From Candidatus Cloacimonadota bacterium (GTDB taxonomy: Bacteria; Cloacimonadota; Cloacimonadia; Cloacimonadales; PWNZ01), in contig PWOA01000074.1 in the NCBI GenBank assembly GCA_003564155.1, forward strand, positions 1 to 45,622: a DNA stretch of 45,622 bases, given 5' to 3'. The notes under the pieces were generated by a model. It was not told the DNA's origin, did not search any database, and saw only the letters and a list, made by a program, of their open reading frames with translations. The translations under genes and the position numbers were made by a program. Positions 1 to 45,622 of the stretch are shown piece by piece. Position 1 is the stretch's first letter; the number at the start of each line of letters is the position of its first letter.

Positions 1-126
1 GCCTGGCAAAGTGCGCTCGATATCCAACCAATTATTGTTGACAGATTCTACGGACACATTGAAAGGATAAAAAGGGGTGGATACTTTTACTGTGTACCAC
101 CCAACATGAAAAAATTATATAGTTGA
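1..126 (+). CDS. C-terminal end of an unrecognised gene (partial)
   Basis: Frame 1 is open from the window edge to a TGA at 124-126, giving the last 41 residues of a protein. The tail contains IQPIIVDRFYGHIERIKRGG and ends in a basic, Tyr-containing segment (MKKLYS). It has no membrane segment and no motif I can place in a family. The reading is supported by plausible codon use and by its ending just where a good promoter for dnaX begins; the TTGACA of that promoter overlaps the stop codon. Function unknown. Confidence 0.55.
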   Translation, partial: AWQSALDIQPIIVDRFYGHIERIKRGGYFYCVPPNMKKLYS

Positions 127-152
127 CAGAAATAAGAGCCATAATCGATAAT
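123..152 (+). promoter_or_regulatory. Candidate sigma-70 promoter for dnaX
   Basis: A perfect -35 TTGACA at 123-128 is followed after 18 bases by GATAAT at 147-152, about 50 bases before the dnaX start. The -35 box overlaps the stop codon of the preceding gene. Assigned by consensus match only. Confidence 0.5.
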
Positions 153-204
153 AATTAATTGATATATAAAATATTCACAGTCCTTTATCGTAAGAGAGGT
201 AATA

Positions 205-1833
205 ATGTCGTATGTAGTTTTAGCAAGAAAATATAGACCTCAAAACTTTGACGAGGTATATGCCCAAGAGCACGTAACAACTATCCTCAAGAATGCAATA
301 TCACTTGATCGATTAGCCCATGCTCTATTATTTAGTGGTTCAAGAGGTGTTGGTAAAACATCTATGGCTAGAATATTAGCTAAAAGCCTCAACTGTATAA
401 AAGGGGTGACTTCCTCGCCATGTAATGAGTGTGATAACTGCTTAGAAATTACCAATGGTACATCAACTGATGTTATTGAAATTGATGGTGCTTCTCATAC
501 CAGTGTTGAAGATATAAGAGATTTACAAAAAGAGTTAATGTATTCAGCTTCAAAATCTGAGTTTAAGATATATATAATAGATGAAGTACACATGCTATCC
601 AAAAATGCGTTTAATGCTTTATTAAAAACTTTAGAAGAGCCTCCTTCACAAGTAATATTCATCTTCGCAACTACCGAGCCCCATAAAGTATTGCCAACGA
701 TTATTTCGCGGTGTCAACGATATGACTTTAAAAAAATACCGGTCGAAGATATAGTTAAACGTCTGGATTATATATGTCAAAAAGAGGAGTTATCAATAGA
801 AAAGGAAGCTCTCTATATAATTGCAAAAAAGGCTGAGGGCAGCTTGAGAGATGCTTTGTCTTTAACTGATCAGTTACTGGCAACAAGCAAAGAGAGTATT
901 ACAACAAATGACGTATTATCGCTTTTCGGCATTGTTCATAACGATGTTTTTAAAAAAATAACCCTATATCTGCATGACAAAAAGACTGCAGCAATAATTA
1001 CTTTAATCCACTCTTTATTAGATAAAGGTAATGATCTCCAAGAATTTTTGGGCGGTTATCTTGATTATTTACGCAACCTGTTGCTGATAAAGACCAATGT
1101 TCCTTTACCGGAACTACCTCATTCGATTAAACAGGATATTCAAGAAATCACAACATTATTTAGTGAAGACACAATACTCTATATAATGGCAATACTGATT
1201 AAAGCCAAAAATGAGATCAGATATTTTAGCAACCCAAACTTGCTCATAGAAATGACATTCATTAAATTAGCTAAGATGGAGGAAATGAAATCAGTTGAGG
1301 AGTTATTGGATAAACTTTGTAATCATACTCATAATCTGCAAACTCCATCAACACAATCGATGCATAAAAGACCTGAATATTATCAAAAAGGAAAAAATGA
1401 AGATACGGTTAAAGAACCCAAATCTCCCAAATTGCAATACTCACAAATTACCGACGAAATCTTCTCAAAAGAAAAAAACGCCTTGCTCTCTACTATAAAC
1501 GAATCTCTTCCCTTTGCTGCACAGTATTTCAGCAACTTAACACTAGAAAAGGTAGAAGGGAAAAAGATGTCCTTTTGTACCAATACTCAATTGTCGTTAG
1601 ATTATCTAAATCGCGAAAGAGATAAAATATCAAAAATTATTTCCCGGTATTTCGGCTTGGATTTGTTCCTGTCATTCAGCTTAAATAAAAGTGAAGCTAT
1701 CCCTAACGAAACAAGAAAAAAAAATAACAGTCCGTCTTTAAACGATATCAAGCGATATTCTCCAGACATCGCTCAATTTATTCATGATTCAAAAGCTAAA
1801 GTAACTCACATCAAGAAAAAAAGATTTGATTAA
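205..1833 (+). CDS. dnaX: DNA polymerase III subunit gamma/tau (clamp loader)
   Basis: This is the clamp-loader ATPase that opens and loads the beta sliding clamp and tethers polymerase III cores at the fork. It has Walker A GSRGVGKT at residues 45-52, a zinc-module Cys set (C64, C73, C76, C79), Walker B IIDEVH at 124-129 and the SRC arginine-finger motif at 168-170. These are followed by the helical collar domain (to about 360) and a poorly conserved Lys/Ser/Asn-rich tail. At 542 residues it is a normal length for a tau form. The ATG has a GAGAGGT ribosome site 5-10 bases upstream. A run of nine A at 1716-1724 (codons 504-507) lies in the tail, where an extra A would bring an immediate TAA. 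The glycosyltransferase gene follows after 33 bases and may be cotranscribed. Confidence 0.97.
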   Translation: MSYVVLARKYRPQNFDEVYAQEHVTTILKNAISLDRLAHALLFSGSRGVGKTSMARILAKSLNCIKGVTSSPCNECDNCLEITNGTSTDVIEIDGASHTSVEDIRDLQKELMYSASKSEFKIYIIDEVHMLSKNAFNALLKTLEEPPSQVIFIFATTEPHKVLPTIISRCQRYDFKKIPVEDIVKRLDYICQKEELSIEKEALYIIAKKAEGSLRDALSLTDQLLATSKESITTNDVLSLFGIVHNDVFKKITLYLHDKKTAAIITLIHSLLDKGNDLQEFLGGYLDYLRNLLLIKTNVPLPELPHSIKQDIQEITTLFSEDTILYIMAILIKAKNEIRYFSNPNLLIEMTFIKLAKMEEMKSVEELLDKLCNHTHNLQTPSTQSMHKRPEYYQKGKNEDTVKEPKSPKLQYSQITDEIFSKEKNALLSTINESLPFAAQYFSNLTLEKVEGKKMSFCTNTQLSLDYLNRERDKISKIISRYFGLDLFLSFSLNKSEAIPNETRKKNNSPSLNDIKRYSPDIAQFIHDSKAKVTHIKKKRFD

Positions 1834-1866
1834 TAAAACGTCCTTAATATGCTCTTGTAATTTATT

Positions 1867-2985
1867 ATGCTTTCAACAATAACACTATTCCTAGTATACT
1901 TTTATTCTCTGTTATTATTCATATTGACATTAGGTGTAATTAAACTGCATAATTGCAATAAGAAGCAACCATATAAAGATATTTCGGTTATAGTAGCTGC
2001 CAGAAATGAGCAGAATAATATCAGTAATCTTATAGAATCAATTATCAATCAAGATTACCCACAAGACAAATATGAATTAATAATTATAGATGACCGGTCA
2101 ACTGATAAGACAGTGCAAGTCGTTTCATCTTATCACAATGATATAATTAAGTTGGTTTCAATACCTGAAAAACAAACATCGAATTCCTCCGGTCAAAAAA
2201 CTTTTCCCAACGGGAAAAAAAAAGCTTTGGCTAAAGGTATATGGACAGCTAAACATGATATTTTAGCATTTACTGATGCAGATTGTCTCCCTCACACTAC
2301 ATGGCTTAAAGAGATTAATAATCATTTTACCGATCAGACTGACTTTGTCGCCGGTTACTCACCTCTTTTTATAAACAATAATAACCTTTTTATTAAATTA
2401 AAAAACTTCGAAAGAATCACCATTTTTGCCGTTAGTGCCGGGAGTATCGGATGGAACTATGGGATGACATGTACTGGAAGAAATATTGCTTATCGTAAAA
2501 GTTTGTACAACAGATCAGGAGGATTTGAAGGTATTGAACAAATTCCTTCCGGAGATGATGATCTAATGTTACAGAAAATGACACCTTGGATCAGGAAAAT
2601 GAATTTTATGTTTAACAAAGAATCTTTTGTCAAATCATACGACAAAAAAAACTTCAAAGAACAATTAGATCAAGAAACAAGAAGGGCATCAAAATGGAAA
2701 TACTACCCTCTACCAATAAAAATCATAACTGCACTAGTATTCACATACTATCTAAATTTGTTATATTTACTGATCCAACTTGTAGCGGGTAACATCTCTT
2801 TATCTTTTTTTTTGGCAATCATTATTGCGAAAATCATAGCTGAATTAGTCTTGATATTTACATTTCTTGTTAGGATCAAACAAGTTAATTATATAGTATT
2901 CTTTCTTTTAGCGGAGTTATTCTATATCCCATATTTCCTATTTTTTGCAGTTAAAGGTAGCATCGGAAAGTATAAGTGGAAATAA
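1867..2985 (+). CDS. Family 2 glycosyltransferase, membrane-anchored
   Basis: It should transfer a sugar from a nucleotide-sugar donor to a lipid or polysaccharide acceptor at the inner face of the cytoplasmic membrane. An N-terminal membrane segment (about 4-26) precedes a GT-A catalytic domain. That domain has the opening strand SVIVAARNE (40-48), DDRSTD (75-80), the metal-binding DADC (137-140), a GDDD acceptor-side motif (229-232) and QETRRASKW (269-277), which resembles the QxxRW signature of processive synthases. Three hydrophobic segments close the protein (about 284-365). This layout is common in bacterial GT2 enzymes of unknown acceptor. It starts 33 bases after dnaX with only a weak ribosome site. 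The enzyme class is secure; the substrate cannot be told. Confidence 0.9.
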   Translation: MLSTITLFLVYFYSLLLFILTLGVIKLHNCNKKQPYKDISVIVAARNEQNNISNLIESIINQDYPQDKYELIIIDDRSTDKTVQVVSSYHNDIIKLVSIPEKQTSNSSGQKTFPNGKKKALAKGIWTAKHDILAFTDADCLPHTTWLKEINNHFTDQTDFVAGYSPLFINNNNLFIKLKNFERITIFAVSAGSIGWNYGMTCTGRNIAYRKSLYNRSGGFEGIEQIPSGDDDLMLQKMTPWIRKMNFMFNKESFVKSYDKKNFKEQLDQETRRASKWKYYPLPIKIITALVFTYYLNLLYLLIQLVAGNISLSFFLAIIIAKIIAELVLIFTFLVRIKQVNYIVFFLLAELFYIPYFLFFAVKGSIGKYKWK

Positions 2986-3087
2986 AAACACTACGATACA
3001 TGAAGTATCAATGCGGCTAATTACACGTTAGTCGATTAATTCGCGGAAACTCACTAAATAATGGATTTATAAGTAAGGAGAATTGAA

Positions 3088-4434
3088 ATGAAAATCATAA
3101 AAATTATTACAACAATGTTAACGATGATTTTGATTATCGTTGCTTTACAAGCCGAGAATAGAATTACTTTATATCATGGCGGATTCGGTTTGGTTAATGA
3201 ATCAATAAATATTCCAATTCATAAAGGACCTCATAGTTTTCATTATACTGATATTCCCAGTTCATTAGATGCTAATAGTGTGATACTTAAGCCATCTGAT
3301 CATGATTTGTTTACTATTCAGACTCAAAGCTATGTCAACATAACTGACACTTGGTTTGAGTTTTTGAATCGACACTCCGATATAATTGAACTGATAATGA
3401 ATGACGGTAGTATAATTAAAGGAAATCTGTTTTACAATGATCGGACATTCTTAGGTTTGCGAGATAAAGACAATAACCGTAAATTTTTTATTAGACTTAA
3501 CGAAATACGCAACATTACAGCACATTCAATTACAGAATATTTCCGAACCAAACCATTATTGAGCTGGGATATTATTGGTCATGAGGAAGGTACACATCCA
3601 GCATCCTTAACCTACCTTTGTACAGGTTTTAATTGGGAAGGTATATATAAGGCCGTGTGGAAAAATAATGAACTAATTTTAGATGTAATGGCAAACATCA
3701 GTAACCACACAGGTAAAGATTATCATAATTATCAGCTTGTACTTGTTGCCGGAGAACCTAAAAGAATTGGTGTTTCGACTCAACAGCACCGTGACGTGAA
3801 GTTAATGGCATCATCAGCAATCGAAAGAGAATCATCAGATTTTGATACACAAGCTTTTGACGAATATCATGTGTTTACTTATTCAAAACCCGTTGATATA
3901 ATTAACCAACGGGCAAAGCAAATACGCTTATATCCAACAAAAAGTACCACTCCTGAAGTTTATTATGAGTATCAGACTGGATCCGATGCAGTTTTCACTA
4001 AAATTAAAATACAAAATAAACAACAAATGGGTTTAGGGATAGCCTTACCTAAAGGGATCATCCATGTTTATCGAGATGATAATACTAATGTCGGTTTAAC
4101 TTTCGTGGGAGAAGACATAGTATCGCAAATACCTGTAAAAGAAGAGTGGGTTATTTCTCCAGGAAAAACATTTGATGTAGTAGGGAAAACTGATGCTAAA
4201 TCAGTTAGAAGACCTTCTCGTAACATTACAGAAAGAGATATGGAAGTAAATATTAAGAATCGAAGTGATGATCTTAAGAACATAGAAATCATCCATAATC
4301 TCAGTAGTACTTGGACAATAATTGAATCAAGTCACGAATTTCTAGTAAGAGATGCTTCAACGATAGTATTCAAACAAGTATTAAATGCCCAACAAGAATC
4401 AACGTTTTTGTGGACAGAAAGGATAGAGCATTAG
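3088..4434 (+). CDS. Exported DUF4139-like beta-sandwich protein
   Basis: A cleavable-looking signal peptide (residues 1-22, ending LQA) is followed by a beta-rich protein of about 425 residues. The opening ITLYHGGFGLVNESI resembles the first strands of DUF4139 proteins. The central LTYLCTGFNWEGIYKAVW (about 165-182), followed by NISNHTGKDYHNYQLVLVAG, matches the pattern of the DUF4139 core. The end, with membership motifs NIKNRSDD and a final strand pair, fits the family's C-terminal sandwich. DUF4139 proteins have no known enzymatic role. The usual N-terminal coiled-coil DUF4140 part is not seen. AAGGAG lies ahead of the ATG. The family call rests on remembered patterns rather than a profile search. 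Confidence 0.7.
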   Translation: MKIIKIITTMLTMILIIVALQAENRITLYHGGFGLVNESINIPIHKGPHSFHYTDIPSSLDANSVILKPSDHDLFTIQTQSYVNITDTWFEFLNRHSDIIELIMNDGSIIKGNLFYNDRTFLGLRDKDNNRKFFIRLNEIRNITAHSITEYFRTKPLLSWDIIGHEEGTHPASLTYLCTGFNWEGIYKAVWKNNELILDVMANISNHTGKDYHNYQLVLVAGEPKRIGVSTQQHRDVKLMASSAIERESSDFDTQAFDEYHVFTYSKPVDIINQRAKQIRLYPTKSTTPEVYYEYQTGSDAVFTKIKIQNKQQMGLGIALPKGIIHVYRDDNTNVGLTFVGEDIVSQIPVKEEWVISPGKTFDVVGKTDAKSVRRPSRNITERDMEVNIKNRSDDLKNIEIIHNLSSTWTIIESSHEFLVRDASTIVFKQVLNAQQESTFLWTERIEH

Positions 4435-4734
4435 GTAATTATGCCTGTACCAAAGGAACAATTATTTACTGATTGTTAACACATCATAGTTTTAACCATT
4501 CAAAAAAACAGGAGAATATTTCGCAGGCAATGACAAAAATAATTTAACAATCATTAACTTGACAAGATCTCTTTATCCTACCGTCAGTTTGGAATATTAA
4601 TTGCTTGCTGTAGTCTACTGAGAATAGTCTCAACAAATAAGAACGATTTTTCGTCAATTTTTTGTTGACATTATATGTTAATCAAAAAACAAGATAATTA
4701 GAGAACTTTTGATAATTAATGGAGGAAAAAAGTT
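4435..4734 (+). other. Intergenic stretch upstream of the repeat-protein gene
   Basis: This stretch of 300 bases has no credible gene. It holds two perfect -35-like TTGACA boxes (4559-4564 and 4665-4670), neither with a good -10 at 16-18 bases, and a short hairpin (TGAGA-ATAG-TCTCA, near 4619). A strong ribosome site, GGAGGA, lies just before the 4735 start. A promoter probably lies here, but I cannot fix its position. Confidence 0.4.
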
Positions 4735-7700
4735 ATGGAATTTAAGAAAGTATTAGTAATCATGGCAATGATAACACTTTTTGTGGTTAGTTATGCAAAT
4801 TCACCAGTTGTGTGGGAACAAGATGGTATAGGCATCCGACAAGGTACCAATATTGAATGGTCAAGAGCTGCAGCTCCCATAGGTGAAGATAAGGTTATAT
4901 TCGTCTGGTCGGATACCAGAATTAGTGAAAGAGATCTGTGGGCACAGGCAATTGACAAAAATGGTGTCGTATGGACCAATAATGAATTTGCATCTGTACG
5001 TATAGATGATAAAACCGATAGGCAAGAGGATCCTGTTGTCATAGGAACAAGTGATGGCAATGCAATAATTGCTTGGATTGATTTTCACTGGCAGATTGAA
5101 GGTGCCGAGGAAGGAAGTGTGATGGCACAGAAAATATCTTCAGACGGGAATTTAATGTGGGAGAAAAGCGTACCGGTATGTATGACAAACCATCAGATAT
5201 CTTTGAACATTGTTCCTAACAATGATGGAGGTGCAATAATAATCTGGCACGATATGAGGGAAGGTAGTGGTATAGATATTTACGGTATGCATCTGAATGC
5301 AGATGGTGAACCATATTCCGAAGAATGGACAAAAGACGGTCTTCCTTTAGCATCAGGACGAGGCGCACAGCATTACCATACTTTATGGGAAGATGGACAT
5401 AATGGTGCTATTTTAGCACATGTAAACGAAGTTTCTAATGTTCAAGATCTTCATGTGAAAAGAATATCGCCAGAAGGTAAATTTTTATGGGAAAGAGAGT
5501 TAGCCGCTGATGAGAACATAGACTATGCAAATGCAAGAGTTCAACCATTTGGTGATGATACCTTTGGTTTTGCTTATACAGATACTAGAGATGGCTTTTA
5601 CAAGATATATGTACAGATAATTGACATGGATGGGAAAGATGTATGGAAAGAACCTGTACCGGTAGATAAAGAATCACACGGTTTGGGCTACGATCAGAAG
5701 AATCCCAGGGTTGTTGGAGCTACCGATAGCACTTTTGTTGTAGTCTGGGAAGACTATAGAGCACGAATTACTGAAGGTGGAGAAAATATTTCGGACATTT
5801 ATGTACAAGCTTTTGACACAGAGGGTAACCATTTATGGGGAGATAGAGGTCTTGCTTTAGTCAATAATGAATATGATCAATTAAATCCTCGCATGGAATC
5901 AAATGGCAAAGGTGGCGTTTTAGTCGTCTGGGATGATGCTCGAGAAGGTGGTCATCCAAATGTTGATGTTTACATTCAGGAAGTGACCCAAGAAGGGATA
6001 ATCGTATTAGAAGAAAATGGCAGAGCAGTTGCTCAAATTCCAGGAGAAGCATTTGCGCCTTTAGCAAAATATAATGGCGGCAACTTATTTGTTTCTTGGG
6101 GCGATATGAGAAATGGGTCCATAGGCATTTATTGTCAAGCCTATGATGAAGAGGATAAACAAATTTTTCAGGACAATGGTTTAGAAGTATACTGGGGCTT
6201 GAGCGGTGATGCAATAGATCATAACACTGTCGTTAACGGAGACTATATTTATATAGTATGGCAAGATACAAGATATGCCCACTTTGGATCACAGATAAAA
6301 GTGCAAAAAGTTGACAAAGAAGGTAATATTTTATTTGACACAAACGGCATTTCTCTAACTAATCATAGTGGAGCGCATCAAACAATGGGCAGAAATCAAA
6401 GCTCTATAAGTGCTGTCTCTCATCATCAAGGTGGTATAGCAGTAACGTGGCGTGAGTTAAGAGGCGAAAATGAATTAGTTTATACACAGGCTATAGGTCC
6501 CGAAGGCGAAATGTTATGGGATAATGATGGTAAAGGTCTCGGATTAAGAGTTACGACCGGTGATTTCGATTATTCTCAAGATAATCCTACCATTTCCCGT
6601 CGAGGAAATAGTTATATTATAGCTTGGGACCAAACAGACCCTGGTGATGATTTTAGTTATGCCAGAGATATATTTGCTCAGAAAATTGAGAACGGAGAAA
6701 GAAAATGGGGTGAAGAAGGGATTGAAATTGCATGGCAGCAAGATGAATTCATTCGCGATCATTATATTGCAGATGTTATCGGAGGAGAATATTTTGTATG
6801 GCGTCATTATGGTATATCCGGTAGTGCAGATGCCATAATCTATGCAAAACGAATTGATGAAAATGGCCAACCAGTCGGCGGTTGGGGTGATTACGGAATC
6901 ATAGTATGTGATTATCCTGGCTATATACAAGCTGGAATAACCTCTTTAATGACAGATGATGGTTTGACAATTTTCTGGCGAGATGAGCGTTCCAGAGAAG
7001 GCATTCCGCATGATGCGAGTATTTATGGCCAGCTATTTAATGAAGAAGGTGAAAATCAATGGCAAGATAATGGTTTAGCAATAGCTGACTACAGTAATGA
7101 TCAAGTAATGATAAACGCCCAACATGACGACGGATATGTATATTTAGGATGGCGTGATGCCCGAATTGATCCAGGAGCTCAAGATGTTTCATTTCAAAAA
7201 ATAGATCTAGAAGGTAACCCCCAATGGGGAAAACCTTCACCATTTGCTATTAAATCGCATACTGAACATGATTATCCAACTTTAGCAAAAGTCGGTGATG
7301 GTGTATTAGTTGCTTGGGAAAATAATTACGGAGAACTAGGTTCTAACTTACATATGCAAATTGCTTGGGAACAGTCCGGATATAAATACTGGAAAGAAGA
7401 AGGTGAAATATTGTGTGCTGCAAGTAAAAGACAAACGAGACCTAAAGCTATCCCATTTGATGATCAGCATGCTTTTATTGTCTGGGCTGATGGACGCTCC
7501 AGCGGTAAAGAAGAAATAGTTGGTATTTATTCTCAATTAGTCAACATGTATATTGATGTCAATATCGAGGATACCACGTTAGAACCTTCTAATAAAGCAG
7601 TATTACATGCCAACTACCCTAACCCATTCAACCCTGAAACAAAAATCAGTTTTTCTTTGCCACATAACGAGTCGGTTAATCTTAATATATATAATACTAA

Positions 7701-7872
7701 AGGACAATTGGTAAAAACAGTAATTGATAATGAATATCTTGAAACCGGAAATCATAGCATTATCTGGAAAGGTATTAATGACCAAGGCAAAACTGTAGGC
7801 AGCGGTGTTTACTTTTATAAGCTGGAAAGTGAAAACACAAGTCAGACTAAAAAGATGCTGCTGTTGAAATAA
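4735..7872 (+). CDS. Secreted propeller-like repeat protein with C-terminal sorting domain
   Basis: The signal peptide (about 1-22, ending SYA) is followed by some sixteen repeats of 50-65 residues. Each runs roughly 'vVvWxDxR...iyxQxidxxGxxxWxxxGxxl', as in VIFVWSDTR, FVVVWEDYR, VLVVWDDAR, IYIVWQDTR and AFIVWADGR. Such W-D-R repeats suggest beta-propeller blades; sixteen would make one or two propellers. The last ~85 residues are a FlgD-like/type IX-style sorting domain: ANYPNPFNPET, then IYNTKGQLVKTV, then GSGVYFYKL, ending in KKMLLLK. The protein is therefore expected at the cell surface or outside. No catalytic motif is visible, so adhesion or substrate binding is only a guess. GGAGGA lies 6 bases before the ATG. 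It begins a run of three sorting-domain genes. Confidence 0.85.
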   Translation: MEFKKVLVIMAMITLFVVSYANSPVVWEQDGIGIRQGTNIEWSRAAAPIGEDKVIFVWSDTRISERDLWAQAIDKNGVVWTNNEFASVRIDDKTDRQEDPVVIGTSDGNAIIAWIDFHWQIEGAEEGSVMAQKISSDGNLMWEKSVPVCMTNHQISLNIVPNNDGGAIIIWHDMREGSGIDIYGMHLNADGEPYSEEWTKDGLPLASGRGAQHYHTLWEDGHNGAILAHVNEVSNVQDLHVKRISPEGKFLWERELAADENIDYANARVQPFGDDTFGFAYTDTRDGFYKIYVQIIDMDGKDVWKEPVPVDKESHGLGYDQKNPRVVGATDSTFVVVWEDYRARITEGGENISDIYVQAFDTEGNHLWGDRGLALVNNEYDQLNPRMESNGKGGVLVVWDDAREGGHPNVDVYIQEVTQEGIIVLEENGRAVAQIPGEAFAPLAKYNGGNLFVSWGDMRNGSIGIYCQAYDEEDKQIFQDNGLEVYWGLSGDAIDHNTVVNGDYIYIVWQDTRYAHFGSQIKVQKVDKEGNILFDTNGISLTNHSGAHQTMGRNQSSISAVSHHQGGIAVTWRELRGENELVYTQAIGPEGEMLWDNDGKGLGLRVTTGDFDYSQDNPTISRRGNSYIIAWDQTDPGDDFSYARDIFAQKIENGERKWGEEGIEIAWQQDEFIRDHYIADVIGGEYFVWRHYGISGSADAIIYAKRIDENGQPVGGWGDYGIIVCDYPGYIQAGITSLMTDDGLTIFWRDERSREGIPHDASIYGQLFNEEGENQWQDNGLAIADYSNDQVMINAQHDDGYVYLGWRDARIDPGAQDVSFQKIDLEGNPQWGKPSPFAIKSHTEHDYPTLAKVGDGVLVAWENNYGELGSNLHMQIAWEQSGYKYWKEEGEILCAASKRQTRPKAIPFDDQHAFIVWADGRSSGKEEIVGIYSQLVNMYIDVNIEDTTLEPSNKAVLHANYPNPFNPETKISFSLPHNESVNLNIYNTKGQLVKTVIDNEYLETGNHSIIWKGINDQGKTVGSGVYFYKLESENTSQTKKMLLLK

Positions 7873-7904
7873 ATACATTTATAGTGTGTTATTTAAATAT
7901 AGAA

Positions 7905-7936
7905 TATCGTGACAGGTCAGTTGACCTGTCACGATA
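7905..7936. terminator. Perfect 15-bp palindrome, probable terminator stem
   Basis: The left arm at 7905-7919 (TATCGTGACAGGTCA) and the right arm at 7922-7936 are exact reverse complements with two bases (GT) between them. It lies 32 bases after the stop of the repeat protein and 52 bases before the next start. There is no clear T-run after it on the plus strand, so it may be a processing or barrier hairpin, or an operator, rather than a classic intrinsic terminator. Confidence 0.5.
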
Positions 7937-7975
7937 CATTTATCAGCTATAGGTAAAAATTGAATTATAATTGAA

Positions 7976-7981
7976 AAGGAG
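7976..7981 (+). promoter_or_regulatory. Ribosome binding site that fixes the TTG start at 7989
   Basis: AAGGAG sits 7 bases before an in-frame TTG at 7989. An upstream in-frame TTG at 7971 would place this site inside the coding region and give an odd basic extension. The 7989 start leaves a clean signal peptide. Confidence 0.65.
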
Positions 7982-7988
7982 ATCTATT

Positions 7989-10352
7989 TTGATTAAAATA
8001 ATCATGATAATATCAATCATATCATCGATGGTGTTTCTTTCCGGAGAGGAAAGCGGTGTTGCAGATTTTTATTATACCAATGAAACAATGGTTGAACAAT
8101 TATTTAAATGGGAAAAAGAGAACCCCGATATTTTTGAAGTCAAACAAATCGGCTATTCTCAAGAGGATAGACTTCCGATTTATGCAGTCAAATTATCGAA
8201 TAATGTCAAGGTCAATGAAGATAAACCTGCAATCTTAATAGTTGGTAGTCTTCATGCGGAAGAGATAATCGGTACTGAAATAGTTATGCGACGTATTGAA
8301 AAACACTTGGCAGCACCTAATCATCCTAATACCAGACCATATCTAAACGAATTAGAATTATGGTTTATTCCAAATTTGAATCCGGAAGGATGGGAGGTTG
8401 TAACTGATGGTTTGGACGTATATTATAGAAAGAATAAAAGAGACAATACGGGTAGTGGAGAATTTGATTATATACCCGGAATGGGACATGACAAGGATGG
8501 GGTTGACTTAAATAGAAATTTCGACTTTAATTGGGTTCATGGAGATACTTTATTTGAGATTAGACCTGGAACTAATGAGCCCTATGACTATTATAGGGGC
8601 CCTTTTCCAATGTCCGAATCCGAAATTCTAGCATTACTGGCATTACTAGAAGAACAACATTTCGTATATTCTATTGTCTGGCATTCATCAAGATCGGGCA
8701 ACTTTTCTGAGAAAGTTTACCATTCTTTTAATCATGATGGCGTCTACAGATCCGTTGACTACGACTTAGCTCGATCTATTGGTAATAATTTTGCATCCAG
8801 AATCACTAAACTTGGAGATTCTTCAACTTATGAATCCTTAGATTCAGCCGGCAGAAACGGCTCTGCTCATGATTGGTTTTATAAGGAATATGGAACTATT
8901 CAACTTTTAGCGGAAACCGGTCCCCCCCGGAATATACAACCTGATGACTTTGATGTACTGATGGAAGTTGTAGAAGAGTGTTGGAAAGGAGAAGAATGGC
9001 TTTTTGATCGTGCGAGAAATGGTCATTTAGATAGAGCACCTATGCTCACCGGGCATGTTACCGATGCTGTTACGGGAGAACCCTTACAAGCAGAAGTAAT
9101 TGTTCATGAGAAACATGCCAATTACTTTACCCCTAGGCTTAGTGACGAGCTTTACGGGCGGTATTGGAGACCTTTACTAGCAGGCACATATACTGTTACC
9201 TTTCGTAAAGAAGGCTACGAAACAGTAACCTTAGAAAATGTCGTTGTAAATAATTCAAGCTGGTCAACCCGTAGTGTAAGTTTAGAGCCTTTAGCAAAAA
9301 CAGAGTTTTCGGGAACAGTGCTGTTAAACGACAATCCGGTAAATGCCGAAATAAGCATTCATAATTCTAAATGGGAACCGACTGCTATTTATACCGATAC
9401 GATTGAGGTTTTTAATGGATCATTCAGTTATAGTACTTGGGAAGGTTTAAAAGATATCGTAGTAATTGCTGAAGGAGCCTACCCCCACATCGAAACGATA
9501 AACCTTCAACCGGAGAATCATCAAGTTCAGATCATTCTTTCTGAAAAAGAAGTTATTTTTTCCGAGAATTGGGAGAACTCAACTGATCAATGGGTAGTTG
9601 ATGGACCTTGGGAAATTATTACCCCCCCCGATCGAAATGGTGAGAGAGTTATTATTGAAAGCTACGATTCCGCAAGGAATTTCTATGAACCTAATGCAGA
9701 TGTTAGTATAGTAACTACTCGTCCAATTGATTTGACAGATTATACTTCACCCGACCAAGAGATTCCCATGCTTTCTTTTTGGCAAAATCTTTATACAGTT
9801 TGGGATTTAGATTTCGTTTTTGTTGATGTTTCGACTGATCAAGAAGAATGGCATAATTTATATAATATGTCAGGACAATATGACTATTGGCATCCTGTTT
9901 ATATCTCCCTGGAATCTGTTATGGGTGAAAATGTCTATCTTAGATTTAGGCTTTTTGCCGACACACCAACCGGATCAACCAGACTAGTAGATCCAGGCTG
10001 GATGATCGACAATATTAAAGTCTTTTCAGGGTTAACCTCTTCAACAAATATCGAATTTGATATCATGGATAAAATACAGCCAGTAGTTACACTTAATCAG
10101 AATTATCCTAATCCGTTTAATCCGCAAACTACTATATCATTCTCTTTGTATAACAAAGATTTTCAAGATGCAAGTATTGCAATCTATAATATCAAGGGAG
10201 CATTAGTCGAGAATATTAAGCTTAATAATCATAATATTTCCAAAGGAAATGTTGTATGGAATGCTGAGAATAATTCATCCGGTGTTTATCTATACCAACT
10301 GATTTTAGACGGGAATATCTATCAAACAAGAAAATCTGTACTCATGAAATAG
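7989..10352 (+). CDS. Secreted M14 zinc carboxypeptidase with sorting domain
   Basis: It is a zinc metallocarboxypeptidase predicted to trim C-terminal residues from peptides outside the cell. From a TTG start with AAGGAG 7 bases upstream, a signal peptide (1 to about 18) leads into the M14 domain. Zinc ligands are H89 and E92 in SLHAEE, and H232 in VWHSS. The substrate-binding motif GVDLNRN is at 171-177 and the general base is E309 in LLAETG. A carboxypeptidase-regulatory-like beta domain follows (from VTDAVTGEPLQAEV). Then comes a jelly-roll-like region with a WMIDNI motif, and a final sorting domain with NQNYPNPFNPQT, GVYLYQL and KSVLMK. All catalytic residues are present. It shares architecture with the leftward gene at 31521-34043. 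Substrate specificity (A/B/E type) cannot be read. Confidence 0.93.
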   Translation: MIKIIMIISIISSMVFLSGEESGVADFYYTNETMVEQLFKWEKENPDIFEVKQIGYSQEDRLPIYAVKLSNNVKVNEDKPAILIVGSLHAEEIIGTEIVMRRIEKHLAAPNHPNTRPYLNELELWFIPNLNPEGWEVVTDGLDVYYRKNKRDNTGSGEFDYIPGMGHDKDGVDLNRNFDFNWVHGDTLFEIRPGTNEPYDYYRGPFPMSESEILALLALLEEQHFVYSIVWHSSRSGNFSEKVYHSFNHDGVYRSVDYDLARSIGNNFASRITKLGDSSTYESLDSAGRNGSAHDWFYKEYGTIQLLAETGPPRNIQPDDFDVLMEVVEECWKGEEWLFDRARNGHLDRAPMLTGHVTDAVTGEPLQAEVIVHEKHANYFTPRLSDELYGRYWRPLLAGTYTVTFRKEGYETVTLENVVVNNSSWSTRSVSLEPLAKTEFSGTVLLNDNPVNAEISIHNSKWEPTAIYTDTIEVFNGSFSYSTWEGLKDIVVIAEGAYPHIETINLQPENHQVQIILSEKEVIFSENWENSTDQWVVDGPWEIITPPDRNGERVIIESYDSARNFYEPNADVSIVTTRPIDLTDYTSPDQEIPMLSFWQNLYTVWDLDFVFVDVSTDQEEWHNLYNMSGQYDYWHPVYISLESVMGENVYLRFRLFADTPTGSTRLVDPGWMIDNIKVFSGLTSSTNIEFDIMDKIQPVVTLNQNYPNPFNPQTTISFSLYNKDFQDASIAIYNIKGALVENIKLNNHNISKGNVVWNAENNSSGVYLYQLILDGNIYQTRKSVLMK

Positions 10353-10476
10353 AGTGGAGCTTCTATTTGAACTTTTCAAGCTTAGTTTTTATCATACAAG
10401 TATATTAATTATTTTTGCTAACGACCTAGTAAGCACTAATATATTATAAATTAATGACCAAACAAATGGAGGATTT

Positions 10477-13400
10477 ATGAATAGATATATAGTTTTATTC
10501 TTAATGGTAATGATGATTTCGCTTTCCTTTGGCCTAAGCCAAGAGATCAGACAAGTCTCAGATAATACTGTGAATGTCAGAATAGACGCAGATTATCATT
10601 CCATTATATCTGCTCAAAGTAGTGACTGTCCTAACGAAAACGATCTTAGTGAAAATATTATTGTTAGAGATGGAACAGTGTCTCAAACAGTAGCTTTGTT
10701 AGCAGAAGAAATTGAGATAATAATAAATGAATTAGTTATCGGGATATACAATAAAGGAGGTGAACGAGTACAACAACAAACATTTAACTTACTATTAGAT
10801 ACAATGAATGACTTTGACAGAATATATCTTTCTAATAGTTTTGTCTTAAAGGATATGTATGGATTTAGTATCAATGCAGATTTGATTAAGGAAGATGGCG
10901 ATTATCACAGCTTGATAGAAACCGTTGATTATGATATCGTCGGTCATGGTCATCGATCAGCTCCTGAATCTATTTCCGATTCTTTTTTAGCCTCTTACAA
11001 AACATTAGCGGATAATTTTCGTAGCTCATATTTTATCAACCTTCCTTTTAAGCAGCCTAAATTACTTATAATCAGCCACGAAGGGCTAACAAATGCTCTG
11101 AGTCCCTTTATCCAGTGGAAGCAGGAGAAAGGTTTCGAAGTTACTGTTATCAATAAACAAGATATAGCAGATAATCCATCTAGTAGCCAAATCAGGGGAG
11201 CAATTCGCACCTATTATAACGACACAGACAATAAACCTGATTATCTACTTCTTTTAGGTAATGTTAGTGGTAACTATTCTTTACCTACTTTTTACTATTC
11301 TGACGGACAAGATAACCATGCTTCGGATTTGCCTTATACTGTTATAACCGGAAATGATTATTTCCCCAACATGCATGCCGGGAGAATTTCAATAGAATCA
11401 ACTTATGAGTTAGTGACAATCCTTAACAAAACAATTAATTATGAAAAAACACCATATATGACCGATACTGGTTGGATGGAAAGAGCCTTAATAGCGGCAG
11501 GTAACTATGCTACAACATTACCAATACCTATCACCCCTATCCTGACATCAAGATGGGTAGCTCAACTTTTTCATGAAGAAGGATATGATGATGTTATCGA
11601 GATATACTGGGAAGAAGGTGATGGTGGTTATGGAACTACTCAGATAGCAGATGCATTAAATAGAGGCGTGCAATTCGTCAATTACAGAGGTTGGGGTGAT
11701 GCCAATGGTTGGCACTTTCCTCGCTTCCACAGATCTCATTTAGGTCAGACAGATGGAGGTGCAATGTCTCCAATAGTAACTTCCTGGGTATGTAATACCG
11801 GAGACTTTGCAAATCAAGTTATTGATCCGAGCTTTGGAGAATATTGGGTCAAGATGGGAACACCAACATCTCCTAATGGTGCAGTAGCCTTTATCGGACC
11901 TTCCGATTTACACACAAGTACAGAGTTTAATAATGCCTTGTGTAGTGGTTTTCATTGGGGAGTTCAAAAGGAAGGAATAAGATCATTTGGAAGTGCTTCA
12001 TTGAGAAGCAAAATGGAAGTGTATAAAAACTACCCTCATAATCGTCGGCCTGGTGATTTTGTTGATCATTATTTCCATGTCTATAATATCCTTTCGGATC
12101 CTTCATTAAAAATGTGGGTGCTAATTCCTGACGAGATGAATATAAATATTCCCGACCAAATTTCAAGTGCTGCTTCTCATATAGAGTTTGATACCCCCGG
12201 ATTGGAAGGAGGTTATGTTACTCTAACCAGAGATAACGAAATTTATGATACTTATCGAATAGATGGTGATTATGTCTTTATTCCTTTGGACGGAGAAGAC
12301 AGTGAAGATATTTTCATAACTGTCTCGTGTGAAAACTACCTACCGGTTCAAAAGACTATTGAAGTAATTCCCGAAACAGGAATTGCAATGGATAGTTATA
12401 ATTTCGGTAATAACGACCTGCATCCTGGTGATGAGATTACACTCAACGTAACTTTTAAAAATTATAGTAATTCGGATATCAGTAATGTATCTGTTGAACT
12501 GTCAAGCCCCACAGAAGAATATGTTACTATCGTCGATGGATATGACGAACTAGATACTATCGCAGCTAATGATACAGCAGAAGGCAACTTTGTTTTCATT
12601 ATTTGTTCCGATTGCCCGAGAAATGAACCGATCCAATTGAGCTTAGCAATATCACCAACAGATAACCATGCAAAAATACAAACTATACTTGGTGGTCTTC
12701 TTTTTATTATAGACGATTATGAAGTCGAATCTGCCAATGAAATTCTTGATCCGGGAGAAACTGCCAATATCCAGGTCAATCTGACCAACCATGGTGAATT
12801 TGATGCAGCCAATCTCAAAGCTTATATAATATCCGGCTCAAATGCAGTAGAAGTTCAAGAAGAACCAGTCAATTTTGGTCATGTGCCTGTAGGCGGTTCA
12901 GCAAATGCCTCGTTCAGTGCAACTGCTTCAGCAGACGCATATACGGGTAGACAGGTTTATTTCCAGCTTGACTTTGTTGACGAAGATGGTTTAGTTACTA
13001 CAAGTTATTTTAATATAACAATCGGCGAGGTATCTAATACCGACCCGACTGGACCATGTCGATATGGCTATTATGCTTATGACAGTTTTGATGTTGATTA
13101 TGAGCATGCTCCAACCTATGAATGGATCAACATAGATCCCGAAAAGGGTGGACCGGGAGAAGATATGTGGCTTCATGATGACGGAACGGAAACATTTGAT
13201 CTTCCTTTCATATTCCAATATTATGGTGAGGATTATGATGAAATTTCAATTTGTTCAAATGGATGGGTGAGTTTAATTCCAACTTGGATGATAAACTTCC
13301 GTAACTGGTCTATTCCTTCTCCAATAAGTCCAAGAGGTATTATTGCACCTTTCTGGGATGATTTAAAAGGTAAACCGGACGTTGGAGATTCACTAAGAGT

Positions 13401-14031
13401 TGCCTGGTACCATGATGAAGTAAGTAATCGTTTCATCGTTACTTGGCTTGATGCTTACAACTGGGCTAATATTCACCCAACAGGACTTGAAAAAATGCAA
13501 CTGATCTTGGAGCCTCGTGAAGATAATGACGGTGATATCATATTTCAGTACCATACTGTATGGAATCAAAATCAAAACAGAAACTATAGTACCACAGGCA
13601 TCCAAAGTCCCTGCAATACAACCGGAATCGAGTATGCTTTCTTTAATAATTATCCTCGATCAGCTACACCAATTCAAGAAGGCCTTGCTATCAGATTTAC
13701 CACCGACCCACCAGACCATTATACTTCAGTTACGGATGTTATAAAACCATCCTTCGCGATTGATCTGAAACAGAATTACCCTAACCCATTCAACCCTGAT
13801 ACAGTTATCGAGTTTAGCTTATCAGAACCTACCTTAACAACTTTAGAAATCTATAACGTTAAAGGACAAAAGGTAAGAACACTGCTAAATAAAGAGTTGG
13901 TGTCAGGACGTCATCAGATTACTTGGGATGGTAAGGATCAGTACAATACTGAAGTTGGATCAGGCATATACTTATACAAATTAATTACACCTTCTCACAT
14001 AGAAACAAAACGGATGGTTTTAATTAAATAA
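10477..14031 (+). CDS. Gingipain-like C25 family secreted protein with sorting domain
   Basis: The signal peptide (1 to about 22) precedes a prodomain-like region and a C25 caspase-like fold (about 190-600). In it, YLLLLGNVSG, AGRISIES and FVNYRGWGDANGWH lead to VCNTGDF with the presumed nucleophile C439. In gingipain RgpB the catalytic His sits in a GHG motif 33 residues before the Cys. Here the residue 33 before C439 is W406 (GWG), so the usual His appears replaced. H413 lies close by. Immunoglobulin-like domains follow, including two CARDB-like modules (EVESANEILDPGET). Then comes an exported adhesive-type domain (DEISICSNGWVSL) and a sorting domain (QNYPNPFNPDT, GSGIYLYKL, KRMVLIK). GGAGG precedes the ATG, and a strong terminator follows at 14053. 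Confidence 0.88.
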   Translation: MNRYIVLFLMVMMISLSFGLSQEIRQVSDNTVNVRIDADYHSIISAQSSDCPNENDLSENIIVRDGTVSQTVALLAEEIEIIINELVIGIYNKGGERVQQQTFNLLLDTMNDFDRIYLSNSFVLKDMYGFSINADLIKEDGDYHSLIETVDYDIVGHGHRSAPESISDSFLASYKTLADNFRSSYFINLPFKQPKLLIISHEGLTNALSPFIQWKQEKGFEVTVINKQDIADNPSSSQIRGAIRTYYNDTDNKPDYLLLLGNVSGNYSLPTFYYSDGQDNHASDLPYTVITGNDYFPNMHAGRISIESTYELVTILNKTINYEKTPYMTDTGWMERALIAAGNYATTLPIPITPILTSRWVAQLFHEEGYDDVIEIYWEEGDGGYGTTQIADALNRGVQFVNYRGWGDANGWHFPRFHRSHLGQTDGGAMSPIVTSWVCNTGDFANQVIDPSFGEYWVKMGTPTSPNGAVAFIGPSDLHTSTEFNNALCSGFHWGVQKEGIRSFGSASLRSKMEVYKNYPHNRRPGDFVDHYFHVYNILSDPSLKMWVLIPDEMNINIPDQISSAASHIEFDTPGLEGGYVTLTRDNEIYDTYRIDGDYVFIPLDGEDSEDIFITVSCENYLPVQKTIEVIPETGIAMDSYNFGNNDLHPGDEITLNVTFKNYSNSDISNVSVELSSPTEEYVTIVDGYDELDTIAANDTAEGNFVFIICSDCPRNEPIQLSLAISPTDNHAKIQTILGGLLFIIDDYEVESANEILDPGETANIQVNLTNHGEFDAANLKAYIISGSNAVEVQEEPVNFGHVPVGGSANASFSATASADAYTGRQVYFQLDFVDEDGLVTTSYFNITIGEVSNTDPTGPCRYGYYAYDSFDVDYEHAPTYEWINIDPEKGGPGEDMWLHDDGTETFDLPFIFQYYGEDYDEISICSNGWVSLIPTWMINFRNWSIPSPISPRGIIAPFWDDLKGKPDVGDSLRVAWYHDEVSNRFIVTWLDAYNWANIHPTGLEKMQLILEPREDNDGDIIFQYHTVWNQNQNRNYSTTGIQSPCNTTGIEYAFFNNYPRSATPIQEGLAIRFTTDPPDHYTSVTDVIKPSFAIDLKQNYPNPFNPDTVIEFSLSEPTLTTLEIYNVKGQKVRTLLNKELVSGRHQITWDGKDQYNTEVGSGIYLYKLITPSHIETKRMVLIK

Positions 14032-14052
14032 TACTATCTTAATAGAACAAAT

Positions 14053-14090
14053 AAAAAAGGCATAGGCATTTAAGTTTATGCCTTTTTATT
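14053..14090 (+). terminator. Intrinsic terminator after the C25 gene
   Basis: AAAAAGGCATA (14054-14064) pairs with TATGCCTTTTT (14077-14087) across a 12-base loop, and the right arm ends in a T-rich tract. It lies 22 bases past the stop codon, which fits a Rho-independent terminator ending the sorting-domain gene run. Confidence 0.85.
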
Positions 14091-14265
14091 CTTGATATAC
14101 ACAAAGCTTTAGTATGTTGGAATTGAATCAATCGTAGCAATGATATCTGTATGATTTACCGAGTGAATATCATCTGAATCTTCTTACTTTTTATTTGACA
14201 AAATCGAACCTTTTCATCGTTTGTTAATTAGTTTAATTATTAAGAGAGTTTTTTAGAAAGATGTT

Positions 14266-14292
14266 TTGATAAGGATTGTAACTGGTTATAAT
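14266..14292 (+). promoter_or_regulatory. Candidate promoter for the M23 lipoprotein gene
   Basis: A perfect TATAAT at 14287-14292 is preceded by TTGATA at 14266-14271, with a short 15-base spacer, 44 bases before the first possible start. Spacing is below optimum, so confidence is limited. The rest of 14091-14336 is AT-rich, with a lone TTGACA at 14195 and nothing else I can name. Confidence 0.35.
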
Positions 14293-14336
14293 ATATGATT
14301 TTGCATTATCTTTGTTGATCTATTGAATACCTATAA

Positions 14337-15617
14337 ATGGATGTCATTAATGATAATATGGTAAAATATCTTAATTGTTTGTCGCTAATATTTTTAATTA
14401 TTGTTACTGCTTGTAAACAACCGGAAACAGTTGAAATACAGGAAGTAGATCCCTTTGATTACATAGGCGGAGTACTAGAATATGGAGAGACGTTGAATCA
14501 AGCTCTGCAAGCTAAAGGCATTGGGATGACTGCTCTGAATCCAGTTCTCAACGAGTTAACGAGTATTTATAACCTTAGAAGATCAATGCCCGAAGATAGT
14601 TTTCTCGTTAAAATAGATTCCTTAGACGTAATTCATGAACTAAAGTATTTTCCCATTAGAGATAAGATAAGAATTTTTTGCATACAAAGAGACACTTTAG
14701 GTGGATATTTTCCTAAAATAGACACACTTCAAGTCGAAAAAGTATTACGAAAAACCGAAGGAACTATATCCGGCTCCTTATACGCGTCATTAAGAGACTT
14801 TGGAGAAGGACCTTATTTAATTGGCAAATATACTGAAATATTTCAATGGGATATTGACTTTCTGATAGATCCTCGAGATGGTGATCGATTTAGTTTGGTT
14901 TATGAACAATATATGTTAGGCGACACTTTTGTTAAATACGGTGATATATTAGTTGCCGAATATGAGAGCAGAAACTACAATAAACGTGCTTATAGATTTG
15001 AAGTTAGTAAAGAAGGATATGCTAAATATTTTGATAATCAAGGAGGCTCTTTTCAAAAGGCATTTCTTAGATCTCCTTTGAACTATACTCGTATTACTTC
15101 ATATTTCTCCAAAGGTCGTTATCATCCCATCTTAAAAATTGTACGCCCTCATAATGGTGTCGATTATGCAGCTCCCACAGGGACACCTGTCGTTGCAGCA
15201 TCAGATGGAATAGTATCACATGTCGGCTGGAAAGGAGGACATCCAACCGTAAATGGCAGAAGTGGCGGATATGGTAAAACTGTCATGATTAGACATCCAA
15301 ATAATTATCAAACATTATATGGCCATTTAAGTCGTTACGCCTCCGGGATAAAAACCGGTCAAAGAGTTTCTCAGAATCAAGTCATAGGTTACGTTGGACA
15401 AACGGGTTTAGCAACAGGACCTCATCTTCATTACACTGTCTATTATCACGGAACAGCAATTGATCCATTACAAATGAAGAATGTTGCAGGACCTCCTGTT
15501 CCCGCATCAATGATGAAACATTTTGAAGAAGTAGTCACTAATTTTGATTATTTTATGGATGTCCCTAATGTAGAAGTGAAGATATCTTTACCTCTGGTAG
15601 CAAGGTATGAGCAATAA
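14337..15617 (+). CDS. M23 family peptidoglycan endopeptidase, lipoprotein
   Basis: It is a zinc endopeptidase expected to cut peptide crosslinks in peptidoglycan from the outer-membrane or periplasmic side. The N-terminus carries a lipoprotein signal (SLIFLIIVTAC, lipid Cys 26). ATG codons at 14337 and 14358 are both possible; the second gives the more usual signal length, and neither has a strong ribosome site. An OapA/LysM-like linker region (about 40-245) includes EYGETLNQALQAKGI. The M23 domain (about 250-390) has all the zinc and catalytic residues: H272 and D276 in HNGVDYAAP, H330 in LYGHLS, and H363/H365 in GPHLHY. Overall it resembles ShyA/MepM-type enzymes. It is transcribed ahead of the membrane cluster but separated from it by 141 bases. 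Confidence 0.93.
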   Translation: MDVINDNMVKYLNCLSLIFLIIVTACKQPETVEIQEVDPFDYIGGVLEYGETLNQALQAKGIGMTALNPVLNELTSIYNLRRSMPEDSFLVKIDSLDVIHELKYFPIRDKIRIFCIQRDTLGGYFPKIDTLQVEKVLRKTEGTISGSLYASLRDFGEGPYLIGKYTEIFQWDIDFLIDPRDGDRFSLVYEQYMLGDTFVKYGDILVAEYESRNYNKRAYRFEVSKEGYAKYFDNQGGSFQKAFLRSPLNYTRITSYFSKGRYHPILKIVRPHNGVDYAAPTGTPVVAASDGIVSHVGWKGGHPTVNGRSGGYGKTVMIRHPNNYQTLYGHLSRYASGIKTGQRVSQNQVIGYVGQTGLATGPHLHYTVYYHGTAIDPLQMKNVAGPPVPASMMKHFEEVVTNFDYFMDVPNVEVKISLPLVARYEQ

Positions 15618-15758
15618 TTTATAAGTCGTTTTAATTATCGTTAAGTAGGAATACTAAAGCATCAATGATTATATTATTTTAGGTAACTCTTGACATGAAA
15701 GACTAGTTGAGAGATTCGGTTCGAATATAGTGAACTAACTTGATCAAGGAGTTGTTAT

Positions 15759-16361
15759 ATGATTAATATTAGTGAAAGAAAGTGGTTTAGGTTTTTTGCT
15801 CCACTTTTCTTGGTAATAATGTTTGCTTCATCGCAACTGTTTTCATTTGCGACTGCACATATACCGGAAGACGAGGTATTGGAATATATAGTTGAGGATT
15901 TGTCAGTTGAAGATGTTCCTGATGATAATGGTACCGGTTTAGTTGTAAGTTGGAAACCGATAGGGGTTGAAGCAAGGATTATTGAATATCGGATTTATCG
16001 AGGTAGTACTCAAGATCAACTTTTTCTTATCGGAACTATCCCTGTAAATCCAGAAACCGGTTTTACCGGTGAAAAAGTTTTTTACCATGACAGTGGTTAC
16101 AATCTGCTGACAAATATCAATCGTCCCCGTGGCTTAAGGCAAGAAGATCAACAACCTGTAGACAGCCCAATTTACCAGTATGTACCCCGAGATTTGACGT
16201 TAACTGAACATAAGTTTGAAAACTACTCTACTTTAGCGGTTATCCCCAAAAAACAATTCTACTATAAAGCAGAAAAAATTGAGCTCTTTGAAGATGACGA
16301 AGGAGAAGATAGTAGTTTTTATGCCGGTTTTAAAGATCGTCAATTTCGGCAAGTACTCTAA
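15759..16361 (+). CDS. FN3 / DUF6754-like membrane protein, N-terminal part before an in-frame TAA
   Basis: From an ATG with a good AAGGAG 8 bases upstream, this part encodes a signal peptide or anchor (about 10-30) and the first half of a fibronectin type III-like domain. Examples are GLVVSWKP and IEYRIYRGSTQDQLFLIGTI. It ends at a TAA at 16359-16361, but the same frame continues open for 110 codons up to the ATG of the next piece and then for 673 more. The sequence right after the stop (QLRPNKEYFYTVIAVDQ) is the expected 'L.PN.eYfYtViAvD' strand of an FN3 domain. The two parts therefore plainly belong to one 984-codon gene. As written, the product would stop mid-domain. It is the first gene of a four-gene membrane cluster. 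Confidence 0.8.
   Translation: MINISERKWFRFFAPLFLVIMFASSQLFSFATAHIPEDEVLEYIVEDLSVEDVPDDNGTGLVVSWKPIGVEARIIEYRIYRGSTQDQLFLIGTIPVNPETGFTGEKVFYHDSGYNLLTNINRPRGLRQEDQQPVDSPIYQYVPRDLTLTEHKFENYSTLAVIPKKQFYYKAEKIELFEDDEGEDSSFYAGFKDRQFRQVL
16359..16361 (+). other. Single in-frame ochre stop splitting one long gene
   Basis: The TAA follows CTC and is followed by CAA TTA. The 330 bases from 16362 to 16691 are fully open in the same frame and encode FN3-type sequence. No frameshift or second stop occurs in the 784 codons after it. One substitution (for example CAA or AAA to TAA) explains it. Sequence error, recent nonsense mutation and read-through all remain possible. Confidence 0.85.
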
Positions 16362-16691
16362 CAATTAAGACCGAATAAAGAGTATTTTTATACAGTTATT
16401 GCAGTTGATCAAAGAAGAAGACTTTTCCCTCATGCACCTATAGTTTCAGGTATTCCCAGAGTCAATAGCCCTGAAAAACCTCGAAGAATAAGCCCTGTAT
16501 ATTTAGAGGATCTTCAAAAACTTCAATTTGAATGGTTACTACCCTTTATAACCAGCGGTATAGCTCAATCTAACCTTTATCTTCTTTCCAATGATGATGT
16601 TAACACCTTTAATCACTATATTGAGCAACTCGAGTTATTTGAAAATAATAGACTATTACAATTAGAAGATCCGGCAATAGAACCTTTTGAA

Positions 16692-18713
16692 ATGACCATA
16701 TCAAATCCCGCATCGTTGGTATACTCAAGAGGATATAATAACAGAAATTATGACTATATATACTTAGAAGATCATAAACTAATCGACTCTCTAGGTGAAG
16801 TCATATTTGATGCAAGATCCGATAATATAACTGATTTTCGAGTTGTCCATTCCTATACAAATTTTTGGGGTTTGGAAAGTTTTGGACAACCTACAGAATT
16901 CAGAACCGTTAATCAAACTGATTTACCTCCCAAACCTCAATTTACTGTAAAAGATAACCCAAACTCAGAAGGAGATAACAACCTAATCTTCTGGGATAAG
17001 CCCACAGTTAACTTGATGGATACATCTTTTTTGAATCGTGAGAGAACTCGTTTGTTGATTAATTACGAGTATCAAACAAATGATGATTATAAAATCGATA
17101 ATATATTTTTTGACGTATATGATGATGAAGGGAATCACATAACTCATATTAACGAATTCTATCAAAACCTATTTTTCCGGGTAACTTTACCGGAAAAATA
17201 TAACATTAATTCACCTGAATATGACGAAAATCGTTTTATTAAATTTCATATAACATTTAGCGTCAGCGGTGACGAACTACCAGAAGATTATATATTTGAA
17301 CAGCAATTAGCTTTCGATGAAAATTATATGTCTTATAGACCGCAAACACTTTACTTAAGAGGTGATCCAATTGAAAATTTTAGTTACAGTGTTTATAAGA
17401 AGCCTTATGCTGGCGAAACCTTTTCTTTAAGCTCGAGAGTTTCCGGTATTATTCGAGAAACAGAAGATACGATTAATTATATTAACGATATCTTCCGACC
17501 AATCCAAAGGGTTATTCCTGAACAACAATTATATCTTATCGATACTTCTATAGATGCTTTTTATGATAAAGAAAACCGTAGACCCGTCACAACTCATATT
17601 TTCTATTCTTTAGTAGAAAGAAAAATGTCATATTATCAGCAGGAAGTAGAAAATTTGAAGATGGAACTTGATAAAGTTGATTCAGAAGAAGAAAAAGCAC
17701 ATCTTCAAAATCAAATAGATCAATATCAACTCCAACTTGCCATGAATGAATATGAATTTATGCAAGAAGCTAATCAACAACCTTCTGATCGAGCCAGGAT
17801 GAGAATGATAGTTCGTAGAAGAGAAAGGGAATTGAGAACTTTCCAGTACAAGATGGTTAACTCTAATGGAAGAGGGCTTTTTGTTGAAACAGATGTCTAC
17901 GAGGACAATTTAGGTAACAAATATTTCTTCCCTGTACCAAATTGGTTTGATACTGAAAGAACTACTACTTTGATAGCCACTTTAATCTTTGGTTTTTTAG
18001 TTTATATTATGGTAAAAAGAGCTAAACAAGGCAAAGATATGTATATCAGACCTATTGCAGGAATAGAAGAAATTGATAATGCTATCGGTAGAGCTACCGA
18101 AATGGGTCGACCAATATTGTTTAATCCAGGTTTAGATGGTATTAGCGTTGTTTCGACTTTAGCCGGATTGGCAATTTTAGGTAGAGTTGCTAAAAAAGCT
18201 GCAGAATATGACACCAAATTAATCGTTCCTTGTCGTGACTTTATTGTAACTCCAATTGCCCAAGAAATCGTCAAAGAAGCTCATTATGAAGCCGGTAGAC
18301 CTGACACCTTTGATAAAAACAGCGTATTCTTTTTAGCTAGTCAGCAGTTTGCCTTTGTTGCAGGTGTAAGTGGAATCATGATAAGAGAAAAATGTGCTAC
18401 AAATTTCTATATGGGAGCATATTATGCTGAAGCACTTATTATGACAGAAGTCGGGAATACAGTGGGAGCTATCCAGATAGCCGGTACTGACGCAATTACT
18501 CAGGTACCTTTCTTTATTACGACTTGTGACTATACCCTTATAGGTGAAGAATTATACGGTGCTGCAGCATATTTAGGACGAGAGCCGATGATGATGGCAA
18601 CCTTGAAAGCAACAGATGCCATGAAGATTCTCATACTCACATCAATAATAATAGGATCAATACTATCAACAGCTCAGCTTACATTCTTCATTGACTTGTT
18701 CCCCGGAGAATAG
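16692..18713 (+). CDS. DUF6754-like membrane protein, C-terminal part
   Basis: This is the downstream part of the gene interrupted at 16359; the true frame runs back through 16362. The ATG at 16692 has no ribosome site, so independent initiation here is doubtful. The order is: extracytoplasmic beta-rich region, about 1-310; coiled coil rich in Glu/Gln/Lys, about 315-385; membrane helix TLIATLIFGFLVYIMVKRAK, about 430-450; then a conserved domain. That domain includes RPIAGIEEIDNAIGRATEMG, PILFNPGLDGIS, LIVPCRDFIVTPIAQEIVKE, FYMGAYYAEALI and GAIQIAGTDAITQVPFFITT. A final membrane helix (ILILTSIIIGSIL) ends the protein. I recall this conserved part as the DUF6754 domain, of unknown function. 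The next gene starts 14 bases later, so they are surely cotranscribed. Confidence 0.8.
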   Translation: MTISNPASLVYSRGYNNRNYDYIYLEDHKLIDSLGEVIFDARSDNITDFRVVHSYTNFWGLESFGQPTEFRTVNQTDLPPKPQFTVKDNPNSEGDNNLIFWDKPTVNLMDTSFLNRERTRLLINYEYQTNDDYKIDNIFFDVYDDEGNHITHINEFYQNLFFRVTLPEKYNINSPEYDENRFIKFHITFSVSGDELPEDYIFEQQLAFDENYMSYRPQTLYLRGDPIENFSYSVYKKPYAGETFSLSSRVSGIIRETEDTINYINDIFRPIQRVIPEQQLYLIDTSIDAFYDKENRRPVTTHIFYSLVERKMSYYQQEVENLKMELDKVDSEEEKAHLQNQIDQYQLQLAMNEYEFMQEANQQPSDRARMRMIVRRRERELRTFQYKMVNSNGRGLFVETDVYEDNLGNKYFFPVPNWFDTERTTTLIATLIFGFLVYIMVKRAKQGKDMYIRPIAGIEEIDNAIGRATEMGRPILFNPGLDGISVVSTLAGLAILGRVAKKAAEYDTKLIVPCRDFIVTPIAQEIVKEAHYEAGRPDTFDKNSVFFLASQQFAFVAGVSGIMIREKCATNFYMGAYYAEALIMTEVGNTVGAIQIAGTDAITQVPFFITTCDYTLIGEELYGAAAYLGREPMMMATLKATDAMKILILTSIIIGSILSTAQLTFFIDLFPGE

Positions 18714-18727
18714 AAAGGAGATAAATT

Positions 18728-19357
18728 ATGAAAACAATAAAAAATCGAATACCTTTAGCGATGGTAATGACACTCGGATTCCTTTTTGTTGGATATGTAT
18801 TTATTCCACATAGAATTGCCAAAGATTACTTTGATTGGTTTTTATCTTGGACTAGAGCTATGTCACCTTTCGCAGTTGTTTTAGGTGTAATGAGTTTGAC
18901 TAGAACTCATTGGACTAAAATTAAACGTAAAGCACCTAAATGGCAATACAGCATCATAACCTTAGCGTCTTTAGTTTTTACTACCTTTTCCGCCTTCTAT
19001 TGGGGTAGAGAGCCAGGTACTCCATACATGTGGCTATTCGAAAACGTACAAATGCCACTTTCATCAACGATATTTTCGTTATTAGCATTCTATATTGCCT
19101 CCGCTTCATACAAAGCATTCAGGGCACGTTCTCCGGAAGCAACAGTATTGCTATTAGCCGCAATTATCGTCATGATTGCGCAGGTCCCGATCGGAATGGC
19201 TATAAGCAAATGGATTCCAGATATATCACATTGGATACTCAGCGTACCTAACATGGCCGCAACCAGAGCTATTATGATTGGTGTAGGTCTTGGTGGTATG
19301 TCGGTATCTGTTAGGATTTTGTTAGGAATCGAAAGGACTTACTTAGGGTCCGATTAA
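18728..19357 (+). CDS. Polytopic membrane protein of the DUF6754-type cluster (1)
   Basis: The product has 209 residues with about six hydrophobic segments: near 10-28, 42-60, 72-93, 108-128, 135-156 and 175-200. Small basic loops between them (RTHWTKIKRKAPKW, YKAFRARSPE) point to the cytoplasm. I recognise no transporter, enzyme or secretion motif. It starts 14 bases after the DUF6754-like gene with an AAAGGAG site, and is followed after 49 bases by a second polytopic gene, so it is probably a subunit of one membrane complex. Gly-rich helix ends such as GVGLGGMSVSVRIL suggest tight helix packing. Function unknown. Confidence 0.88.
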   Translation: MKTIKNRIPLAMVMTLGFLFVGYVFIPHRIAKDYFDWFLSWTRAMSPFAVVLGVMSLTRTHWTKIKRKAPKWQYSIITLASLVFTTFSAFYWGREPGTPYMWLFENVQMPLSSTIFSLLAFYIASASYKAFRARSPEATVLLLAAIIVMIAQVPIGMAISKWIPDISHWILSVPNMAATRAIMIGVGLGGMSVSVRILLGIERTYLGSD

Positions 19358-19406
19358 TACATTAAGATATATTTGATATTAATTAATAAAAAAACAAGGA
19401 GTTAAA

Positions 19407-20006
19407 ATGTTTGAGACAATAAGCACTTGGGTCGCAGCTTTACTTACCCTTTTCGTCTTCTCCTTCCTATATAAGGAAAACCCATTATACCGATTTGCCG
19501 AGCATCTATTAGTTGGCGTTTCGGTCGGATATGGACTACCTTTAGTATATTACAATGTCTTTATCCCATATGTATATACTCCAATATTTCTTAGGCATGA
19601 GTTTATATTCATTATACCAGCATCACTTGGAATCCTATTTCTTTTCAGGTTTCATAGTAAACTATCCTGGTTGTCTCGCTACCCAATAGCTTTTAGTATG
19701 GGTACCGTAGGTATGGGCGTACCACTGGCACTTCATGCAAATACACTAGTTCAATTAAGATCTTCAATTCTTCCGTTGACTAATATAAACTTAGTGATAA
19801 TTTTTGTAGGTACAGTAACGATTCTGTTTTATTTCTTTTTTTCCAAGGCTCATGAAGGGGTTTATAAAAACTTTACCCGTATAGGTGTCTGGTATATGAT
19901 GATAGGTTTCGGAGCTTCCTTCGGATATACGGTTATGGCAAGATTATCTCTTCTAATTGGCAGAATCCAATTTCTTGTCGGTGATTGGCTAAGATTAATT
20001 CAATAA
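19407..20006 (+). CDS. Polytopic membrane protein of the DUF6754-type cluster (2)
   Basis: The product has 199 residues and about six hydrophobic segments. Conserved-looking polar spots lie within or next to the helices: FAEHLLVGVSVGYGLPL, GMGVPLALHA, SKAHEGVYKNFTRIG and GFGASFGYTVMARLSLLIG. The embedded His and Glu (AEH, KAHEG) are the kind of residues found in proton- or metal-coupled channels, but this is inference. A clear AAGGAG site sits 6 bases before the ATG. It lies between the first polytopic protein and the anchored soluble-domain protein of the same cluster. I do not recognise the family. Confidence 0.88.
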   Translation: MFETISTWVAALLTLFVFSFLYKENPLYRFAEHLLVGVSVGYGLPLVYYNVFIPYVYTPIFLRHEFIFIIPASLGILFLFRFHSKLSWLSRYPIAFSMGTVGMGVPLALHANTLVQLRSSILPLTNINLVIIFVGTVTILFYFFFSKAHEGVYKNFTRIGVWYMMIGFGASFGYTVMARLSLLIGRIQFLVGDWLRLIQ

Positions 20007-20056
20007 TATAATTTTATAACCGTAGCGAATATTTTGAACTATAAAGGAGATTTATC

Positions 20057-21019
20057 GTGAACTTTTTTCAAAGATTACAAGCATTAGACAGACGTTGGGT
20101 ATATCTGCTCGTAGCTATTACAGTGACTGTACCACTTGTATTTGTATATGATTCACCAACATATACGACAGAACCAACTGAGAATATTTATCAAATGATA
20201 GATAGATTTGCAGAGATAAATGAACGAGGCGAACAACGCAGAGCAATATTTTTGAATTTTCATCATGATGCTGCTACAATGCCGGAGTTATTTCCTCAAG
20301 AAACAGCTATTTTAAGACATGCTTTTCTCAGGGGAGTTCCTGTCTTTACTTTTACTATTCTTACCACTGCTGCACCATTAATTGATTTCGCCATTGATAC
20401 TGTCAAAAGAGAGATTCAAGCTACAAATCCTGAAAAGGATATTGTTTCAGGTGTTCATTATATTAACATCGGATTTAAACCACCCGCGCTATATTTACCG
20501 ATTATTTTAGGTATGGGTGATGATATTGCTGAAGCTCTTGAGACAGATGCAGAAGGTAGAAATATCGCCGATTTACCTATGATGGAAGGAATAAGGAATT
20601 ATGAACAGATGAATTTAGTCGTCCAATTTTCTGGATCTTCTTTTGGTCAAGAATGGTTTATCTATGCTCGTCCTCAATTTGGTGTTAATGTAGCAGCCGG
20701 TATAACTGCTGTTATAGCACCTGATACTTATCCTTTCCAACAAACAGGACAGTTAATTGGAATACTTGGTGGTTTGAAAGGTGCAGCTGAGTATGAAAAA
20801 ATGGTAGATCTTTTTGCAAACAGAGGAAGACCGTTTAGTAGAGATATTGCTCGATCGCAACATGTTTCTATAGTAGATGATGAAGTACCTTATCAATTTA
20901 GAGTTGCTCGTATTGGAATGAATGCACAAAATGCTGCTCATATCATGATGATTATATTCATTATTATAGGAAATATCGGTTATTTTCTGCAGAGAAGAAA
21001 AGAAAAGGTTTTAGAGTAG
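20057..21019 (+). CDS. Anchored soluble-domain protein of the DUF6754-type cluster
   Basis: The gene starts at GTG (20057) with AAAGGAG 7 bases upstream. A single N-terminal membrane helix (about 15-32) and a C-terminal helix (about 292-310, IMMIIFIIIGNIGYFL) flank a soluble domain of about 260 residues. The domain alternates beta strands and helices: AIFLNFHHDAATMPEL, AFLRGVPVFTFTILTT, VHYINIGFKPPALYLP, FGVNVAAGITAVIAPDTYPF and GQLIGILGGLKGAAEYEKMV. The order of these blocks, especially the last (IG-LxGxxGAAxY), loosely echoes the DUF6754-like domain encoded by the first gene, so the two may be paralogous partners. It is the last gene of the cluster and is followed by a large hairpin. Function unknown. 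Confidence 0.88.
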   Translation: MNFFQRLQALDRRWVYLLVAITVTVPLVFVYDSPTYTTEPTENIYQMIDRFAEINERGEQRRAIFLNFHHDAATMPELFPQETAILRHAFLRGVPVFTFTILTTAAPLIDFAIDTVKREIQATNPEKDIVSGVHYINIGFKPPALYLPIILGMGDDIAEALETDAEGRNIADLPMMEGIRNYEQMNLVVQFSGSSFGQEWFIYARPQFGVNVAAGITAVIAPDTYPFQQTGQLIGILGGLKGAAEYEKMVDLFANRGRPFSRDIARSQHVSIVDDEVPYQFRVARIGMNAQNAAHIMMIIFIIIGNIGYFLQRRKEKVLE

Positions 21020-21023
21020 TAAT

Positions 21024-21090
21024 ATTTTGACCGTTCATCTTATTAGCATCCCGGATATATCCGGACGAATATATGATGAGCGGTTAAAAT
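21024..21090 (+). terminator. Nested hairpin at the end of the membrane cluster
   Basis: An outer 16-bp stem pairs 21024-21039 with 21075-21090; two of its pairs are G-U wobbles. It encloses a perfect palindrome, CCGGATATATCCGG, at 21051-21064. It begins 4 bases past the stop at 21019. The outer arm starts with ATTTT and ends with AAAAT, so a T-run is present only in a weak form. Likely terminator or 3'-end stabiliser. Confidence 0.55.
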
Positions 21091-21205
21091 GCCATATTAT
21101 TTATCATTATTATCTAACACACAATTGAGTTAATTGTTTGCTTTTTGCAGAGCATATTGCCATCATAATTTTGTTGTGGTAATATTGTAGATTAGAATTT
21201 TGTTC

Positions 21206-21382
21206 TTATGCTTCAATCAAATTTATCAATACAGCATAGTATCGATTATGAGCTAATTCTATTCCCAGTCTGGCATTTTTACTTTGTATTTGATATATCA
21301 TAATATCTTTCTCAAAGGGCGTTAACATATTATTATCCAATAAGATTGATAAACGATTTATAATATCGTTTAATGTTAGCAA
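21206..21382 (-). CDS. Possible small gene or gene remnant (58 codons)
   Basis: Within the 433 bases between the membrane cluster and proS, the minus strand holds an open frame from TTG at 21382 (an in-frame TAG lies just before it) to TAA at 21206. A shorter version starts at ATG 21328 (40 residues). The product reads as soluble and helical, with MLTPFEKDIMIYQIQSKN and ARLGIELAHNRYYAVLINLI. Its amino-acid composition looks like real protein, but there is no ribosome site. It may be a genuine small protein or the tail of a decayed gene. I see nothing else in 21091-21452 apart from the proS ribosome site. Confidence 0.3.
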   Translation of the reverse strand: MLTLNDIINRLSILLDNNMLTPFEKDIMIYQIQSKNARLGIELAHNRYYAVLINLIEA

Positions 21383-21452
21383 CTAATGTATCATGCTATT
21401 ATTTTAAGTTTTAAGCAATTGAAGTTAATAATACTTACAGGAGTTCGATAAG

Positions 21453-22976
21453 ATGTCAAAAAAATATAAGACAGCCATAAGCCCAACAAGGGAAGAAGAT
21501 TACTCTCAATGGTATCAACAAGTTATCAAAGCTTCAGACATGGCTGAAAATAGTGATGTCAGAGGATGTATGGTAATCAAGCCCTGGGGATATTCAATTT
21601 GGGAAAACATACAAAAAAATCTAGATCAAATGTTTAAAGAAATAGGTTGTAAAAATGCTTATTTCCCTTTATTTATCCCAAAAAGCTTTTTTGAAAAAGA
21701 AGCTGAACATGTAGATGGTTTTGCTAAAGAATGTGCTGTGGTCACTCACACAAAACTTGAAGATGATGGTCAAGGATCATTGAATGTTGCCGGCGAATTA
21801 ACCGAACCCTTAATCGTCAGACCTACCAGTGAGACTATTATTGGAGCATCCTTTAGTCGCTGGATTAGTTCTTATCGTGACTTACCCCTCATGATCAATC
21901 AGTGGGCAAACGTAGTTCGCTGGGAATTACGTACCCGTTTATTTTTGAGAACTACAGAGTTCTTATGGCAAGAAGGTCACACAGTACACTCTGAAGAGCA
22001 AGAAGCTATCAAACTAACCACGATTATGCTTAATATTTATGCTAAATTTGCCGAAGATTATTTAGCTTTACCGGTAATCAAAGGAGAAAAAACAGTTAGT
22101 GAAAGATTTCCGGGTGCTTTACGAACTTATTGTATAGAAGCTATGATGCAAGACAAGAAGGCTCTTCAATCTGGTACTTCCCATTTTTTAGGCCAAAACT
22201 TTTCTAAATCATCAAACATTAAATTTCAAAATAAAGAAGGTTGTGAAGAATATGCATGGACAACTTCATGGGGTGTGTCTACCCGTTTAATAGGAGCCTT
22301 GATAATGGCTCATAGTGACGATGATGGATTAGTGTTACCACCAAGAATTGCTCCGAATCATGTTGTTATTATACCTATATTCCGAAACGAAGAAGATGAA
22401 ATAAAAGTCAAAACATTTATCGAAGATTTTCTTCCTCAACTGAATAATACAAGTTATCATGGAGATAAACTCCGTATAGAATACGACGATCGCGAAATAT
22501 CCGGGGGGGAGAAAAACTGGCAGTGGATCAAAAAAGGTGTTCCAATTCGTCTGGAAATAGGTCCGCGGGATGTAGCTAATCAGAGTGTTTTTATGGCTCG
22601 CAGAGATAAAGCCCACCGAGATAAGGATAGTATCAGCAGGAATGAATTCTTAAATAATGTTGTCTCCTTTCTCGATGATATTCAGTTTAATATCTTTAAC
22701 CGTGCACTTAAGTTCAGAGAGAGTAATACATTTTTATTAGATGATTATAACGAGTTTTACGATTTTTTTACTCCTAATAATATTGATAAACCAATGATAC
22801 ATGGAGGCTTTGCATATAGTCATTGGTGTGGTGATATAAAATGCGAAGAAGAAATCAAAAATCGACTGAAAGTTACAATCCGTTGCATACCTCTCAATTC
22901 AAAATATGAAGAAGGCAAATGTATCTTCTGCAGTTCAAATAGTACTAAGAGAGTATATTTCGCAAAAAATTATTAG
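21453..22976 (+). CDS. proS: Prolyl-tRNA synthetase (archaeal/eukaryote type)
   Basis: It charges tRNA-Pro with proline in the cytoplasm. The 507-residue length, the absence of the editing insertion of E. coli-type enzymes, and a Cys-rich C-terminal zinc domain (HWCGDIKCEEE, then GKCIFCSS) mark the short archaeal/eukaryote-like class found in some bacteria. Class II motifs are visible: VIKPWGYSIWENIQ near motif 1 (41-54), RPTSET (123-128), RTTEFLWQEGHT of motif 2 (166-177) and the GVSTRLIGAL motif 3 region (about 275). The anticodon-binding domain follows (PPRIAPNHVVIIPI). AGGAG precedes the ATG. No second proS can be judged from this window. Confidence 0.97.
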   Translation: MSKKYKTAISPTREEDYSQWYQQVIKASDMAENSDVRGCMVIKPWGYSIWENIQKNLDQMFKEIGCKNAYFPLFIPKSFFEKEAEHVDGFAKECAVVTHTKLEDDGQGSLNVAGELTEPLIVRPTSETIIGASFSRWISSYRDLPLMINQWANVVRWELRTRLFLRTTEFLWQEGHTVHSEEQEAIKLTTIMLNIYAKFAEDYLALPVIKGEKTVSERFPGALRTYCIEAMMQDKKALQSGTSHFLGQNFSKSSNIKFQNKEGCEEYAWTTSWGVSTRLIGALIMAHSDDDGLVLPPRIAPNHVVIIPIFRNEEDEIKVKTFIEDFLPQLNNTSYHGDKLRIEYDDREISGGEKNWQWIKKGVPIRLEIGPRDVANQSVFMARRDKAHRDKDSISRNEFLNNVVSFLDDIQFNIFNRALKFRESNTFLLDDYNEFYDFFTPNNIDKPMIHGGFAYSHWCGDIKCEEEIKNRLKVTIRCIPLNSKYEEGKCIFCSSNSTKRVYFAKNY

Positions 22977-23050
22977 TATATTATCGTCATTAAAACTAAT
23001 TATTGTTTTATTTACATTTTACATAACTACTTACACATAAAGGATATATC

Positions 23051-23392
23051 ATGAAATTCAGGCTTACAAAAGACGAAGATAGTATTGTCCTAGAATTGTT
23101 TTTGAAAGCTATAAAAGCTGGCGATGACTACCAAAGTATTCGCTTTATGATCAAAGACGGAAAGGTTAAGGTTAATGGTTCTGTTGAATATGCCCGTCGC
23201 CTTCTGTTATTTGTTGGTGATGAAATTACTTTTGAGGATAAGTACTACATAATTACTTCTTATAAAGACGATGATTCCGACAAATGTTCTAATGATAAAA
23301 AGAATAATACTAATGATAATGAAGCAGATAGATTTATCTTTCATCATAATTCTCCGTTGAAATGGTCCAAGAAATACAGTCGAGATAAATAA
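23051..23392 (+). CDS. Small S4-domain RNA-binding protein
   Basis: This 113-residue protein has an S4 fold near the start: LELFLKAIKAGDDYQSIRFM, then IKDGKVKVNGSVEYARRLLLFVGDEI. It matches the pattern of stand-alone S4 proteins such as YbcJ/YaaA (COG2501), which bind structured RNA and are often linked to ribosome function. A charged Asp/Asn/Lys-rich tail follows (about 75-113) with a basic end (KWSKKYSRDK). AAAGGA lies 7 bases before the ATG. It follows proS after 74 bases and probably shares its transcript. The exact RNA partner is unknown. Confidence 0.8.
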   Translation: MKFRLTKDEDSIVLELFLKAIKAGDDYQSIRFMIKDGKVKVNGSVEYARRLLLFVGDEITFEDKYYIITSYKDDDSDKCSNDKKNNTNDNEADRFIFHHNSPLKWSKKYSRDK

Positions 23393-23549
23393 TTAACTGC
23401 AATACTTAAAATCTACCTTAATATTTTTTTGGGCCACAATACGATATCTAACTAATCTTGATAAGCATTAATAAAACTTATAATATCTCAAAATCGAATA
23501 CGGATACTTGATACAACTCCCCACGGATTTGATAGTCAGCTACATCCAA

Positions 23550-23600
23550 AAAAAGCGACTGAATTTAATTAATATAAAGAATTAAAAACAATCGCTTTTT
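23550..23600. terminator. Bidirectional terminator between convergent genes
   Basis: AAAAAGCGA (23550-23558) pairs with TCGCTTTTT (23592-23600) across a 33-base AT-rich loop. Five T end the stem on the plus strand and seven on the minus strand. It lies between the rightward S4 gene and the leftward HU gene, as expected for a shared terminator. Confidence 0.75.
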
Positions 23601-23621
23601 GGTAACAATGATAAATAAATA

Positions 23622-23894
23622 TTACTTAACTATTTCCTTCAATTTACTGCCTGCTTTAAATGATGGTACTCTTCTAGCAGGTATCATCAATTTTTCGCCC
23701 GTTTGAGGGTTGATACCTTGTCTAGCTTTCTTTTCAGATACAGAAAATGTTCCAAAGCCAACAAACGTAATTTTTTCTCCTTTTTTAAGCGACTCAGAAA
23801 TGCCATTTAAAAGTGATACTAATGCTGCATTGGCTTGTTTTTTCGTGATGCCTGCGTCATCAGCAATTTTTGTAATTAATTCTTCCCTTTTCAT
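23622..23894 (-). CDS. hup: HU family DNA-binding protein
   Basis: This 90-residue nucleoid protein bends and wraps DNA as a dimer. It shows the family hallmarks: the helical N-terminus MKREELITKIADDAGITKKQ, the GFGTFSVSEKKAR turn and the DNA-binding beta arm with GINPQTGEK and IPARRVPSFKAGSKL. The arm contains the Pro that intercalates DNA in known HU proteins. Length is exactly typical. A perfect AAGGAGG lies 7 bases before the ATG, suggesting high expression. The upstream region has an inverted TTGACA/TGTCAA pair. It is separate from the genes on either side. Confidence 0.96.
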   Translation of the reverse strand: MKREELITKIADDAGITKKQANAALVSLLNGISESLKKGEKITFVGFGTFSVSEKKARQGINPQTGEKLMIPARRVPSFKAGSKLKEIVK

Positions 23895-23926
23895 TATTTT
23901 CCTCCTTGGAAGTTAATGTATGTAAA

Positions 23927-23951
23927 TTGACAAATGCTGATATCCTGTCAA
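23927..23951. promoter_or_regulatory. Inverted TTGACA/TGTCAA pair upstream of hup
   Basis: TTGACA at 23927-23932 and TGTCAA at 23946-23951 form an inverted pair 13 bases apart, 32 bases upstream of the hup start. On the minus strand the distal copy is a perfect -35 box, with AATTTA as a poor -10 after 17 bases. It may be the hup promoter or an operator. The rest of 23952-24134 shows no gene I trust. Confidence 0.3.
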
Positions 23952-24134
23952 CATATATCTTACTTAGTCAAGCTGTTAAGGATATTATCAAGGTTAGCTA
24001 ATGGTCATTTATACGATAGTAAGAAGGCTCGTATATTTATTATATACCTGTGTGTCAGAACTATAATGAATTCACATGCCTATTTGTTATCACTGCATAA
24101 AGGGGAAAACGAATTTTTAAATATTTCTGTGGTG

Positions 24135-24950
24135 TTATGCTCCTAACTTATAAACAATATTATCAACTTGATGATTAAAAACCAAAAAACCGCCTTTGGA
24201 TCTCAACTCTTGAAGAATCTTTTTTTTGGAATTTACTGTCTCTTGACGAGATATATCATATGCAGATGTGACTGCAAGATTTAGGTGATATTTTTGTGGG
24301 ATAATATCACCAGGGTAGTATAGTAATTGATTATCATTGAATATTCTTACGGCCTGTGAACCAATCGAGTGACCACCAACGAGCATCAACTTGATACTAT
24401 CTGTGAGTTTGAAATCACCTTGTATGAGTTTTATAGATCCGGATTCTTTTAATACTTTGAGCGGGAGATCATACCTATATGCTGCAGAATTTAATTCGTC
24501 GGGATTACAAGCAATTTGCCATTCAATATTTTGTATATAATGATCCGCATTGGGAAACATCAACTGTAAGTCATCTCTTTCGCCGTAGATAATTCCACCG
24601 ATATGGTCATGGTGTAGATGAGTTAGGACAACTATATCCACATCATATCTTGTATATCCCATTGTTTTTAGACCATCATTTATTTTGTTAGACTCCGGTG
24701 AGTGTATCTTTTCAACTTTCTCATCATATGTATAACCGACACCTGTGTCCACAATAATTAAACTATCTTGGTCTTTTATTAGCATTAAATTACAAGCTAA
24801 TTCAATCCTGTTCCTCTGGTCTGATGGTATTGATTTTTGCCAGACAGCTTTGGGTAAAACACCGAATGAAGAACCACCATCGGTGTAAAAACTGCCAGCA
24901 TTAAAAACTGAATAATCAACAAGTCCAATATTTCCTGAAAAGAATTTCAT
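24135..24950 (-). CDS. Metallo-beta-lactamase-fold hydrolase (lactonase-like)
   Basis: This is a 271-residue enzyme of the metallo-beta-lactamase superfamily, with two metals expected. The metal-binding HxHxDH motif is H111, H113, D115 and H116 in THLHHDHIGG. A further His lies in VGGHSIGSQ, the bridging Asp in YYPGDIIP, and the last His in VFNHQ. The spacing and the N-terminal segment LMLIKDQDSLIIVDTGVG resemble N-acyl-homoserine lactonase-like and related MBL hydrolases. The family has many substrates, so lactonase activity is only a possibility. It has no signal peptide, so it is cytoplasmic. It follows khpB after 48 bases and may be the last gene of the rpmH-yidC cluster. Its own ribosome site is weak. 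Confidence 0.9.
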   Translation of the reverse strand: MKFFSGNIGLVDYSVFNAGSFYTDGGSSFGVLPKAVWQKSIPSDQRNRIELACNLMLIKDQDSLIIVDTGVGYTYDEKVEKIHSPESNKINDGLKTMGYTRYDVDIVVLTHLHHDHIGGIIYGERDDLQLMFPNADHYIQNIEWQIACNPDELNSAAYRYDLPLKVLKESGSIKLIQGDFKLTDSIKLMLVGGHSIGSQAVRIFNDNQLLYYPGDIIPQKYHLNLAVTSAYDISRQETVNSKKKILQELRSKGGFLVFNHQVDNIVYKLGA

Positions 24951-24998
24951 GTTTGATTATTAATGAGTAATTTATATCTCAAGTATAACTTTTACTTA

Positions 24999-25565
24999 TC
25001 AATTATCCGATATCTTATTATTGATTTTTCTGTTTGATTCAGTCTTACGATTTTTTTTAGGTCTTACAACTTCACTGTTCTTTGGTGATTTTGATTTGTG
25101 CTTCGGTAAAGATTTATTATCACTGTTATTATTACTATGACGACTTCTGTAGCTATCTACATCAAATACCACATTATCATGCTTGTGATCTTTATCATCT
25201 ATTACTTTATTCAATAAATGTTGAATACTTGATAACATCTTGCCTTCTTTCCCAATGAGGAATCCAGGATTATCAACCCCTTTAACATGGGTGAAGTAAG
25301 TGTTTTTATCAACTTTTATATCAATTTTTCTGTAAGATACATTAAGATGTCCTAAAAGAGTTTTGAGATACTCTTTTATAATATCTTCTACTTCAGGTAG
25401 ATAAAATTTAACCACTGAATCTTTTTTACCAAAGAGACTAAACAATCCTTTAGAACCTTTATGCTCTACAACATATTTAAGACAATCTATTGGTATACTG
25501 TGTTCGGTACTAAAGTTTTTAATAATATTCTTGGGGCTAACCCCTCTTTTAATAATTTCTTGCAT
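24999..25565 (-). CDS. khpB: KhpB/Jag-like RNA-binding protein lacking a clear R3H domain
   Basis: KhpB (Jag, SpoIIIJ-associated) proteins bind RNA and are usually encoded next to yidC, as here. I place the start at ATG 25565, with AAAAGGTG just upstream. A longer in-frame reading to 25652 overlaps yidC and adds residues with no family match. The Jag-N domain (about 1-55, with SKGLFSLFGKKDSVVKFYL) is followed by a KH domain (about 65-135) whose nucleic-acid loop is GKEGKML in NPGFLIGKEGKMLSS. It ends with FDVDSYRSRH, the point where R3H normally begins. Instead the last ~50 residues are a Lys/Asn/Ser-rich low-complexity tail, so the R3H module seems lost. Confidence 0.88.
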   Translation of the reverse strand: MQEIIKRGVSPKNIIKNFSTEHSIPIDCLKYVVEHKGSKGLFSLFGKKDSVVKFYLPEVEDIIKEYLKTLLGHLNVSYRKIDIKVDKNTYFTHVKGVDNPGFLIGKEGKMLSSIQHLLNKVIDDKDHKHDNVVFDVDSYRSRHSNNNSDNKSLPKHKSKSPKNSEVVRPKKNRKTESNRKINNKISDN

Positions 25566-25585
25566 AAAACACCTTTTTATTTGTA

Positions 25586-27235
25586 TTAAGTAGCAAATTG
25601 TTTTTTTATAAAATACTGTTGTATAATCGAAAATATATTGAATATTGTCCAATACAATACAAGACCTGAAGGTAGACCTCGAAAGATGAATACCATAAAA
25701 ATTGGCATGACATACATCATCATCTTCTGACTTTGAACTGCAGCTAATTGCTTTTCATCCATTTTTTCTTTATCAACAGCTTTAGGAGCAGACATTTTCT
25801 GCTGTATGAACATAAATAATCCCATCATAATGGGTAATATCATTAAGGGATCCGGTTCCGAAAGATCTCTAATCCACAAAATAAAAGTAGCTTGCCGTAA
25901 ATCTATTGAATACCTCAGCACAGGGAAGAGTGCAAAAAATACCGGCATTTGTAAAAGAAGTGGTAAGCAGCCACCCATGGGGTTAGTACCATGTTCTTTG
26001 TACAATTTACTAAGCTCACTTTGCATCTTTTTGGGATCGGATTTGTACTTTCTTTGAATTTCTCGCATATAGGGTTGCATCTGTTGCATTTTGAGCATTG
26101 ATTTTGAACTTTTATGAGTTAAAGGATATAAACATATTTTAAGTAGAAGAGCAAAAAATATAATGGTGACACCATAATTAGGTACAACACTGTTAATACT
26201 CGTCAAAATCCAGTGAAAAAGTCGGCCTAAAGGTCTGATTATCTTCCAACCTAGTTCCATTGACTCTTCCAACCCTAAGTTAAAATACTCCAAATTTTTG
26301 TAGACCAATGGTCCTAAATATAATTGGTATGAATCATTAAGTGATGATGAGTTTCTTCTATGAGCAACAGCTAAGTTAAAGGCAGGACTTTCATTCTTTT
26401 CAAATATTTCAATATATGAAGTTTGTAATCGTTCCTCAGGGATCAATGCTTGAATAAAATATTTTGATCTCACGGCTGCCCAATCGACATTTCCCTTAAT
26501 CTCCTCACTCTCTGACAAACGTTCCAAATTTCTTAAAGTTAGGCTGGTTTGAGATCCTTGAACTTGAGCTATGAAACGATAATCTGTACTTTTCTGTTTA
26601 AGAGATTCTTCCGTATCAGCAATACCGCTATCAAAAGCAAGATAATATCCTTCAATAATTCCAATATCGTTTATTGTAATATTCAAGAGAAGATTATAAT
26701 CTCCAGTTAAGATATACTCTTTCTGAACTATTCTTCCTTTATCATTCTCAATAAAAAAAGTTAAAGTCGGATATCGATTATAAGTACCATGCTCCCACCT
26801 AAACACTTTATTGGAAAAATCGATACTCTGTGTTGATAAACTAACTGTTAAGCCGAGTAAAGATTCATTATCGATTATCAAATTAACAATACCTTTCTTA
26901 TTAGCGAGATAGTACTCTTTTAAGTAAGCATCATTAAGCACCGCCCCTAAGTTACTAAATGATAGAGATATGTAATCGTTTTCAAGGATTATATCTTTAC
27001 TTACCTCAATATTTTCAGAATAGTCCAAGTCTTTAAACTGCCGATCAAGTTTATTCGCTTCTGAATCCAGTTGAACAAATTCTTCATCAATTTGGGTTGG
27101 TTTAGTCTCAGGAATTGCTCCAACCGAAGAATCTGTTAAATCAACTTCGGATTCTTTAGGCTGCCAAATAAACTCAGTGCTTAACCAGAAAACAATAAAT
27201 ATCAGTACTATGGCGATTAATGTTCTTTTATCCAT
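25586..27235 (-). CDS. yidC: YidC/Oxa1 membrane protein insertase
   Basis: It inserts and folds inner-membrane proteins, alone or with SecYEG. The 549-residue length is that of the Gram-negative type. It has an N-terminal helix (TLIAIVLIFIVFWLS), a large periplasmic beta domain (about 60-320) and the conserved five-helix core. The core includes NYGVTIIFFALLLKICLYPL, the cytoplasmic hairpin MQQMQPYMREIQRKYKSDP, GCLPLLLQMPVFFALF and the last helix GLVLYWTIFNIFSIIQQYF. The hydrophilic-groove Arg lies in the region of the second core helix. AAAGGA precedes the ATG. The gene order rpmH-rnpA-yidD-yidC-khpB is the classic one. Confidence 0.97.
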   Translation of the reverse strand: MDKRTLIAIVLIFIVFWLSTEFIWQPKESEVDLTDSSVGAIPETKPTQIDEEFVQLDSEANKLDRQFKDLDYSENIEVSKDIILENDYISLSFSNLGAVLNDAYLKEYYLANKKGIVNLIIDNESLLGLTVSLSTQSIDFSNKVFRWEHGTYNRYPTLTFFIENDKGRIVQKEYILTGDYNLLLNITINDIGIIEGYYLAFDSGIADTEESLKQKSTDYRFIAQVQGSQTSLTLRNLERLSESEEIKGNVDWAAVRSKYFIQALIPEERLQTSYIEIFEKNESPAFNLAVAHRRNSSSLNDSYQLYLGPLVYKNLEYFNLGLEESMELGWKIIRPLGRLFHWILTSINSVVPNYGVTIIFFALLLKICLYPLTHKSSKSMLKMQQMQPYMREIQRKYKSDPKKMQSELSKLYKEHGTNPMGGCLPLLLQMPVFFALFPVLRYSIDLRQATFILWIRDLSEPDPLMILPIMMGLFMFIQQKMSAPKAVDKEKMDEKQLAAVQSQKMMMYVMPIFMVFIFRGLPSGLVLYWTIFNIFSIIQQYFIKKQFAT

Positions 27236-27319
27236 ATATGTTTCCTTTATTTAATTTTAAGACATCTCAACTAACAATCCTAATTATACATCGGGATAGT
27301 CAGGCGCAAAAAAGCAGCA

Positions 27320-27613
27320 TTAAGGGAGTTCATCTACACCACCTTGATGAAATGGTTGGCACTTTAATAATCTCTTAACAACCAAATAAACTGCAACAAA
27401 AAAACCAAACTTCGTAAATGCTTGTTTAGCATACTCACTGCAACTTGGTGTAAAACGGCAACTGGGAATAAGACATGGAGATATTGCTTTCTGGTAAGAT
27501 ATTATTAAAATAACAAATATTCTATTAATAACTTTCAATCCGTTAATTCTATACTTACAAATTTCTTTGCTTTTCAAATTAGGTATGCTATTGCTCAAGA
27601 ATGATATTCGCAC
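27320..27613 (-). CDS. yidD: YidD membrane protein insertion efficiency factor
   Basis: YidD is a small membrane-associated protein that assists YidC/Sec insertion. The family core is clear: YQKAISPCLIPSCRFTPSCS, then EYAKQAFTKFG, VVKRLLKCQPFHQGGVDELP. The longest frame starts at GTG 27613 and overlaps rnpA by 26 bases. Family members usually begin just before the core hydrophobic helix, so TTG 27538 (72 residues, LKVINRIFVILII) may be the real start. Neither start has a good ribosome site, which fits translational coupling to rnpA. It sits between rnpA and yidC in the expected order. Confidence 0.93.
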   Translation of the reverse strand: MRISFLSNSIPNLKSKEICKYRINGLKVINRIFVILIISYQKAISPCLIPSCRFTPSCSEYAKQAFTKFGFFVAVYLVVKRLLKCQPFHQGGVDELP

Positions 27614-27919
27614 GTTTCAAACTGTCCGTTAAATCTGTAACTTTTTTATCCCAATCACAATCTCCAGCTTTGATTTTGGCAATAATTATTCCATTAACAT
27701 CAGCGGGAATTTGATTGTATGTTCTCCTAATAAAATCTCTTGTAAGTCGTTTAATCTTATTTCTTACCACAGCTTTACCGACTTGTTTCTTAACAATTAT
27801 TCCAAAAGCAGGACCGGAAATACTGTTCCTTTGTATAAGCAACTTAAAATATTTACCTTGGATCCTGATGTGATTCTTGAATATTCGTTGATATTCGGTT
27901 TTTTTTTTAGGAATAACAT
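27588..27919 (-). CDS. rnpA: Ribonuclease P protein component, N-terminus frameshifted at an A10 run
   Basis: This is the protein subunit that helps RNase P RNA mature tRNA 5' ends. The signature FGIIVKKQVGKAVVRNKIKR is intact. From 27914 to 27588 one frame is open, and upstream of the in-frame TTG at 27842 it still encodes family-like sequence (KKKTEYQRIFKNHIRIQGKY, then FKLLIQRN). The natural start should be the ATG at 27919, one base after the rpmH stop, but it lies out of frame because of a ten-A run (27899-27908). Eleven A would give MLFLKKKTEYQRIF, a typical RnpA beginning. As written, initiation must be at TTG 27842, at a non-standard ATT at 27914, or depend on slippage or an assembly error. 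Confidence 0.92.
27899..27908 (-). other. Ten-A homopolymer in the rnpA start region
   Basis: Ten consecutive T on the plus strand read as A10 on the rnpA strand, between the ATG at 27919 and the conserved RnpA coding sequence. With A10 the ATG frame ends after 39 codons. With A11 or A8 it runs into the full protein. This is a candidate slippage site or sequence error. Confidence 0.8.
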
Positions 27920-27920
27920 G

Positions 27921-28055
27921 TTAAACAGTTAATTGTTTTCTACCCTTAGCACGACGTCTTTTAAGCACCATACGTCCTGCTTTTGTTGACATACGGCTTC
28001 TAAAGCCATGTTTATTGTTTCGTTTTCTATTATGTGGTTGATAAGTCCTTTTCAT
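27921..28055 (-). CDS. rpmH: 50S ribosomal protein L34
   Basis: This 44-residue, very basic protein of the large ribosomal subunit begins [20 protein letters not shown] and continues [20 protein letters not shown], the universal L34 pattern. AAAGGAG sits 7 bases before the ATG. Its stop codon (27921-27923) is one base from the rnpA ATG, so the two are translationally coupled. It leads the rpmH-rnpA-yidD-yidC-khpB cluster. The usual neighbour dnaA is not present upstream here. Confidence 0.97.
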
Positions 28056-28165
28056 TAGCAACTCCTTTATTCGTCTGTTAATTTAGGCTACAACACTCTC
28101 ATATACTAATACTAAAGTATTATTAATTGTATTCTGCAAGATACGTTTAATAAGTACACGATTGC

Positions 28166-28185
28166 ATTATAATCTATCATGATAG
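28166..28185 (-). promoter_or_regulatory. Candidate -10 box and operator-like palindrome upstream of rpmH
   Basis: On the minus strand a perfect palindrome CTATCATGATAG (28174-28185) stands two bases upstream of TATAAT (28171-28166), about 110 bases before rpmH. A TTGACA at 28211-28206 is too far from this TATAAT to pair with it. Possible promoter with an operator between its boxes. No known regulator is implied. Confidence 0.3.
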
Positions 28186-28274
28186 TTTTTTCTACTCACC
28201 TTATTTGTCAAGGACAAAGGAGAGACGGTACCTCTGCTCAGTTATTTTACCCTTCGATTATTATATTTTGTTTA

Positions 28275-30485
28275 CTAATTAAAAAACAACCATCTAATGC
28301 CGGCATTAATATGAATACCTGATCTGCTTGGATATCCAAAAAGTGTTTCTGTTTCCAAAATATTCATAATATCAGCCTGTATGTCAAATAAATTTGTTAT
28401 GCTGATCCTAGCAAAACTATCTAATATTGACGTTTTAGTTGAATATTGATGAATTGGTTTATACTCACTGAAATAATGATGAATGAATCCAATACTAATA
28501 ATATTATTATGACGGAGGTGATATTTACACTCTAAAACTGAACGGCTAAACAACCGAGGTAAAAATTGCATTTCATCATTATCAAAGTAAATTTTCCCAA
28601 ATCCATACAATTCCCAGCTTATATTACCCATATGTAAACTTATCGAATAATCGTTCTTCAAATAATACGTACCAACTTCACTAATTTCTGTAACAAATAT
28701 TTTTTCAGAATCTTGTTCTCTATCAATAGTTTCGAATGATGAAACATATGATTCAGATTCAACAAATTTCCTTTTCCCTGCTGTCAAACTCAATATTATT
28801 GATCGGAATAAACCCTGGTTCAATTCATTCAAAGTAATAGTTGAATATATATCACTTTCTATTATTTGATGTACAAATCGATTGTCTGTTGTAAACCAGC
28901 TTTCTTGAAAATTAATATTGTCGTTATCAATACTATGCAACTCACTTTCGATAGCTCCAACTCTCCAGTTCAATAAATTGTTGAATCTATACTCTAAATA
29001 TGAATCAGCCCGGTACTTGTACTCAAGGCCGGATAATATTTCTGCATTAAGGTATAGCAGATCCGTATCAAAAATATATGTTAATGTTTGGATATCATTA
29101 TCTTTATTTATAAGATTAGTTAGGATTTTGTCATCTTGATTCCAAGAAAGTAATCTTTCCCATTTCATGTTAAAAGAATGGTTACTAAGAAAAAAACTTC
29201 GATTTAAATTCATCTGAAGCAACTCTCTTTCTGATCTATCCAAATCATTCTTGTCTGCTTCAAGCTTATAAATAGATTTCTCATAACGCAACCCAATGTC
29301 AAGATAAGGGTTATTGAAGTAGAGCATATGTTCATTTAGCTTATTTTCGACTGGTTGAATATCAAAATGTTGATTATCGATATACCTGAGTTTTGTAGAA
29401 GGAATAGATTGGTCTATAGTCAACATATTCCAACGAAAAGAATAGTTACCAAAAGGATAAAAGAGATCCAACATAAAGTTGCTGTTTTTTTCATCGCTTC
29501 CCATCCAGTATCCATCATCCGTAAAATAACTTGAGATAAGTTGCAATCCTTCTATCGAGAATGTGTTGTTGTTTTTAAGCTTTATATGCGCATAGTCCAT
29601 ATTCATATAACCTAAGCCCATGTAAGACTCAACTAAAGTCACCGGAATATTATAGTCTTCAGTCCTAAATTCCCATTTGTGAGGGTAAGTTTTAAAATCA
29701 AAGAAAGGAAACAAGTTTTGCATAACATGAAATGCTTTTAGATGATCAGGAATTAGTGTGAATTTATTTCGTGTTATTAGCGGATAGGTGAGAGACGGTG
29801 AAAAAAGATGATAATTTTCATTATACGTTGAGTAAGGTAACCTTAATAATTCATGTTTTGACATTTCACGTTTAGCTTTAACATAGTCATCGATCATTTG
29901 ATGAAGATCATCCAACTCATTTTCATCAAATACATCTTCCTCATAGTCAGGGAGGATAGTTTCATCAGCTACAAACTCAACTGCTACATCAAGAAAACCA
30001 ACGACAGCTTCACCTTCTTTATAAGCCGGTATAAATTCCCATTCTCGGACTGTTTGTTTTGCTAAACTATCTAATACAGGAATTGACTCTTTAATTTCGA
30101 TATAACCTATGGTACTGTCGGGTAATACAGTAATCTCTAATAATACCGTTCCTTCGAAAACATGATATTCTAATGGATAGTAAGGCGGTGTTTCGCGAAT
30201 GATTTGAGGAGGAACAACATCTAATTCATTATGACGAATTCCTTCAGCTAATGAACACCTGGCGCAAGCTATCATTGGAGAATTGTCAACCACTTCTGCT
30301 CTTGATTGATATACTTCGTAATACTCGTTACTGTGTAAGGCAGTAAAAAAAAGAATTACCCCAGCAAAGAATAATAGGGTTATAGTCTTCGACAACATAT
30401 AAAAACAACTAAAAATATTTAGATAAAATAATTTCAATATCCCTAAATCCGAGTTATCGGCATACTTGTTACCATTTACAACCAC
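28275..30485 (-). CDS. Exported protein with TonB C-terminal domain fused to a beta-barrel-like region
   Basis: After a hydrophobic export signal (about 31-51) and a short CARCS-containing stretch comes a TonB C-terminal-type domain (about 92-173). Its PPYYP motif, then EGTVLLEITVLPDSTIGYIE, LAKQTVREWEFIPA and VEFV, match the TonB/TolA C fold. The remaining ~560 residues alternate short aromatic strands and turns and end in INAGIRWLFFN, as in outer-membrane beta-barrels. TonB-C domains normally end inner-membrane proteins, so this order is unusual. The GTG at 30485 has AAGGAG 5 bases upstream and overlaps the preceding gene by 10 bases. An ATG at 30398 would give a cleaner signal peptide but has no ribosome site. 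Function unknown. Confidence 0.8.
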   Translation of the reverse strand: MVVNGNKYADNSDLGILKLFYLNIFSCFYMLSKTITLLFFAGVILFFTALHSNEYYEVYQSRAEVVDNSPMIACARCSLAEGIRHNELDVVPPQIIRETPPYYPLEYHVFEGTVLLEITVLPDSTIGYIEIKESIPVLDSLAKQTVREWEFIPAYKEGEAVVGFLDVAVEFVADETILPDYEEDVFDENELDDLHQMIDDYVKAKREMSKHELLRLPYSTYNENYHLFSPSLTYPLITRNKFTLIPDHLKAFHVMQNLFPFFDFKTYPHKWEFRTEDYNIPVTLVESYMGLGYMNMDYAHIKLKNNNTFSIEGLQLISSYFTDDGYWMGSDEKNSNFMLDLFYPFGNYSFRWNMLTIDQSIPSTKLRYIDNQHFDIQPVENKLNEHMLYFNNPYLDIGLRYEKSIYKLEADKNDLDRSERELLQMNLNRSFFLSNHSFNMKWERLLSWNQDDKILTNLINKDNDIQTLTYIFDTDLLYLNAEILSGLEYKYRADSYLEYRFNNLLNWRVGAIESELHSIDNDNINFQESWFTTDNRFVHQIIESDIYSTITLNELNQGLFRSIILSLTAGKRKFVESESYVSSFETIDREQDSEKIFVTEISEVGTYYLKNDYSISLHMGNISWELYGFGKIYFDNDEMQFLPRLFSRSVLECKYHLRHNNIISIGFIHHYFSEYKPIHQYSTKTSILDSFARISITNLFDIQADIMNILETETLFGYPSRSGIHINAGIRWLFFN

Positions 30486-31519
30486 TTATTCTCCTTATAC
30501 CATCGATAAGTTTTCGTTAAGTTATCTTTTAACGAATCAGGAAATTCCTTGCCAAGTAAATTCTGAGCATTAGTACTATCACAAATCCAATGGTAAGCTC
30601 TAATTTCCTTTGACTTCTGCCAGTTTAATAAAAATGTTTTCCTACATATAGATCCGAATAATTCTGCTCCCATAGCAACTGTTATAACCATGAAATCCGG
30701 TATTCTAATCCTTGTTGTTTTATTGCCGATAACACCTTCTAACGCGAAGATAAAGTCTTCCCAAGAATAAAAGAAACCATCAGAAAGAAAATATATGTTC
30801 CCAAACGTAATGGGGTTATTAATGATTCTTAAGATATACTCTGTAAGCTGTTCGACGTATATAAGTGAAATATACTTTTTTTTATATCCTACTATAAAAG
30901 ACAGTCCTTTCTTAATTAATTTGAAATACTGAAAAAAATCTCTATCTCCAGGTCCATATACAGAACACGGTCTTACGATTGTCCAGTTTTTGAGACATTT
31001 TTCTTTCACAACGTTTTCTGCTAAGTGTTTACTTTTACCATAATAACTCACAGGGCAACATTCTTCATCTTCTTTTTTAGGACTAACAGAACATCCCGAT
31101 GCTGCTTGACTACTGACAAAGATCAGATGCTGAAGAGTACTAACTTGATTGACGGCTTCAACCAGTTTAGCTGTCAATTCAACATTATGCTTAAAAAATA
31201 TTCCCCAATTTCTCCCTTTCGTAATTGCTGCATTATGGATTAAACAACTGTGACCTGCCAGTACTTGCTTTAGTCTGTTTTTGTTATCATAATCTACACT
31301 TACAATCTTTATATTAGAAGGTAAATGATTAACTTCTGATGTTGGTCTAACTAATGCAGTTACTGCTATACCCTTTTCAGCTAACATCCTAACCAAATGA
31401 GTACCGACAAAGCCATTAGCTCCTGTAACGGCAACTCTTTCTACACTACTAGAATTACTGTGGTAATTCGAATCAGTGGATGACACAATAGACTTATTAT
31501 TTATCTTACTTAACACCAA
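30476..31519 (-). CDS. NAD-dependent epimerase/dehydratase (extended SDR)
   Basis: This is an oxidoreductase of the extended short-chain family, usually acting on nucleotide sugars or related substrates. It has the Rossmann motif TGANGFVG (32-39), the NAAITKG region (96-102), catalytic Ser in FVSSQAASG (about 136-137) and the YxxxK pair Y160/K164 in YYGKSKHLAENV. The motif RPCSVYGPGDRDFF that follows is typical. The start is TTG 31519 or GTG 31516, one base after the upstream stop and with no ribosome site of its own, so it is coupled to the carboxypeptidase gene. About 25 Ser/Asn-rich residues precede the Rossmann strand and may be a start-site artefact. Substrate unknown. Confidence 0.9.
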   Translation of the reverse strand: MVLSKINNKSIVSSTDSNYHSNSSSVERVAVTGANGFVGTHLVRMLAEKGIAVTALVRPTSEVNHLPSNIKIVSVDYDNKNRLKQVLAGHSCLIHNAAITKGRNWGIFFKHNVELTAKLVEAVNQVSTLQHLIFVSSQAASGCSVSPKKEDEECCPVSYYGKSKHLAENVVKEKCLKNWTIVRPCSVYGPGDRDFFQYFKLIKKGLSFIVGYKKKYISLIYVEQLTEYILRIINNPITFGNIYFLSDGFFYSWEDFIFALEGVIGNKTTRIRIPDFMVITVAMGAELFGSICRKTFLLNWQKSKEIRAYHWICDSTNAQNLLGKEFPDSLKDNLTKTYRWYKENKWL

Positions 31520-31520
31520 A

Positions 31521-34043
31521 CTATTTCAACAAAAGCATCTTTTTTATTATAGCATATTCTGAATTATTTAATCGATAGAAATATATCCCGCTTCCAACTG
31601 TGTTTTTATTATCGTCTAATCCATCCCAAATAACGCTGTGGTTACCAGCCGGTAAATCACTATTAATTAAAGTCCTGATTTTCTGCCCAATAATATTATA
31701 GACATATAAATTAACCTGTAGTTGTTTATCAAGTGAGAAAGAAATAGTTGTTTCGACATTGAAAGGATTCGGATAATTCTGCTGTAAAGATAAGGGGATT
31801 AATTCTTTGGTACTTTGGTCTCCCGATAGCTCAGGAGAAGAAACATATATCCTAAAGTCATCAATATATATTCCGTTCTTTTCATTATCGGTTTTTGCTG
31901 ATTTGAATAAAAAACGGACATATACTTTTTGTCCTGTATATTCTGCTAAAGATATATCATACATAGACCAATCTGCTTCACCTGTAATAGTTACTAAATT
32001 AATCCACTCCGATTTATCTTGAGATTGAGAAAGAATTTGAACATAGCAAAAATCATGGTTTTCCTCTAAATCATTTTTTGCCATGAAAGTAAGCGAAGCG
32101 TTATAGGCAGTAGACAGATCGATTTTGTATAATAGTTTTGCGGAGCTTATCAGAGGAGCAACGTATTTCCCTTTGGGGCTGTCAGCCAAAGAATAATCTC
32201 CCATATAAGAATACATTGACGACAATCCCCATTCTCCAGTGGTTTCCCAACTGTCGAGATTATCGAATGAATCAACAAAAAAAGAGGGATACAATTCAAA
32301 TAATAAGTATACATTTTGTTCTTGCACTTCTAAGGAATAATATAGGGTTCCATAGTCAGAAGCTGAAACCCTTAATTCATAATTACCATAATAAATATTT
32401 TCCAAAGTAAACACGCCTTCTTTATCAGTTAAAACATAATCTGTTTCGTGGTTAGTCAGCTCTATTACGGCTTTTTCGATGGGTTCGTTGCTAAAAAAAT
32501 CCGTTACTTTCCCTGAGACAAGATCAGCTTTTTGGGGATAAAGAGAAACATCTAATTCTGTTTGCTTATCTTCGGTTATTTTTACCATAAATGTATCTGA
32601 ATCGGCATATCCTGAACTACTAAATACGACCTTGTATTCACCAGGTAATAAAATTCGATAATACCTGCCAAACTGTTTTCTGCTCTTATACGGATGCCTA
32701 AAGGAACCGGTATCATCAATACCTATGACAAATATTTCTGCCTCTAAAGGTTCTCCTGTAACTCCATCAGTAATTATTCCGGTTAGGCTAGATTTGTGAA
32801 TCCTTTCCAATAAAATCATTGCGGCTTCAATATTATCTTGGGATACTTGCCTGATCTCTTTTATTGAAGGTATAAACTCAGTAGCTAATTCTACAGTAAA
32901 ACAGAATATTCCATATTCCCCATAAGCATAATCATCCGTGACTCCTCTCGCTGGGTATAGGTGTATACTTTGCTGTGGAAGATAATATCCTGGTCGACCA
33001 TATCTAGGTGTTGAATAGGCCATTTCCTTTGCCAAATCTTCAAGTGCTAGATGATCTGGAGCACGACAGCCATGAGCATACCCATAAGGGAAAAGTACCA
33101 TTTCACCATAAGTGTGGTAAGTTATTCCGGCAACAAAATGTACATTAGCCATTAACTCCTTCATTGCTTGAACTTCAGGTTCGGAGCCAGGATTAGGCCC
33201 TGTATAAGTAGCTCTCTCTATTCTCGGATCAAACTGCCATTCAAAGGCATAGTTTCTGTTTAAATCAACTCCATCAACTCCACTACCATATTCTTTATTA
33301 GAATCAAATTCTCCATTATTGTTATTATCTCTAATGTTTTTACGCCACCATACATCTAAACTATCCAGAACAACTTTATGTCCATCAGGATTTACTAATG
33401 GAGCAAACCAAATTTCGGTTTCATCTATTAGCTCCATAACTAAATCATTCTCATCATCATATTCACTTAATAGATAATCTAAAACAACAAGGGGAACTTC
33501 TGCACTTAAAGGTTCTCTTGCATGATGAGCACCCATGTAGAATACTGCTGGCTTATTTTTTAATGAATCTGGGAATGTGGTTAATTTTAATGCCCAAATA
33601 TCAAAATTATAATCTTCATAATAATCATTACCTTCATCTGTGTATATTTTACCCCAGCTATTACCAATATTGTACAACCTAGTTATTTCAGGATATTCTT
33701 CATTAATATCTTCGAGATATTCGAGAATCTGACCATAATTTCTGTATCCTGGAATAGATCTTGTCTGAGGTTGAAGATTTGTTTTTAGACCTTCTTCTGT
33801 TTGTGTTATAAATGGGTCATATCCAATCTCCTGCAAAGCTGTTAGTTCTTCATGATTAACAACTAGGTCCAAAAAATCGCCAGGACGATATGCAGCTATT
33901 TCATAACCTGATTGAATAAACTGAGTAACTAAATGTTCATCGGGGTTTTCAAATCGAACTACCATTTTCTCGTTTGCTGACAAAAACACTGAAATAAACA
34001 AACAGAAAAATATAATAACATGTTCTTTAAATAACATCTTCAC
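31521..34043 (-). CDS. Secreted M14 zinc carboxypeptidase with sorting domain (second copy)
   Basis: This extracellular metallocarboxypeptidase shares architecture with the gene at 7989. I chose GTG 34043 because GGAGG lies 5 bases before it; ATG 34037 is also possible, and ATG 34064 would swallow the ribosome site. After a signal peptide (to about 24), the M14 domain holds H174 and E177 in HHARE, DLNRN at 260-264, H310 in TYHTYGE and the general base E385 in FTVELATEF. Two carboxypeptidase-regulatory-like beta domains follow (VTGEPLEAEIFV; SNEPIEKAVIEL). A MAM/jelly-roll-like region with YIDDFRIY comes next, and a sorting domain (QNYPNPFNVET, GSGIYFYRL, KKMLLLK) ends it. All catalytic residues are present. 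Confidence 0.93.
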   Translation of the reverse strand: MKMLFKEHVIIFFCLFISVFLSANEKMVVRFENPDEHLVTQFIQSGYEIAAYRPGDFLDLVVNHEELTALQEIGYDPFITQTEEGLKTNLQPQTRSIPGYRNYGQILEYLEDINEEYPEITRLYNIGNSWGKIYTDEGNDYYEDYNFDIWALKLTTFPDSLKNKPAVFYMGAHHAREPLSAEVPLVVLDYLLSEYDDENDLVMELIDETEIWFAPLVNPDGHKVVLDSLDVWWRKNIRDNNNNGEFDSNKEYGSGVDGVDLNRNYAFEWQFDPRIERATYTGPNPGSEPEVQAMKELMANVHFVAGITYHTYGEMVLFPYGYAHGCRAPDHLALEDLAKEMAYSTPRYGRPGYYLPQQSIHLYPARGVTDDYAYGEYGIFCFTVELATEFIPSIKEIRQVSQDNIEAAMILLERIHKSSLTGIITDGVTGEPLEAEIFVIGIDDTGSFRHPYKSRKQFGRYYRILLPGEYKVVFSSSGYADSDTFMVKITEDKQTELDVSLYPQKADLVSGKVTDFFSNEPIEKAVIELTNHETDYVLTDKEGVFTLENIYYGNYELRVSASDYGTLYYSLEVQEQNVYLLFELYPSFFVDSFDNLDSWETTGEWGLSSMYSYMGDYSLADSPKGKYVAPLISSAKLLYKIDLSTAYNASLTFMAKNDLEENHDFCYVQILSQSQDKSEWINLVTITGEADWSMYDISLAEYTGQKVYVRFLFKSAKTDNEKNGIYIDDFRIYVSSPELSGDQSTKELIPLSLQQNYPNPFNVETTISFSLDKQLQVNLYVYNIIGQKIRTLINSDLPAGNHSVIWDGLDDNKNTVGSGIYFYRLNNSEYAIIKKMLLLK

Positions 34044-34183
34044 AACATCCTCCATAGTTTGCATTATATTAGTCGTACGATTACGCTTCTAATTAATAAT
34101 TGTTTGTACGTCAAAGTGCTTAATAACCAAACAATTCTAAATTAAACTAATATTCACTTAGAGAAATAACCGACAACTGGGGT

Positions 34184-34927
34184 TTAAGACGATAAAATAC
34201 ATCCCATTCCCTTGGATAATTCTTTGTCTTTTTCTACTGAGAACTCTAACAGGCTTCTTTTCAATATAACTTCTCCGTTTTGAATATTCTTCATCCCTAT
34301 ATACCCAATTTCAGGAGCATAATATAAATATTGAATTGTTTCACCTCTTGTATTAGCAACAGTTTCAGGGGTAAAAGCCAACATATCTCCCATTGCTGTC
34401 GGATTTACTACTTTATGTTTATATACATTAAATACACCTGCTTTTGTTTCAAATTCCTTCGCAGAAGAAACACACTTTATAATTACTCCACTTTTATAAG
34501 CCCATTCTTCTCCCTCATCAACAGGATATTTAATAAATAGTGTCTTGCTTATATTCGAATAAGTAGAACCAATTTTTTGCCCATAATAGAATAAGCCTTC
34601 TGGTTCATTCCGAACTAAACTTTTCCTGATTTGAGGTTTATCTTCAGGCATTTCAAACCAATTCCAGTAATAAACTATTATTTTTTTACCTTGATGGGAA
34701 ATGGTTGAAGATCCGGTAATTGCGATTTTTGAATGTTCTGTATGTGTATGACTCCCATTAACAAAAATTGAGTCTTCATACACCCAGTAATTACCTTCAG
34801 CTAAAGGCATAATTTTATCATGATATTGTATCTCGGTGTTGACTTTTTCATCTTTAGTACATCCATAAAGCATTATTAATATTACACCAAAGATAATTAG
34901 AATTCTATCAATAGTATTTATTTTCAT
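34184..34927 (-). CDS. Putative lipoprotein of unknown function
   Basis: A lipoprotein signal (IDRILIIFGVILIMLYGC, lipid Cys 23) is followed by about 220 residues rich in beta strands. The opening MPLAEGNYWVYEDSIFVNG resembles the start of many FCB-group lipoproteins of unknown role ('xxGNxWxY'). Later features are KIIVYYWNWFEMPE and IQYLYYAPEIGYIGMKNI, close to the end. The pattern is that of a secreted beta-barrel or lipocalin-like domain, with no catalytic residues I can name. GGAGAG precedes the ATG. It lies between birA and the carboxypeptidase gene on the same strand. Confidence 0.75.
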   Translation of the reverse strand: MKINTIDRILIIFGVILIMLYGCTKDEKVNTEIQYHDKIMPLAEGNYWVYEDSIFVNGSHTHTEHSKIAITGSSTISHQGKKIIVYYWNWFEMPEDKPQIRKSLVRNEPEGLFYYGQKIGSTYSNISKTLFIKYPVDEGEEWAYKSGVIIKCVSSAKEFETKAGVFNVYKHKVVNPTAMGDMLAFTPETVANTRGETIQYLYYAPEIGYIGMKNIQNGEVILKRSLLEFSVEKDKELSKGMGCILSS

Positions 34928-35008
34928 TCAAACTCTCCGCTTTTTTCTATTAATGAATATTAGCAACATAAATATTCCCTTTTATTGCGACTCACATAAG
35001 ACGTCTCT

Positions 35009-35836
35009 TTAAATAATGTCAATATTTTTTTTTATCCTTACAGAACCACTAAAAAATGGTTGAATAGAGTTACTCTGATGTTTTAATAGAATGGCTCCAT
35101 CTTTATTGATCCCTTTAACTATTCCTTGATAATCCTGAAACTGAGTTGATAGAGTGATATTCTTATTCTCTAAAATCGAGAATCTGTAATAGTCATCACA
35201 AAACGGTTTTAAATCGTTTTCAACCAATTGTGGTAAATAATGGAAAAAATTAGCGAATATTTCATATAACAACTCTTCGTTATTGATGTCCATTAGCATG
35301 TTTTCATCGAGTTGCTTGTGCTTCGTGGTAATACAATTGGATTTATCTTCATAGTTCTGTTGCCTATAGTAGTCCTTTAGTGAAATGGCATCAAGATCTT
35401 TATCAATGATAGAATTATTGGTGTTAATCCCCACACCCATAATTAGATATTTTGTACTAGTACAGAATGTTGTTAGTATTCCGCCTAATTTTTTCCCTGC
35501 TAGGATTATATCATTAGGCCACTTTAAACCAATATCGGTATCTGTATCCTTATATATCTTTGTAATCGCTTTAATGATCATTAGTGCGGAAAAAATCGTT
35601 ACACAATTTTTTAATGGGATATTATAAAATGCTGCCGTTACCCACAATCCTCCTTCAGGAGAATACCATATATTGTTGTTCCTCCCTTTACCTGCTGATT
35701 GACTTTCTGCTATGATAAGAAAATGACCTTTCCCCTTTTTTGTTATAGTGTAATTTTTTGCTTTATCATAAGTGCTGCTGATTTTTTTGTAGCGATACAC
35801 TTGGTCAAACAAGAAAGCAATATCCATTTTATTCAT
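35009..35836 (-). CDS. birA: Biotin--[acetyl-CoA-carboxylase] ligase
   Basis: It activates biotin with ATP and attaches it to the biotin carboxyl carrier protein. The catalytic domain shows the adenylate loop SAGKGRNNNIW (47-57, in place of the common GRGRxxRxW), GLWVTAAF, KWPNDIILAGKKLGGILT (105-122) and MGVGINTNN (133-141). A small C-terminal SH3-like domain follows (about 215-270). The N-terminal DNA-binding HTH of repressor-type BirA is absent, so this is a ligase only. A long variable stretch (about 145-200) is unusual but in frame. It follows nrdJ after 33 bases and is likely cotranscribed. Confidence 0.94.
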   Translation of the reverse strand: MNKMDIAFLFDQVYRYKKISSTYDKAKNYTITKKGKGHFLIIAESQSAGKGRNNNIWYSPEGGLWVTAAFYNIPLKNCVTIFSALMIIKAITKIYKDTDTDIGLKWPNDIILAGKKLGGILTTFCTSTKYLIMGVGINTNNSIIDKDLDAISLKDYYRQQNYEDKSNCITTKHKQLDENMLMDINNEELLYEIFANFFHYLPQLVENDLKPFCDDYYRFSILENKNITLSTQFQDYQGIVKGINKDGAILLKHQSNSIQPFFSGSVRIKKNIDII

Positions 35837-35869
35837 TATTATTCTTCTGTTTAATTACCTGAGTTAAGC

Positions 35870-38137
35870 TCAGCACTTGGACCAACCACATAAGTGACAC
35901 TTCTTACATCCTTCACTGAACTCAATTACCCCGCCGCAGTCGGGACAAGAACCACCAATCGTTTTTCGACCATTCTTATCATTATTTTCAGATTTGTCGT
36001 CCTCATATTCGTCACAATCGTTATTCAATCCGTTAATTTTCCCAGCTTTATACAGTTTTAAATATGAGTCTAACGAACGGGCAATTGCATCTGCACAAGA
36101 AGTTATGATAGTTCCTTTGAACCACATCGGTGAAGGACAATGAATTCCTCTTAGTTGTTGTATCATAGATTCAATTTTAACATTAGAACGTAAACACAGT
36201 GAAGCTAGACGAGCTATGGCTTCTAATTGGGCTGAAGGACAGCCTCCGACTTTTCCCATCTGTGTAAATACTTCAAATGCTCCATTTTCATCAGCATTTA
36301 TCGTAATATATAAATGCCCACAACCAGTTTCAATTTTTCTAGTTACACCATGCATAAATTCCGGCCTAGTTCTGGGGACAATCCGGTCATCTTGTTTAGC
36401 TGTATCATTTTTTAAGCTGCCTACATTTAATACTTGATTTTGGCGGCTTCCATCCCGATAAACAGTCACACCTTTACAGCCTAACTCAAAAGCTAAAAGG
36501 TAACTTTTTCGAATATCCTCTCTAGTAGCACTTTGGTTGAAGTTGATTGTTTTAGATACAGCATTGTCTGTATATTCTTGGAAAGCAGCTTGCATCTTAA
36601 TGTGCCATTCGGGACTAATATCATGAGAAGTTACAAAAACTTTTTTAATTTCTGCTGGAATTTCATCAATCTCTGCTAAAGACCCTTTTTCGGCAATCTT
36701 CTCCATCAATTTTTGAGAAAACAATCCAGTGTCTTTCAATTTCTGCTCTAGCACAGGATTAACGTAAAGAAGCTTTTCTCCATCCATTACATCCTTGATA
36801 TATACTAAAGAAAATTGAGGTTCAACCCCACTTGAAGTATTACAAATCATACTTATGGTACCTGTCGGTGCAATTGTTGTTAAAGTGGCGTTTCTAATAC
36901 CGTTTGCTTGAATATCTGCCGACAGTTTCTCCCAATTCTTGGACACTTTATCCCTGAAAAGCTTTCCTTGTTCATAAATACTACCCTTATAATTAGGAAA
37001 TTCCCCCTTCTTCATAGCCAAATCTACTGACTTTTCTTTAGCTGCATAATCAATGAATTCCATTAATTTTTTTGCAAATTCTACAGCTTCATCACTATCG
37101 TAAGGTATTCCCATTTTGTACAGCAAATCAGCAAAACCCATAATCCCTAATCCGATCTTACGGTTAGCTTTAGCCATTTTATCAATCTCAGGTAAGGGAA
37201 ATTTTGATCTATCAATAACACAGTCTAAAAACAATACAGATTCAGCAACTATTTCTCCAAGTTTATCCCAATCAAATCTTTTTTCGAAAAATCTCGCTAC
37301 ATCTATCGATCCTAAATTACATGCTTCATTAGGCAATAAAGGCTGTTCCCCACAAGGATTCGTTGATTCTATATTTCCAACATGAGGAGTTGGATTATAT
37401 TTATTTAGTCGATCGATAAATACTATCCCAGGTTCACCATTTTTGTGAGCTAATTCAACAATCAAATTAAATATATCACTGGCTTTTAGGGTATCTGTAA
37501 CTCTGCCTGATTGTGGAGAAACTAAATCAAAAGTACTGTCTTTTGATAAAGCTTCCATGAAACTATGGGTGATACCAACGCTAAGATTAAAGTTGGTTAA
37601 CTGACTTGGATCACTTTTAGCAGTTATGAAATCGATTATTTGCGGATGATCAATATTTAGAATGGCCATGTTGGCTCCTCTCCTTGTACCACCCTGTTTT
37701 ACCGCATCAGTAGCTGAGTTAAAAACTTTAAGAAATGAGATTGGTCCACTTGAGACTCCACTAGTTGTTTTTACTCGAGCATCTGTTTCTCTCAAACGAC
37801 TAAAACTAAAACCGGTTCCTCCGCCACTTTTATGTATAAGTGCGGCATTTTTAATACTCGTAAAAATTGAATCTATGCTATCTTCTATAGGTAAAACAAA
37901 ACATGCAGATAGCTGTTGTAAGTCATTACCTGCATTCATTAATGTTGGGGAGTTAGGCATAAAAAAGCCGGAGTCAAGCAATGCGAAAAACTGCTTTGAT
38001 AGCTCATCATCTCCATTACTAATATCATTTGCAACTCTACTCACCATTTTTTCCCAGTTTTCAATCAATCTGCCCTTACTGTCTTTCTTGTAATATCTTT
38101 TCTCTAATACAACTTTCGCATTGTCGGAAATAATCAT
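35870..38137 (-). CDS. nrdJ: Adenosylcobalamin-dependent (class II) ribonucleotide reductase
   Basis: It reduces ribonucleotides to deoxyribonucleotides using a B12-derived thiyl radical, so it works with or without oxygen. Conserved motifs include LSACFVLPIEDS with C79, HKSGGGTGFSFSRLR, GGTRRGANMAIL, NPCGEQPLLPNEACNLGSI carrying the active-site Cys, and the phosphate-binding TTIAPTGTISMI. The C-terminus has a Cys cluster (CPDCGG, CKKCHLCGWSKC) that passes electrons to the active site or binds zinc. At 755 residues it is normal for the monomer/dimer NrdJ group. GGAG lies 8 bases before the ATG. I saw no cobalamin riboswitch upstream. Confidence 0.96.
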   Translation of the reverse strand: MIISDNAKVVLEKRYYKKDSKGRLIENWEKMVSRVANDISNGDDELSKQFFALLDSGFFMPNSPTLMNAGNDLQQLSACFVLPIEDSIDSIFTSIKNAALIHKSGGGTGFSFSRLRETDARVKTTSGVSSGPISFLKVFNSATDAVKQGGTRRGANMAILNIDHPQIIDFITAKSDPSQLTNFNLSVGITHSFMEALSKDSTFDLVSPQSGRVTDTLKASDIFNLIVELAHKNGEPGIVFIDRLNKYNPTPHVGNIESTNPCGEQPLLPNEACNLGSIDVARFFEKRFDWDKLGEIVAESVLFLDCVIDRSKFPLPEIDKMAKANRKIGLGIMGFADLLYKMGIPYDSDEAVEFAKKLMEFIDYAAKEKSVDLAMKKGEFPNYKGSIYEQGKLFRDKVSKNWEKLSADIQANGIRNATLTTIAPTGTISMICNTSSGVEPQFSLVYIKDVMDGEKLLYVNPVLEQKLKDTGLFSQKLMEKIAEKGSLAEIDEIPAEIKKVFVTSHDISPEWHIKMQAAFQEYTDNAVSKTINFNQSATREDIRKSYLLAFELGCKGVTVYRDGSRQNQVLNVGSLKNDTAKQDDRIVPRTRPEFMHGVTRKIETGCGHLYITINADENGAFEVFTQMGKVGGCPSAQLEAIARLASLCLRSNVKIESMIQQLRGIHCPSPMWFKGTIITSCADAIARSLDSYLKLYKAGKINGLNNDCDEYEDDKSENNDKNGRKTIGGSCPDCGGVIEFSEGCKKCHLCGWSKC

Positions 38138-38334
38138 AAACTTTCTCCAATAATATATTTTTGGTAAACCAGTTAGTGTCTAAATCTTAATTACTTATCC
38201 CAATAATCCGGTTTATTAATTATAAATAGTTGGCAACCTTTAGGTCCCATTTTAATAATAAAAAGTGTTAATTTGCTGAGTATAACATAGCGTATTATGA
38301 ACTAAGTATAGTGCCGATTCATAATAATCTGTAT

Positions 38335-39705
38335 TTATGTCAACCATTTATCACTGATATAATCAGGAGATGTGATCAACCCATTGTTTCGCACCACATA
38401 TGAAAGAATTTTTTTATAAAGTGAAAACTTCCCTCTCATTTTGTTATCTAACATAATAGTCATCAAAGATTCTCGTTGGTCCGTTTTTTGTAAATGGTAA
38501 TTGACATAATTTTTTAGTGGCAAAGGGTCATCTAAACCTTTGTTTAAATTTCCGAAACAGATAGCAGGGGGTATCTCCAGAACGGTATATGGTTTATTTT
38601 CTTGAATATTGTAGGGGTAAAAAGGGAAAGATATTCCAGCTCTATAACCAATTAAATTATCATAAAAAATTGACATATCATATTTAATCTTAGTAGATTC
38701 TAATTCGTTAAAAAGCTTACTATAATGTTCATCTAGATTGAGGAAAGTATGTCCATTAACTAATAGATTATGCTCTTTAAATATTTCACTAGCTAAATAA
38801 ATCTCTTGAGATGAGCATCTTTTGTTAGTATATATACCAATTGAAGTTTCCACTTGATCATTTTGAAAACTAATATATTCTTTTCTGGAAATATTATAAT
38901 CTGGCTTTAAATATGCCTCTATTAATGACTCCATAATTGATCTTTTCTTGCTATCCGGAATTGGAAAAAAATTTGTGGTTTGAACTTCTTTTTTTTCTTC
39001 GTACTTGATTATTTTCTTTAAGTCATTTATCTGTTTGTATTCTTTCAAGTTTTGGGGAGATATCGATGATAGCAGGTGAATTACTGCAACTGCAAACTCC
39101 TTATCTTCAAACCATCTGTTTAGTTTCTGGTAACCAGGTAAAGCTAATTCTAAGGATTTTTGAAAAATACCACAATACCTGTCAACAACTGGTGTTAAAA
39201 AAAAATCCCACTCTTTTGCTAAATACTGGTTTTTGAACTCTACTTTTTTCTTCTTATTTTTTTCAGCATCCTTTGAATTTGCTTTATCCTTTCTGATAGT
39301 ATAGACGTATTCTTCCCAACAAGAGAGAAAGAAAAAAGCTGATGCAATAATATCCTTTCTAACTATCAATCTATTGTGTGCCTGATGTAATAAAATACCT
39401 TTTTGGGAAAAAAGAAAGGGTATATTCTCATCACGATATTGAACAAAATGTACCTCATCTTTATCTAATAAAGAATAGTTTTCAAAAAAATCAGCAGTAC
39501 TTAGATCATGATATATCTTTACAGGATACTTTTCTTCTGTAGCACCACCGTAATAAACATGAATGTCTTCTAGGGAATAGTCATAATAAAATGCCGGTTG
39601 AGAACCGATCATTTTACAAAAAGTTCGGAAAACGTATTCAGCTTTAGCGATAAACTTTTTTTCTACGTTAAGCAATATATTAATTTTTCTACTAATTTCA
39701 TCCAT
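38335..39705 (-). CDS. Polysaccharide deacetylase-like protein with catalytic motifs lost
   Basis: The N-terminal part, with VYYGG and IIASAFFFLSCWEEYVYTIR (about 125-143), matches the pattern of the domain I recall as DUF7033, which precedes polysaccharide deacetylase domains in FCB bacteria. The C-terminal half also fits: IKYDMSIFYDNLIGYRAGIS, FPFYPYN and TVLEIPPAI align with the 'yDsT...gfRaGt..pf.pfd...leiP' block. But where active members have THDVD the sequence reads VIHLLSS, where they have IGLHxSY it reads IGIYTNK, and the RQHYL site reads NGHTFLN. It may be an inactive, carbohydrate-binding relative. The start may be TTG 39717 or ATG 39705; neither has a strong ribosome site. It follows lon closely. 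Confidence 0.65.
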   Translation of the reverse strand: MDEISRKINILLNVEKKFIAKAEYVFRTFCKMIGSQPAFYYDYSLEDIHVYYGGATEEKYPVKIYHDLSTADFFENYSLLDKDEVHFVQYRDENIPFLFSQKGILLHQAHNRLIVRKDIIASAFFFLSCWEEYVYTIRKDKANSKDAEKNKKKKVEFKNQYLAKEWDFFLTPVVDRYCGIFQKSLELALPGYQKLNRWFEDKEFAVAVIHLLSSISPQNLKEYKQINDLKKIIKYEEKKEVQTTNFFPIPDSKKRSIMESLIEAYLKPDYNISRKEYISFQNDQVETSIGIYTNKRCSSQEIYLASEIFKEHNLLVNGHTFLNLDEHYSKLFNELESTKIKYDMSIFYDNLIGYRAGISFPFYPYNIQENKPYTVLEIPPAICFGNLNKGLDDPLPLKNYVNYHLQKTDQRESLMTIMLDNKMRGKFSLYKKILSYVVRNNGLITSPDYISDKWLT

Positions 39706-39736
39706 ATTCTTTAGCAATCAACAATTAGCACATGTT

Positions 39737-42061
39737 TTATCCATCGATTACAACATATTTCAGAATTTCAGGGTAATCACTAATAAAAATTACATTTATA
39801 TCAGAAACCGTATCTTTGTCTAACTCTTCATACGCATCCTTATTCTCTTTTGGCAATATAACTGATTTAACACCCGCTCTTTTTGCTGCTAATAGTTTTT
39901 CTTTTAAACCTCCAACAGGTAAAACCTTACCTGTTAATGTTATTTCTCCTGTCATAGCTATATCGGGTTTAATCTTTCTATTTGTGAGTAGTGATATTAC
40001 TGCAGTAGTCAAAGTTATACCCGCTGATGGCCCATCTTTTGGAATGGCTCCAGCTGGAAGATGAATATGAAAATTTAGTTTTCTAAAATCCTCCGGAGAT
40101 ATGTCAAACTTTTTGAAGTTACCCTTTATGTAGCTGAAAGCTATGCTGGCTGATTCTTTCATGACATCCCCTAATAAACCTGTTAAAACAAGATCTCCTT
40201 TACCGGGTGAAGCAATAGCTTCACAAAAAAGTATTTCCCCCCCGAAAGGTGTCCACGCCAGACCGGTAACTACACCAACTTCAGGCTCTTTTGAAGCAAT
40301 TTCCAAAATAAACTTCCTTCTTCCTAAATAATCTTTAACATTTATTGATGTGATCACTCGACGTTCTATAGTTGCAGTAGCTTTCATTTTTGCTATTTTC
40401 CTCATTATTGAAGCAATAGTCCTCTGGAGATTTCGTACACCAGCTTCACGAACATAATAACGTATTATCTCCTTTAATGCACTTTCTTGAAATACGACAT
40501 CTTTACCGGTCAAACCATTGTTTTTTTTCTCTTTCGGGAGCAAATACTTTCTGGCTATCTGGACTTTTTCATTTTCAACGTAGCTAGAAAACTCCAATAC
40601 CTCCATTCTATCTTTTAAAGCCGGTGGTATTGTATCTAAAGTGTTGGCAGTTGTAATGAACATTACCTCAGACAAGTCAAACTTTAGATTTATATAGTTA
40701 TCTATAAACTCATGATTTTGTTCCGGATCTAAAACTTCTAATAGAGCTGAAGCTGGATCTCCTCTAAAATCACGACCAATTTTATCAACTTCATCAAGCA
40801 TAAAAAGTGGATTGGCCTTACCACATCTTTTAATTTCATTGATTATTTTCCCCGGCATTGCTCCTATATAAGTTCTACGATGTCCTCTGATTTCAGCCTC
40901 ATCATGGATTCCGCCAAGAGAAATTCGGGTAAACCTGCGATTCAAAGAACGTGCAATAGACTTACCGAACGAAGTTTTACCTACACCAGGCGGCCCCACA
41001 AAGCAAAGGATCGGACCTTTTAGTTTTTTGTTAAGTTTCTTAACAGCAATGTACTCAACAATCCTTTCCTTAACTTTCTTTAAACCGTAATGGTCATTGT
41101 CCAAAATTTTTTCGATTTGGGGTATATTTAACCGGTCTTTAGAATAATTACGCCAAGGTAGATTCACCAACCATTCCAAATAGTTACGGATAACACTGTA
41201 TTCAGCAGATGCCGGAGACATCATCGCCAATCTATCTAATTCTTCATAAGCTTCTTCTTCAACATAGTCAGAAAGTTTAGCTTTTATTATCCTTTCTTTC
41301 CATACTTCTACTTCTTGATCTATTTCATCAACTTCACCTAATTCTTTTTTTATAGCTACCAGCTGTTCTCTTAAATAATATTTTCTCTGATCTTCATCCA
41401 TTTCTAATTGTATATTACTACGAATGCTATTCTCAAGTCTAACCTGCTTAATTAACTCTGCCAAATACTTGTTGAGCAATTGAAATCTTTTCACTAAATC
41501 AACTGCCTCGAGAATACGTTGTTTATCAAGCATTTCCATTTGAACGTTACCGGCAATTATATCTGCTATCCTACCCGCTTGTTTTATGTTTTTTAAACCT
41601 AAAACAATTTCTTTATTAAACTCTTTAGATTCATTGATTAGCTTTTCTAAAAGCTCCATGGCAACATTCTTTAATGCAGTTATCTTGGGGTTATCTTCAA
41701 TGTTCTCAGCCATTGGTTCAACTTCAACCATGACAAAAGGTTCTTTTTGGATCATCTTGTCTACCTTTATCCGAGATACTCCCTGTAATAACAGACTTAT
41801 TGAACCATCGTTATTACGTAACATTCTCAAAATAGATACTGCTGTTCCATAAGTATAAAATTCAAAGTCTTTATTCCCAACATTCTCTTGTTTTGTTAAG
41901 AAAATACCTATTAATTTATCATTTGATAATGCGTAATCTATAACCTTCTTCAACACCTCATCGGATACTACTAAAGGTATCATTAAGTAAGGAAACATTA
42001 CGGTATTATTTAAGTTAATTACCGGTAATGAACGTGGTATTCTTTGAGACAATTCCATCAT
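39737..42061 (-). CDS. lon: ATP-dependent protease Lon
   Basis: It degrades damaged and regulatory proteins in the cytoplasm as a hexamer. The N-terminal LAN domain (about 8-205), with LPVINLNNTVMFPYLMIPL, is followed by a helical region. The AAA+ module has Walker A GPPGVGKTS (356-364) and Walker B LFMLDEVD (419-426). The protease domain has catalytic S679 in PKDGPSAG and K722 in GGLKEKLLAAKRAG, the same numbering as in E. coli Lon. Length 774 is typical. GGAGA lies about 9 bases before the first ATG; a second ATG follows at once. Confidence 0.98.
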   Translation of the reverse strand: MMELSQRIPRSLPVINLNNTVMFPYLMIPLVVSDEVLKKVIDYALSNDKLIGIFLTKQENVGNKDFEFYTYGTAVSILRMLRNNDGSISLLLQGVSRIKVDKMIQKEPFVMVEVEPMAENIEDNPKITALKNVAMELLEKLINESKEFNKEIVLGLKNIKQAGRIADIIAGNVQMEMLDKQRILEAVDLVKRFQLLNKYLAELIKQVRLENSIRSNIQLEMDEDQRKYYLREQLVAIKKELGEVDEIDQEVEVWKERIIKAKLSDYVEEEAYEELDRLAMMSPASAEYSVIRNYLEWLVNLPWRNYSKDRLNIPQIEKILDNDHYGLKKVKERIVEYIAVKKLNKKLKGPILCFVGPPGVGKTSFGKSIARSLNRRFTRISLGGIHDEAEIRGHRRTYIGAMPGKIINEIKRCGKANPLFMLDEVDKIGRDFRGDPASALLEVLDPEQNHEFIDNYINLKFDLSEVMFITTANTLDTIPPALKDRMEVLEFSSYVENEKVQIARKYLLPKEKKNNGLTGKDVVFQESALKEIIRYYVREAGVRNLQRTIASIMRKIAKMKATATIERRVITSINVKDYLGRRKFILEIASKEPEVGVVTGLAWTPFGGEILFCEAIASPGKGDLVLTGLLGDVMKESASIAFSYIKGNFKKFDISPEDFRKLNFHIHLPAGAIPKDGPSAGITLTTAVISLLTNRKIKPDIAMTGEITLTGKVLPVGGLKEKLLAAKRAGVKSVILPKENKDAYEELDKDTVSDINVIFISDYPEILKYVVIDG

Positions 42062-42162
42062 ACAATCTTTCTCCGTTTATTCTGTTCTTAATAAATAAAT
42101 TATTATTTTGCGTTAATTATTAATTACTCGTTACTTGATAATGTTTTTATAAAGGGATAGTA

Positions 42163-43389
42163 TCATACTAATTCTCTGATAATAGTGATAGGCTCAGTTT
42201 TCCTTATTTTATGTAAAGGTATAACGGTCGCTGCAATAGTAATCAATATAACTATAACCCCTACCATAAAAAAATCTGATATCTTTACAACTACTGGCAA
42301 ATAATGAACAGGAAATCCGGGCACAGGGATTTCAATAATTCGATAATGATACTGAAAAAATATGAACATCGCAGATAATGTCATCCCAAAAAAAATCCCT
42401 GACAAACATATTAATACATTAATGTTTAAAAAACTCAGGTTAATTGATTGAGTTTTCATCCCCAGAGCTTTCAAAACTCCTATTTCTCTCTGCTTTTCAG
42501 ACACCAAACGGATTGAAGAACAAGACATGTTGAATCCGGAAATTATTAACATTAGCATTAATACTGTTTGCATAACAATTTTCTCGAGCCTCATTGCTTC
42601 AAAAATACTTCTATCAAAAACACTCCAGTCTTCAACTAAATAATCATTCCCCAGAATCCTTTGTAATCTGGCAGCAACACGACCGGATCTGTGAGGATTA
42701 TTTACTTTCACTTGCAGAATATCAACTGCATTATCGTATCCGGAAAAGAACATACCATTACTCTGAGATATGTAGACGTAAGACATATCATATTCCGGCA
42801 TACCTGACGAAAATATTCCAACTACTTGATAAAAATCAGATCTGGGTATTAATCCCAAAGGTGTAGGCTCAGTTTTTATTGGTGAAGATATTCGAACTTG
42901 TTCGCCTACAGTAACTCCCAAATAAACAGAGAGATCAAGGCCTAATACTATCTCATTATTACCGAAATTATCGAATGATTCCGAGTCAACATATCCTAAT
43001 CTTAACTGATTATCAAGATCGGATATTTTTCTATGTTTATTAAGATCTATCCCGTGACAATTGACGGCAACCACGTTGTTGCCTTTGTGGACTAAAAGCT
43101 CGTTTGTTACAACCGGAGATAGGGCAACTACATCATTATCTTCTCCGATTAATTCCATCAAAGGACTATAATTTTTTATTGGCCCCCTATCAGAACGATA
43201 AACTCTGATTTCAGCCTTAGTGTCTATTATTCTTTTCATCATGTCATCTTGCAAACCATTCATCACGCTTGACACTATCAATAAAGCTATCACGCCTATT
43301 ACAATACCCATAAATGAAAGCAAATGAGAAAATTTTGGGATAAAACGGTTTTTACCTAATAAAAACCGCATAGTTAATATTTTAGACAC
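42163..43389 (-). CDS. LolC/LolE-family ABC transporter permease
   Basis: This looks like a lipoprotein-releasing permease, which would pull lipoproteins out of the inner membrane for transfer to the outer membrane. Features are a first helix at about 22-42 (LLSFMGIVIGVIALLIVSSV) with the typical MNGLQDDMMKRI after it, and a periplasmic domain of about 220 residues. Three C-terminal helices form an FtsX module: MQTVLMLMLIISGFNM, then QREIGVLKALGMKTQSI of the coupling helix, and FFMVGVIVILITIAATVIPL. The GTG start at 43389 has GAGG 7 bases upstream. The partner ATPase LolD is not in the window. The gene order lysS-lolC/E recurs in other bacteria. Confidence 0.88.
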   Translation of the reverse strand: MSKILTMRFLLGKNRFIPKFSHLLSFMGIVIGVIALLIVSSVMNGLQDDMMKRIIDTKAEIRVYRSDRGPIKNYSPLMELIGEDNDVVALSPVVTNELLVHKGNNVVAVNCHGIDLNKHRKISDLDNQLRLGYVDSESFDNFGNNEIVLGLDLSVYLGVTVGEQVRISSPIKTEPTPLGLIPRSDFYQVVGIFSSGMPEYDMSYVYISQSNGMFFSGYDNAVDILQVKVNNPHRSGRVAARLQRILGNDYLVEDWSVFDRSIFEAMRLEKIVMQTVLMLMLIISGFNMSCSSIRLVSEKQREIGVLKALGMKTQSINLSFLNINVLICLSGIFFGMTLSAMFIFFQYHYRIIEIPVPGFPVHYLPVVVKISDFFMVGVIVILITIAATVIPLHKIRKTEPITIIRELV

Positions 43390-43474
43390 TAATAAACCTC
43401 ATATGATATCCTCTTAGATCCAATCAAACAGATAATTTTATTCTTCTCAACGACTAATAATACTACTTAGGGAA

Positions 43475-44971
43475 CTAATTCTCCGGTTTCATTTGCGGAA
43501 ATAATATTACTTCTTTTATGGATGTATTGTTTGTTAAAAGCATTGTTAGCCTATCAATACCAATTCCTAAACCCCCAGTCGGTGGCATCCCGTACTCAAT
43601 AGCCAACAGAAAGTCTTCATCCATTGGAGAAGCTTCAACGTCTCCATCTTCTCTCATATCTGCTTGAATTCGTAACCTGTTCTCTTGTTCAAGAGGGTCA
43701 TTTAACTCGCTAAATGCATTACCTATTTCCTGACCAGCTATAAACAACTCAAATCTCTCCACGAACTGAGGATTGTTACTCTTACTTTTTGCTAAAGGAG
43801 AAACTTCTTTGGGAAAATCAGTTACAAATGTCGGCTGAATAAGTCTATCCTCTACAAAATGCTCAAATAATTCAATTATCAGGACACCGGGAGTTGTTTC
43901 CTCGGGAATTTCCAGCTTATTATCTTTAAAATAAGACAATAGTTTATCTATATTACAATCAGATACATCAAGTCCGGTTTGCTCTTTTATCAACTCTATC
44001 ATACTCCTTCTTGCCCATGGTTTTTTGAAGGATATTTCATGATCACCATATTTTATCCTATCTTTACCTGTTAATCTTTGTACTATAGTTATAATTATTT
44101 CTTCAGTAATCTCCATCATTGAATGGTAATCACCATAAGCTTCATATAGTTCCAACATTGTAAATTCCGGATTATGACGTCTATCCATACCTTCATTACG
44201 AAAATCTTTACCAATTTCATAAACTTTTTCGAAACCACCAACAATTAATCTTTTCAAATAAAGTTCAGTAGCTATTCTTAGATAAAGATCAATATCAAGT
44301 GTATTATGATGAGTTACAAACGGCCTTGCATAAGCTCCTCCGTAGATAGGTTGTAATATTGGGGTTTCAACCTCTACATATTCATTTTTATCCAATATCT
44401 CTCTTATTATTGATATTATCTGGGCTCTTTTGACAAAAGTTGTCTTAATATCGGGATTTAACAGAAGATCTAGGTAACGCCTTCTATATCTTAACTCTAT
44501 GTCTGAAAATTGATCATAACGAATTGTTTTCCCTTCAACAATTTTCTCTTTTACCGTAGGAATTGGGCGCAACGTTTTTGTTAACATTTTTATATTGCGA
44601 GATAGTATAGAGTACTCACCTCTTTCAGTAATCATAGGGTTACCTTGAGTTTGAATAAAATCACCGAGATCACAGAGTTTATAAACATCATAATCATCAG
44701 GACCTACTTTATCAAAACGTACATATAATTGTATCTTGCCTGACATATCCTCCAAGTCAGCAAAACCGATTTTTCCATGTCTGCGCATAGCAACTATCCT
44801 ACCAACAATGATGACATCTTCAGGAGTTTCCAAAAAAGTTTCTTTGTTAACAAGAAGATATTTTATCTTATGAGTACGTTGAGTTCTTTTGGGGTAAGGA
44901 TCAATACCTAATTCTCGTATTTTGTTCAGTTTTTCTTTCTTAAGTTTAATTATTTGAGATTCGTTATGCAT
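43475..44971 (-). CDS. lysS: Lysyl-tRNA synthetase, class II
   Basis: It charges tRNA-Lys with lysine. I chose ATG 44971, preceded by GGAG at 5 bases; a longer reading to 44998 has no ribosome site. The OB-fold anticodon-binding domain (about 50-150, VIIVGRIVAMRRHGKIGFAD) is followed by the catalytic core. Visible motifs are EVETPILQPIYGGAYARPF, motif 2 as YEIGKDFRNEGMDRRHNPEF, and motif 3 as GGLGIGIDRLTML. Length is typical. Confidence 0.97.
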   Translation of the reverse strand: MHNESQIIKLKKEKLNKIRELGIDPYPKRTQRTHKIKYLLVNKETFLETPEDVIIVGRIVAMRRHGKIGFADLEDMSGKIQLYVRFDKVGPDDYDVYKLCDLGDFIQTQGNPMITERGEYSILSRNIKMLTKTLRPIPTVKEKIVEGKTIRYDQFSDIELRYRRRYLDLLLNPDIKTTFVKRAQIISIIREILDKNEYVEVETPILQPIYGGAYARPFVTHHNTLDIDLYLRIATELYLKRLIVGGFEKVYEIGKDFRNEGMDRRHNPEFTMLELYEAYGDYHSMMEITEEIIITIVQRLTGKDRIKYGDHEISFKKPWARRSMIELIKEQTGLDVSDCNIDKLLSYFKDNKLEIPEETTPGVLIIELFEHFVEDRLIQPTFVTDFPKEVSPLAKSKSNNPQFVERFELFIAGQEIGNAFSELNDPLEQENRLRIQADMREDGDVEASPMDEDFLLAIEYGMPPTGGLGIGIDRLTMLLTNNTSIKEVILFPQMKPEN

Positions 44972-45545
44972 AAACACTCCATTATCTTTGTTTATCAATA
45001 CAGTTTTTAATAATCTTCAGCATATTTTCCTGTCTATATACTGCAAGCTTTTATCTGATAAACATAATGTCAAGAACTATGCTCTACAACCGGAAACACT
45101 AAGAATCACAGATTCTTTGTTTAGCTTGTTATCAAAGCATAAACAACTCATATTTCTGACTTGTAAGTTATTTTGCAACAATAGTAACATCTTGCTAAAT
45201 ATAATGTGCTACCTATACTGCAATATTATTGTGTTTTGACCGGATATTGTTGATATTTGATGTCACTAACTCAATTTAATTATATATTCAAACTGCGTAT
45301 ATTAACTAGTTTTATCCACTTGCTTTTAATCGAGACAGCAAATATTTGTATAAATATTCATCTTTTTGTCAAATCTGCTATCCGAAGGACATATTATAAT
45401 GATTTACTCTGATTAGAAAATATTACACAGGATGGTTAATCCTTTCTCCATTCACAAGCTCTATGGTAAAGCTTATTATTAAATTTTCTGTGTTTAAGTT
45501 CTCACATTGTGGTCCGGCTTGGGGAGAAGAACTACGTTATTTACC
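44972..45545. other. Long AT-rich intergenic stretch upstream of lysS
   Basis: No gene here convinces me. On the minus strand TTGACA (45372-45367) and TACAAA (45350-45345), 16 bases apart, could form a promoter for lysS with a leader of about 370 bases. TATAAT on the plus strand at 45395-45400 has no matching -35. A small hairpin, AGGAT-GGTTA-ATCCT, lies near 45430. From about 45500 the composition becomes less AT-rich. Confidence 0.35.
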
Positions 45546-45622
45546 ATGCGTCAAGAGATCAGACGCCGTCCAAAAGACTCTGATAAGCAGTTTAGGTTGT
45601 TTGAGGATGAATTATATGGGCA
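45546..45622 (+). CDS. Possible start of a gene cut by the window edge
   Basis: From ATG 45546 the frame stays open to the window end, giving a charged 25-residue start (MRQEIRRRPKDSDKQFRLFE). A GGGGAG site lies about 20 bases upstream, too far to be ideal. The richer base composition compared with the rest of the window is mildly suggestive of a different origin. Not recognised. Confidence 0.3.
   Translation, partial: MRQEIRRRPKDSDKQFRLFEDELYG

Follow-up and report, generated by a model that had tools for sequence, protein, structure and literature searches.

A conserved four-gene membrane operon of Cloacimonadota and other bacterial phyla, and its association with an ASKHA-family protein

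This analysis focused on a group of four genes in a draft genome of a Candidatus Cloacimonadota bacterium (1.86 Mb, 109 contigs, 83% complete). The window, a stretch of 45,622 nucleotides, is the entire contig C98 of that genome. The genes, here called A, B, C and D (Table 1), lie head to tail on the same strand, separated by 14, 49 and 50 bases, and each is preceded by a ribosome site of the AAGGAG/AGGAG type; the coordinates confirmed this layout, which had been recorded in an earlier, sequence-only reading of the DNA. That reading also ended the operon at a large hairpin, which was found to be strong (-31.9 kcal/mol, z = -6.1 against shuffled sequences) but is not a classical terminator, as it lacks a T-run. 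The idea that it is a repeat element was rejected, since it is present as a single copy in the genome. Three Por_Secre_tail proteins are encoded just upstream of the operon.

Table 1. Coordinates of the operon and associated features in the window.
Feature	Position	Strand	Description
Gene A	15759..18713	+	Signal peptide, FN3-like and long extracytoplasmic region, TM helix, DUF6754 Rossmann-like domain, C-terminal TM helix (all as predicted); frame broken by one TAA
In-frame TAA, codon 201 of gene A	16359..16361	+	Lysine at this position in the five closest relatives
DUF6754 domain (PF20539) of A	17937..18698	+	Predicted cytoplasmic; strongly conserved motifs QIAGT and CDYTLIGEE
Gene B	18728..19357	+	Membrane protein, six helices, predicted N-terminus inside; without known family
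Gene C	19407..20006	+	Membrane protein, six or seven helices, predicted N-terminus outside, motif FGYTVMARxSLLIGR; without known family; elsewhere 3' of D
Gene D	20057..21019	+	TM, extracytoplasmic Rossmann-like domain, TM (predicted; AlphaFold pLDDT 90.8); without known family; elsewhere 5' of C
Strong hairpin 3' of operon	~21023..21091	+	Without T-run

The C-terminal domain of A gave a full-length match to DUF6754 (E = 1.2e-112, 372 bits against a gathering cut-off of 27, profile positions 3-256 of 257), and is a member of that family. DUF6754 is a Pfam name without a function, and the Pfam entry does not cover the operon described here, its partners or the order of its genes. The invariant polar residues of the domain include E76, E186, E192, Q201, Q210, D219, T221, E225, E226, D248 and K251. 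A had earlier been described as an FN3/DUF6754-like membrane protein, and both parts of that description held for the family: FN3 was clear in a profile of A and its relatives (titin FN3, 7.6e-11), although the window protein by itself gave only a sub-threshold match (E = 0.0085). The further proposal that A is the large extracytoplasmic subunit could be retained only in part. The conserved domain of A most probably lies in the cytoplasm, and what is large on the outside is a lineage-specific extension, the short relatives being of about 370-400 aa. A occurs in two forms, one of about 370-450 aa in most lineages and another of about 910-1150 aa mainly in Cloacimonadota, and many Cloacimonadota genomes carry both together.

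The topologies of all four proteins are predictions from hydropathy and charge. Alignment-averaged hydropathy gave six membrane helices for B and six or seven for C, so that the view of these as two six-helix proteins without a family was upheld for B and slightly loosened for C. For D, hydropathy and an AlphaFold model (pLDDT 90.8, pTM 0.87) agreed with the earlier description of one membrane helix at each end of a soluble domain. The distribution of positive-inside charges placed the DUF6754 domain of A inside and the soluble domain of D outside, with the N-terminus of B inside and that of C outside; D would thus run from a cytoplasmic N-terminus through a first membrane helix to its outer domain, and back through a second helix to an RRKEK tail.

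A match to a known family was sought for every subunit, as the sequence-only reading had found no transport or secretion system that it could name. This was borne out: sequence searches of Pfam, NCBIfam and the PDB linked none of the subunits to a known family of transporters or secretion proteins, and B, C and D had no Pfam family at all. The nearest candidate for B was the membrane signalling domain 7TMR-DISM_7TM (PF07695), with a weak match over 180 residues that fell below the cut-off for membership (E = 0.0011, 19.3 bits against 29) and was present in only 4 of 22 relatives; B also differs from 7TMR-DISM proteins in having six helices and no signalling output domain. The predicted folds of D and of the A domain (pLDDT 86.8, pTM 0.79) likewise had no Foldseek match in the PDB at the threshold of E <= 0.001, with best values of 9.9e-3 for D and 1.4e-3 for the A domain, and query-normalised TM-scores of about 0.3. 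The two models are alike in order, each consisting of a membrane helix, an alternation of helices and strands with conserved residues after the strands, and a second membrane helix. Paralogy of the A domain with D, or of B with C, was not significant by hhalign, even with about 150-190 sequences, and in a rotation test A against D scored 30.3 versus 24.6 +/- 2.0, a value that the reversed control equalled; the pseudo-symmetry is accordingly an argument from topology and secondary-structure order only.

The four genes are a real, conserved unit. DUF6754, taken as the marker of gene A, was detected in 122 of 125 Cloacimonadota genomes, in one to four copies each, and in 69 of the 262 genomes of a wider sample outside the phylum, but in none of 14 well-known control genomes. 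The carrier phyla outside Cloacimonadota are many and mostly uncultured, and the named loci include those of Zixibacteria, WOR-3/Stahlbacteria, Latescibacterota, Fermentibacteria/Aegiribacteria, Poribacteria, Coatesbacteria, Edwardsbacteria, Eisenbacteria and Gemmatimonadota. Scattered homologues would have spoken against the dedicated complex first proposed, but 148 of 149 complete operons across many phyla had the order A-B-D-C, for which the system is called ABDC below; the window was the sole case of A-B-C-D. In some genomes the operon is tandem, with two or three complete copies following one another, each kept whole. The distance matrices of the four subunits correlated with r = 0.73-0.82 (152 operons), as expected of a jointly inherited unit, which is not in itself proof of physical contact. 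No metabolic neighbour was conserved across phyla, with GcvP, a TonB receptor, shikimate genes, enolase and PurQ being lineage-specific, nor was a conserved kinase, cyclase, response-regulator or DNA-binding partner found beside the operon.

Outside Cloacimonadota, two further genes, M and S, often adjoin ABDC, either upstream, downstream or divergently, and 14 loci have a small gene, X, of about 115-150 aa before M; an X homologue also precedes M in the four Cloacimonadota loci that were checked. This module, the TAA codon in A and the C-D inversion were all missed in the first reading of the locus. M is a GlmL/MutL-like ASKHA protein, homologous to the accessory protein of glutamate mutase (PF13941, about 1e-128) and retaining the ASKHA phosphate motifs, but it is longer (about 600-640 aa versus about 450) and pairs with S. 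The latter (about 375 aa) showed a weak local match to the barrel-sandwich N-terminal domain of RnfC (PF13375, RnfC_N; E = 0.0014), below the level of membership (19.1 bits against a cut-off of 25.6), and had neither a significant full RnfC match nor a relative of solved structure by sequence; searches of the PDB with profiles of B, C, D and S returned nothing significant. Of the 262 genomes from other phyla, 65 had both DUF6754 and S, 192 had neither, and 4 and 1 had one without the other (Fisher p = 1.8e-55, a value that overstates independence because the genomes are related, though the sample spans very many families). Of the 69 genomes in that sample with DUF6754, 64 also had M. Three Cloacimonadota genomes (G001, G011 and G101) have S and M but lack DUF6754, and so M and S may have another role.

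It is well supported that ABDC is a dedicated and conserved membrane unit, hitherto undescribed, that has an ATPase as its specific partner. How it works can be outlined with low to moderate confidence. A, B, D and C would be the subunits of one obligate inner-membrane complex, with B and C forming a membrane core of twelve or thirteen helices. A would present its conserved Rossmann-like DUF6754 domain on the cytoplasmic face and its FN3-like domains outside, while D would hold, on the outer face, a Rossmann-like domain whose strands and helices follow one another as in that of A. The cytosolic proteins M, a GlmL-related ASKHA ATPase, S and the small X would serve this complex, and ligand pockets on the inner (A) and outer (D) faces would act through the B/C core. 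With two Rossmann-like domains on opposite faces and an ASKHA ATPase at hand, an ATP-dependent, pseudo-symmetric inner-membrane transporter working with M and S fits best, and is our best guess, although one that we hold tentatively; counting against it, no subunit matches a known transporter, and M and S are found without DUF6754 in the three genomes noted above. That the subunits assemble physically and in this orientation, that M hydrolyses ATP and that the job is transport are inferred from what is in hand, namely the gene set, its fixed order, the phylogenetic coupling, the predicted topology and folds, and the conserved polar residues.

This anatomy is almost as compatible with two other readings, namely a two-sided sensor and a membrane enzyme, although each, taken singly, is rather unlikely. 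If ABDC senses or regulates across the envelope, an outside ligand or the state of the envelope would be detected by D together with the FN3 region of A, and the signal would pass via B and C to the cytoplasmic domain of A, to be read out by M and S. Soluble domains on opposite faces, the highly variable outer region of A (from about 370 to 1150 aa for the whole protein) and the sub-threshold resemblance of B to a signalling domain are all in keeping with this. Against it, the surroundings of the operon hold no conserved signalling or DNA-binding partner, and conservation is highest in the domains and membrane helices rather than in an output domain. The many invariant polar residues of DUF6754 could be those of a catalytic site, in a complex whose task at the membrane is to modify a lipid, a carrier or a cofactor. 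The nearest, weak folds of the A domain, sugar-phosphate isomerase-like and cofactor-binding Rossmannoids, point in the same direction, but they stayed short of the Foldseek threshold with low TM-scores, and the operon has no metabolic neighbour that is shared between phyla.

Two more specific proposals fared worse. The strong match of M to PF13941 could place M, as GlmL, together with S and the operon, in the coenzyme-B12 glutamate mutase pathway, but this is scarcely credible: M scored 207-230 bits with the NCBIfam GlmL and ornithine-pathway models, far below their cut-offs of 475 and 600, and the mutase subunit PF06368 was above cut-off in none of 123 Cloacimonadota genomes. The link was rejected on these grounds, two M proteins of other genomes having failed the GlmL equivalog with 222-230 bits against 475. 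Highly improbable, too, is a type IX-like secretion route, suggested by the sorting-tail proteins upstream of the operon in the window. Genomes with ABDC have the tail family more often than those without (44/69 versus 57/193), but 25 of the 69 ABDC genomes outside the phylum lack it, making this association far looser than that with S, and the window's genome encodes so many such tails that their adjacency says little.

ABDC together with M, S and X might represent an undescribed class of membrane machine, with two membrane and two Rossmann-like subunits of opposite topology (A/B versus D/C), driven or assembled by an ASKHA-family ATPase, and nearly universal in Cloacimonadota while also occurring in Zixibacteria, WOR-3, Latescibacterota, Fermentibacteria, Poribacteria and others; this broader proposal is as tentative as the transporter itself. 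In the literature searched, no paper was found on DUF6754, PF20539 or PF13941, and nothing useful on the M family. ABDC is accordingly rated as unlike any known kind, in the sense that it is absent from the literature and databases that were searched; a catalogue of unknown gene families from uncultivated taxa (PMC10849945) may include its proteins. Three of the four ABDC proteins are without a family name, yet the complex is kept in one order across many phyla, is nearly universal in one of them and is sometimes triplicated, so it is probably important to its carriers and seems to be a widespread bacterial system. Its close coupling with an ASKHA ATPase and that protein's partner offers a concrete point at which to test it. 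If M proves to energise it, ABDC would differ from ABC, secretion and rotary systems in being a membrane machine driven by an ASKHA protein; as a sensor or an enzyme, it would still be a central part of the envelope in lineages that are mostly uncultured.

The copy in the window is an atypical, slightly rearranged and possibly decaying or broken member of this system, with all four genes contiguous but in the exceptional order. Gene A is not one open frame, as a TAA follows codon 200, after which the frame stays open to position 18713. Recoding of TAA was considered and rejected, because TAA serves as a normal stop codon in neighbouring genes; together with the lysine found in relatives, this indicates either a nonsense mutation or an assembly error. 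The part of A downstream of the TAA has no signal peptide, and A is therefore probably broken, if the stop is real. In distance comparisons, C and D of the window were nearest to the same relative as A, so the genes appear to have been moved rather than replaced. The only relative from the window's own family, G001, had no match to DUF6754 or D. The TAA, the C-D swap and the absence from this one relative hint that the system is decaying in the window's lineage. M and S are present in the window's genome, as a fused protein of 974-978 aa on another contig (C89), in which the ASKHA phosphate motifs DIGSTTT and DIGGATTD are intact.

The putative membrane complex ABDC has two probable cytosolic partners, the GlmL/MutL-like ASKHA ATPase M and the weakly RnfC_N-like protein S, and these were found fused into a single protein on another contig of the window's own genome, where the gene adjoins those for alanyl-tRNA synthetase and a heptosyltransferase-like protein. 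Three Cloacimonadota genomes (G001, G011 and G101) carry both M and S while DUF6754, the domain of gene A that marks the operon, is absent, so that M and S may have a role independent of ABDC.

Features of the window and of contig C89
Feature	Position	Remarks
Type IX-like sorting-tail protein	4735-7872	Por_Secre_tail, FlgD_ig families
Type IX-like sorting-tail protein	7971-10352	same families
Type IX-like sorting-tail protein	10477-14031	same families
M23 (ShyC/MepM-like) peptidase	14337-15617	directly upstream of gene A
736-aa protein	28275-30485	sole Pfam match, TonB C-terminal domain
Type IX-like sorting-tail protein	31521-34064	same families
247-aa protein	34184-34927	
Fused M-S protein, 974 aa	L202:5021-7945	contig C89

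Several Cloacimonadota loci have a homologue of the M23 peptidase upstream of A, as assigned by cluster membership. Among the sorting-tail proteins of the window, one is a C25 peptidase and two are M14 carboxypeptidases; the genome as a whole has at least 14 sorting-tail matches. The TonB match of the 736-aa protein sits near the N-terminal part of that protein, and a Pfam search with the 247-aa protein gave no match.

At four loci (L094, L099, L119 and L190) the operon occurs in two or three tandem, diverged copies per genome. A short operon of Cloacimonadota-like type is borne by locus L157 (JABMPU010000020.1), a record whose Armatimonadetes label is probably wrong.
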